Assembly: GCF_041381155.1 (NCBI RefSeq)
Contig: NC_091140.1
Span: forward strand, 27,189,952 to 27,253,951
DNA length: 64,000 nt
Source: Argopecten irradians
Lineage: Eukaryota; Mollusca; Bivalvia; Pectinida; Pectinidae
Direction of reading: 5' to 3'
In this document: one piece after another, positions 1-64,000 of the stretch
Numbering within the stretch: position 1 is the stretch's first letter
How the letters are laid out: the number at the start of each line of letters is the position of its first letter
Translations under genes and position numbers: made by a program
The notes under the pieces: generated by a model
What the model saw: the letters and a program-made list of their open reading frames with translations, nothing else
Database searches by the model: none
What the model was told of the DNA's origin: nothing

Positions 1-431
1 TTTTTTTTTTTTTTTTTTAAATCTACATAAATTGTTCTGAAAATTGTTGTAAACTTGAAATATTATTGTATGTCTGTTAATTTGTCCCATTAACCTTTTC
101 TCTGGTGGAGAGAAATGCTGTTATTTTCTAGTAGTTGAAGGGCACCCCAGGAAGACGACAAATTTGACCTCCATTGTAAGGCCATTGACCAAACTTTCTT
201 TTAAATAAATATATTTTTTTGTTGATCCAAGTTTCATTATTTTATGTATCCTATCTCTGTGAACATAGAACACATTGTTCATACTAAAGTCAACTGGATT
301 AATCTACTAACCACCATAAAATAACGATTTAAATGCAAGCTCCAAAGTGTCAGTGTAGTGTGGATAGTCTCAAATGCTGAATTTTAAGAACTACTTGATA
401 TTTGAAACTATTTTGCTGTAATCGTTACTAG

Positions 432-471
432 ACCCAGGTGAGTATTACAAGGCCCACTGGGCCTCTTGTTC
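432..471 (-). repeat. partial family-A element, 5' terminus
   Basis: Read on the minus strand this begins ACAAGAGGCCCAGTGGGCC and runs into CTCACCTGG. That matches the start of the complete family-A element at 12445, including the GGCCC/GGGCC subterminal hairpin. The tandem core and 3' hairpin expected to follow (towards position 1) were not recognised, so the copy is truncated or degenerate. Confidence 0.6.
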
Positions 472-1930
472 TTTTTAGAATTTATATGAAATTTAAGTGA
501 TTGTGAAATGAAAAATCTGCAAACAAGCATCAATTCTAACTAGTAGTGTTCACATCTACATGCTTTAAAATCAACAAAAACAAAAATATAAATAAACAAA
601 CATCATTGTAATCATTTTTGTTTCATTTATTTCCTCTTTCAAATTTTCAACACCTATCAAGAAATGTATATATCAAAATATTTACACTAAATCTGTTAAA
701 ATCAACAAAATATTATAAAATGTTTTAATTAATACATTAAATACTAGCACAAGACATTACCAACAAACATATACATTAAACATTGTCTTGATAGTTTAAT
801 AAATATTTCAGGAAAGGTTCTGTGACACTGCCTACCAAAGGATAGACTTACTCAGTCTTATTAAAGTTAGTATTCCACTTTTTAAATCCAAAAGTCCATA
901 TTTTTTATTAGAAAATAGCATTTAGCACTTAATTGCTGCTACACAAAGAGGAATGTTTAGATAAAATTTTGTTGTACATGTATTCGGAAATTAATATGAA
1001 TCATATCAAATAAATTTGAAGATTTCAATGCTTCACAAGTTATGTCTCTGCTTTCAAGAAAAAGACAAGTCCACAATAAGGCCAATTTGAAAAAAAAAAT
1101 GCATGTAATGAGAACATTGTGAAGACAACCACACAAAAATACACCCTAACAATAACAACACATTAAAACCTGTCGCCCACAACAACATGGAGTGTTTCAG
1201 AAATAAAGACAAATCTGGGATTCCGTGGTGTGATTTTAATAAATATTTACTTACTGATTAAATCATTCCTCTGGATTTACACTGTAAAGAGCTATTCTAA
1301 GCATTAAACACCAGAAGTAGGAAGGCAGTGTTCAGTAGATGTACATTGCACAAACTGACTACTGACATCAAATCAGAAGCCTTATAATGTTTAGATTTTT
1401 CAGTAACACATTCAGTCTTTTACATGATTACTTTTACTAAAAGAATCCACTAATGGTATGTGAACATCATTTGTGTTCGTTATTGATGTGTTACTTCTTT
1501 ATGGATATATTATCATATGATATGTGCCATTTCATCAAAACATTATCGGCCCCAGTTGGTATATGAAATCATGATACATTGTATATGAATTTTACCATTT
1601 TTTCAAAAGAAAATAAGTTCATCCAGGCACACACATAGAAATTTTTTATTTTCCTTATAGAGGCCTATCCAAAAATACAACAAAATAATCCACAACAAAA
1701 TCCATTCATACCAATACAGCAAAAAATATCTAATTTATCTATCCATTCTCATTACAGCATCTGTATTCTCTAGGGATCTGATATACATATGTATTACCTT
1801 CATACAGATGTCGACCACACACTCTCAATTTGACAAACGCCCATATATCAGTCAATCTTTTTATCACCTTTATCTCAAACATTTTTTCAAATAACAAAAA
1901 TCTGACAATATAAAACATTATAAAGTGCTA

Positions 1931-1966
1931 TCTTTTCTCTCTTTCTCTCTCTCTCTCTCTCTTTCT
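1931..1966. repeat. (CT)n microsatellite
   Basis: An almost pure CT run followed by a short AT run, in the TUSC3 3' flank. Confidence 0.85.
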
Positions 1967-2573
1967 ATATATATCATTACTTCTGATAAATCGATGGCAA
2001 CACTTTTACATTTTGAATTGAAAGCAATACTTCAAATGTTCTATTAAATTTTCTGCTAAAAATAAACCAAACAGATTTAAACATACAAGGATTTTTTGCA
2101 CACACTTCAATTTTTTTATCTTTTATTTTTCCAAACTCTTTACTCACAGAATACCAACATTATAACAGTGACTGATTACTAAACGACTATGACACAATTT
2201 CTCTGAAGCTAATTAAAACTGTTTAAGATATCAACTGAAGGTCATAAATTTTCAAATTTTGTAGAACATGATAATATTGAATAGCTGACAGTTTAATAAT
2301 AGCTATATCATAAGTAGTTGGATATTTCCCCACTAGAACTGCACCATAACCAACCTAAAGTACTAGGGTAGGTAAATTACAGCATTGGTCCTTACACTAT
2401 TTTGCTTCTACCTTCATATTTTGCCTAGTTTTACAGTCTGTTAACACCAATTCATTTAAGGTTCAGCAAATACACATGTCAACCTCCTAACAAGTCAATA
2501 ACTGTATCTTTTAATTGGTCCATCCTTTCACAGCACAGTTTGATTCTCTCTTCCAATACAAACAACACTCTTC

Positions 2574-2589
2574 TTACTTGAACAGGAAA
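2574..2589 (-). CDS. TUSC3: TUSC3-like exon 11 (last coding exon)
   Basis: Acceptor TTATTGCAG, then TTTCCTGTTCAAGTAA. The first T completes a serine codon begun as AG in the previous exon, giving YPY-S-FLFK-stop. This matches the family C-terminus (YPYSFLxx). It is a 16-nt coding tail, too short for ORF finding, chosen because phase, acceptor and peptide all agree. Confidence 0.85.
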
Positions 2590-5500
2590 CTGCAATAAAA
2601 CAACAGACTCAATCACATCATCTGTATGAACATGTTGCTCCCAGTTCATAATTACAATTTTGAATAATACATGTGTCTGAGGTAAGAGGCATCACTTGGA
2701 ACAAAGCGAGAAGTAATTAACTACAATGTACATGTACAGTAAATTGATTATGTGGGGACTTAGGATATTACTCTATTAGAAGCATAGGCCTAATTTATCA
2801 AAAAGATGCTGCAGTCAAATAAAAGGAACTTGATAGGGAATAAAAATGACTAAATAATGAAAATGACTTCGTTGCATGTTTCTTATAATTATGTTTTACT
2901 GTACTGCTTATTCATAAAGTCTTATAAAGAAGTAGCAATGGATATATAGACTATATTTAGTTAATCCATTCACTTACAAATAAGGCGCTGTAACCAGGAT
3001 TTTAACATTTTATCTTACTCATTCATATCACTCATAAAACAAGAGCTGTTGGAGAACAGCAAAGCTCGCCTATTCAGAAGAAGTTGATGTTCAAGTATTT
3101 ACTATTAAAACATGGAAATATGACAAATTAACAGACTCAAAAACCCCCTAATGGGGCCCCAAATTGGTTGTATTATCACATTCAGCATCCATACACATTA
3201 GGAAAATAAAATCATAAACATTTATGATGACTTGAGCTTAAACAATGGACAAAATAGAAACTTGCTCAAAAAATTTAACATGGAAATATGACAAATTAAC
3301 AGACTCAAAAAAACCCTAAAGGGCCCCAAATTGGTTGTATTATCACGTTCAGCATCCATACACATTAGGAAAATAAAATTATAAAAATTTATGATGACTT
3401 AAGCTTAAACAATTGACGAAACAGAAACTTGCTCAAAAACTTTAACGTGAAATGGGGACGCCAACGCCGACGCCGACGCCGGGGTGACAACATTAACTCC
3501 CCCTATTCTTCGAATAGGCGAGCTAAAAAGCATAGAAGAGAAAAGAATTTAACCTTACACTATGTTTTTTATTATGGCATAACTTTTTCAAAATGAATTA
3601 TCAATGTAAAATGTATAGAAGTTCCTACCTGTATGGGTATCCCTGGTACTTAGATCTAAATACAGACAGTAGTAGACTGAAGAAGAATACCACACAGCCA
3701 AGTCCCACCACAGCTAAAACTGAAACAAAATATTGCATTAAAATGTGCACACTAGTTCATCTATCGTACAATACTGTACTTAGCATATTCAAAATTTAGC
3801 ACTCCAAAGACGTAATGACTTTTTAGCGCAATGCAAATTAGGGCATTCACTACATTTCACTACGTACATATATAGAATGACATCTCTATGATAAATTTTA
3901 GCATTGTAGCTGAATTAGTGCAATGACATCAGCACGAAAGGCGTTAAAATTAAAACATGTACAGTATCTTGTAATATCAATCCTAAATGACAACACAAAA
4001 TCATTAGCATGTTACATCATATCGAGACCACAAACTGATCCTAACATCAATACAATCATTACACACTTACTTCGTTTCTTTCCTGAGTCGCCCTTCACCA
4101 TGTTGGCCTCATTGAGCATCACAAATCCTCCAACTACAGCTGCATCTGATTTTATGAGTTAAGGTCACCCTCAAGGTCACACCAAGGTCATACCAAGGTC
4201 ACACCATAGGATTTTTATGTTTGAAAGGAATTCATTTGTACCTGTTCATACCAGTCCCATGCACATGCAACTTCTATCACAAGAAAGGAATTAATTCATA
4301 TGTGTATGTATACCAATCTATTTAAATTTTTTTAATGAAAATCAACGAAAAGTTATATATACTTTTTTATTACAATGTAGAATAAATCAATTGGCTTCTA
4401 ACTTTTTGAAAATTGTGCAACGACTATATATATGTAAAGAAGCAAATATTTGCATTCCATGGCAATAATTTGTTCACTATTGACATTTATTTCCAATTTA
4501 ATACACAGATATGACTTCTTTTATTAATTACTGACACATTAACAGAGATGATAATGTTACTGTACCCATAAATACCCTAGTATAATATTTATACTTGAAA
4601 TCATATCAGGTTCCAAACAAAGCATGCCACCATTACCGTACACCAAACATTAAAGATTTAGTAGGACATTGCATCACATACCACCACACCGAACAGCCTG
4701 GCACATATCAACACAGACAATCTGTATTATGTCACTATGTAAACCTAGTGGATCCAAGGATTGGAAATTATACCTATAACCATTCCCCCTGACATTTTAT
4801 AATGGACTGGTCTAGTCTTTGATGTAGAAGAGTCTAAATGTGTCTTCACAGGGAAGACTTCAAGAATGATCAGTAAGTCAACATGTATCTGTTTAACTGT
4901 CACTTTCATTCGGAGGAAATTAATAATTAAGGTGGGTTAGTGCAGGACTGAATGTGATGAAATTAGAATTTAGAGTGGGGGAAAAGGAAGCTTGAACACC
5001 ACTGAAACATTACCTACAAACGACAAATTAACAGCACAAATTTTAAGTAATACAAAATCCTGTTTTCAACACTTTTTAATGTTTCAAGCTTCTTTTTCAT
5101 CTCCAAAAAGTGGCAAAAAAGAAAAGAAAAAAAAGTAGTCAAACAAAAAATTAAAATGAAAGATACTAATTCCTAAAAGTATAAGGGACTCCAGTATGGT
5201 TTGTTTGAACAGTTCAGGATCTATCTGTAAGGTATAAGGGGATTACAGTGTAAGTAAGCAACATAAAAACAGGGTAAAAACAACACACAATGCAACATAA
5301 CACGGTATAACATCAGGATCTATCTGTAAGGTATAAGGAGATTACAGTGTAAGTAAGCAACATAAAAACAGGGTAAAAACAACACACAAAACAATACAAA
5401 TTACAGTGTATACACAAAACAGGGTAAATAAGTCAATACAAAGCATATACATGATTGTACAGTATAGGGAAGCAATCGGTCTAGTAAATGAACAGTGTGT

Positions 5501-8500
5501 TATGAAGCAAAGCAACAATATAACAAAACAAAGCAACACAGAGAAAGGAAGCATTCATATATAGATAACTTTTGTAAATATTGGTTCTTTCCTTTGCATT
5601 TCTCCATCACATCTTACAGACTATAGGTGTGCTACTGAATAAACACATTGAAATAACTAAGAGACGTGAGCATGTTACATTGGGTACACATATATTATAC
5701 ATATGTACATGTCTTCTGATGACAAGTTAGACTACACATACATTATACATGTCTTCTGATGACAAGTTAGACTACACATACATTATACATGTCTTCTGAT
5801 GACAAGTTAGACTACACATACATTATACATGTCTTCTGATGACAAGTTAGACTACACATACATTATACATGTCTTCTGATGACAAGTTAGACTACACATA
5901 CATTATACATGTCTTCTGATGACAAGTTAGACTACACATACATTATACATGTCTTCTGATGACAAGTTAGACTACACATATATTATACATGTCTTCTGAT
6001 GACAAGTTAGACTAGAGTTAGCAGTACTATCAGTAATTGTTAATGTACATATTACACTCACACAATTAACATTGTGAATAATACTGCTAAGCATAGAGTT
6101 AAAACTACAATGAGTTAACAGCACTGAAAGTGTATTATACATTAATTGTCAACGTGAAAAACCTGATATAATATTTATTACACCATGATTACAAAATATA
6201 TCTAAAATTAAAGATGGTTATTTACTTAGCCTGAAAGGTGTAAGTAGCATGAATTGAAATGTACTTCATAATATTAAGAGTTTATTACAATTCAATTTCA
6301 TCAGTCTAAAATGCTTTTTCATTATAAAGGTTATGGCTGACTATACAGACACACTTTCTATCACTACACAAACTGTAAGGTTACACATGATACATACAAT
6401 GCAGACAAACCTCCACTACACATCAGCTACCTAACAGCTGTAAGGATACTCAATAAAAATATGATGTAGGTCTCAGCCACAAACTGACCCTGGCTACTGC
6501 CATGGATGTAGTTCTGGAAACAAGAAACAATGCATACACAATCACCACCAAATCACCAAGTTTTCTATCACCTTTGTATTAGTTCATTTTATTTTTCAAG
6601 TTTAAAAGAAATACATTAAACTATCTGTAAGTTTAATGTTCTGGCCTCTATATTGGACCAATTGAAAATCCAAATGCTGATAGCCTGGAAAACTGATAAT
6701 CTGGATTGAAATATCAGAAACAGATTCTGTCAACGACTAAGTAAATGTCCGAAAAAATTTGCAATCCAGACAGTTATCCGGGTGGTTTTAGTTTGGAAGC
6801 AATTTTCAGATTATCAATGGTCCGCTGTATATGTGGATTCTGTGGGGTGGACGGAACTGGACGGACGAGTGGGGTGGACTCGATGAGACGAAACTGGGTG
6901 GACCGAGACAGACAGGTTTTACTTTACATTTGTATGTCCCTCAAATATGATGGCAGGGCAAAAATTATTACAAAAGAATGGAATATTTATGTGCATTCAT
7001 GGTCAATGCATTTAATGGAAGATTTTACATGAGAATGACCACTTATTGATAGATCAACTATGTGTAAAAACGAGAGTAAATATATATATAGTAGAATCCA
7101 TATGGATACTGATCCCAAAAATCTGAAGCCCTGTATCCTAAATACATAAGGCATAGGCACTCAGGTAAACCATGTCTAAATTTATCACTTAAGGCTATCT
7201 AATATTTTTATACTAATCATATGTTATAACATAATCAAACAATCTAATATTTTTATAGTAATCATCATATGTTATAACCAAGGATTTATAAGTGAGAAGG
7301 ATTCGTGACTGTCTCTTTACATTACTAAACATCACGCAAGATGCCTATGAACCGGGGATAAAAACTATTTTTCTCAACAAATACTTGTCTTATCGAGTCA
7401 AACGAAACACCAATGTAAAGTTTATTAAATTTCACAACGTTTATTACTTGCTTTAAGGACGGATTATTTAGAGGATATGTCTTAAATTTTCATTAAAAAA
7501 TACGACAGCTCACGAAATGACGGCCTGCTTCAGAAAGGAAGACGGTAACCCTCGCAACCGCAAGCTACCTCAAAGGCTGCGCCGGCGGATATCAAAGGAA
7601 AGTCAGTCGTCACACAACGTCACAGTCAGTGCACAAACACAAAAGCTCATGCCTTGTACTTCCCCAAAACCCAGTGTGACTTATCCTTCTGATATACGTC
7701 CTTGGCTATAACATAATCAAACTATCTAATATTTTTATACTAATCATCATATGTTATATCATAATCAATCAGGAAACATGTTCATGACATTTTTAAAGGT
7801 GTTTGGGCCAATATCTGAATGTGTTTCATCTTATTAATTTAAAGAATTTTAAACATAATCAACACCAAGGTCCAAATAATATTCTAGATCTGGCTTGACT
7901 AACAATATTCAAGTACATTATTCTAATCATAATACTGAAAACCATGTGTAATTCAAAGTATTTCATTGATACCAACTAAAATCTTCACTTATGAAATTAA
8001 CTAAACCTATTAAACTTGAATACTAAAAAATAAATGAAGTTTTACTATGTTCTTGTTAACTTTAAGTTAAGGAGGTTCAGCTATATGTATTTGTTTGTTT
8101 TTTACCATACCAAAAAAAATAAAGATAATTTTTTATAATCAAAACTCCTTAATTAGTACTGAGATCATCAGAATTTTTACATTGGTCCAGTTGACTTTCA
8201 AATACCATCATATCTATGTATAATTCTCTTTTTCATCCTCAGCTAATTGGTTAGTTTCCAATACCACAAAAAAAATCTGGTAACCTTTGATGTGCATCTA
8301 AATTGTTTTTATTTTAGTGACAACAATGTTACGATGATTACCTGTTGTAGTGTAGTATAAACGTGTCTGAAAACTGACACAAGGGAAATAATTCACCCCC
8401 AAACTATCTTGGCTATGTTGTTTTTAACAGGATTGATAATGACACTCCTTATTGTCAATGTTATCCCTTCCTTCAGTTCTTTATTTTCCTTTTTCTGTTT

Positions 8501-11500
8501 GAGTGTATTCTATTTCTGTATTATAGAAAAGGTACACTAATATTACCTCAAGACATATAAAATCATCAAAACAAATATCAGACACAAACAACACATCATA
8601 GTGTTGCTCTACACATCATTACATCCCATAGATATAAGTAATTAGACTGTCAAACTAACGCAACATCAAAGACTGTCAAACTAACGCAAGATCAAAGGTT
8701 CCCAACAAATCAACAGGAAAATTAGAAAAAAAAGTATTGGTACATACGATCTGTCCTGTGTGTGGGTTTTTGTGCATAACTGGTGGGCCTCGGATGTGAT
8801 TCCACATCTGTCCCGACGTCATCGCGAAGATGATACACTGGAAAATACATCAAAATCATATGAATACTGGTATATTATGATGTACTTACAAACATATCAA
8901 AAGATACAGTATATTTTACAAATTCTGTAAAAATAAATTGAATTATATCCCTTTGATTGTCAATGCCAGCTTCAAAAACATACACTAGTATCATCAAATA
9001 ATTCATTGTTATTTGGTGTTCAGCTCTTGGTATTTGTATTTCAATTGAATTGTTTTTGTTACATCACTTCCTAATAGATCTTATAAAAGATATTTGGCAT
9101 TTGGTTGGCTATTATATACCGTATAAACAAGCAATTTTATATTTGTACTTTTCTTTCTGGTTTGGAGCTTTCAAAACATTTATTCGTAATAAATATTTGT
9201 GTTTTATTCCATGAGCAACAAATATATTGATGTTTTATGCTATTTCTTTTGCATTAATAAAATTTGTAGTGCCATAGCAAAAACCTAAATGAAATAAATT
9301 TCCACACTACAAACATGTTGTACAGCATGAGCTACATCTAACATCATACTTACTAGGGCCCCGATCCCCCAGAAGGTTCTGTTGTATAGGAACTCCAGGT
9401 TGTTTCTTTTAAGGTACAGAAGCCCACCAATCAGAGACAATAGCAAGGCTAGGGCGAGGGTACCTGAGTAGTTGGGAGGCCTGAACACTCGAATCTGTCA
9501 ACAATAATAATATCAATGTATTATAATCTGAGACAACCAGACGAAGGTGTGGGTACCTGGATAGTTTGGCGGTCTGATATTTTGGAAACATCCAAACTGT
9601 TTTTGCCATTATTTCATTCTCATTACAGTCTGTTTCGGATAGCTTACCGTACCATTATTTGGTAGTAGCAAATAAATGGATGTCAATAAATGAATGAGTG
9701 ATTATGGTGAAATTTTTCTACTGATTGCAGCATCAATAAATTAAAAGTGTCTGGATGTTTCACAACATGGATGAATTGAAGTCATCACGATTGCCAGTTG
9801 TTTCGTGAACACCAAATAGGTTGTACAAAACAAAGCCTGTGTGTACATATATCCCCGAGTTTAACATTCTCTGAATCTAACATCCAAGATCAATTGAAGC
9901 AGCATATGGACTTGTTAAGGTACTGATGATGTCATTCCAATTTGATTAAGATTGGCCTGCTGGCTTTTGAGGAACAAACCTCAACACAAATGCTGATGCT
10001 GCCAACTCCGCTGTTTGAAAAGGTACACCACAGTTTTGTTGTTGTGACTGTCATCACAGGCAAATAAAAAAAATGTGTTATTCAGTAGTCCAAATTAGTA
10101 AGGTCTGAGAACATCACCCAATGTGTATACAATACCTGAATGTCTGTTCTTTCTCCAACCCACTTGGCTATCTGTTCTGCAGCGAATCCAACCCTGAAAT
10201 GAAAATAATGAAACCCAAATATGATTTGATTGAAAAGTGAATAAGCACCAGTCACACTTGAACTGTTTTGATTTATTTTACAACAAAAACCTTTCTTCAG
10301 TAGGATAGATACAGGAATGAGGAAGTGATTTGCTTCTGTTCCTATCAGTAGGTCTATTAATGTAATTTTAATCAGTTCCCTCCATATTCAAGCATGATAT
10401 GTACATATATTTTTATATATTCAAACATTAAACCATAAATTGTTTTTTATTGGGTGTAACATTTCAAATACAACATCCGAAGATCCAAGCTCAATGCGAA
10501 CAGGGTTATGAAAGATGGTTTAATAAAATTTCTCTATTGAACAAATTATAAGCATCATATCAAAGTACAGCGTAGCTATGAAAATCCTTGAACAATTTTT
10601 CAACAAGTTGTTTTATCATATAATAATGAAATAACGTTTTGTTATATTAACTGATTTATTAAAAATATTAAATGATGATAACTTTGCAGCTCTTTAGTAT
10701 AGACAGACAACCAGGAAGAAGGCAGAAATTTTGTATCATCAATTTTTACACCTACAAGCACTTGTCCCCATCAATACCTTACCTTGTTAATTAATGCTGT
10801 ACACAATAATTACTGGTATTGTTTATGGAAGTCACACACTGAGTAGAAACCAATTACTAATCCAAAAGACACTACCTCAACCATATGTGTAAAGTACTTC
10901 ACTGACCAAGGTCATTATAGTGGGCCATGTGGTCAAGTGTCCACTATAGTGATAGGGTAGCTAGTCCACCCGAGGCCGCGGTCAGGAAGTACTGACCAAA
11001 TGATTGATGACCCTAGTCATGTCATTTCAATTCCACAAGAACAGGTCAGAGCTATGGTGAGTACATTTTTCTATTATTGTCTTTTTTATTTTTGTTTTTG
11101 TCAACACAGGAGTGAATAAGTATTTTGCCATTTTGAACATCCACATTTAAAGTCACTGTTAGACAATACCAAATTTGTGTACCTGTGGATATCCATGGTA
11201 TCACTCTTCTTGGGTTTACCCTTGGCTGGGAAATGCATGAAGACGGGAGCAGTGTTCAGCTTCAACTGCAAACAAAATAGATTCAATACTGATTATACTG
11301 AAATTTAACTAATACAATTCAACTCTAAGTCTCTGAAACAACTGACATGGTTTTAATTTACTTAAAATCCTATAGGTTAATTAACAGAATGTCTGTCCTA
11401 TATAGGACATACACGAGTGTGGTAGAAAAAGGTTGAACATTTGTGTTGTACGTGTCTCCTTGTGATAGAGGTAACATTTGTGTTGTGTCTCCTTGTGATA

Positions 11501-14500
11501 GAGGTAACTATTTGTATACTTTATAGTGCTATCTCCCTGAAGCAACCAGACACGGATTCTAATCAGACAGGATTTGTTCCGCATCATAGAAGTAAATCGG
11601 TAGAGGGTCACCTAGTCATCACATAGGTTTTCTCCCAGCACTACGGTTTCCTACCCCTTATGTGCTTACATATTTTCTATAGGTTGTATAACTTGTTTCA
11701 AAATCAATAAATAGAGTTTATTATCTATAGGACATATAACCTAGTCATTGACTTCTATAATCCGTAATAGACTACATCTAAATGATAATTCGTCACAGTG
11801 TATAGACATTTCTATTTACAATCTTATGAGAGTTTATAATTTGTAAAGCTGTCAAATTTTAATTTGTGTGTCTTTGTTATACAGACTTCAGAAATGGCCA
11901 TATTCCTTTAGATCATGTAACCATAAAAGTAGACTTGGCATTAAAGAATCCTTGACCTACCTGTATTCCAAGAAAAAATTCAAAGTCAAAAGTAACAACT
12001 ATCTGATTTTCGCCATATGACATGTGATTAAAAAAAGATTGATAAAAATTTTTTACTGAAAAATAACCAAATAACTTTTTAAAGTTTCTTTATTTTGATC
12101 AGAATATTCAACCATATGCAATCTGTTACATATCAGATATACTGTAGGCCTTTTTACATATAGGTGTACAGGTACTTATGATAGTAGTTAATGCCTGAGG
12201 TGTTGCACCAGGAAGTGACACTACGACCAAACCCCTGGATATATATCTAGTGGTGTTAATGAACTATCACAGTTCCTTGTTTGTATAGAGAATACAACTG
12301 CAAGTATCTTAATAGATGATTAAGCTATATAATGCAGTAATATCAGTACATAATAACATGTTGTTTAGTCATAAGGAGGAAAAATATAGCTGATAATTAT
12401 CCAAGACTGAATTCACTATTGTAGCAGATTTATGCAAGAGAAAAACAAGAGGCCCAGAGGGCCTGAATCGCTCACCTGGTTTGTAATGCCAAGTAATGTT
12501 CTGAATATAAGTTCATTGTTTCTTTTCTGAAGGAATTTGAATATTTACCTCTAATTCCCCTATAGGGCCCCACTCTTTCTGCTCCAGGGGGTCAAAGCCA
12601 AAATTTATACGAATTCTGTTAACCTCAAGGATGTTTCTGGCCAAATTTGGTTACAATCCATGCAGAACTCTAGGACAAGTAGCAATTTTTAGGATTTACC
12701 TCTATTTCCCCTATTGGGCCCCGCCCCTCCTGCCCCCAGGGGGGTCAGAGCCAAAATTTATACAAGTTTTGTTTCCCTTCCCCAAAGGATGTTTGTGGCC
12801 AAATTTCGTTACAATCAATGCAGAACTCTAGGACAGATAGCGATTTATAGGATTAACCTCTATTTCCCCCATTGGGCCCGCCCCTCCTACCCCCGGCGGG
12901 TCAGAGCCAAAATTTATACAAGTTCTGTTCCCCTTCCCCCAAGGATGTTTCTGGCCAAATTTGGTTACAATCCATCCAGAACTCTAGGACAAGTAGCGAT
13001 TTATAGGATTTACTTCCATTTCCCCTATTGGGCCTCGCCCCTCCTGCCCCCGGGGGGTCAGAGCCAAAATTTATACAAGTTCTGTTCCCCTTCCCCCAGG
13101 GATGTTTCAGGCCAAATTTGGTTGCAATCCATGCGGAACTCTAGGACAAGTAGTGATTTATATGATTTACCTCTATTACCCCTATTGGGCCCCGCCCCTC
13201 CTGTCCCAGGGGGGTCAGGGTCACCATTTATGCAAAATCTGATCCCCTTTCCCTTAGGAAGTTTCTGGCCAAATTTGGTTGCAATCCATGCAGAACTCTA
13301 GGACAAGTAGCGATTTATAGGATTTACCTCTATTACCCCTATTGGGCCCCGCCCCTCCTGCCCCAGGGGGGTCAGGGTCACCATTTATGCAAAATCTGAT
13401 CCCCTTTCCCTGAGGAAGTTTCTGGCCAAATTTGGTTGCAATCCATGCAGAACTCTAGGACAAGTAGCGATTTATAGGATTTACCTCTATTACCCCTATT
13501 GGGCCCCGCCCCTCCTGCCCCAGGGGGGTCAGGGTCACCATTTATGCAAAATCTGATCCCCTTCCCCTAAGGAAGTTTCTGGCCAAATTTGGTTGCAATC
13601 CATGCAGAACTCTAGGACAAGTAGAGATTTATAGGATTTACCTCTATTACCCATATTGGGCCCCGCCCCTCCTGCCCCAGGGGGGTCAGGGTCACCATTT
13701 ATGCAAAATCTGATCCCCTTCCCCTAAGGAGGTTTCTGGCCAAATTTGGTTGCAATCCATGCAGAACTCTAGGACAAGTAGCGATTTATAGGATTTACCT
13801 CTATTACCCATATTGGGCCCCGCCCCTCCTGCCCCAGGGGGGTCAGGGTCACCATTTATGCAAAATCTGATCCCCTTCCCCTAAGGAAGTTTCTGACCAA
13901 ATTTTATTAAAATCCATGCAGTACTTTATGACAAGTAGCGATTTAAAGGAAATGTTGACGGGACGGACGACGGACGGACGACGGACGACAGACGCCGCGT
14001 CATGGCAATAGCTCACCGGCCCTTCGGGCCAGGTGAGCTAAAAAATGAAAAAAATGTATATATATTTTGAAATGCTGTTCTACAGCAGATTTATGAAAAA
14101 GAAAATTGGCATTTTCGGCTAACTCGTTGTCCAAAAAATCTCATTTCGATTTATATGAACATTTTATGTATGATTTTTGTCATTCGGACCCAAAATTTAC
14201 TTCGTATTATCCGATTTCTTCGAGTTTTCCAAATTTGAATTATCCGAGTTCTTTAAACAAACATAAAGAGGGAAATTCGGCCGGGACCGGCAAAGTATTT
14301 CGTATTAAGCCAAGTTGTCGAATTATCCGAGTTCGTATCAACCAAGTTCCACTGTACATTCTTGTCATATGTACAATTTATGTGAAATGATAGTAAAAGT
14401 GAAAATTCCAAATTAAAGCAGCTTAAACAGTCAATGACTTATACAGGTACGTACATGTATTAAATATATTTATGGTGACATCTGTGTAAAATAATGATAA

Positions 14501-17500
14501 TTAATGGCAGTGTCATTTTCTGGGTATACATATAACATATTTGTAAATGTTTGATTTAAAACATCTTATACAGACTATTTCAAGTCACATAATGCCAATT
14601 TTGTAACAAAGTGAAGAGAAAATGTAGCAGCCAGACCCGAGTTCAAACCCCGAACCTCACACAAGTTGAAAACTCTACCAGTAGTAGAAACTATTATTAG
14701 CTATGTATACCTGGTGGCTGATGTCAGTCCTGTCCTGCTACAGGCTACTAGAAATGCAGTATTTATGACAAAGAAGCGATTTAACTGGAAAATACGTTGA
14801 CGGCCCCTCATCACGGTCGGACATTAGTACACGCCGCCCATGGCATTAGCTCATCAGTTTGTCCAAAGATAAGAAAATTTTCGGGAGTTTCAAAGATAAA
14901 AAATGAAAAAAATGTATATATATTCATTGAAATGCTGTTCTACATTAAGATTTATGAAAAAGAAAATTGGCTTGTGTTTCAATAGGAAATTTTCTTGTCT
15001 ATCGTTGTCCAAAAAATGTCATTTTATGTGAAAATAATAAATGTAAAATTTTGAAAATAGTTATGTCATTCAATTCCTTTTGTCATTGGACTACAAAGAA
15101 ATTAAAACTCGTCATTGGTATTATCCGATTTTTTCGAGTTCCAAAATAAGAAAATAGTTAACTCGTCATTTCTACAAAGATAAATCTAGGGAAAACTCAT
15201 TTTTCGACTAGGGAATAATTCAATGTATTATCGTCATTGAACTAGGGAAAACTCATTAGTTTCGTCATTCTAGGGAATAACTCATTAGTTAACTCGTCAT
15301 TGACTAGGGAATAACTCTAACTCATTTAACTTTATGTGACTAGGGAATAATAGTAAACTCGTCATTGACTTGGGAAGAAAACTCATTAGTTAACTCGTCA
15401 TTGACTAGGGAATAACTCATTAGTTAACTCGTCATTTAGTAAACTGATGTCATTGGTTAACTCGTCATTGACTAGGGAATAATCATTAGTTAACTCGTCA
15501 GTCATTGGTACATCATTAGTAATCGTCATTGACTAGGGAATTCATTAGTTAACTCGTCATTGACTAGGGAATAACTCATTAGTAAAACTCGTCATTGACT
15601 AGGGAATAACTCATTAGTATAACTCGTCATTGGCTTGTCTACAAAATAAGAAAATCATTAAACTCGTCATTCATTAGTGTCATAAGGGAAACTCATTAGT
15701 AAACTCGTTTGATTTACAAAGGGAATAACATCTTAACTCGTCATTGACTAGGGAATAACTCATTAGTTAACTCGTCATTGACTAGGGAATAACTCATTAG
15801 TTAACTCGTCATTGACTAGGGAATAACTCATTAGTTAACTCGTCACAAGGGATAAGAGAAAATGTCAAGCATCATTGACTTGTCATTGACAAAGGGAATA
15901 ATCATTTCAAAACTCGTCATTGACTAGGGATTAACTCAAAGATTAGAAAATAGGGAAAACTCATTAGTTAAGCTTGACTAGGAAACATTACATTGTTAGT
16001 TAACTCGTCATTGACTAAGAATAACTATTAGTTAATCGTCATTGGACTACAAGGGATTTAACTATTAGTTAATCGTCATTGACTAGGGAATAACTCATTA
16101 GTAAACTCGTCATTGACTAGGGAATAACTCATTAGTTCTGTCAAGATAAGAAAACTCATTAGTAAACTCGTCATTGACTAAAGGGAAAACTCATTAGTTA
16201 AAATCGCCATTGACTACTCATAATAAGTCATTGCTTATGTCATACAAAGACTAGGGAATAACTCATTAGTTAACTCGTCATTGACTAGGGAATAACTCAT
16301 TAGTTAACTCGTCATTGACTAGGGAATAACTCATTAGTTAACTCGTCATTGACTAAGATAGGGAATAACTATTAGTATAACTCGTGTTAAAAATGACTAG
16401 GGAATAACTCATTAGTTAACTCGTACAACTGTCATTGAAAAAATAACTCATTAGTTAACTCGTCATTGACTAGTCGACAAAGATTAAAGGGAAAACTTAG
16501 TTAACTCGTCATTGCTAGGGAGTTAAAAGATAAGAAAAATAACTCATTAAAACTCGTCATTGGCTTGTCTACAAAGATAACTCATTAGTTAACTCGTCAT
16601 TGGCTTAGGGAATAACAAAGATAACTCGAAATTAATAGTAAACTCATTATTGGCTTGTTTGGAAAATAGTTAACTCGTCATTGGCTTGTCTATAACTCGT
16701 CATTGAAGGGGAAAACTATTAGTTACTCGTCATTGACTAGGGTCTAACATTAGATCGTCATTGGACTAGTAAAATAACTCATTAGTTAACTCGTCATTGA
16801 CTAAGAATAAGAAAATAGTTAACTCGTCATTTTTCATAACTCATAGTAACTCGTCATTGACTAGGGTCTCAAACTCGTCATAAGGACTCATTATAAACTC
16901 GTCATTCATTTAAGTCATTAACTAAATAGTCATTGACTAACTAGAATAAAAAATTAGTTAAACTCGTCATTGACTAGGGAATAACTCATTATTTTGTCAT
17001 TACAAAGATAACTCATTAGTTAAACTCGTCATTGGCTAGGAATAAATAACTCATTAGTAAACTCGTCATTGACTAAGAAAAACTCATTAGTTAAACTCGT
17101 CATTGGCTAGTCTACAAAGATAAGTTAACTAGACCATTTAAATATAAAAAAAACTCATTAGGGAATTACTCATTTCTGTCAAGATAACTCATTAGTAAAA
17201 CTCGTCATTGAACTAGGGAATAACTCATTGGTTAACTCGTCATTGACTAGGGAATAACTCATTAGTTAACTCGTCATTGGCTAGGGAAAATCATTAGTTA
17301 ACTCGTCATTTTGTCTACAAAGAAATAACTCATTATAAACTCGTCATTGGCTTGTCTACAAAAAATCAATAGTTAAACTCGTCATTGACTAGGGAATACA
17401 TTAGTTAAGTCATTGACTAGAATAAAATTGACTAGGGAATAAAACTTAGTCATTAACTCGTCATTGACTAGGGAATAACTCATTAAAAACTCGTCATTGA

Positions 17501-20500
17501 CTAGGGAATAACTCATTAGTAAACTCGTCATTGGCTTGGAATAACTCATTAACTCGTCATTGACTAGGGAAAAACTCATTAGTAACTCGTCATAGGCTTA
17601 ACTCATTAGTTAAACTCGTCATGACTAGGAGATAAGAAAATTAGTAAACTCGTCATTGCTGTCTACAAAGATAAAAAATCAGTTAAACTCGTCGTCACTA
17701 ACATAAGGAAAACTCGTCATTGACTTGTCAAAAATAACTCATTAGTTAAACTCGTCATTGGCTTGTCTGAATAACTCATAGTCGTCAATTGACTATTGGA
17801 ATAACTCATAATAGTAAATAGGGAAAACTCATTGGCTTGTCTACAAAGATAAGAAAATAGTAAACTCGTCATTGGCTTGGGAAAGATAAGAAAATAGTAA
17901 ACTCGTCATTGGCTTGTCTACAAAGATAACTCATAGTAAACTCGTCATAGAATAAAAGTTAACTCGTCACTAGGGAATAACTCGTTAGTTGGCTTGTCTT
18001 ACAAAGATAAAAAATAGTTAAACTCATTAGTAAACTCGTGATTGGCTTAGTTAAACTCGTCATTGGCAAAGTTAAGAAAAATAGTGAACTCGTCATTGGC
18101 TTGTCTACAAAGATAAGAAAATAGTAAACTCGTCATTGGCTTGTCTACAAAGATAAGAAAATAGTAAAATCGTCCATGGCTTGTCTACATAAGAAAAAAC
18201 TCGTCAAACTCATTGGCTTGTCCTACAAAGATAAAAAATAGTGAACTCGTCATTGGCTTGTCATTACAAAGATAAGAAAATAGTAAACTCGTCATTGGCT
18301 TGTCTACAAAGATAAGAAAATAGTAAACTCGTCATTGGCTTGTCTACAAAAGATAAGAAAATATGAGAACTTCGTCATTGGCTTGTCTACAAATAAGACA
18401 ATAGTAAACTCGTCATTGGCTTGTCTACAAGATAAGAAAATAGTAAACTCGTCATTGGCTTGTCTACAAAGATAAGAAAATAGTAAACTCGTCATTGGCT
18501 TGTCTACAAAGATAAGAAAATAGTAAACTCGTCATTGGCTTGTCTACAAAGATAAGAAAATAGTAAACTCGTCATTGGCTTGTCTACAAAGATAAGAAAA
18601 TAGTAAACTCGTCATTGGCTTGTCTACAAAGATGAAGAAAATAGTTAAACTCGTCATTGGCTTGTCTACAAAAGATAAGAAAATAGTTAAACTCGTCATT
18701 GGCTTGTCTTTTACAAAGATAACTCAAAAATAGTATACATTGTCATTGCTTGTCCTACAAAGATAAGTTAAAATAGTAAAACTCGTCATTGGCTTGCTAT
18801 ACAAAGATAAGAACATAGTAAAACTCGCATTGGCTTGTCTACAAATAAAAGAAAAAAGTGAACTCGTCATTGGGCTTGTCTACAAAGATAAGAAAATAGT
18901 AAACTCGTCATTGGCTTGTCTACAAAGATAAGAAAATAGTAAACTCGTCATTGGCTTGTCTGCAAAGATAAGAAAATAGTAAACTCGTCATTGGCTTGTC
19001 TACAAAGATAAGAAAATAGTAAACTCGTCATTGGCTTGTCTACAAAGATAAGAAAATAGTAAACTCGTCATTGGCTTGTCTACAAAGATAAGAAAATAGT
19101 AAACTCGTCATTGGCTTGTCTACAAAGATAAGAAAATAGTAAACTCGTCATTGGCTTGTCTACAAAGATAAGAAAATAGTAAACTCGTCATTGGCTTGTC
19201 TACAAAGATAAGAAAATAGTAAACTCGTCATTGGCTTGTCTACAAAGAGAAGAAAATTAATAAACTCTTCATTGTGCTTGTCCTTCAAAGATAAGAAACT
19301 AATAAACTCATCATTGCGTTCTTCAAGAATAAGAAAATATAAACTCTCAATGGCTTGTCTGTAAAGATAAGAAAATAGTAAACTCGTCGTTGGCTTTGTC
19401 TACAAAGATAAGAAAATAGTAAACTCTGTCATCTGGCTGAGGCTTGTCTACAAAGGATAAGAAACTAATAAAACTCATCATTGGCTTGTCTGTAAAGGAT
19501 AAGAAAAAATTAGAAAAACTTGTCATTGGGCTGTGTCTACAAAGATAAGAAAATAATAAACTCGACAATTGGCTTGTCTTCAAGATCCAAGAAACTAATA
19601 AACTCATCATATGGCTTGTCTGTAAAGATAATGAAAATAGTAAACTGTCATTGCTTGTCTTCAAAGATAAGAGAAATAGTAAAACTCGTCCATTGGCTGG
19701 TTCTGTAAAGATAAGAAAATAGTAAACTTCGTCATTGGCTTGTCTACAAAGATAAGAAAATAATAAACTCATCATTGGCTTGTCTTCAAAGATAAGAAAC
19801 TAATAAACTCATCATTGGCTTGTCTTCAAAGATAAGAAAATAGTAAACTCGTCATTGGCTTGTCTGCAAAGATAAGAAAATAGTAAACTCTTCATTGGCT
19901 TGTCTACAAAGATAAGAAAATATAAACTCGTCATTGGCTTGTCTTAAAAAGATAAGAAAATAGTAAACTCGTCAAACTTGTCTACAAGATAAGAAAATAG
20001 TAAACTTGTCATTGGCTTGTCTACAAAGATAAGAAAATAGATCGTCATTGGCTTGTCTTACAAAGATAAGAAAATAGTAAACTCGTCATTGGCTTGTCTA
20101 CAAAGATAAGAAAATAGTAAACTCGTCATTGGCTTGTCTACAAAGATAAGAAAATAGTAAACTCGTCATTGGCTTGTCTGCAAAGATAAGAAAATAGTAA
20201 ACTTGTCATTGGCTTGTCTACAAAGATAAGAAAATAGTAAACTCGTCATTGGCTTGTCTACAAAGATAAGAAAATAGTAAACTCGTCATTGGCTTGTCTA
20301 CAAAGATAAGAAAATAGTAAACTCGTCATTGGCTTGTCTACAAAGATAAGAAAATAGTAAACTCGTCATTGGCTTGTCTACAAAGATAAGAAAATAGTAA
20401 ACTCGTCATTGGCTTGTCTACAAAGATAAGAAAATAGTAAACTCGTCATTGGCTTGTCTACAAAGATAAGAAAATAGTAAACGTCATTGGCTTGTCTACA

Positions 20501-23500
20501 AAGATAAGAAAATAGTAAACTCGTCATTGGCTTGTCTACAAAGATAAGAAAATAGTAAACTCGTCATTGGCTTGTCTACAAAGATAAGAAAATAGTAAAC
20601 TCGTCATTGGCTTGTCTAAGATAAGAAAATATAAAAGTCATGGCTTGTCTACAAAAATAGTAAACTCGTCATTGGCTTGTCTGCAAAGATAAGAAAATAG
20701 TAAACTCGTCATTGGCTTGTCTTTACAAAGATAAGAAAATAGTAAACTCGTCATTGGCTTGTCTACAAAGATAAGAAAATAGTAAACTCGTCATTGGCTT
20801 GTCTACAAAGATAAGAAAATAGTAAACTTGTCATTGGCTTGTCTTTAAAGATAAGAAAATAGTAAACTCTAAAGATAAGAAAATAGTAACTCGTCATTGG
20901 CTTGTCTACAAAGATAAGAAAATAGTAAACTCGTCATTGGCTTGTCTGCAAAGATAAGAAAATAGTAAACTCTTGTCATTGGCTTGTCTTTACAAAGATA
21001 AGAAAATAGTAAACTCGTCATTGGCTTGTCTACAAAGATAAGTAAAAATAGTAAACTCGTCATTGGCTTGTCTCAAAGATAAGAAAATAGTAAACTTCGT
21101 CATTGGCTTGTCTACAAAGATAAGAAAATAGTAAACTCGTCATTGGCTTGTCTCAAAGATAAGAAAATAGTAAACTTGTCATTGGCTTATCTACAAAGAT
21201 AAGAAAATAGTAAACTCGTCATTGGCTTATCTACAAAGATAAGAAAATAGTAAACTCGTCATTGGCTTGTCTACAAAGATAAGAAAAATAGTAAATGGCT
21301 TGCTCATAAGAAATAGGCTTGTCTACAAAGATAAGAAAATAGTAAACTGTCATTGGCTTGTCTACAAAGATAAGAAAAATAGTAAACTTGTCATTGGCTT
21401 GTCTACAAAGATAAGAAAATAGTAAACTGTCATTGGCTTGTCTACAAAGATAAGAAAATAGTAAACTTGTCATTGGCTTGCCTACAAAGTTAAGAAAAGA
21501 GTAAACTCGTCGTTGGCTTGTCTACAAAGATAAGAAAATAGTAAACTCGTCATTGGCTTGTCTACAAAGATAAGAAAATAGTAAACTCTTCATTGGCTTG
21601 TCTTTAAAGATAAGAAAATAGTAAACTTGTCATTGGCTTGTCTGCAAAGATAAGAAAATAGTAAACTCGTCATTTGCTTGTCTGCAAAGATAAGAAAATA
21701 GTAAACTTGTCATTGGCTTGTCTACAAAGAGAAGAAAAAAGAATTACCACACAGCAATATATATTATAATGCCAATAAAGAATAAACACAAAGAATATAT
21801 ATATAACAAAACAGATTACAAATGAAAAGAAAGAAAAAATACTACAAATGAAGTTGTAAATTATTTCTGAACTTTGATATATGACTACTGACCTACACAC
21901 GGAGCATTGTCTCTGTGCCTGTAGAGCGGTCAACATCACCACCACCGAGTAGTTCTTTGGACCAGATTTCACATATTGTTTGAACTTGTCTCCATTCAGA
22001 CGGATGATGGACTTCTTGTTGTTCCAGTCACTCAGCTGCTGGACCTTCTCACCGACTGTGTCCACCTGAGGATCAGAGGAGTTCATAAGGTCAGAGGTGA
22101 CAGGGTGAGAGTTCACATGAATAGGGGTCACACTGTCAGAGGAAGTTACACATGGCATTACTGTGATAATATTCATTAGTAGACAGTGACAAACGATGAC
22201 ACCGACCCACACAGACATATTGGAACAATAAATCTTTATATGGATTTCAAAACAAAGTTCATTCCATCACACAGAATATCAGTTATTGATTCTACAAAAC
22301 GTCCTGCTGATGAAGTAAATGACTCAATTATAAAATAATCCCATGTAGCTATAGTGGATCAGGATTTTAACACTGATCGATGAAAATGTGTGAAAACATT
22401 GTGGCTAGGTTCTGACTCTATATTCACTCTCTATGTTCCTTCACTATCTGATGGGCCGATCTTTTTCATCAATACCGCCATTCTCAAAAACCATTTCCGA
22501 TATTACATGTTTTTGAGTTTACATATACTGTAATGTCAATGTTACTGTCTGTCTGATATATCCCCCCCATATCAGACTAAACACATTGCGATAATGTACA
22601 TTCACATCCAAGGATAATGCATATCACACCATATAGAGATTTTTTTTAAGTTTCCATTAAAGCACTGTGAGATGAAAGTTTCATGAAAGCCTTGTTTACA
22701 TTCATTTTAAGGTAAAACATGTATTTTGAACGACATCCATTCCTGTACCAAGCACAAAACATGCATATTCTAGCAGCTATACCTATTCATTATTCGTCTG
22801 CAGTGAATCCATCAGTTTTTGAGTGTTCTTTTATAGCAAATTCTACAGACTGGCTTCCAGACCTTATAATGACCACTATTTTCACTGACACGTAACCTTG
22901 GAAGATCAAGAGAACTACCAGGCTAAATCCAATTCATATTATATAGACAGATTTCTAAACATACAGTTCTCTTTTGAGTTTATATACGTTAAAATACTTT
23001 GAAGAGAAGTAAATTGTTTCAGCAATTCAATGATATAATAATCCAGGAATAGTGTAACAAGGTGCAATATTAATGCTGATGTAAAAGTTTGTGACAAATC
23101 CATGAATTCTAATTTATTGTGTTCAATTACATTCAGTTTTGTTACCAGATAGGCAATTATTCAGGTAATACTTTTTCTGTGCGAAACGTATGGAATGCTG
23201 AAAATACAGTTGCCTTTCAAGCCAAATCTAAGAATACTTGATCTGCTGAATTAAAGAAAAATAAACAACCAACTTGCAAATATTCTAATGCATTAAGGTG
23301 GAAGTGATTAAAAGATATTTGATTTGGCATTTGACTCTTTTTGCACAAGAATTGTAATAGAGAGAGAAATAAACATAATCTTATCCAATACATAAATGTA
23401 TGTAGCACTCACTTTCGACAAGAGGAGATAACTGCTCTATCCCTGATAATTGTTTTATCAGACATCTTACATTCCATCTATACATTTGTCTGATAAGATC

Positions 23501-26500
23501 AGAACTAGTAATACAAGTAAATTAAATTAATCATTGGAATACATTTACACAAAATCAAGTGCAAGCTAGGACCAATATAAATGTTGAATGAAACAACCAA
23601 ATATAATACTAGTATGCTGTGTAATAAAAACTTTGTTATACTTCCTTTTAATAAATAGCTATATGGTCATACTCATTAAGAAAAATCATTGACCTTGAGC
23701 ACGATGTCAGAAAGCTGGTGATGACTTTGCAACCCATAGGTAACAGATAGAAGCAAATCACATTTTTTTGTATACTTCATCTTTTCAGTCACCATGATCC
23801 CCACCTGTACTGCGACTGAAAACTTTATCTACATATGTACCCATAAAAAGCTTGCAAGCTAAGCAATATGAAATTGAAGGAAATTATTGGATAAAAAACA
23901 TATTTTTACCTAGTTTTTAAAATTACAAAGAGTCAAATCACATGGTTTCTGAACATGGATGTGGGATAAATTACATACTATGAAATGATGAAGATGAAAG
24001 CTCTACCTCTCTCTCTATGTGTATAGATTATGAACATCATGAACACAACTAATTTGAGCTCGGATATAGACACTCCATCACTAGAAACCTATAATAACCA
24101 GGAACAAGCTGTAGGAGTGTAGCACTAACAACATATTGCTATGCATAACATACTTTTCCAATTAAATCCCCAACTCACTAGACCTTTTGTCTTAGATCTA
24201 CAGCTCGTTATAATTAGTATGGCAAATCTCTCAGGTAAAACAATACAGTTGTGTTATAATAATCAGCAGGGTTCCTCTTCTGTAACAGGAGAGATCATTA
24301 ACTAATCTTAAGTGCACACATGCCAAGGAATCACTGTCTGTAGTGAGATACGTACATCACAGACAAGGGAGTATTATAGACTCATACAATCAAAACATCA
24401 CATCCAAAACTGAACACATACATTACTAATTGGTCATTAGAATTTCTAATTATTTTATTTTCAATTAATTTATTCGATGGTAATTATAACATTATCTAAA
24501 TCTGGTTATCTTTGTGGGAATAAGAGAAAATTTGATCCAAAGTTTGGAATTTCATACCTTTTATGATATGTAACAAATATTGTTGAGTGCAGCAATGGTA
24601 ACTAGTTTGACAGCTTGGTGAGAGACAGAGAGGGAGAAAAGCTATACTGAGGTATGTACAATGTATCACATAATGCATTCAACTAGCACCAACCTGTTTA
24701 CTGTGTAATAAATGTTCTGCATGTGAAGTGTTACACCGGCCTACTCATATAACTGTAAATAAATATGTACACTGACTGTAGCTGGAAATTAATAGGTTAA
24801 AAGGATCCTAAAAGCATCTGCACCTTAATGATACATCCTGCTTCCTTAATCCTATGTTTCTGCTTTGTTATTGATAATGAATGAGCTATTTTTACTGTTT
24901 ATCCGTGGTGTATACAAACTAACAAACATTTTGTACATGTGGTTTTCGTTTGTCTTCCCTAAGAAGTTCTACACAACCATGTTTTAGCACTCCTAACATC
25001 AACCATGAACATAAGCATATCATCAATGGTTAAGCTAACTGGAGAAAACTAGAAAATACAGCCAGTATGATAGTCTGAACATAAATGTGTGTATAGATTT
25101 CAGTACAAAATAGTGTAGCCGTCTAAAAGCAATGAACCCATTTTATATTACTGAGTTATTCTTTATAGCTTATACCATACATCAAACCAACGTTATAATT
25201 TTTGAAAATTTAATAATACCCGGTAAATGAAATGTCAATTGTGAAATAATTGATCATTAAAGGGGAGATAACTCATAGATATTATATACATTGACATTGT
25301 ATAATGTCCCAGATTATGCATGTGTAAAACACAAAACCGGACATAAAAAAATTAATTTTAAATTAACCATATATTAAAACTCATTTGATAGATTACTTCT
25401 TCATAATGCTTTTCCATCTTTCTAACACTCATAACATAAACTAGAAATTCATATGTATATATATGGTTGTTGAATCATATAATCGATAATTAGCTTGTTA
25501 CCTTCAACTCATTAAAGTTTGTGACATTGTGAGCAGATTCCCAAAGGTACATAACACTGTGTATAATCAATTATTCTCAAACTTTTACAACTTGTTGAGT
25601 CCTCATTCCTCAACAAGAACAATCCTAACTAGCATCACCTATAGATTTTCTCCCACCTATTCCTATTGTAAACTAATGAAATGATGAAATGGTGAACATA
25701 GTTGACAAGGAGATTAACTAATTCCAAAGCAGTCTCACTCTCAAATTTTAACTTAGTTATCTTAGAAAAGAATGGAAAGAGAAGAAAATGAATTAAATTT
25801 GGGATTCACAAACACTTAAAGATAATAGTAGGAAAAGGAAAGGAAGTGAGAATCCCAATCAAGTGTTATAAGTGTGAGACAAGTGGTAAGAGAAGTAATC
25901 AGAACGGAAACAGACTAAAGAATCATGAAATTAATGAAAAGAACAGGCCCCAAACTTCACTAAAATATAAACAGAATTTCTTATAACGAAATAGGACTTT
26001 GAACTCACAGAAAATATGTGTATCAATGTTCAAAACAAAAATTAAAGAGAGTATGTCTCCAACTTTCATTTTTCAAATATTGATGATTGATGATGATGAT
26101 GATGATATCATGATGATGATGATGATATAATGTATTGTTTGTGTTCAATATTGATGTATTTGTGAGGATAATTATTGTTTTGTAAGGATGATTGATGATG
26201 AGAATGATGTGAATTGATTGATGAGGATGAGGACGATGATGTGTGAATGAGATATTATGTATCAATGAAATTGGAAAAAAAATTAAAAAAAATTATAAAA
26301 AAAAAATATTAAAAAAATTTAACTCATAGATCAAAACGTTTTGTAATTTATATTGTCTCTAGTCCTCATTCATAAACCAGACAATAGAAAATCATAGAAG
26401 ACAAAGGCCTAGCCCTGGTATAGGAAATGATAAGAGAAGTGGATAAAATGTTGGGTATGTGTATTATATACAGTTACTATAATTACAAGTGTCCCAGTGA

Positions 26501-29500
26501 TACAGGAACTAGAGAGGTGGTGCACGTGTGTGATAAGACGTGACTGAGTCAGTCACAAACCTATCATCATTAGGACCTAATTATTCCTATAGCGTTATCT
26601 GGTAATATCTGATACAGTAATAACAGCCCAATCTACATTATGTGGCCAAACCAGACATGCAAGGGAATGTTTTACATGATTAAAAGTCCAAAATTACCGT
26701 AGTTACCCCAAAGACTCGGGTATAAAATATTTACATACATTGTACACTCATTAACCAGCCTTGAACAACTGGCTAAGTTAACAATATCAATATTAGTTAT
26801 GCACAGGTTATGTGATGTACAATTTTTTACTGTAAGCATTTAATGTACTTTTTGGCACCTTTAGACATTTATGCAAGGTAAATGAATAAAATCATATATC
26901 TACCACAGTATCTGTACAAATATTTTAGCTAGTACTATAACAATTACAGAATTTATAGTAATTTAATAATCATCATCATTATATACCAGTATATTAATTA
27001 TTGATGTTGTCAATTCAATACATGCTAGAATAAAGATTACCTGTACATTGAAACATACTAATCAACATATATCTCTAAAAGCACCTGTCTACATGCCTTG
27101 GTTAATAATACATTAATATTATGCTCATACAAATACTCATCAAGGTGAAATTTTCTTTAATTTCATAACTAATTATTTTATTCTAATGGTTGAAATACAA
27201 ACATTTGTATAATATGTACAGCAGTGTCATACTTGCCAACTTTTTGAAATTCCCATGGGGGTAATTTCATGTATTTAAACTTTGAGCCTCAAGAAAGTGT
27301 ACTTAGTAACCCCCTATGAAGAAATTAAAAGTTGATTTTTGCATATTTTTACCTGTTCTTTCTGATGGTATAATCAGATGTTTAACATTTGGAATATTAA
27401 AGAAATTGGACTTGCTAAAATGGCCAAAAAAGGGGGTTCAAAATCGGGAGTCTCCCTCCAAAATAGGGAGGGTTGGCAAGTATGCAGTGTGTTACTTTAC
27501 ATTTTATGAATATGCCTCAACCTTTATAAATAAAATATTGTCTGGGATCAACCATCTTGCTACAAATTCCTTTATGTTAAAAACTTTTATAAGACACCTC
27601 ATACCAGCCAATAGGCCTGGAGTCTGAATTCTGTCTACTACTGTGACCTTACTACTAAGGTCAAACAATTACAAGGTCCAGCTGTGACTACAGGTCAACA
27701 GGCCAATATTACTGGTACAGTACAGCAGGGTACAGTCAGCAGGGCACATTCGCTGATGTTTCCCCTAGTTTCTAATGGTAAATATATATATAAATGGTAA
27801 ATATATATATAAATATTCTGTAGTATCAATGGTATCAAAGGATAGAATGATTTTAATGGAAAACTGACTATAGTGATAACTTTATCCAATACAACATCCA
27901 CTGAAACAAATACATGTAGTGCTGTTATATTTCTATAGACCCAGGGATACACATAAAATATCTCTGCTATTTCATCCATCATTCTCAATCCTTTATTTCC
28001 AAAACGAAAGGTTTTATTGCTTCAAACAGAGAATTTTAGCTATTTCTAAATGTTTATGGTCATTTTAATGGTAAGTTGGTAACTACAATATGTCTGTGTA
28101 TATGTGACATTTGTCTCCTTGTGATCCAGTATATCTTCTGATAATATTACAAGCATTTTCTTAAAATCTTCCAAGGTGAGACTAATAACTATTTCAAGGA
28201 CAGAATCCAGAAAGAATACAAAGTGTGGACAGAGTTGATAAGGAAATTTAAAATACAACATTTTTTTCTTCTTCCTTGAAATGCTTTGAGATTCTTTAAC
28301 TATCTAAGATTATTTTCACAAAAAAAGAATTGGGGAAAACAATGCAAAAATTTGTAGGAGCTTCTGACTTTATTTGGCCCTTAAAAGTGGCTACATGCTG
28401 ATATAATAGCTAGAATAGACCATTTGCCGGTTTCCAATAGGTTAGCGATTAGAGTGATCTCCCTTGAAAAACAAAAGAGTTCCACCGGACAAAAAGTTGG
28501 CCTTTACTATTACTCAAATAAGAAAGTGAGCTCAGTTGAGTTGCTGTGTTCGCTAAAATCAAAATGTATTTGCTTGTATTTAGTTGTTGAGTGCTTTAAA
28601 TCAAGCTGAGAGATATGTGCAAAGGCTGTCAACATATTCATTTAGCGATAAATCCGAATTTATCACGCGCACATGCAGCCTGTGCCGGACATAGCGAAAC
28701 GTTTTATTTAGGCCTATTGGATTCAGCTTAATCTTTACAGTGCTTATATATATTTTCATCTGTATTTTTATCAGCTTTTATGTCACCGTTTATAAGCCTA
28801 TTGTATGCTAAACATATTGAATGTTATAAGGGGCGCTTAGTTCGAAAACTTGCCTATATTATTAGGCTTTTTAACTCTTTTTTTTGTCTAATATATAGTA
28901 TAAAAATATTTTTAAAAACTGTTGATATCGGCAGGTATAGCGAAATAAATAGCGCTATGCCCGGCACATGAAATCAAATTGACGCAGGCATATTTTTAAA
29001 CATATAATTTATTAACTTGTTCTTTATATCGAATTATCTGAATTGATAATAAAAGTTCAACTTTAAGTATTTAACGATGTAGATTCAGAAGCGTATAAAA
29101 GAATTTTTATGTTCATTTTAGAATTAATAGAACGTCTATTGATTACATTTATACATGGAATCCATAAGTTCTAATTGTTTTACCTGAATCGCAAATAGTG
29201 CCAATGATAATTAAGTGATACATACGGTAAACTTGTACATGTACTTCGATCACCCAAAATGTCTCTAACCGTGGTACAAGTATCTAGAGTGTCAATTATA
29301 TTGCCGAGAAATGATGTTTCACCTGTAATTATTAAACTTAATGCAGATTACATTTTCAATACGAAGTAAGTAACTTTGATCTCAAAATACCAGGAAGTTG
29401 CTAGAGAAAGGATTAAATGCGTAACATTCATAATTTGCTGGGGAGATGTAGATGTGTTCGGCCCCTTAGATTGTCACTGTTTGTGTCTGGGCATCAGTAT

Positions 29501-32500
29501 ACGTTTTAAGTAAAATCTCAATAAGAACTTCGATTGATAAGCTGATGATCTGAAGATAATAAAAAAATTCTAAGTTGATTTAAAGTGCTAAGTAAACTAG
29601 CAAAATAAATGTACACGAACGTTATGTCAACGCACTAAGCAAAGAGATTCCTTATTTTTACATAAATATTTTCTTCCTTATTTGTGATTTTTATTATTTG
29701 TGCATTCTCCCATTGTTCCCATAGTAATTACAATATACATTATTGTACATACAGTTGCATTACTTTATACATGCAAGCATGTACAGTTATCAATCTGTAA
29801 TAGGATAAATAATGTCTATTTTATTTCATTGAAAAAAGATGTTCCACGGTAGAAGTTTATCCTCCAATATGCGCTCTATAAAAATCGGGAAATTCCTACT
29901 AAAATTTGCAAATCGCACGACTATGCAACTTTGCTGTCATGTAATAGATTATTTATTGGATTTTACAAACTGCTTTTTCACAAATACATTGTAGATCATT
30001 TATATATTAGATGTACAGTATATAAACACATGTATTTAGAAACCTCATATTTGACATTTATTTTTAGTCTAACGTTACTTTGAAAATGGTTACCTCTATA
30101 CTAAGACGAGACGGGCCGACATCGCGAGTCGAACAATGCCTCTTTATAATCAACAATCTTTGTTTTCATATTTCCTGTATGTAGTTCATATACACTTTAA
30201 CTTCCAAATATGCACATAGCCGCCGTGGTTTTGTCTGCTATTGAATAGTTTTTGCTCATAATGCTCATGTACTGGAGACTAACGTTAGCTAAGTTTTAAA
30301 TAAATAAATCCATCCCTTTAATTTTCAAATAATTACTGATTTGTGTTGTATTTGTGACGTTAATAATTCAAGAAATGACGTCTTATCTCATTATTAAATT
30401 AAAAAAGAATCGTATTTCATAGAAGTAAGCACTTCTTATAATATAGCCGCTTCGGTAACTTGTCCGGTTGTTCCGGTTGCCGCTTAGGTGTTTGCAAAGA
30501 AAATCGCTTACGTCATTGAGAACCGGCAATTCGCCTATTCACATCCCTCAAAGAAAAAGTCTCAATTGTGTATGTGTGCATGGAACTCTAGTTACATACA
30601 GTTGGGAGCAAGCTAAACTTGGTAGTGAAGTGCACTGGAGTGCACAAGTAAAGTTAACTCCGGTTCACTAGCTAGTGCACTAGAGTTAACATCGTAGTGC
30701 ACTAGAGTTAAAATCGTAGTGCACTAGAGTTCACATTGTAGTGCACTAGAGTTAACAACGTAGTGCACTAGAGTTAACACTGTAGTGCACTAGAGTTCAC
30801 ATCGCAGTGCACAAGATAAATGAATCTGATACTCCTACTTATTGCATAAATTGTACATGTACAATCTGTTCATGTATATATTTTCATTGAATGGTTTTAA
30901 ATATCTTTTCATTATTTCAGATGAATTACCAAATGTACTCTGTATTTAAAAAGTAGCATAACTAAGTGAGTTTATATATGTAAATAATTAATTTATTAAA
31001 TAAAATGGTTACTTTTATTGGTGTACATTATTATATATGGGTTTCATCTGAGTAATTTAGCCTAATATGAGTTTTAATATTAAAGTAAAGACTATACCGT
31101 AAGCTGCAATATGGCTTGACCACATGCATCTTTTCTTTAGATAATTTTTTCAGAAAATAAATGAATTTATTTATTTATTAGGATAAAATATTTTATACTT
31201 GTTATAATACATTTACTTATAGCTACATTTAAATTTATTACTCAGATCAAATATTAGGTATTCTAGATATAAATAGCTATATTTATTTTAATTTATTTCA
31301 TGTATTTAATAAAAAAAAAATTGATTTTATTATTTATTTATTTGAATCATATATCTTTGTTTTTGCCATTCTAGAAATTAACAGCTACTTTATTTCACAT
31401 TTAGAATGTCATATTTTTTACATTTAGCAGTTTTGGCTATTACACTTTTATTATACCCTCATAAGTCGCTTGGTGAATTTTACCTGTACTGGCCAGGCCC
31501 CAGGCCTGGGGCAATAACAGTGGCGTAGCGCCCGTGCATGCTTGCATGCTCAAGCATGCAAAAAATAATCTGACTTACATTTTTGAACAGTCAGAAAAAA
31601 ACACATTTGAATACACGTAACGCTGCAGAATATAAATTATGTATAAATACATATGATATGCCCAATTGTATGCCTGACATAACTTTGTGCACATTTGAAA
31701 GACTTGAAGATTGGCCATTCTGGAAATTTATTAAAATAGTCTATATATTTCCGGTTACCAAGTTGTTAACTATGTTTGAATTTTATCGAAGACAATATTA
31801 GACTTAAACTAAAGAAAAAGACTTCTTCACCAAAATCCCTCAAGCAATTGTGGATTTTGAATCGGGAAACACTTACGAATACCAAATAAACAACATCGCA
31901 TGAAAAGTTAGAAATATTCTAAAAACATATAATCATCTTTAAAATGATAGCAAAACAACTTAATTAAAGCAATCGCAACATGTTCTTGGCCTTAGTAACG
32001 AAAAAGTGAATTGATCAATTTTGGTTCACTTCCCGCCCCGTTAAAACGTGTGTTAATCCGTGATTTCCGGTGTCACGAAATAGTTGACTTTTATTTTTGT
32101 CGAATATGAACAGATTTTTTATTTAGAAAAGAATTTTTGTTGTTGTAATTGTTAGAAATATAACAGAATAAGTAGAAAAATAGGTCATTAATACAATATT
32201 TTTTTTTATTGAGGTGGTCGAGGACTGGTCCCTTCTTACGCAATTTCCACCATTTTGATAGTGGTCTTTGACTCGCTGTCATAAACAAACCAACACGTAA
32301 ACTTAATTTTAATTTTGTTTAAGATATTCTCCATAAGTTTTTCATTATTTAAAATAAAACAAAATTCTCCCATTACTTACTAATTAAATATTTACAGCCA
32401 AAATCCGTGTTTTTTGTTCGAGCACTTGTCACGGAAGTTTAGTATGTATACAATGTATATAGTTAACAATTAAAGGATTTGTAAGATTGCATTTATATCT

Positions 32501-35500
32501 CCAATAAATGCAATCTAACAATCCTTTAATTGTTATATTTACATTTTACTTTCTACTTCAAAGTAAAACATAATTTAGATGCGAGTGAACATTTGAATTT
32601 CCCGCTTTAGCCATTAAACCTCAACAGCCAAGTTCAATGTGATAAAAATAGTCCCTATAAAAAATTGAAAAGATAACAAAATTTCAATGTTTTTCAATAG
32701 CTTTTCATTTTACTTTCAATTATCCAGACATTTAAAAGATTTGTTTACAAGTTTCATAACCAAACTGGTTCATTCAACTACAATGTCAATTTTCCTGTGC
32801 GGACTAACATGGTGTCAGTGAAAAAGACTCGCATCCTTTTATATAGATATTACTACACCAAGTCTAGGCTGCATTTATTGGCTCATAATGCAGATCACGA
32901 TTATCATTAGAGTAATGGGAGTCACAGTGGCCAAATGTAAATATTTTTGCATGGTTATCACCTTAATAGCGTGACCTCCATTTAACCATTGGTATATACG
33001 TTAAAAATTACCAAAGAAGTAAAATGGTTACTACGTTGTAACAATTTCCCGTCAGCTTCTAGAGGACTTCGCCCCCAATACCCCCTACCGGGGCTTCGCA
33101 CCTGGACCCCCAGGCATGCAGGCCTATCCAGACCTAGCTATGCCGCTGAATAACCTAGCTAACTGGGGTCACCTGTCTTGTCATGCATGACTGCCCCTCA
33201 CCTAATCCTGTAATTACCTATGAAGCCAGTTCAATTAACACAAATTTGAGGTTTTTCAATGTAAAACCAATTTTCATGATGTAATACTTACCATAACTTT
33301 AGTATGCAAATACGCTACCTACACCCATCTTTGTAGCCCCAACAAACATAAGATTTGAGAATCCCGTCTCTCCCTACCGTACCTCATCTCGTACTCGACG
33401 AGAGTAACATAGAGTGGTCTCCCTTCCTCAAAAACCCTTTATGGAGCCACAGGGGCAAAATGGCTGAGGAGGAAAGGGGAGGAAACAGAAGGGTGGGACT
33501 CCATAAAGTTATGGTAAGTATTACATCATGAAAATTGGTTTTACATTGAAAAACCTCAATTTCATTTCAGTAATACGTTACCATAACTTTAGTATGCGAA
33601 TTCGTCTTACCGTAGTGGAGAGTCCGAAGCCAGGCAGCCAAATCAAACGTCAAATCCAGGAGACAAGCCCCAGTAGGGAGAATAAAAAGGGGTTCCAGGA
33701 ACCCCCCGAAGGAAAGGGATAAAAAATGGAATACCTCCCAGAGAAAAGAGGAGTACCATCGTGATGCCTGCCCGCATACAGTTAAAACCAAAAATAAATA
33801 CCATGTCTAGGGCGGAGGAACAGTCACAGACTGAGCCGCCACAACTGGACCCAAGGAAAACAGTCCCTCAGAATGAGAGGACAGGGACCGGAGGTAAAAG
33901 TCAGTGAAAGTAGACTGACCACGCCAAAAGGCAGCAGACATGATGTCCTGGAATGAGGACCCATTTAGGAGAGCCAAAGAAGCTGCAAGGGCTCTAACCT
34001 CATGAGCCCTCACCTTACATTTCGCCCGAGATAGATCATTAGATAGCTCATAAGCAATCTTGATCACCTGACATATCCATCTGGAAATGGATTGGGAGGA
34101 GATATCCTGCTGACCCTGTTTAATGGGCAAGAATAGACGAGATCGAGTACCTCGCCCCCCCCCCTAGTTTTATCAAGGTAAAACCTAAGTGCTCGACAGG
34201 AGGGCACAGCAACTGATCATTCTCCTCAGACTCAACAGAGACTGTCAAGGAAGGAATCCTAATGGGATCGGGCGAAAAACCAGGAACCTGATTCTTTGCC
34301 AAAAAGGCAGGATCAGTGAGAAGGGTAACGGCAGAGCTATCTCTGGCCCAACGAAGGCACGAAGAGTGAACAGACAAAGCATGGATATCACTCCTCCTAC
34401 GGCCTGAGGCAAGGGCAAGCAGGAAGACAGTCTTAAAAGTTAAAAACTTTAGGGAGACAGACCCCAAAGGCTCATAAGGAGCCCCCTTCAGTGACTCTAA
34501 CACAAGAGCTAGGTTCCACTGTGGAGCTAACTGCCGTACCCTAGGCCTGTCCAGACTGAAGCCCCTAATCAAAGCAGACAATGAGGTGGAAGACCCTACC
34601 TCTGGTCTATCATGAAAAGAAAGTACACTGGCAATAGCCGTGCAGTATCCCGCAATAGTACCAGAGGCAAGATTCCGTTCCCTAAATAAATAGAGAAGGA
34701 AATCTGCAATCAGCTGGACAGAAGCCTTGATCGGATCAATCTTCCTGCCGATACACCAATCACAGAAGATCTTCCAGCGTGACTGGTAGACGGCAGAAGA
34801 GGAAGACCTAATTGATCGGGCGATGCGGGCTGACACGTCCGAAGAAAAGCCTGCCTGAGCGAGGCCTCCTGAGATAGCTTCCACACGTGAAGGTGGAGGA
34901 TCTCGGGACGTGAATGCATCGTCCGTGACCGAGGCTGGCACAGGAGATTGGATCTAAGTGGAAGAACCAGAGGAACATCCACCAGAAACGACAATAGCTC
35001 CGGAAACCATGGTTGTCTCGGCCACAGGGGCGCTATCAGAAGGAGGGAGCAATGATGCGTCCGAAACTTCTGTAGAACCCTGCCCACCAGGTTGAATGGA
35101 GGGAATGCATAAGCCTGCATCCCCTCCCAATCCAGAGATAGCGCGTCCACAGCCCAAGCCAATTGGTCTGGCACCGGAGAGACAAAGGTTGGCAGCTGAT
35201 TGTTCAGGGAAGTGGCGAAAAGGTCTATATGAGGCCTGTCCCACACCTGACAAATGCCCTCGAAGATCGAGGGATTTAGTTGCCATTCTGTCAGAACCGG
35301 CTGGCAGCGCCTGGAGAGAGTATCCGCCAGAACATTCAACCTGCCTGGAAGATGCTTGACTAGAATAGTCAACTGCATTTCCTGACAGAGAAGAAGAACA
35401 CGGATAGCGAGGGCACAAAGGACGTGGGACCTTGTCCCCCCCTGTCTCTCCAGATACGCGACAACTGTAGAGTTGTCCGTAGCCACACAAACCACCTTGG

Positions 35501-38500
35501 AATGCAGAATCTTTCGAAAAGCCTGCAAAGCCAACAGAACAGCCCTCATCTCCAGCACATTGATGTGCTCGGAGAGCTGATCCCCAGACCATTCCCCCGA
35601 CCGGCAATGGCCATCGAGGTAAGCCCCCCAACCTGTCATGGACGCGTCCGTGAACAAGGTCATGGTGGGAGCTGGCTTGGACAACGGAACCCCCTGTAGA
35701 ACATTGTCTTTGAGAGTCCACCACCGTGCAAACTCCTTCACGGACTGGTTGAGAGGAAGCCAAGCCTCCCATTCCCTGCTGGCAGGAACCCAGTTCGCGA
35801 GGAGAAACATCTGGAGAGGTCTGATGTGAAGTTTCCCAAGGGGGACTACATCTGCCAGGGAGTTGAGATAACCCAGAAAACTGAGAAACCAACGCACCTG
35901 GACGTGTGACCAACTGATGAAGGTCAGAGCAAGATCTCTGGCCTTCTCGAACTTCTCCAAAGGTGGAAGGGCAATGCCCTGAACCGTGTTGAAACGGTTT
36001 CCCAGGAAGACAAAGTCTCGAGAAGGGGAGACCTCGGACTTCTCTCTGGAAGGAATGAAGCCGACTTTGAGCAAAAGTTTCAGGACCAGACGGGTGTTCT
36101 GCACCAAAGATTCCCGCACTAGGTGGAGCATGAGGGAATCGTCGAAATAGATGTGAACATCTATTCCCCTGGAGTGCAGAAACCCCACGACAACCTGCAG
36201 CAGCTTGGTGAAAACCAAAGGAGCTGTCGTGAGCCCGAAAGGCATGGCCCGGAACTGAAAAACCTTCCCGTTGCAAGTGAAACGGAGGAATTTCCGTGCC
36301 GACTTCTTGATGGGAATGTGGAAGTAGGCATCCTTCAGATCTACTGAAGTAGCCCACATCCCCTCTCTCACCGAAGCTATGATGCTCCGTGGAGTCTCCA
36401 TCTTGAAGTGAGGAGAATCTACGTGCCTGTTGAAGGCACTTAGATCTATGATGGGACGCCAAGCTCCGGACTTTTTCCGAACCAGAAACATTCTGGAATA
36501 AAAGCCCGGAGTGCATTCCACCATAGGCACCTCCTCGACCGCGCCCTTTAAAAGCATGGTCCTTACTTCCTCCTGGATGGCAAGTGCCTTTTCTGGATCC
36601 CCCGGAGGAGGGAAGAAGATAGGTCTTGATGCCAAGGGCGGATCCCGCAAGAGGGGAATGCCCAACCCCTCCTTGACCACAGACAAGGCCCATGTGTCCT
36701 CTGTGATTTCCTTCCACTCTGGGAGGAAGAAGGACAGACGACCTCCTACAGGAAGATCGGGACGAGGAAGATTGAGACCCTCCCAGGAGGGAGAATCGCT
36801 TCCTAACCCGAAACTGAATCCTGCGGGAGAAGGACTGGAATCTAAAACTGGCATAATCAGAGCCTGAACCTCTGATAAATCACCAACACTGAGCTGCAAC
36901 CCGGCAAACCCAGGCGTGCGAGATGAAGAAGAATTCTTCTCCATAACTCGAGACTGGGCAGTGGCCAGAGCTGAAGACACAATAGTGCCTTCTGGCAGTG
37001 AGCGATCTGACTGAGCAGATGCCCGTGGAGCCACCAAAGAACCCAAAAGGGTGGTGGACTCCGGGATGGATGATGCGGAAGGTGGTGGGCAAACCTCCGC
37101 CCCGAGAATCCGAGATACATCGGCCCTAAGGGCCTGCATCCCAGACAAAACCTGCTGGGCATCCACCTCAGCAGCCTCGAGGTCACCCTCCTCCTGGAAA
37201 TCCTCAACCTGAGGATCTGCATCCGACAAACCAGATTGGTCAATATCGGAGCAGCCAGGGGAGAGATGAACAACATCATCATCCTCTGCCGAACCCACGA
37301 CCTCACAGTCCATATCCTCCTCGTTGCCTGGACCCGAGGTCCCAACGGGGAGAAAAGGGCCAGCAAAAGAGACAGACTCAGGAAAACTCTCCTGAGCAGG
37401 CTCCAACAAGTGGCGTTTAGGAGCCGAACTCCTAACCACAGAAGCTGAGGGCTTCGACCTAACGGTCGAAGCTCGACCCTTGGACTCGGAGACAAACGGG
37501 ACTGCACGAGAAGCAGAAGTCCTAAAGGTCCGGCGAACCTTTCTAGGACCGGCCGTAATGGCACCCGAAGCAGCAGTAGGTTGGGGGGGAGCAACCGAAC
37601 CGCTGACAGGTCTCCGCGAGGGAGAGACCAAACCCCAAGGGTTCCAAGAAGGAATAGCCATGGGGTTAAAACCGTATCCCTGAAAATACGGAAAAGGTCC
37701 CGTGGGTTGGGAGTGACCCCAGAACTGGCCAAACTGGCCTGCCTGAGACTGGGGCTGGCCAACCTGACCAAAGGACGAGGTTGGACCACCACTCCCTCCA
37801 AGTGGAAACCCGGACATGTATGGGCTAGGCCCATAACTGCCGGGATGCTGCTGAAACCCAAAACCATCCGCAGGCTGGTTTGGGGGGCCCAAGGATGGTT
37901 GCCCGCAGGCACCCGTATACCCTAAGCCAGGGGGAAAAGGAGACCGAAAATCGGACACCTGACCAACAAACCCAGGACCCTGAGGATGACCCCCTGGGAA
38001 AACCGAGCCAGCACACTCAGGAGCGGACCTAATAGGACCGGGACCAGGTAACTGGACGGGAGGGAAAGTTGGACCAGAATTGATGCCGGGATTAGAGAGC
38101 TGCGCATCACTAATCCCAGTGGAAACGGACAAACCAGAAAGGAAGTCTGTAGTCCCTGAACCCAAACTCGGACGAATAGGTCCGGCATCAAGACCGCCCC
38201 CAACAGCAACACCACCTGGAATGCCGGAGCCGCTGACAACGTCAGAGACCGGCGGCTGGTAGTCCCTACCCGAAGGCAAGCATGGAAGCTTACGAGCATT
38301 CCCAGCCAATTCGACCCTAGACCGAGAAACGTCAGGGTCAGGCTGCCCCTCCCCTACTCCAGGAACATCCTGGACAGGAGGGACCACCCCCTGATCTCGA
38401 GAAGAACCTGTAGAGACAGGAACTACCGAGACAGGAACAGAAACAGAACTAGAAGCCTGCTTCCTTCTCCTCCCGTAAGATGAGGACGAATCCCTCTTAC

Positions 38501-40367
38501 GGGAGGACGAAGATCGCCTTGGTGTAATGCCGGCCTGGCCAAGAGCCTCTCCAACTGGACAAAGTTCACAAGGAGAGGACTCATGACAAGGGCGACATAG
38601 GGGACATGCATCATGTGGGTCCCGTTCCTCATAGAAATGGGAACACCCATGAGCAGACCCCTGACGCTGACCCGAGCGGGACATACCAGGCATTACAACG
38701 ACAATTACGTAAACAAGGTAAGAAAATTACGTCAAAAACGTAAAATATAAGCAACACACGCTAAACACGTAAAAAACAGTGTTAGGTGACACAAATCTTA
38801 CCTAATAACAACGGCAACGAAGCCTCAGCGACGAAAAAACCGAACAAAAAACAAACGTAAACAAACCGGAAACAGCGAGACGTCACCAGTAATGACGGAT
38901 CGCACGGAACACCGGCAAGCACGTGGAACAGTCAAAAAACGGCCGAAAAAGGCACAAAAAAACGAATGACAGTACAAAAAGAAAACAACACAGGGCAGAT
39001 GGGTAAACACACAACTGAATGTGTGAAAAAAATTTGACTAAAACGTCAAATAAATGGACCTAACAGCGAAACGAAATAGACACAATGCAATTGCCGTCCG
39101 AGCTGTGTAGCGCCATAAAGGAAAGAGGAAGGGAGACCACTCTATGTTACTCTCGTCGAGTACGAGATGAGGTACGGTAGGGAGACGGGATTCTCTTATC
39201 TTATGTTTGTTGGGGCTACAAAGATGGGTGTAGGTAGCGTATTTGCATACTAAAGTTATGGTAACGTATTACTGAAATGAAAATTGTGATTCTTGAAAAT
39301 ACAGGTGAACAGGTGTCCTATGAGTTTTGATTTTTGAAAAGTTACAGAACTTTGCATTTTGTCAAGAGTCAACAATTTAACTGAAATAAATTAAGTTGAA
39401 ATTTCTTAAAAAGTTCTTATTATTAGCTTCCTTTGTACCCAAATAACTCTGTCAGAGACATACAAATATAGATTTTATATGTCTCTGACATATGGTTATT
39501 TATAATTAACAGCTGTGCAATTGGGACGATCAGTCAATCAAATTGTCGAAATCATTCCATATGATAACGGACCACGTTGATGAGTCTAATTATTTTAATC
39601 AAATCCTTATTTCTGTTTAAACATATATTTCTACACATGTAATATTACATCATAATATTTGAAATATATTTTGATTGATATATTAAATTTTGATTTATTT
39701 CTATATACCGTATATATATATGTATAAACATATGAAATCTATATCAAAATTAAGCAGCAAAAGTTGTGTGCATTTATTAAAAGATTATTAACTAAAAGTG
39801 ATGATCATCGACCTGCATGTACATTAAAATAATGTGGAGTGTCGCATATAATTCATGTTGTGTTTTAGTGTTTACACATACACATAAAATACAATATTTT
39901 TATCATATACATATCAAGGATTTCTATAACTCCATATGTGTATATATTAATTATTTAATTGTTATCATATTTAATTGATGTGTAATTGGTACAAAAGTCT
40001 GTCACATACACTGATATACATGTACTGTACATTGTACATGGGGATACAGGTATGCACTGTACCAGCATACATAAATGACTTGTATACTGTACGTAAACTC
40101 TTGGCACACAGGTCTGTCGTTATGGTCACTAGGCCTAGGGCCCTTTTCTCCCTATTCCCCATCCCACCACTTGAGGTGACACCTTACCTGAGATGATCAG
40201 TCAGGCGTCACAGGTAAGGTATACCTATTTTCTTTAACCCCAGGGGGTCCATTATAGCATTCAATTCAATAGATATATATATATATAGCATGCTGTGACA
40301 GCCTCTGTACCTGATTAGTTTAGTAAAGTCTTAACTGTCTACTTGACCCCATGTGGTTTTGTTTCAT

Positions 40368-40398
<31 letters not shown>

Positions 40399-43300
40399 GG
40401 ACATAGTCATTCAGATCCCCTGCTAATGGGGATATCAAAGCTGAAGTAAGTTTGATTGTGGAGACTTATGTGTATGAAAAAAAACAGGAAAAAGGAAGTT
40501 GAGCTAAAGAAAGATGGAGTATAATTCAAGCAGAGCGGGGCTGCAATTGTTGAATCAGGTATCAGCCTTGACATTTATATTAGAATATATACACAAAGAT
40601 GGGTGGAGTTTTGCAAAGTAACATTTACCATGATATTTTCAGCAATGTTTCTATGGCAACGGAAAAAGTGCAAAAAATGAAAACCTTAAAATAGCAAAAA
40701 GCACTACTAGACCATAAGACTAATGTGCATATGGAGTTCCGTGCATATATCTCAACCGGTTTTCCAGTTATGCTGCGGAAACGAACCTGGTACAAAAATA
40801 TGATATTTTCAGCAATGTTTCCATGGTTATGGAAAAAGTGCAAAAAATGAAAACCTAAAAATAGCAAAAGACACTACTAGACCATAAGAACAATGTGTCT
40901 ATGAAGTTTCATGGAAATATCTCTGCTGGTTTTAGAGTTGTGCTCCTGAAACGATTCTTACACAAAAATCTGCCATTTTCAGCAATGTTTCCATGGTTAC
41001 AGAAAAAAGTACAAAAAGTGAAAACCTTAAAATAGCAAAAGGCACTACTACACCATAAGACCAATGTGTCTATGAAGTTTCATGGAAATATCTCTTCTGG
41101 TTTTAGAGTTATGCTCCGGAAACGAACCTGGTACAAAAATATGATATTTTCAACAATGTTTCCATGGTTACGGAAAAAATGCAAAAAATGAAAACCTAAA
41201 AATAGCAAAAGGCACTACTAGACTATAAGACTAATGTGTGTATGAAGTTTCGTGGGAATATCTCTACTGGTTTTAGAGTTATGCCTCCGGAAACCATTCG
41301 TACGGACGGACGGACGGACGGACGGAACCCATTTGTATATCCCCTGCCAACTTCGTTGGGCGGGGGGTAATAAACTTACAGCTACTTTTTATCAAAATAC
41401 GCCTATTCTTTCAATTGAGAATTATAAATTGTTATAATAATGTTTTTTTCCCCTCAAAATGAAGATGCTGGCTCAGTTATACATACGACCATCATACATA
41501 CTAGTCCAAGAAAAGGATGTGATTACGTGAATGAACGTGTAAAATCAGATATTTAGATAATATATTGTATAAATTTCTGGTAAAACCTATAATCTAGCTA
41601 GAACAAAAGTAGCTTCATAAACACTGTATCTAAAAATACAAGTTATTTAATTGACAATTTTAATTGTCCATGCACACTGTTGGGATTACTTTAATTTCAT
41701 CCCCCATATTACAATTTAATGTTAGTAATTGTAAGGTTCCATATGGCATCCAGAAAATTCATTCATTTATTTATTTCAAAATGAATATAAGTTATACCAC
41801 AAATTTGAATATACTTGTATTTGTAAGGTTATACTGGTTATATGATATATGTAGTTATGTATACAAAGGTACCATCATGAATTCCAGTTGATAGCACATA
41901 AATAAATCCACTTCAATTTAATCATGAAAAAGACACATTTTCTGTTTGATTATGCTTGTACTTTTTCAAAAAAGTGTACCTGTAATAATTTCTTCAAAGA
42001 GAACTAATAAGTACAATTTCTAATACCTGATGATAATTTTTGTCAATGTATTGATAAATTAATTAACTGAATGGCTACATTTACTGAACGGAACATATCA
42101 GTAAACGAGATGAAATATTTCATCTAAATGAAAGAAAATAATGATGCCTTCTGTTCATTTATTACGTGGAAAATATTGATTTGGCTTAAAATTGTATATA
42201 CAGCAAAGACAGCCCCTGTATATTGTAATTTGTTTTGTGTGTGTTGTGGGAGGTTGTGGTGTATACATTACATGTATTCATGTTGTGTCTCTTTGTGATA
42301 GTACACTTACCCTTTTTATTTACTGCTATCTCACTAAAGCATGCTATCAAAGAGTAGACATTATACAGCACCCAACACAGTAAGTCACATTATAAGGGCA
42401 CACCGTGTCAAAAGGGCACTATTAAAGTGCGAAGCACTTCTTAGGTAACAGTACAATGTACATGCATGAAAATGTAAGAGAAAACCCAATCTTCAAAATT
42501 CAATCCTACATACTGACAGCTTCAGCAGAAGCTCAGTGCTAGCCTATATTGCTCTTTATTTGCAAGTGTTCAAGTCATTTAGACCACATTCCATATAATC
42601 AGCTGAACAAAAACGGATATCTATTATAGAAATAAATTTTCTTTCTTCTCAAATGGATGTTTTCAATTGGGACAAGGATAGAGTGTGAATATAATAAATG
42701 AATAAATAAAACAGAAAATTTGGCTCCGTTATTTCCAAAAATTGCACTTTAAAGCATAATTCTAATGGTAATTGAAATATCTGGCTACTGACACATCTGG
42801 CTGTGCCCTTAAAAGCTATATTTCATGTAATTTCATGGTAATGATATATATGTCACTTAAACATTTGATATTTGAACATGGACATGTAACTTTATGATTT
42901 AGCTCTCCAAAAGCTTAAACATTTGATATTTGAACATGGACATGTAACTTGATGATTTAGCTCCCCAAAAGCATATGTCGGCCTATAAGAGAGCCGAAAT
43001 TTAGGGATCATATATTCCTGGTTTTGAATAAAGCGCCTTTAATCATTGCCATGTTCAGTACCTTCGGGTTTTGTCGGAATTTTGAATTGTGTCATGTAAC
43101 TGAAGTCTACACGACCTACATGTGGTAATCCGGGTAACTAGCCTAAGCACACATGTGTTTGTTTACGTTTTCCTACTGGCTAATATTAGCGAGTATTTGA
43201 AACATCTAATTCACACATTGCCGTAATTCAATATTGTGTGTATCAAATATTGTAATATGCGAGCATTATTTTCTATGTTATTTGTAGATCCAGTCTGCAG

Positions 43301-44059
43301 AAGTCGACCCAAGTTTTGTTTACGAAAAATTGTTAACGTTTTCTCTTGGTTTCACAACTCTCGAGATCATGATACTTCGAGTTGTCGCAATGATGTTCGG
43401 AAGAGTTCAGAATGATTCGGCATCTTTCGAGCCAATTTTTCAAGTGCACATATATTTCATACTTTTATAATTAAAAATACTTCCAGTGCTGCAACTTTAC
43501 AAAAAGTGGTAAAAGTAGATAGTTTAAACCTCAGACAGACAGAGTAAAATGTGTATAACGTTTACACAGTTTTCTCTATGACAAAAAGAGCGAAAAAGAT
43601 AGACCATACAACTTTAAGGATTTGCCTTCATGTCAAAGTCTGGTGTCAGGGCCTGAGTTTCTCGGGCTAGCTCTGAGAGCACTGCAATAGCTAATTAATC
43701 TTTAGTTTAAGATTTCCTCACACGCATTGTACCGAAACGACCTCACACAATCAAACAGAAAGCAGTATTGTATTATAGAGGAGCGGAATTTAGATCAAAC
43801 AATGACATGATCACTGATAAAATAAGCAGGAAAGATGCCACATTACACCGGATGCCACATTTACACTTTACCGGTAGATTCTAATTCGAAGAATAACTCG
43901 CAAATGCATTACCACAAAGATGTGTATGCATTTCAGTTTCTCAAGAGACGTGTTTTTGCATAAAGATATTACCTCCTTTTTCTTTGAAGCGGACGAACAA
44001 ATGCAGAAAACGGCAAATATGGAACAGGCAAAGAGAAGATGTTTCATGTTGGCAGCCAT
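2574..44059 (-). CDS. TUSC3: TUSC3/MAGT1 (OST3/OST6) oligosaccharyltransferase subunit, split gene, one exon not found
   Basis: This gene encodes the ER-membrane thioredoxin-fold subunit of the STT3B-type oligosaccharyltransferase, which by family knowledge forms transient mixed disulfides with substrates so that nearby sequons can be N-glycosylated; vertebrate paralogues are also linked to magnesium transport. Visible parts in order: a signal peptide (residues 1 to about 25, [18 protein letters not shown]), a lumenal thioredoxin domain with redox CxxC (CSVC, residues 83-86) and the cis-proline region ([15 protein letters not shown]), then four membrane segments, ending GYPYSFLFK. Coding exons run from high to low: 43973-44059, 21893-22065, one missing, 11183-11265, 10136-10193, 9354-9494, 8748-8837, 6450-6513, 4071-4145, 3629-3719, 2574-2589. 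Found exons total 878 nt against roughly 1,008 in human MAGT1. The invertebrate gene should predate the TUSC3/MAGT1 split, so the symbol is a convenience. Confidence 0.93.
3039..3529 (+). mobile_element. family-B non-autonomous element, 168-bp tandem core
   Basis: The left end carries ACAAGAGCTGTTGGAGAACA with a GCTGTT/AACAGC hairpin, followed by AGCTCGCCTATTC. A core unit of 168 bp is present twice (starting at 3111 and 3279) with a short third piece. Then comes a (GACGCC)n stretch and a perfect terminal hairpin CCTATTC-TTC-GAATAGG followed by CGAGCTAAAAA. Hairpin plus CTAA recalls Helitron 3' ends, but that family assignment is only inferred. No coding capacity. It lies in the last intron of the TUSC3-like gene. 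Confidence 0.65.
3629..3719 (-). CDS. TUSC3: TUSC3-like exon 10 (fourth membrane segment)
   Basis: Acceptor TTGTTTCAG, donor AG|GTAGGAAC. With the single A carried from the previous exon it reads [20 protein letters not shown] followed by [10 protein letters not shown]. This is transmembrane segment 4 and the conserved FRSKYxGYPY tail of the family. 91 nt, entering in phase 1 and leaving in phase 2. Confidence 0.95.
4071..4145 (-). CDS. TUSC3: TUSC3-like exon 9
   Basis: Acceptor AAAATCAG, donor CGAA|GTAAGTGT. The leading AT joins an A from exon 8 to make asparagine, giving [20 protein letters not shown] and then SGKKR. This aligns with human MAGT1 NGGVTLGMVLLCEA followed by the short loop before the last membrane segment. 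75 nt. Confidence 0.93.
4161..4201. promoter_or_regulatory. four AAGGTCA motifs at 11-12 bp spacing
   Basis: AAGGTCA occurs at 4161, 4173, 4184 and 4195 on the plus strand, about one helical turn apart. AGGTCA is the nuclear-receptor half-site. The cluster lies only 15-57 nt upstream of the exon 9 acceptor of the TUSC3-like gene (minus strand, where it reads TGACCTT), so a short tandem repeat without regulatory role is the simpler reading. Confidence 0.4.
5217..5404. repeat. 96-bp direct duplication
   Basis: A segment beginning AGGATCTATCTGTAAGGTAT is present at about 5217 and again at about 5313, nearly identical over some 80 bp. Intronic; no function seen. Confidence 0.8.
5701..6013. repeat. 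40-bp minisatellite, eight copies
   Basis: GTCTTCTGATGACAAGTTAG recurs at 5711, 5751, 5791, 5831, 5871, 5911, 5951 and 5991, an exact 40-bp period with very few substitutions, so it is recent or well homogenised. It lies in an intron of the TUSC3-like gene. Confidence 0.95.
6450..6513 (-). CDS. TUSC3: TUSC3-like exon 8
   Basis: Acceptor TTTCCAG, donor TTGA|GTATCC. Translates to [20 protein letters not shown] plus L, near-identical to the human [18 protein letters not shown] segment leading into membrane segment 3. An alternative donor a few codons on (TTAG|GTAGCT) was considered, but only GTATCC gives a phase that joins exon 9. 64 nt; too short to be seen as an ORF. Confidence 0.92.
6652..6828. 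mobile_element. short pogo/Tigger-like MITE
   Basis: Left end TTGGACCAATTGAAAATCC and right end GATTATCAATGGTCCGCTG are imperfect inverted repeats, about 175 bp apart, with GGTCC and ATTATC motifs common at pogo/Tigger ends. TA is present near both flanks. No coding content. Confidence 0.5.
7279..7706. mobile_element. MITE (about 430 bp) inserted in an AT-rich tandem repeat
   Basis: The ends CAAGGATTTATAAG... and ...CTGATATACGTCCTTGGC form imperfect inverted repeats of about 24 bp. TATAAC flanks both sides (7273-7278 and 7707-7712), fitting a target duplication of about 6 bp. The flanks are copies of a roughly 45-bp AT-rich repeat (about 7195-7278 and 7707-7760), so the pre-insertion site can be inferred. 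A 64-codon open frame inside resembles nothing known to me. Confidence 0.6.
8748..8837 (-). CDS. TUSC3: TUSC3-like exon 7 (second membrane segment)
   Basis: Acceptor TATTTTCCAG, donor ATC|GTATGTAC. Reads [20 protein letters not shown] then [10 protein letters not shown], almost identical to the human [22 protein letters not shown] block. 90 nt, phase 0 on both sides. Confidence 0.97.
9354..9494 (-). CDS. TUSC3: TUSC3-like exon 6 (first membrane segment)
   Basis: Acceptor TTGTTGACAG, donor GCCCTA|GTAAGTATG. Reads [20 protein letters not shown], then [20 protein letters not shown] and FWGIGAL. The IRVxRPPNY motif and first transmembrane segment are hallmark features. 141 nt, phase 0 on both sides. 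A partial look-alike of its start lies about 57 nt upstream (9551-9575). Confidence 0.97.
9551..9575 (-). pseudogene. duplicated fragment of TUSC3-like exon 6 start
   Basis: On the minus strand this encodes RPPNYPGT, against RPPNYSGT in exon 6. Of 25 aligned bases about 19-20 match, and the codons for R, P, P and Y differ only at third positions. The frame extends upstream to an AG acceptor-like site in phase 0 with exon 5 and closes about 12 codons later at a stop. It could be a decayed alternative exon or a poison exon; chance similarity is not excluded. Confidence 0.45.
10136..10193 (-). CDS. TUSC3: TUSC3-like exon 5
   Basis: Acceptor ATTTCAG, donor ATTCAG|GTATTG. The first G completes an arginine codon begun as AG, then [19 protein letters not shown] follows. 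This aligns with human GFSAEQIARWIADRTDVN, the last helix of the thioredoxin domain. 58 nt. Confidence 0.96.
11183..11265 (-). CDS. TUSC3: TUSC3-like exon 4 (cis-proline loop)
   Basis: Acceptor TTTGTTTGCAG, donor CACAG|GTACACAA. Reads [20 protein letters not shown] and then SDTMDIHR, aligning with human [24 protein letters not shown] contains the thioredoxin-fold cis-proline. 83 nt, entering in phase 0 and leaving in phase 2. Confidence 0.97.
11440..11600 (+). repeat. dispersed repeat copy 1 (GTGTCTCCTTGTGATAG / ATCTCNCTGAAGCA type)
   Basis: Contains GTGTCTCCTTGTGATAGAGG twice in tandem, then TATAGTGCTATCTCCCTGAA. Similar phrase order recurs at 42231-42385 and 62085-62240, which defines a dispersed family of about 150 bp. 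Its class is not clear; it could be a SINE body. Confidence 0.55.
12445..14045 (+). mobile_element. family-A non-autonomous element with 157-bp tandem core
   Basis: The left end ACAAGAGGCCCAGAGGGCC contains a GGCCC/GGGCC hairpin and CTCACCTGG. A core unit of about 157 bp follows in roughly eight and a half copies (TCTAGGACAAG-type landmarks at 12669, 12827, 12983, 13140, 13297, 13454, 13611 and 13768). A GGACGGACGAC stretch then leads to a terminal hairpin, AGCTCACCGGCCC-TTC-GGGCCAGGTGAGCT. The design resembles bivalve pearl-type, Helitron-related elements; that link is inferred. Open frames inside it follow the repeat and are not genes. Confidence 0.75.
14118..14354 (-). mobile_element. degraded pogo/Tigger-like fragment
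   Basis: On the minus strand it begins CAGTGGAACTTGGTTGATAC and contains repeated AACTCGGATAAT phrases, a style typical of pogo/Tigger-related short elements. The other inverted repeat was not recognised, so this is a fragment. Confidence 0.4.
14765..14970 (+). repeat. second, corrupted copy of family-A 3' end and its flank
   Basis: 14765-14862 repeats the end of the family-A element (TATGACAAAGAAGCGATTTA, then GTTGACGG, GCCGCCCATGGCATTAGCTC). 14897-14970 repeats the flank found at 14039-14115 (AAAAATGAAAAAAATGTATA). Stretches of the neighbouring satellite (AAAGATAAGAAAAT) are spliced between them, which looks like a mixed consensus or a very messy duplication. Confidence 0.55.
14971..21745. 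repeat. large satellite, 34-bp units grading into 40-bp units
   Basis: The right half (about 17.8-21.7 kb) is a 40-bp unit, AAACTCGTCATTGGCTTGTC + TACAAAGATAAGAAAATAGT, in long perfect runs (for example 18890-19240 and 20080-20480). The left half (about 15.2-17.8 kb) is mainly a 34-bp unit (AACTCGTCATTGACTAGGGA...) with very frequent small gaps and hybrids. Both share ACTCGTCATTG. Minus-strand frames reading [15 protein letters not shown] are products of the repeat. The exon 3 interval of the TUSC3-like gene includes this array. Confidence 0.95.
21893..22065 (-). CDS. TUSC3: TUSC3-like exon 2 (redox CxxC)
   Basis: Acceptor CACCCTGTCACCTC... region ending CCTCAG before GTGGAC; donor TGTAG|GTCAGT. 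Reads [57 protein letters not shown]. RxNGDxF, NYSVxVMxTAL and the CxxC (here CSVC) are diagnostic for the OST3/OST6 family. 173 nt, entering in phase 0 and leaving in phase 2, so the missing next exon must be 1 mod 3 in length. The frame stays open upstream to an ATG at 22216-22218. Confidence 0.97.
22066..27227. other. left part of TUSC3-like intron 1
   Basis: No conserved coding sequence was recognised. The stretch is AT-rich with a GAT/TGA microsatellite near 26085-26255 and A/T runs around 26275-26320. The short open frames present have no family resemblance that I can see. Confidence 0.6.
26085..26255. repeat. imperfect (GAT)n microsatellite
   Basis: Runs of GATGATGAT interrupted by TTGTTT and ATTGATTGATGAGGA, strand-biased towards purine plus T. 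Confidence 0.85.
27228..27484. mobile_element. MITE with perfect 13-bp terminal inverted repeats
   Basis: The ends are CATACTTGCCAAC and GTTGGCAAGTATG, exact inverted copies 257 bp apart. CAGTGT occurs directly outside both ends; read as GCAGTGT(C/G) it fits an 8-bp hAT-type target duplication with one difference. No transposase. Confidence 0.8.
28681..28968. mobile_element. MITE with TGTGCCGG ends
   Basis: Left end TGTGCCGGACATAGCGAAA and right end (reverse complement) TGTGCCGGGCATAGCGCTA are inverted repeats about 288 bp apart. No clear target duplication and no coding capacity; family unknown. Confidence 0.55.
30674..30813. repeat. 22-bp palindrome-bearing minisatellite, seven copies
   Basis: The perfect palindrome AGTGCACT starts at 30674, 30696, 30718, 30740, 30762, 30784 and 30806, exactly 22 bp apart, within CTAGTGCACTAGAGTTAAC-type units. 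Looser copies precede it near 30624. Intron 1 of the TUSC3-like gene. Confidence 0.95.
31518..33148. mobile_element. hAT-like DNA transposon, non-autonomous
   Basis: The left end CAGTGGCGTAGC and right end GCTATGCCGCTG are 12-bp inverted repeats with two differences, 1.63 kb apart. CAGTGGCGTAGC is a common start for hAT-superfamily elements, and the GGGGCTTCGC/CCCCAGG motifs near the right end fit. AATAA borders both ends. No transposase is recognisable; the longest open frames (about 65-72 codons) look random. It contains a strong hairpin at 32464-32535. Confidence 0.6.
32464..32535. other. 72-nt foldback hairpin
   Basis: TAACAATTAAAGGATT and AGATTGCATTTAT are followed, after a 7-nt loop, by their inverted copies ATAAATGCAATCT and AATCCTTTAATTGTTA, with only a small internal bulge. 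Size and shape resemble an miRNA precursor, but the near-perfect symmetry also fits a recent inverted duplication inside the hAT-like element. Confidence 0.6.
33289..33429 (+). repeat. DIRS-type left inverted terminal repeat
   Basis: Runs from TACCATAACTTTAGTATGC to GGTCTCCCTTCCTC and is repeated inverted at 39125-39263. Confidence 0.92.
33503..33605. repeat. DIRS-type internal complementary region
   Basis: The first half (to about 33562) is the inverted copy of 33246-33297; the second half is the inverted copy of about 39240-39281. In DIRS elements this region is thought to template circle closure of the terminal repeats. Confidence 0.88.
33807..34941 (-). other. DIRS-type tyrosine recombinase portion
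   Basis: Part of the retroelement. It carries an N-terminal core-binding-like region ([22 protein letters not shown]), [11 protein letters not shown] with the first catalytic arginine region, and a C-terminal HEVRALAA (HxxR motif) followed by a candidate tyrosine in FTDFYLR. In DIRS elements it overlaps the upstream frame and integrates the circular DNA copy without making a target duplication. Confidence 0.85.
34710..38693 (-). other. DIRS-type Gag-like, RT, RNase H and methyltransferase-like frame
   Basis: A long frame of 1,327 codons. Residues 17-45 hold a Cys-rich cluster (CPLCRPC, CELC), followed by a Pro/Gly/Ser-rich Gag-like part. Reverse transcriptase runs from about residue 720 ([16 protein letters not shown]) through YFDD near 848. 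RNase H spans about 1010-1120 ([15 protein letters not shown] to LADTLSR). Then [12 protein letters not shown] and AYAFPPF (about 1159-1195) match the methyltransferase-like region typical of DIRS. Other long frames on either strand here are shadows of this one. Confidence 0.9.
39125..39263 (-). repeat. DIRS-type right inverted terminal repeat
   Basis: Inverted copy of 33289-33429, ending GCATACTAAAGTTATGGTA. The two copies differ at only a few positions by eye. Confidence 0.92.
39451..39489. repeat. short perfect hairpin
   Basis: GTCAGAGACATA and TATGTCTCTGAC are 12-bp inverted copies with a 15-nt AT loop. It resembles the end of a short inverted-repeat element; no function seen. Confidence 0.6.
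40368..40395. repeat. (AAT)n microsatellite
   Basis: About nine AAT units, just upstream of the family-C element. Confidence 0.9.
40413..41373 (+). mobile_element. family-C non-autonomous element with 170-bp tandem core
   Basis: The left end has an ATCCCC/GGGGAT hairpin (40415-40433). The core unit of 170 bp is present about four times (AGCAATGTTTC-type landmark at 40641, 40811, 40981 and about 41152). A (CGGA)n run at about 41302-41327 leads to the hairpin CCCCTGCCAAC-TTC-GTTGGGCGGGG and a TAATAA tail. Same plan as families A and B but unrelated sequence. No coding capacity. Confidence 0.7.
42231..42385 (+). repeat. dispersed repeat copy 2
   Basis: GGGAGGTTGTGGTGTATAC, then GTTGTGTCTCTTTGTGATAG and GCTATCTCACTAAAGCATGC, in the same order as in the copies at 11440 and 62085. 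Confidence 0.6.
42394..42810. mobile_element. MITE with AAGGGCACA ends
   Basis: Left AAGGGCACACCGTGTCA and right (reverse complement) AAGGGCACAGCCAGATGTGT form gapped inverted repeats about 417 bp apart, and an inner pair (TTAAAGTGC) is also inverted. Family unknown. Confidence 0.45.
42857..42972. repeat. 58-bp direct duplication
   Basis: TTAAACATTTGATATTTGAA... is present twice in tandem with a 58-bp period and two or three differences. Confidence 0.85.
43973..44059 (-). CDS. TUSC3: TUSC3-like exon 1 (signal peptide)
   Basis: ATG at 44057-44059, reading [20 protein letters not shown] then CSSASKKKE, donor AAGGAG|GTAATATC. The hydrophobic core and small residues before the lysines fit a cleaved ER signal peptide. 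KKKE joins exon 2 in phase 0 to give [12 protein letters not shown], like human KKKEMVLSEKV. 87 coding nt. Confidence 0.9.
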
Positions 44060-45952
44060 TATTCTAAACGTGTATATAAGAATTCATTTGATTGGATAAT
44101 TTTACGAACGACCAATGAGTGACTAGTTAACAAAACGGCTTCGCCAGTGGTATTTCATTCGGAATGCCTTTGGAGTATTTCATTCGAAAGATAGTAATTT
44201 TCCGAAATCAGTTATTATTCCGAACACACTAAAAAAAGTGAAATGAAACTGAAGTTTGGAAAGTTTTAGATTTCTTGTGATGTTGTGAATATAGTGGCTT
44301 TTAGGAGCAAGTGACTTTGATCAATTAACTCTCTACAAACAAGGTAATTATTGTGCAACTAAATCAAAACACACGTTTTACATTAATCGAGCAAACGTTG
44401 CCATTGGTCAGTTGATCTGATGACTGCAGAAAGTTTCAGAACTTCTGACTGTGTGATGAACTTGCATTAACTTTAGTTCAGATTGGTTTTGCATACATAA
44501 TCGTGTATTATGGCTATAGTGTAGCTTAATACAAATTTATTTATTTAACTTTGTATACATGATTCATATTACTTCAAGGTAAGTAAGACGACACTGAGCA
44601 CTAGGCCTAATTGTCAGTTGGATGTAGTACCATAGTTAACCCAATAAACACATAACAGTTACTTCCCCCCAAATATTGCAAGTCTGTTACTTAATTAATT
44701 TATGGTCAACATTACTCAGCATTGTGGAGATCCATGTAATTTAATGACTAGAGGCTCAGTTTACAAGTCTAAAACCATGACTTTTGACGTTGAATATTTT
44801 AATTTATTAAGTATTTATCCAAATCTTAAAGAGACAATTCACTCAGGCTAATTCTTTTACATAACCAAGAAGCAAAATATAGCATAAATGTATTGTTCTA
44901 CATTTCTTATGAAACATATAACGTAAAACGTTGACAAATTCCACGACATTGTTAAGTATTTTAATTAATATCGTTGAAATATCAAATCGTTGATCAATAC
45001 GATTAAGCAGGTACAATATGGACGCTGTACCCATACCCGAGCCAAAGTCACGCACGTTAAACAAATGAATTAAATAATCACTGAGAAGGCGATAAAATGA
45101 TTTTTAGGCAAGACAATTCACCTAATAAGGTAAACACACTACTGTCAGAGCGATTTGAGCAGTTCTAGACAAAAGCTGCATTACTCTACGAGCAAGGGAC
45201 AGGGTTCGGCATACAAGAAGTTTGACCACAGTGTGTAATGGCGGACAGCGAGCGAGTTTTGAACATCTACACACATGTCACAACCATGGGCTTTTCAGGC
45301 ATATTACAGTAAAACCGATTGATCTAATTCCATTAGAACTATTTTTTTCCGATATATGTACAAATTTTAATGTTCTCTTAGACTGAATTGAAACTTAAGC
45401 AAACGTGTTTAAAGAAGTTAAAGATACATAATTTAACTGAAACGGCTTTTAAGTTTTAGAATGTATTACACTGTAAATGAGTTTGATAACTTTGTAGAGT
45501 CCCAAAAGTGAATTCCTAACTTAACCGTTAATTATCATCACTTCCATATTCCTTAATAATTTTAGATAGGTAATTAGATTTAATTTTCATAACCCAGGTT
45601 GTCTTCTGTTTCCTGGCATTTCCTTAATTACTATATGCAGTAGTTGATAACAGCAAGAGGCATATAATGACATGCCAGGTTTGTTGGTAGAGGAAAGCAG
45701 GAGTACCAGGAGAAAAGCCATCGACGAGCGGTTAGTTACTGGAAATAACCCCACATGGGATTCACACTTGCTATCTCAGAGGTGGAGGGCTTGTGGTAAT
45801 GTGTTTATACATCTTAACCACTTGACCATTGTGGCATCGCTACAATACAGATTGTTCTAATATTCTAATTGTTATTGATAAACTGTTATTTTTTGTTTCA
45901 TATGTATTAACTATTGTAAATTAATTTGAATCATTCATATTGTAGGACAGTC
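44060..45952. promoter_or_regulatory. divergent promoter interval between the TUSC3-like and sarcoglycan genes
   Basis: The two start codons face away from each other 1.9 kb apart. The sarcoglycan ATG exon begins with an acceptor (TATTGTAG at 45938-45945), so its true first exon lies upstream. Candidate 5' UTR donors are AACAAG|GTAATTA at 44343 and the strong TTCAAG|GTAAGTAAG at 44578. If either is used, the two transcription starts could lie within a few hundred bases. No TATA box or binding site was assigned. Confidence 0.5.
45662..45839 (-). mobile_element. tRNA-derived SINE, copy 1
   Basis: On the minus strand it starts with an A-box-like TGGTCAAGTGGTTAAGATG and has a B-box-like AAGTGTGAATCCC about 50 nt later. 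The body phrase appears on the plus strand as GGAGTACCAGGAGAAAAGCC. A second, better copy lies at 61130-61337. The head resembles a Ser/Leu tRNA (GACCGAGTGGTTAAG). The copy sits just upstream of the sarcoglycan ATG exon. Confidence 0.7.
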
Positions 45953-46132
45953 ATGGGTCGTGGAAAATTAGGAAATGGAGAAGTTGTGTCGGAGCCAGAA
46001 TACCACCAACCAGTGGGAATCTATGGGTGGAGGAAGCGGTGCCTCTATAGCTTTATCCTGTTTCTGATGATCATCACAGTTATCAATTTAGCACTCCTTA
46101 TATGGATCCTAAGAGTGCTCAACTTCTCAGTG
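45946..46132 (+). CDS. SGCD: sarcoglycan exon with start codon
   Basis: Acceptor at 45945, ATG at 45953, donor GTG|GTAAGAAA. Sixty codons: [60 protein letters not shown]. An upstream in-frame ATG at 45926 lies before the acceptor and would be intronic, so 45953 is preferred. YGWRKRCLY and WILxVLNF are diagnostic. Confidence 0.95.
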
Positions 46133-49100
46133 GTAAGAAATATTTTTTCTCAATGGTAAGAAAAATTAAACCTTATACTATTTTTGACATAGAAAATAAA
46201 TATTTTCCGAAATCAAGACATGCACAGCAGCATATTCACACTAACTTTGAGTTATATTTTACTCATTCACACCAAAATGAACTAATCCGGCCTTTGAACT
46301 AGAATTTGAAGAATGTAAATGCATCTCCAGAGGTAAATGTCTAGAATTCAGAAATTAAATGAAAATTGATTAAGTTTTAATAATTAATTACTTAAGTTTT
46401 AACTACATTGATGGTTTCAGGATGGTATGGGAAAGATGAGAATTACAGAAGATGGAATCTTGATGGAGGGTGAAGCTGAATTTGTTAAACCACTTTACAC
46501 ATCAAACATACAGGCACAACTAAAGGTAACTTTTAAATGTTACACGTCACAGCAAATAATTTAATGCATTTATGTATAACAGTCAAACTTTTTGTGATGC
46601 CAAGTAGTCATAAAAAAAAGAGTTATGTCTGTAATTTAATGATTTCAAAAATAACATCAACCTGAATTCATTTATGATTTGTTTACCTTTGTTTGTTTAT
46701 GTTAAATTTGATTGAACTTTTAATAATGCACTGTTTGTATCGTATGCAGGATAAACCACTCTTTGTTGAATCAAGCCGGGACATTGTCATGCATGCAAGG
46801 GACGGTGAAAATAATATTGGGAGCACCATAGCATTAGGTAAGATTATAAAATGATAATATTCAACTGAATAGATAGCAAGTTATATTTAATTGTGGAAAA
46901 GGGTCAACAAATGTTTAAAAGTGCAGTATACACAGTAATATACATGTGAATCTTATAAAGATGTAGCAAACTAATGTGCATATAGTAAGAGTAATTTCCC
47001 CTTGATCACTCATTTCAGTACTTTGATATGATTGCCTTTGTAGACTTATGTCATGGCGCAGTGTCCGTCAATATTTCTTTTACTAGTCATAGAGTTCTGC
47101 ATTGAATGTAACCAAATTTGGCCAGACACATACTTGGGGGAAGGAGAACAGAGTTTGTATAAATTGCAGCTATTTAGAATTATTTAGGGTTATTAGCTTT
47201 TTGTTTTGGCATGTGAAGATAAAGTTCTCAGAGCTATGGTGACACTCCCACTGAAAAGTATTCCATTAAAGCTTGATTTAGATATTTTAATAGACAGTAC
47301 GCTGGAAATGATAATTAGGATTCTTCAATAGACAAGATTTGTTTAGGTGTGTGATCTTTCCATGTAATCTTGTTTACACAAAGATTAACCAGCTGTATTG
47401 TTTTACAGGAAACAGAACATTAGAGGCCCAATGTGATAATTTTGAAGTTAAGGATCAGGATGGAAACACAAGGTTCAAGGTCAACAACCGAGAAGTTAGC
47501 ATGGAAGTTGATGAAGTTAGATATACAGGTAATGTGTAATTGAACTTAAACTCATGTGGTAACTCATGTGGTCTGTAATCTAACTAGGTGGGACAGCTCA
47601 ACAGGTCATTACTTATGAACCGTGACTCGAATACTCACAAAAGGTTGCATTCATATGTAAGTTTAGAAGATTGTATTTTTTATATTCTTTTTATATGTTT
47701 TGAGATCATAACCATTTTACATATTATCATTATACAATTCAAGACATAGATCATCATAGTGATTAAGTGAAGCAGAATTATTTAAGTCAGATTTGATTAG
47801 ATTGTCTTACATCTTATCTTTCATTTCCTTGTAGGATCCTCTAAGCTTGTGTTTGAGGGATCTGTAGCCACTCCAACATTAAGAAGTCCTCCGTCGGATC
47901 CTCTCAAGTAAGTTCTACAGAATTAGGGAAGTTTTCAACTCACTCATCACTCTAAGATATGTATACTGTATCTCTAACAGATCAATTGAAAATATAGCAA
48001 GTTGTGTGGACATCATTGGCAGTTATTGCAGTCTACGTATACTATGGTGTTAGACCCAAAAAAATATTATATGTTCTTGTATGAATTTAACAGGATTGAG
48101 TCGCTGGGAACATCTATACGGGTACATGGAGAGACCGGTGTTAATCTCAAGGCTCCAGCTGGCAGCATGCTGATTAAAAGTTCCGACGACATCATGTTAG
48201 AATCAACAGATAACTCCGTAAGTTGTTCTAACTTTGGCTGGATACTTGGAAAATGACTGTGAATAATGAAATATTGCAGTAAAGAAATTTAATATTTTGT
48301 ATTCCATCTTTGCATTTGACAGAATTACCTCCCTTTCGGGTAGGTATCCATTGTGATGTAATTTTGTGAGTGCAACTCGTGCTGTTTCCTCTGAAAAGTA
48401 TGATGTTACCCTCTGAAACACATGATGTCACAATCTATACCTACCCACAAGGGCAGATAACTGTAAAATGCAAATATGAAATAGCTAATGTAATACTTGT
48501 AATGTTTATGGTATAGATACATGTTATTTTAGTCTTAGGCATGGTTCTTTTTCCAGATCTATATACAGTTGTGTGATCTATATTTTATATCATAATTTCA
48601 GATTTATATACAGTCTTTTGATGTGTATCTTACTTAATACTTTCAGATCTATATACAGTTGTGTGATGTGTATCTTACTTTATACTTTCAGATCAATATA
48701 CAGTCTTGTGATGTATATATTACTTAATACTTTCAGATCAATATACAGTCATGTGATGTGAATCTTACTTTATAATTTCAGATCAACATACAGTCATGTG
48801 TTGTGAATCTTACTTTATAATTTCAGATCTATATACAGTCGTGTAATGTGTATCTTACTTTATAATTTCAGATCTATATACAGTCGTGTAATGTGAATCT
48901 TACTTTATAATTTCAGATCTATATACAGTCGTGTAATGTATATCTTACTTTATAATTTCAGATCTATATACAGTCATATGATGTGAATCTTACTTCATAT
49001 TTTCAGATCTATATACAGTCACGAGATGTTTACCTGAAGGGTACAAAAGTAAGTGTACCAAGCGTGGGGCGTCCCTACACTGGTAGTGTGTACCAGCTGT

Positions 49101-49177
49101 GTATGTGTATGAGTGGACGTCTTTATCTGTCCGACCCGAGCGACGACTGCCAGGCCACAGACTCCATATGTCAGTAG
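45953..49177 (+). CDS. SGCD: sarcoglycan (delta/gamma/zeta family), complete coding region
   Basis: Seven coding exons, 45953-46132, 46421-46525, 46750-46837, 47409-47528, 47835-47907, 48094-48217 and 49007-49177, sum to 861 nt (286 residues plus stop), close to human delta-sarcoglycan. The protein is a type II single-pass membrane protein of the dystrophin-glycoprotein complex in muscle. Visible: cytoplasmic tail with [11 protein letters not shown] (residues 22-32), membrane segment about 31-54, an ectodomain with an NRT sequon (126-128), and the family's C-terminal cysteines (262, 264, 278, 285). Vertebrate delta, gamma and zeta arose by duplication, so this gene should be orthologous to all three. 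All introns are GT-AG. The last acceptor is embedded in a 45-bp tandem array. Confidence 0.95.
46421..46525 (+). CDS. SGCD: sarcoglycan coding exon 2
   Basis: Acceptor TGGTTTCAG, donor CTAAAG|GTAACT. Reads [35 protein letters not shown]; compare human [20 protein letters not shown] and FLQPLYAKEIQ. 105 nt, phase 0. Confidence 0.95.
46750..46837 (+). CDS. SGCD: sarcoglycan coding exon 3
   Basis: Acceptor CGTATGCAG, donor TTAG|GTAAGA. Reads [29 protein letters not shown] plus a split glycine; compare human LYFKSARNVTVNI. 88 nt, leaving in phase 1. Confidence 0.92.
47040..47170 (-). repeat. family-A element fragment in sarcoglycan intron 3
   Basis: On the minus strand it reads TTCCCCCAAGTATGTGTCTG, CCAAATTTGGTTACATTCA, TGCAGAACTCTATGACTAG and then the GACGG/CGCCATGAC 3' part. 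It equals about one 157-bp core unit plus the end of the family-A element, without the terminal hairpin. Confidence 0.75.
47409..47528 (+). CDS. SGCD: sarcoglycan coding exon 4
   Basis: Acceptor TGTTTTACAG, donor ACAG|GTAATG. With the split glycine at each end it reads [40 protein letters not shown]; compare human FEVKTVSGKLLFSADNNEVV. 120 nt, phase 1 to phase 1. Confidence 0.95.
47835..47907 (+). CDS. SGCD: sarcoglycan coding exon 5
   Basis: Acceptor TCCTTGTAG, donor CTCAA|GTAAGT. Reads (G)[23 protein letters not shown](K); compare human GTVFPKSIETPNVRADPFK. 73 nt, phase 1 to phase 2. Confidence 0.93.
48094..48217 (+). CDS. SGCD: sarcoglycan coding exon 6
   Basis: Acceptor TTTAACAG, donor AACTCC|GTAAGT. 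Reads (K)[41 protein letters not shown]; compare human VEINAEAGNMEATCRTELRL and ESKDGE. 124 nt, leaving in phase 0. Confidence 0.94.
48319..48464. mobile_element. short MITE with ACAG...CTGT ends in sarcoglycan intron 6
   Basis: Left ACAGAATTACCTCCCTTTCG and right (reverse complement) ACAGTTATCTGCCCTTGTGG are inverted, both followed by GGGTAGGTAT. About 146 bp long. Its terminal AAGGGNAGATAACTG phrase resembles isolated phrases at 25257 and 51702. Confidence 0.6.
48557..49006 (+). repeat. 45-bp tandem array carrying repeated 3' splice sites
   Basis: Ten units of exactly 45 bp abut the last sarcoglycan exon. Each unit matches the first 30 or so bases of that exon (ATCTATATACAGTC...) plus 15 bases ending TTTCAG. 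AG dinucleotides end at 48556, 48601, 48646, 48691, 48736, 48781, 48826, 48871, 48916, 48961 and 49006 (the real acceptor). In the exon frame most units contain TAA; the units at 48647-48691 and 48962-49006 are open. Skipping one acceptor upstream (48961) would insert 15 in-frame residues, [15 protein letters not shown]. Confidence 0.95.
49007..49177 (+). CDS. SGCD: sarcoglycan last coding exon (cysteine cluster)
   Basis: Acceptor CATATTTTCAG, stop TAG at 49175-49177. Reads [56 protein letters not shown]. The CxC-13-C-6-C spacing matches the sarcoglycan C-terminus (human CVCANGRLFL...C...C). The proximal acceptor is preferred because exon 6 ends DNS and human continues with a comparable number of residues to the Cys cluster. 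Confidence 0.94.
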   Translation: MYIQSRDVYLKGTKVSVPSVGRPYTGSVYQLCMCMSGRLYLSDPSDDCQATDSICQ

Positions 49178-52100
49178 TCATGGCTACAGTGGCCCTGACA
49201 ATGATATTCACACAGTGAAAGTACAAAATTACTTAAAAAGCAACAAATTCAAGTATATGTCTTCCTTTGTATGTTTTGCAACGTGGAGCAAAATTAAATT
49301 ATCACATCCAGGGTCCTGGTTATAAATCAAGCTACCTGGTATTCATTTACATCATCTTTTACCTCCTAAAAATGCACTGGTCTTTTAGGAGAGGGTAAGC
49401 TTTTAATAGTACCATCATACAGGGTTCTGATAATATTCAAAACTATGTGCAATCGTGTCTCGACTAAGGTAAATCTGTTGTAGTAAAAATGTTGGTTTGA
49501 CAAATTTTGGTATGATGAAGATTTTTGTGCTTAACCGATTACAAATTTTACTCATTATGAAGCATTTAAATCTGTTTTAACAAAGTCACCTAAAGTTGAG
49601 TATAATTTATAATGATATTAGTTATTTCTACAGACTATTGTATAGCTGTAATTTCAAGGAGAATTAGGATAGATTTCTCTTGTGGTAGATTATAAAGTCA
49701 TCGATACTGCTGTTGGTAGTATTGTTTTAGTTATATGAGTAATGGTTGGATGCTATATTTTTCCACCATCAGTTACACCAATACTCAGTCAAACCTGTAC
49801 AGAGAATCAGAAATCTCACAATGTCGTATTATAGTTATATATATAACAGTTGGTCATCTTATGGCCATAGCATAGAAGAAATTTAGTTGAAAACTTCAAT
49901 GCTCATGATTTTTTAACAATTTTGAAAGAATCATTCCAAGAAGGTAAAGTCTAGGTAGTAAATCAAGGAATATGTTTGAATAAATTATGAGCAGAAATAT
50001 ATTATTGTGTGCAAGGAATATGTACCATATGTATTCCTTTGTACAAAATCTAAACACTTATGAGAACAAAACACTACCCCTAGAACAAATATCAATATTA
50101 TTTCAGCTAAACATTGCCGAGAAATTTTGGTAAACATGCCAGTTTTTCAATATTGAAAACAAAAAAATGAATTTAATCATATTGCTATAGGGATAAAAAG
50201 AAAAATTATTTGTTGTATCTATGATTATTCAGAGCCAGTTTACATGATATTGATATGATTACCGACTTGATATTGATATAGTTTACCATAGATATAAAAT
50301 GTACTCGATAGATTATGTTTCCGCATTATATTCTGGAAATATGTTTTACAAGCGATTGTATCAGGAAAAAGAAATGAAAGAATGAACAATTAGCGGTATT
50401 ATATAAATAGTTATAATATTGTGTCAAGTGTACAATGTACTTGGCAAGACAATGGCAATAAAATATATGTTTTTTATAGCGAGGAAATTTGTAGTATATA
50501 TGTAACTATTTAGGAAGGTTTTTTTTTTCATCTAGAGCTATAACAGTACATAACTAGTTTGTTTATAATGATTACTGATAGGTATGTAATGAATGTGTGT
50601 ACATGTGTGAAAATATTAAAATTGTGTTATGCCATGTATATATTATTTTAGATCTAGTCCTTGCTTTTATTGTTAGTGTTATTTGTATATATTGTCTGTA
50701 TTTATAATACTGTGACCAAAGATTTACATGTTTATAACCATATCATTGCCTCATCTTTTACCCTTTCAACTTTTATCTTTTTTCACCTTTAATTGGTTTT
50801 TTTTAGAAATCAATGTGTTTTATTGACTTTTAAGTTTTCTTTCTTTTTTCTGCATTTTGATTAACAAATAAGCATTGTGTTTAAAATACTTTGTTCTTCA
50901 ATACATAAATTTTTTATTATATTTACCCTGGTAACTATGGGGTTTTTATTGAATGATATGTACAGTAATCATATCCTGATAGGTTAGGTAGTATATAATC
51001 CTGTCAAATGTAGAAATATATATTTCATTTTCCGAAAAGTTTTCTATTTAATAACTTGTTTAAAATAAAATGTAGACCTTGTTAAGATCCATTATTATAT
51101 TAGGATAAGTTTATTAGTGCTACAACCTGTTTTAGTATACAGATTATACTGGCACATACTCCTGTCCACACAAACTGAGATAGTGTATCATACACATTTC
51201 AACAAAGCTGATTCTGTAGTTTCACAATAAACCTTTCCTCCTTACCTTTTGATTTTTTTCATTTTCTAGGTTTCTTTTGAAAAATTAAATTTTGAAATAT
51301 AGCAATTACTATTGAAGTGACAAATATACTTGTAACTTAAAACAAATGATCGTGTTTTTTTTTTGTAATCATTCATTGATTTTTATTGATACTGTGTAAA
51401 CATTTTATAGGGAGAATAGAAATGTATAGATTAAAAGAAGACTTGATATGCACATACAGCAGTGATAGAACTTGCACAGTTGATATTCAGCTAACTACAA
51501 AAGATGCAATGCTAGTTAATATGATATTTTGATGCAGGTATACATTTTCCAACATTTACCGGTAAATATATTTAGTTATAACTTCATAATTAACAGTAGA
51601 GTATGAAATGGGATCCTTTAATTATTATCATGTACATCATGCATGTAGGTGACATTGAATCATATAAAGTTTACAATTTTATACATTTGTATATTAACCA
51701 TAAAGGGAAGTAACTCTTGGCTGAAGATGTTCTTGGATCTGTCCTGGTTCTTGCAATACATGTATAAACCGGTACTTGGTTTTACGTGTTAACTGTGTAT
51801 TTTGTTTTTAGACATTCATCTTTTTTCTTGTTTTTGTACATATAGGGCAATATATTGTGTAATTACCCCATGTGTAACAACAAAAAATTTAAAAGTATGA
51901 AATATTACATTTGAAAGCTTTTACAAATAAATTCAAATTCAAAGTGTCTCAGTGCTAAGGCAGGGTATTAACAGGTATGATTCTCATGACATTTCATCAT
52001 CATTTTTATTCTACTCATTTGTTATTTTTTTAATGTGGAAGATACCACTGTCTTCCAGGAGAAAATGAGTAAGGAATTGATGCCAGATATACATGTAGGC

Positions 52101-52904
52101 ATCAGATCTTCAATTTTACATATATTATGGTCACTGGAATTCAGATGAAGTGCCTTGTGTTGTGTCTATTGTGCCAAAATTTATTGTCCCCAATTCAGTT
52201 TACATGGATATGGATCATGAAGTTATATACCTGTAAATTAAAACTATAGTTTTGATGTTACTTGTGTGCAAAGTTTTATCATTTATTCATTATATGTACC
52301 TGTAATATAAGGATGGAGGTATGTACACAGTGGTTGGAGCTTCTGGTATATTCTATATGACATCTAATATTAATATATAACTGACATTTATAAAATATCA
52401 TGTACAACGAAACGAACCATTGAGGTGTATAGGAAGTCCAGTACTTATACTTTTGGAACGTATCTATATATATCTAGTGATACAGAAGTCTGTAGTTCTA
52501 AGTAGTGTAGGCATAGGGACCTGATAATGGCCATATCCACCAGCACAGGGACCTGAATGTGACTTACAAATATGTAATTATTAAAGATGCTCCACCGCTG
52601 ACAGAGCATAAATGATATTCATCATTTGAACAACAATTGTTTAATCATGTATATATGTGTCTAATTAACACAAAAAATAATATAAAATTATTAATTTTTC
52701 CTTTGTTGTATGGGCAATCAGTACTTCATTCCATATAGGATATAGTGTCACAGAATTTTTTCGGGATGCATTTAATTATTTTTTATATTTTTAGCTTAAA
52801 AGAAAATTAGAAGTTCAAACATTTCAATGGTGGTAATGGTGTAACTGAAGAAACACGTTATCACAATCAGCATATAGGGACTGAACACAACTGTAAACAA
52901 ATGA
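49178..52904. other. sarcoglycan 3' UTR and intergenic DNA
   Basis: No further coding exon was recognised. AATAAA hexamers at 50457-50462 and 51226-51231 are candidate polyadenylation signals; sequence alone does not decide between them. The stretch is AT-rich with poly-T runs near 50521 and 51355. Confidence 0.55.
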
Positions 52905-53600
52905 TATATCTCAACCAGCATAGGGCTTTGTCATAAATATAAGACATCTTGACCTGTACAGGAACCTAGAATAACTAACTACTGAAAATAGGGGGAAAAA
53001 ATAGAAAACGGAAGACATCTCGACAACCACAGGGTCTTCCTGACTAAACTCTAAACAAATAAGACATCTTAAACAGCACAGGGACCTGGCATACCTATGT
53101 ATACACAAATAAGACATCTTAACCTGCACAGGGACCTGACATACCTATACACAAATAAGACATCTTAACATGCACAGGGACCTGACATACCTATACACAA
53201 ATAAGACATCTTAACATTCACAGGGACCTGACATACCTATACACAAATAAGACATCTTAACATGCACAGGGACCTGACATACCTATACACAAATAAGACA
53301 TCTTAACCTGCACAGGGACCTGACATACCTATACACAAATAAGACATCTTAACATGCACAGGGACCTGACATACCTATACACAAATAAGACATCTTAACA
53401 TGCACAGGGACCTGACATACCTATACACAAATAAGACATCTTAACCTGCATGCACAGGGACCTGACATACCTATACAAAAATAAGACATCTTAACCTGCA
53501 CAGGGACCTGACATACCTATACACAAATAAGACTTCTTAACATGCATAGGGACCTGACATACCTGTAAACAAATTATACATCTTAAGCAGCACAGGAATT
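52905..53600. repeat. 46-bp minisatellite, about a dozen copies
   Basis: The unit CACAGGGACCTGACATACCT + ATACACAAATAAGACATCTTAACATG repeats with a 46-bp period; units are uniform from about 53090 to 53560 and degenerate at both edges. Confidence 0.95.
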
Positions 53601-56600
53601 CTATATTTGACCAGATAAGTGCCTAGGATGCTTTGAAAATTGAGTGAATTAAATTAAGACACAAAATTAATCCACAAAGTGCTAAATTTTTTATAGTGTA
53701 CCTATAATGCAGATTTAAATTCAAGAATTGGATCTTGTTAGATCATAAAGGGAATGAGGCACTTATACAGACAGAGAAGCTTATTGGGTCGAATATGTTG
53801 AGTATTGATATAGGACATCCCAAATAGCATAGAGACATGACATTCATATTAACAAAGGGAAGCTCAATCAGTGACCGAATAGTACTAATGAAGAAAAGGA
53901 AAATATCTTCCACAACACAGGGCTTTCTATGATTTATTTTGTTTGGTATACACTTTGAATGTTGTAGAATTCAAAGTGTAACTGATGTCATTGTGGAATG
54001 AATACTAGCAATACCAAGAGCATGACTAGAGATATAAATCAGACCTACATCCAGTAACACTGTCTATGACAGGTGTTAGTACATGTAATGTCCTTACAGT
54101 TAGTTTCTGTGTCATTCTGTCTTCACACGTACACCAAGGCTATATTGATTTCTAATTAGTAATTACGTTATGTGATTTGGTTCCAGAACAAAGATTTATG
54201 TCCATGTTTGTCAGGTTGGAAGTACTGATAATGTAATTTAATCTTCTTTATCGACATGAAAGGGGGCTATACAGAAAATACTCTAAACCGTGTAGACATG
54301 CAGTAGTCATTAGCTAGTAAGTAGTACATTTATACATGTACTTTTATATTCACTTCATACTCTGGTTTTATATAACTATTGATACAACAGTGGGCAACAG
54401 AAATATTTCAGAAATGAACATGTATGTATGGCTATGTATAATCCCGAACAAAGGCATGCTAAAGCTGTATCTGGGAGCCTCATGGCCCATAACCTGAAGA
54501 TTATAGACATTAAAAGCTATTTAGGAGTCTAGTGACTTGTGTAGTCAAGCTTAACCCAGTTTCCACAACCTGTGTTGATGACTGTGTCTATGAACCTTCC
54601 TACCAGTAGTATGTTTGTACCTGCTTTTGTTTTTGTTGGTCAGTGGAATGGGACAACAAAATAAACACATTGAACATGGAATTTTCATTGTGAAGAAGTT
54701 TTCATTGTTTTCATGGTTGTTTTGAATCCACGAAAATAAAACCCAATGAAGTTTATTCAAACTCACCAACAAATATTTCTGTCCAAGTTGAAACTTTAAC
54801 ATATTCGGCCTATTAAACACCCCCGTCCCTATAAGTCCCCCTCCCCTTTATGGAGCCTCAATTTCATTAACACTAATTTAAATACAGACTAAAACTATGA
54901 AAAACCTTGAAGATATCTCTATTTGATTTCTTTTGTAAATTTTGATTAATGGCCTACCTAGTGCTGTATTTGTATGAGATTTGGTCCCATTAGCGTCCTT
55001 TCAGTTTTCAAAAAAATTTTACCACCCTAGGTGCTTATTGGATGAATACGGTAGCTATGAATGAAAGAATCTACAAGTTACATGGCTACTGAAACATCAT
55101 ATAAACAGTAGTATGTGAATTATAAGTGCCAGGTACTACTTTGTGACCATCTTAGGTCTTATTGCATTACTGACTTAATATTTTAGTTTATAGTCTAGGA
55201 ATAGAAATGTTGCTTCCTCACCATTTATTGGATTGATTTGTAACTAAAAACTTAAATTTTCAAGATGAGTTAGTTATAACATGTACATGTATAAGGAGTT
55301 CTTCTAGATAAATATTTGTACACTCGGAGAAAATTGAAGCTTGTCTGAGAAACAGCCATGTCACAGACACCTTATTAGTTGAAGGTAGACTATAATGGCT
55401 GTCGTTATTGTTTAATCAATATGTATGTAAAATAGCCCTGAAATACATCATGAAGATGCCCTATACATGTCCATTCTTTAACCCAGACTCATAATGACTA
55501 TAAATAGTTTCCTATTTCAATAGAACAAAATTTTAGTGTTAATATTGTATATCTACCTCGGATGTAATACAGGTGCTATGAGGAATACTCTCAGATTTTA
55601 GTATTATATAACCAGTGTGATTTATTACAGGTTCAGTGTGTGTAGATAAGGTTTTTAAGGCAAGGATGTGTTACTAAGTGCATAAATGGTACTATACTAT
55701 ATTTAGCCATAGAATACCATATCAAAGACATTTAAATCAATTTATTGTTCTCCACATACATTGTATATGTACTTTACAATTTGATTTATTCATCACTTAA
55801 AACTTGAGGATCAGAAAGGTATACTGTATCTATATGTTAGATTATTCTACAACCAAACAAATAAGTTTACAAATCAATCTACTTAAATTATGTATGCTTC
55901 TTTTTTATGTTACTAAAACTCCACATTACAATGAAAGAAATTTCCAGAAGAAATGATTCATTTTTGTGACTAAAACTTGATAAGGCTTCCATTTGTAGTT
56001 ATTCCTGATTCATGTTTATTAATCAAATTTAAAGAGGCACAGTTGAATAGAAAGGAGTAGAAAGAAGCCTTTTTATTGAGTCATTCCTTCTGGCCATATG
56101 AAATGGACACTTGGCTAACCTAGATGTTAGGGTGTTTTTGTGTCTGTGTGACAATATGTTTCCATCAGCTGGTGGCTGAAGTATGTCGATCAATATCTCC
56201 TTACAACAGCTACCTATCACAGACACATGTGCTGCTGTTTCTCCGAAATAAAATTCAAGTAGTCTTTCTTTGTGCAAACTCACTCAGGCAATTTATGTAG
56301 TTATATTAGTACATTTAATTGTGACATAATGTTTTAATCTACAAAACATGTTTTGGCAATTGACAATCTGTCGTTAATTAGTAAATCAATAAAAATAGAC
56401 GAGATGAAATGCATACAGTATATCTAGTATATAATATAATATTATAATGAAATTTAATTTAGCAAAAAAGCCATTTTCTCTGATAAATTAGTCTTAATAA
56501 TATGGTGCTGAAAAAAGAAGGCTGTATTTATTGGTGTGAGACTTGCAGTAGAATCAATAATGACACACTAGGTGTTATAGGAAGGGAAAGTGCTAATTAG

Positions 56601-57599
56601 TGTGAGACACACGAAAGGCTGCTCACACTTTTACACGTTGATTTATCACAAGTTTTTATGGATGCTGTGTATTATCTTCAGTCTTAAACCCTCTACAATA
56701 AAGACAAAAAACTGTAGATTGATCTAATGATGTATATAATTTCAATTATTTTGAAGTGTTTAAAACCATATGATATTTTGATCCCTCAATTTAATGTTGC
56801 TTTTGTCATTTAAAAATGATAACCATTTCATTTAATAGTCGAGATATACAAACCTTTTTATTGAATTTTAAACTCTTTACATATTTTATTTATAAGCTAT
56901 TACATACAAGTATCAGTAATAAGTGCAAGGGGTTTTACTGATTATTTGCAATCATGATTACTTGTGTAATTATTACAAGCATTTTGGTTGGTTGTTATTA
57001 GTAACAATAATTACTAATGTATATGTAGTACTTATTTTTTGATTGGTTGTGTAAAGGTGATATTTCCAGTTTTCTGATTGGTTGTAGGTTTTTTTACAGT
57101 AACTTATTACTATGCTAATTAAGACAATCTTTATGACTGTTTGTGCTAGGACATCCTGTGTTAAGTTTATTTTGCTTGTCTCTCCAGACTTACGGCCGTA
57201 TCTTAATTGACATCCTCCATTAGACGTTTGTGTGTCTGTACATTAGTTCACACTTGTAATTGTTTTATATGGAGATACACCTGTAGCAATGCCGTCTGTG
57301 ACATTCACTCCTAATGAATTCTCTATCTTTCATCTCTCCTAATGGCATCCCCAGGTGCTGTGTGACCCGACTCACATTATCTGTAGTATTTTACCGTATT
57401 CAGTCTGATAACAGATATTTATTACCAGTCATGAGATGTACATGTTTGTACACTACCACCTCCGGTAGCCTTGAAAACCATAATGTATCTGCATGTTTTT
57501 AATAATGTGAATTTTTTTCTAACAATTACACAAGTTCTAGTCACAGAATTGCATTTAACAATATGCATACCTGGTATGTACTGTTAAACATTACCTGAT
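53601..57599. other. intergenic DNA without recognised genes
   Basis: No frame shows family resemblance. Apart from the MITE at 54799-55052 I see only AT-rich unique sequence. Confidence 0.5.
54799..55052. mobile_element. MITE with TATTCGGCCTATTAA-type ends
   Basis: Left ACATATTCGGCCTATTAAAC and right (reverse complement) ACCGTATTCATCCAATAAGC are imperfect inverted repeats, each followed by a C-rich stretch (CACCCCC, CACCTAGGG). About 250 bp long. The CCGTATT..CCAATAAGC phrase is familiar from short elements of marine invertebrates. Confidence 0.6.
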
Positions 57600-57604
57600 C
57601 CTCT

Positions 57605-60105
57605 AATCAATGTATGATTTGAATACCCATCACACCTATACAATAATTAATGTACGATATGAACACCCAACGCACCTATGCAATAATCAATGTATGATAC
57701 GGACACCAATCACACCTATACAATAATCAATGTACGATATGAACACCCATCACATCTATACGATTAATCAATGTACGATTTGAACACCCATCACACCTAT
57801 ACGATAATCAAAGTACAATATGGACACCCATCACACCTATACGATAATCAATGTACAATATGGACACCCATCACATCTATACCCATCACAACTATATAGG
57901 AACACCCATCACATCTATACGATAATCAATGTACAATATGGACACCCATCACATCTATACGATAATCAATGTACAATATGGACACCCATCACATCTATAC
58001 GATAATCAAAGTACAATATGGACAACCATCGACCCTATACAATAATCAATGTACAATATGGACACCCATCACATCTATACAATAATCAATGTACAATATG
58101 GACAACCCATCACATCTATACGATAATCAAGTACAATATGGACACCCATCACATCTATACGATAATCAAAGTACAATATGGACACCCATCACATCTATAC
58201 GATAATCAAAGTACAATATGGACACCCATCACATCTATACGATAATCAATGTACGATATGGACACCCTTCACACCTATACAATAGTCAATGTACGATATG
58301 TACACCCATCACATCTATACGATAATCAATGTACGATATGGACACCCATCACATCTATACAATAATCAATGTACAATATGGACACCCATCACATCTATAC
58401 GATAATCAATGTACGATATGGACACCCTTCACACCTATACAATAATCAATGTACAATATGGACACCCATCACATCTATATGATAATCAAAGTACAATATG
58501 GACACCCATCACACCTATACGATAATCAATGTACGATATGGACACCCATCACATGTATACAATAATCAATGTACAATATGAACACCCATCACACCTATAC
58601 GATAATACCAATGTACAATATGGATACCCATCACACCTATATGATAATCAATGTACAATATGAACACCCATCACATCTATTTGATAATCAAAGTACAATA
58701 TGGACACCCATCACACCTATACGATAATCAATGTACGATATGGACACCCATCACATGTATACAATAATCAATGTACAATATGGACACTCATCACACCTAT
58801 ATGATAATCAATGTACAATATGGATACCCATCACACCTATATGATAATCAATGTACAATATGAACACCCATCACACCTATACAATAATCAATGTACAATA
58901 TGAACACCCATCACACCTATACAATATGGACACCCTTCACATCTATACGATATGGACACCTTCACACCTATACAATAGTCAATGTACGATATGTACACCC
59001 ATCACATGTACATATGATAACCACTATACAATACGGACACCCATCACATCTATACGATAATCAATGTACGATATGGACACCCTTCACACCTATACAATAG
59101 TCAATGTACGATATGTACACCCATCACATGTACATATGATAACCACTATACAATATGGACACCGATCACATCTATACGATAATCAATGTACGATATGGAC
59201 ACCCATCACATCTATACAATAATCAAAGTACAATATGGACACCCATCACACCTATACAATAATCAAAGTACAATATGGACACCCATCACACCTATACGAT
59301 AATCAATGTACGATATGGACACCCATCACACTAATGATAATGTACATATGGACCCATCACATCTATACAATAATCAATGTACAATATGGACACCCATCAC
59401 ATCTATACGATAATCAATGTACAATATGGACACCCATCCACACCTATACGATAATCAATGTACAATATGGACACCCATCACACCTATACAATAATCAATG
59501 TACAATATGGACACCCATCACACCTATATGATAATCAAAGTACAATATGAACACCCATCACATCTATTTGATAATCAAAGTACAATATGGACACCCATCA
59601 CACCTATACGATAATCAATGTACGATATGGACACCCATCACATGTATACAATAATCAATGTACAATATGGACACCCATCACATCTATACGATAATCAATG
59701 TACAATATGGACACCCATCACACCTATACGATAATCAATGTACAATATGGACACCCATCACATCTATACAATAATCAATGTACAATATGGACACCCATCA
59801 CATCTATACGATAATCAATGTACAATATGGACACCCATCACATCTATTTGATAATCAAAGTACAATATGGACACCCATCACACCTATACGATAATCAATG
59901 TACGATATGGACACCCATCACATGTATACAATAATCAATGTACAATATGGACACACATCACATGACATATGATAACCAGTGTACGATATGGATACCCATC
60001 ACACCTATACGATAATCAATGTACAATATGGACACCCATCACATGTACATATGATAACCAGTGTACAATTTGGACACCTATCACACCAATACAATATGTA
60101 GCTTT
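57605..60105. repeat. 40-bp minisatellite, about 60 copies
   Basis: The unit GATAATCAATGTACAATATG + GACACCCATCACATCTATAC repeats with a 40-bp period over 2.5 kb; variants (AATAATC, AAGTAC, CACACC, TGTATAC) are interspersed in higher-order runs. Frames reading HPSHLYDNQCTIWT are repeat products. Confidence 0.95.
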
Positions 60106-60220
60106 GACTCTAGATTAACTGTACTATAGGTACTGTATCATGAGAGCCGACTGGTCAGCTGATTTCTTATCAGACATTATTGTGCTAATGTGATTAAAAT
60201 TATATGCATGTGATGTATTG

Positions 60221-60301
60221 ATAACCACACCGTTTCAGTAAACCTGCTCTCTGTTAGACCTGATGTAATAGAGAGTGAGTTTACTGAAACAGCGTGGATA
60301 T
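60221..60301. ncRNA. candidate miRNA-precursor-like hairpin
   Basis: ATAACCACACCGTTTCAGTA/AACCTGCTCTCTGTTA pairs with TAATAGAGAGTGAGTTTACT/GAAACAGCGTGGATAT across a 9-nt loop. Arms are 36 nt with about four mismatches and three G-U pairs (plus-strand RNA). Size and imperfect pairing fit a pre-miRNA. A short inverted-repeat element is the main alternative. I do not recognise a known miRNA. Confidence 0.4.
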
Positions 60302-61129
60302 CAAAGATTTGATTTTAAGCAGATTGCTATTTTGCTGACTGTCATTATGACATATTAATTAAAATCAGATTTAAAAAATGTTTTTTCATGAACATGTGCA
60401 AGTTATTTGTTTTGTGATGAACATTGAAATAGACTGATTTTTATTTATAAAAAATATGAATGTGGCAACAAACTGAAATAGAAACATATATTGTGCCTTA
60501 TTGAACTACAATAACATAGCATGCTTGAATTTCATCGGATAAACACAAAATGTATATAACTTTTGTACAGTGAATGAAATATTCATACAATGTCACCTTC
60601 CTGACATTAAATACTTTGTTAAAAAGATTGTAGGCTTATTAATCTCCACAATTTTCAAACATTTTATCATTACTTATGGAACGCCAAACAATAACGTTTA
60701 TCACTTACATTGAATTAGTACTTTACATGTATATAGCAAACTTTATTACTTGATTAAAGCAGAATATAATTTATGGCAAACTTATTTTTTATCAGGATAT
60801 TTGATTAAATGTAAAAATGCGAACAGGAGAAAATATTATGTACCCCGTTTTTTACCTCCTGTATCCATGTAGTCTATTTACTCTGTTTACATACCCGACC
60901 TTGTAAGAGTTTTACATCATATGTACATCGTCATGTTAATTTTCTTGTATGTTTTATTATTGTAATTGCATGTATTCATTTTATTTAGAAATAAATGTAT
61001 GTGAACCCAGAACTTCATTTCTCTTGTCGGTTTTACCCATAGGAGAATTGTTTTAAGAGAAAGAATTAAACCATGGCCAGATGTGCAACACAACAATTAC
61101 GAAAAAAGATCTGCTTGTTGGCTTTGATG
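60302..61129. other. intergenic DNA, nothing recognised
   Basis: AT-rich unique sequence without coding signal or obvious repeat. Confidence 0.5.
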
Positions 61130-61337
61130 GATTCCTTTCTTTCTTTGTTTACTTTAATGTCCCATTAACAGCTGGGTCATTTAAGGATGTGTCATGTTTA
61201 GACAGAGTACCCAGAGAAAAACCACCAAGCTTTGCTCAGTACCTGACAAGTGCCCCAGATGGGATTCAAACTTGTGACCGAGAGGTGGAGGGTTTGTAAA
61301 ATGTGGAGACATCTTAACCACTCGGTCACCATAGTTG
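61130..61337 (-). mobile_element. tRNA-derived SINE, copy 2
   Basis: On the minus strand: GGTGACCGAGTGGTTAAGAT (A box, Ser/Leu-tRNA-like), then GGTCACAAGTTTGAATCCC (B box), then a body whose plus-strand form is GAGTACCCAGAGAAAAACC and TTAATGTCCCATTAACAGCT. The 3' end is an AAAG-rich tail. Open frames over it are not genes. Possibly one of the SINE families widespread in molluscs. Confidence 0.8.
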
Positions 61338-62084
61338 GATACAAGTGCCTCACCTTTAAGGAGGAAGGCGGTATGCCTAATGAAACCATACATGGTCAGG
61401 TGGCTGACTCCATATCTTATTATGTAGGCATGCTTTTTAAGTGAAAGGCAAATGCATTACCATTTGATGAGAAATCAAGCCATAATATGTCAGAAAATTT
61501 ATACAGTACAACATGGTTATAACAAACCTTTGGAGACCAACAAAATCACTTATTATAAGTATAGTTCATTACACACACATCGGAAGCAGCTTATACAGGG
61601 GATGGAAAGGACTATGTTATAACCATGATTTTATTGTAAATTTGTTCATTATGAACATGGTTTACTGCAGTTTAACATTTTATTGTCATGTATTGGCAGA
61701 AGGATTTGAATATTATATAATCACCTAGTCGGAGATCAAAGTCTTGTTCAGAAATAGAAATTTTACATTGAGAATGTAACCATAACTCTTGCACTATTAT
61801 TGATATTGAGTGTGAGATCAAAGTCAGATTTCTCTTATTAAAAATGCAATTAGAATTTCAGAATATGTAAATTTCCATGTAAATGGAACTATAATTCATA
61901 TTGGAAATTCCTTCCTGTTCATTAAAAGCTAATTAGATTTTATGGAACTACATAATACGTATCAGTGCAGAGTTTGTCCAAGCATCATGAAATATAAGTA
62001 TTTGTTGAATGGGTTTAACCTGTATTAACAGCCAAGGTCATTGAAGAATAGCCTGCCCTGTTTTCAACGTATATAACTGTATGT

Positions 62085-62240
62085 TCTGGGAGGCTGTGGT
62101 ATGTTCTCCTTGTTATACCAGAGATATAATAGTAAATTGCTCTTTAAATCTCTGGTGATACTAGTAGTGGAACTCTTCTCCTTTTTATATCTCACTGAAG
62201 CATCTTGCCGAAGACACCCAACTGAACATGTACCTCCCTT
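62085..62240 (+). repeat. dispersed repeat copy 3
   Basis: GGGAGGCTGTGGTATGTTCT, CTCTGGTGATACTAGTAG, TATATCTCACTGAAGCATCT and GCCGAAGACACCCAACTG, in the same order as copies 1 and 2. This copy preserves the right end best. Confidence 0.65.
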
Positions 62241-63219
62241 GATTATATTATACTGAGAACAGGCAAACCAGTCAACATGACAAGAATTAGGATCTACCAG
62301 GAAGTGAGGACCCTTCAGCCAAGGCTAAACAATGAACATCATTAACATAGATAAGACCTCATCTGTATAATTATGATTATACTTGATAGATTACATAATC
62401 AATACTTCATTAATTTAATCCCGTTAATCAAACCTATAATATTTATGGCCTGTCTGTAGCTTTTAATAAAATATGAAAGAGATTAGGCAGAACAGCTTTA
62501 ATATGGAAGGGTACAAGTGGGATATGTCCTGGGACTGCGACCATGTTTGATAATACACCCCTCAGGAATATACCAGACACACTGCCTAGTCTGTATATGG
62601 ATATTTATGACATATATGAAAGTTTATTGAATCTATAAACTTCCTTGTTCGCAAATCACACTCCACTGACAGCAGTAGAAATTGTTTACATTACAGGTTA
62701 CAAATGTTACATTGTTATCTACATTACCATATATATACATGTACCTAGAATCATATATATACTGGTTTAACATGCACAGGTCAGTGATTATGCAGATAAC
62801 AAAACTAAACATATCGGACTGTAAATTGCTATCTGACAGAAATCTATAAATAGGCCTCGGTAATACCTATTTTGTGTTTGTATACAGCCATGGTATAACA
62901 GATTACACACATACCATACACGGACTACACTATACACCAGTCTGTTAAATGTAGATAATTACATCACCTTATTAGGTTGGACTGTGCTGTATGTGTCTCC
63001 TAACCACTGGCTTTATATGATGTGCTTCTGTTAGGACCAATTCGACCTGACAGGTACGTAAAGTATTATAAGTAATTCACCTGTGTGTAAAGAATTACAA
63101 TATAACTTTGGTCTGTCCACAGAGAGTCTTCATCATAATACAGGATGATGCCTATACTGTTGTCAAAGTTGAGTTCTTTACATTTAACATGAGCTGCCTA
63201 TGGATATCACACATAAAAC

Positions 63220-64000
63220 ACCTCACTCACCATCCACCTTCACAACCATCATCAATAACCCACCAACCACAACACAACCCACCACCAAAACCCACACCCC
63301 CACCACAAAACCAACACACCATCATTAATAACCACCACCAACACCCACATCAACAACCCCCCACCCCCCCCAACCCACCAACCCAACATACAACTATTCA
63401 TCACCCCCCCCCACTTACCCCAAATATATACCCCCCCCCACCAACACCCCACCCCCCCCACCCCCCCCCACAAACAACACCCCCCCCCCCACCCCCCCCC
63501 ACCAACAACACAGCCCCCAACCCCCAACCACCAACCCCCCCACCAAAACAACCCCCCCCCCCCAACACAACACCATTCACCCACCCCCCACCCCCCCCCC
63601 CCCCACCACCCCCCACCCCACCCACCCCCCCCCCACCCCCACCCCCCCCCCCCCCACAACACACCCACCCCCCCCCCCCCCCCCCAACACACCACCAACC
63701 CCCCCCCCCACCAACAACCCCACCCCACCATTAACCCCCCCCCCCCCCCACCCCCACCCCACCACCCCCCCACCCCCCCCCCACACCCCCCCAACCCCCC
63801 CCCCCCCCCCCCCCCCCCAACCACCCCACCCCCCCCCCCCCCCACAACCCCCCCCCCACACCCCCCCAACCCCAACCCCACCCCCCCCACCAACCCCCCA
63901 CCACATTACCCCCCCCCCCCCCCCCCCCCCCACCCCACCCCCAACCCCCCCCCCCCCACCCCCCCCCCACCAACACCCCCACCCCCCCACCCCCCCCCCC
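63220..64000. repeat. C/A-only low-complexity stretch
   Basis: From about 63220 the plus strand becomes CCA-rich, and from about 63424 it is almost only C and A with C runs of up to about 20. G and T virtually vanish. Proline-rich or glycine-rich open frames on both strands are consequences of composition. It could be a true (CCA)n/(C)n repeat or a failed consensus at a sequence end. Confidence 0.9.

Follow-up and report, generated by a model that had tools for sequence, protein, structure and literature searches.

A mirage-type minisatellite repeats the acceptor of the last sarcoglycan exon in Argopecten irradians, beside a larger array in the neighbouring gene

The window, a stretch of 64,000 nucleotides from contig NC_091140.1 of Argopecten irradians with a G+C content of 35%, contains two genes arranged head to head, a TUSC3/MAGT1-like gene on the minus strand and a sarcoglycan gene on the plus strand. 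The sarcoglycan gene ends with an intron whose 3' part is a tandem array. The features of this gene are listed below.

45953-49177, plus strand: sarcoglycan gene of the gamma/delta type, seven coding exons, 286 amino acids in an open frame
45953-46132, 46421-46525, 46750-46837 and 47409-47528, plus strand: coding exons 1 to 4 of the gene model
47835-47907, 48094-48217 and 49007-49177, plus strand: coding exons 5 to 7 of the gene model
48218-49006, plus strand: last intron, phase 0, with the donor gtaagttg after 48217, an AG ending at 49006 and the array at its 3' end
48540-48556, plus strand: copied acceptor furthest upstream; its C/T-rich tract, TTCTTTTTCCAG, agrees with the intron end of units 5-9 in 8 of 12 bases
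48557-49006, plus strand: array of ten 45-bp units (TRF, script and consensus), the first ~29 nt of each resembling the exon start and the last ~16 nt the 3' end of the intron
48962-49006, plus strand: unit 10, with an open frame; splicing to the AG that ends at 48961 would lengthen the protein by 15 amino acids
49007-49177, plus strand: last coding exon, which encodes the conserved cysteine-rich end (gamma- and delta-sarcoglycan alignments)

All six introns separating the coding exons are of the GT-AG type. The product matches the Pfam profile PF04790 (Sarcoglycan_1) with an E value of 9.6e-70, and its residues 21-275 align to profile positions 2-257 of 259, which is the whole domain. Six PDB sequences were matched by the product. 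Two gamma and two delta chains gave E values of 1.5e-55 to 3.9e-52, including the gamma (1.5e-55) and delta (5.5e-55) chains of 9c3c, whereas the two beta-sarcoglycan chains were far weaker matches (1.5e-5 and 8.8e-5). A first-pass annotation made from the letters alone had assigned the exon after the array to a sarcoglycan and had placed it behind a phase-0 intron that keeps the frame. Both statements are supported, the former by the Pfam and PDB matches and the latter by the open frame through seven coding exons. In the alignment with the four gamma and delta chains, the exon-6/exon-7 junction at 49007 shows short gaps only, without an insertion of 15 residues. This points to 49006 as the likely ancestral acceptor of the last exon. 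Within the same exon, a donor word GTAAGT, preceded by AAAA, is found at 49049-49054, 42 nt past the exon start.

The junction in front of the last exon is copied ten extra times. At intervals of exactly 45 bp, 11 of 11 positions carry an AG (by script; the G is at 48556 + 45k), and the authentic AG at 49006 is the eleventh. TRF reports the array at 48554-49020 with a period of 45, 10.4 copies, 89% matches, 0% indels and a score of 668. Any two units share 33-44 of their 45 bases, with a mean identity of 86.3% over 45 pairs. Compared with exon 7, the unit consensus matches at 24 of the first 29 bases and then at 2 of the remaining 16. When these 29 bases are searched without gaps on both strands of the whole window, the best match beyond the array is exon 7 itself (24/29), and the runner-up reaches 20/29. 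The final ~16 bases of the unit resemble an intron end, being T-rich with TTTCAG. A second, internal CAG, absent from the first-pass annotation, lies at unit positions 10-12 in all ten units. The branch-point motif is yUnAy, which is fitted by the word CTTAC. Eight of the 11 acceptors contain this word, the A of which is at -15 relative to the exon side. Judged by these motifs, most array units are nearly complete predicted 3' splice sites plus an exon stub. The exact 45-bp spacing of eleven AGs had already been claimed on first reading and was reproduced by the script, with 49006 as the G of the AG and the exon starting at 49007. The accompanying description of the unit as about 30 exon bases followed by about 15 intron bases is a fair one.

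Tandem repeats across exon-intron boundaries have been described in amphioxus under the name of mirages, with the globin genes BflGb6 and BflGb9 and the gene Adh3 (Canestro et al. 2002, as cited there) as the examples given in PMC3087553. The sarcoglycan array has the same build as the mirages described there, with a unit composed of intron end and exon start, copies that keep the AG, and partial homogenisation. Its unit spans the exon-intron boundary (24 of 29 exon-start bases and an intron end with AG, in 10 copies), and it is followed by an authentic exon whose start is placed by protein homology. The observation on the sarcoglycan gene is confirmed, and its explanation, a repeat of the mirage type, is largely known. 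Near-identical units are neighbours in the array: units 7, 8 and 9 agree with one another at 43-44 of 45 bases, and units 5 and 6 at 43. The unit at the upstream edge is the most diverged (mean 35.8/45, versus 38.0-40.3 for the other units). Unit 10, at the downstream edge, is average in this respect (mean 38.6/45) and not clearly beyond the inner units. The pattern published for BflGb6, homogenised inner units from which the edge units are excluded, is therefore only half seen here. The upstream-most acceptor at 48556 is probably a remnant of the intron end from before the expansion, the old exon body standing at the opposite edge of the array.

A second array is present in the neighbouring gene.

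About 3629-22218, minus strand: TUSC3/MAGT1-like gene, identified by its TUSC3 and MAGT1 matches
17829-21738, minus strand: second mirage-like array with a 40-bp unit, just after exon 1 (TRF 40 bp x 97.7, 84% matches)
15206-17828, minus strand: degenerate continuation of this array, in which a 34-bp variant unit is dominant (TRF rows of period 34-159); indel-rich, possibly a poor consensus

Exon 1 joined to the peptide of one array unit matches TUSC3 (E 4.6e-21, the query being mostly exon 1), and the later exons, when joined, match the MAGT1 chain 6s7t_H (E 2.1e-68). On the gene strand the 40-bp unit reads ACAAGCCAATGACGAGTTTACTATTTTCTTATCTTTGTAG. This consensus was built from those intervals, 29 out of 60, whose length is exactly 40 bp. 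Its first part is the beginning of the next exon (phase 2, R-QANDEF), and an intron end follows. The frame after exon 1 reads CSVCRQANDE/K, where TUSC3 has CSVCRQANEE. Exact acceptor cores, [CT]AG followed by ACAAGCCAATGA, are found 61 times at 15639-21722 (56 at or above 17829 and 5 below) and nowhere else in the window on either strand. A 16-base core with up to 3 mismatches gives 87 sites in the array versus a single one elsewhere in the window, and a looser acceptor pattern counts 108 sites. The upstream flank of the first array copy matches the last 19 bases of the unit at 17 positions. We regard this array, too, as a mirage.

The two arrays differ in size from the published globin case. 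The BflGb6 haplotypes have 6 and 3 mirage units (PMC3087553), unlike the 10 units in the sarcoglycan gene and the 61-108 acceptor sites, depending on the criterion, in its neighbour; the genes are other ones as well. The larger array should be followed by the body of an exon (about residues 100-130 of 6s7t_H, between the TUSC3 and MAGT1 matches), but a search for it at 11270-21720 and elsewhere in the window found none; a junction between the array and an authentic exon is therefore only presumed. The stretch at 14.9-17.8 kb resembles a garbled consensus, and an assembly fault there seems likelier than the loss of the exon. The same kind of fault, in assembly or consensus, could be imagined to have inflated or invented the sarcoglycan array as well, given that the window has two suspect stretches (the garbled one and a C-rich one at 63.4-64 kb) and that the exon adjoining the TUSC3-like array was not found. 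However, the sarcoglycan array is just 450 bp long and in perfect register, and its substitutions differ between units; an artefact is very improbable at this place.

Several other minisatellites in genes resemble the sarcoglycan array in part. That of IFI6 (6-16) likewise multiplies splice sites (PMC4526556, citing Turri et al. 1995). The sites described there are donors and are described as used, while those of the sarcoglycan array are 3' sites, so the array is not of the IFI6 donor type. Internal tandem repeats from which introns form (PMC2812944; also PMC3087553) are likewise of minisatellite size and create or copy splice sites in genes, and for mirages, too, a role as seeds of new introns has been suggested (PMC3087553). 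Unlike in the cases described in PMC2812944, no new intron is evident in the sarcoglycan gene, where the array lengthens an existing one. Among invertebrates, earthworm metallothionein genes have minisatellite-like intron repeats and exon duplications that are absent from transcripts; unlike in the sarcoglycan gene, the accessible text of that report describes no array built from a splice junction (PMC12783039). An abalone intron holds a 27-bp minisatellite (PMC6905558). In a limited literature search on molluscs and invertebrates, no splice-junction-built array outside amphioxus was found in the accessible parts of PMC6905558, PMC12783039 and PMC3862624. The mirages described in this literature all come from amphioxus and, as far as it reaches, a phylum other than that of amphioxus would extend their range.

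We consider it likely that the sarcoglycan array is a neutral mirage, presumably variable in length, which is spliced mostly or only at 49006. The sequence itself shows the gene model, the array in its register and what each acceptor would do to the frame, whereas neutral expansion and splicing at 49006 are what we infer, and the variability in length is assumed from the published mirages. A stretch of about 45 bp spanning the intron-6/exon-7 junction would have been tandemly duplicated, after which slippage or unequal exchange would have added further copies and homogenised them in part. The unit carries the intron end (usually the branch-point-like word CTTAC, a T-rich tract and AG), and every copy for this reason looks like a 3' splice site. 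Since the copies are on the intron side of the junction and the body of the true exon comes only after the last of them, exon 6 is expected to be joined to 49007 in most transcripts. The array would be removed as intron. The authentic site would win through its exon context and not through being a stronger site.

The strength of the copied acceptors was estimated by a weight matrix, trained on 13 acceptors and applied leave-one-out over the 14 acceptors of the sarcoglycan and TUSC3/MAGT1-like genes, one of which is an inferred 5'-UTR site. Acceptors 1-10 scored 4.24-7.43 and 49006 scored 7.10, and genuine acceptors ranged from -1.25 to 10.41 (n=14). The copied acceptors are thus within the range of genuine ones, although the matrix is small and weak. 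The top score in the last intron, 9.68, belongs to a non-array AG at 48322, which indicates that the matrix discriminates poorly. The first array acceptor in the transcript, 48556, scores 6.78. Because the copies score like real acceptors and 48556 is met first, the sequence does not make it plain that 49006 alone is used. Leaky use of unit 10, with 15 added amino acids, or of the upstream acceptors, with truncation, is possible.

In-frame stops are present in 8 of the 10 units, units 3 and 10 being open. The predicted product is 286 amino acids via 49006 and 301 via acceptor 10, which adds 15. Via acceptors 1-9 it would have 241, 242 or (acceptor 3) 256 amino acids and end ahead of the cysteine cluster. 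These predictions agree with the first-pass annotation, according to which the unit nearest the exon is open and adds 15 residues, most others carry a stop, and the use of upstream acceptors truncates the protein before its cysteines; only the open unit 3 had gone unnamed there.

These consequences could be taken, as in the first-pass annotation, to mean that the array is a length-variable modulator of splicing, in which the upstream acceptors compete with 49006 and the truncated (1-9) or extended (10) forms scale with the array length. All eleven AGs are present with similar scores, none of the upstream acceptors shifts the frame, and 1-9 lead to truncation, as such a modulator would have it. 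The repeat units of human IFI6 have been described as alternative splice donors (PMC4526556, citing Turri 1995), and the globin mirage paper names cryptic use of copied sites as possible (PMC3087553). On the other hand, the same paper reports Adh3 data and globin RT-PCR that suggested normal splicing, and in PMC3902484 the TnC mirage is said to yield no aberrant mRNAs and normal splicing is inferred for PGBD5. If splicing drew freely on the acceptors of the 40-bp neighbouring array, the gene that holds it would presumably be broken, though the state of that gene is itself uncertain because one of its exons was not found. Moreover, neither the AGs nor the frame of the sarcoglycan array are constrained beyond background, as described below. 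A modulator is unlikely on this balance; of the first-pass interpretation, the anatomical part is right and the whole is borne out only in part.

Unit 10 could also be a real extension of the exon, alternative or constitutive, that places 15 more residues in the extracellular domain of the sarcoglycan. It is open and in frame, its peptide resembles the exon start, and its AG scores 6.44. Such an extension is hardly probable, as the four aligned gamma- and delta-sarcoglycan chains lack the insertion and the units, pooled, drift at all codon positions.

With the ten units pooled, no codon-position bias was found: minority cells number 13, 10 and 15 at positions 1, 2 and 3, and variable sites 5, 5 and 6. 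This even spread gives no sign that the array units are translated. The AG shows no excess conservation: it does not vary, but neither do 29 of the 45 positions in all, and the longest stretch without variation, 8 positions, is not unusual under shuffling (P 0.37). Selection for coding or regulation was rejected on these two grounds, and the scores of the copied acceptors, being like those of real ones, give no sign of function either. The preservation of the frame by the 45-bp unit looks coincidental, and it needs no functional reading because the neighbouring TUSC3/MAGT1-like array has a frame-breaking unit of 40 bp.

The mirage in the sarcoglycan gene gains interest from the much larger array next to it. 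That minisatellites can multiply splice sites by way of mirages is little known. Two of them in one window, one with about a hundred copies, would offer near-identical competing acceptors and thereby a direct test of AG choice. They are also an annotation trap, as the unfound exon of the neighbouring gene suggests. Further repeats of the window are given below.

46110-46167, plus strand: 23-bp tandem near-duplicate of the sarcoglycan exon-1 donor, TTCTCAGTG followed by GTAAGAA and then TTCTCAATGGTAAGAA (TRF 46124-46167, 1.9 copies)
5697-6014: minisatellite, 40 bp x 7.9 (TRF), at no identified exon boundary
53055-53596: minisatellite, 46 bp x 11.6 (TRF), at no identified exon boundary
57604-60096: minisatellite, 40 bp x 62 (TRF), at no identified exon boundary

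At the exon-1 donor, 19 of 24 junction bases match at a distance of 23, and the copy has its own GTAAGAA; splicing from this copy would put the protein out of frame. As in the amphioxus mirages, repeats can arise at 5' as well as at 3' boundaries. The two adjacent genes with acceptor mirages of 45 and 40 bp, one of them also with a donor duplicate, raise the idea that minisatellites of this genome arise preferentially at 3' splice sites, where a branch point, a pyrimidine tract and an AG lie within ~40 bp, and that this may hold beyond cephalochordates as well. We hold this idea only tentatively and rather doubt it. If it is true, spliceosomes pass 10 to about 100 serial acceptors, and such loci are natural tests of last-AG choice.

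Local repeats are abundant in the window: 17-19% of the first 63000 positions have a near copy at a distance of 15-200 bp (thresholds 19 and 18 of 24). Counted by position, repeats are not enriched at exon boundaries under circular shifts: 3 of 28 boundaries are repeated versus 5.3 and 4.8 expected at thresholds of 18 and 19 of 24 (P 0.72 and 0.69), and 2 versus 4.5 expected at 20 of 24 (P 0.80). Without the sarcoglycan array, the counts are 2, 2 and 1 of 27 at thresholds 18, 19 and 20 (P 0.83, 0.81 and 0.90). When array births are counted instead, 3 are seen at boundaries versus 0.34 expected (P 0.005, or 0.042 without the sarcoglycan array). This count used 15 loci hand-picked from 55 TRF rows as distinct arrays with a period of at least 20, leaving out the C-rich end. 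The 28 boundaries include one first array copy of the TUSC3-like acceptor, whose true counterpart was not found, and one inferred 5'-UTR acceptor. As the tests are post hoc and the two nulls disagree, a preference of repeats for exon boundaries is a hint at most.

Human TUSC3 and SGCZ are neighbours on 8p22, and the pairing of the TUSC3/MAGT1-like and sarcoglycan genes may be an ancient microsynteny. A literature search on TUSC3-sarcoglycan microsynteny found nothing. A further element lies between the two genes.

34120-38726, minus strand: retroelement with a 1338-amino acid ORF that contains RVT_1 (Pfam, E 3.3e-21) and an overlapping 277-amino acid ORF

The smaller ORF has no Pfam match; it looks like a tyrosine recombinase, and the element is presumably DIRS-like. 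Other genes near the remaining arrays were sought by six-frame Pfam searches, allowing E values up to 1, in 22300-32202, 49178-59089 and 59000-63102; the only matches were two weak ones below cut-offs (E 0.24 and 0.48). In 1-22299, 32203-49177 and 63103-64000, Pfam was applied to named ORFs or exons only. The search for relatives in IMG/VR gave two pattern matches, neither confirmed, and no RNA family reached the gathering score. The window ends at 63430-64000 with an extreme C-rich run of low complexity (TRF).
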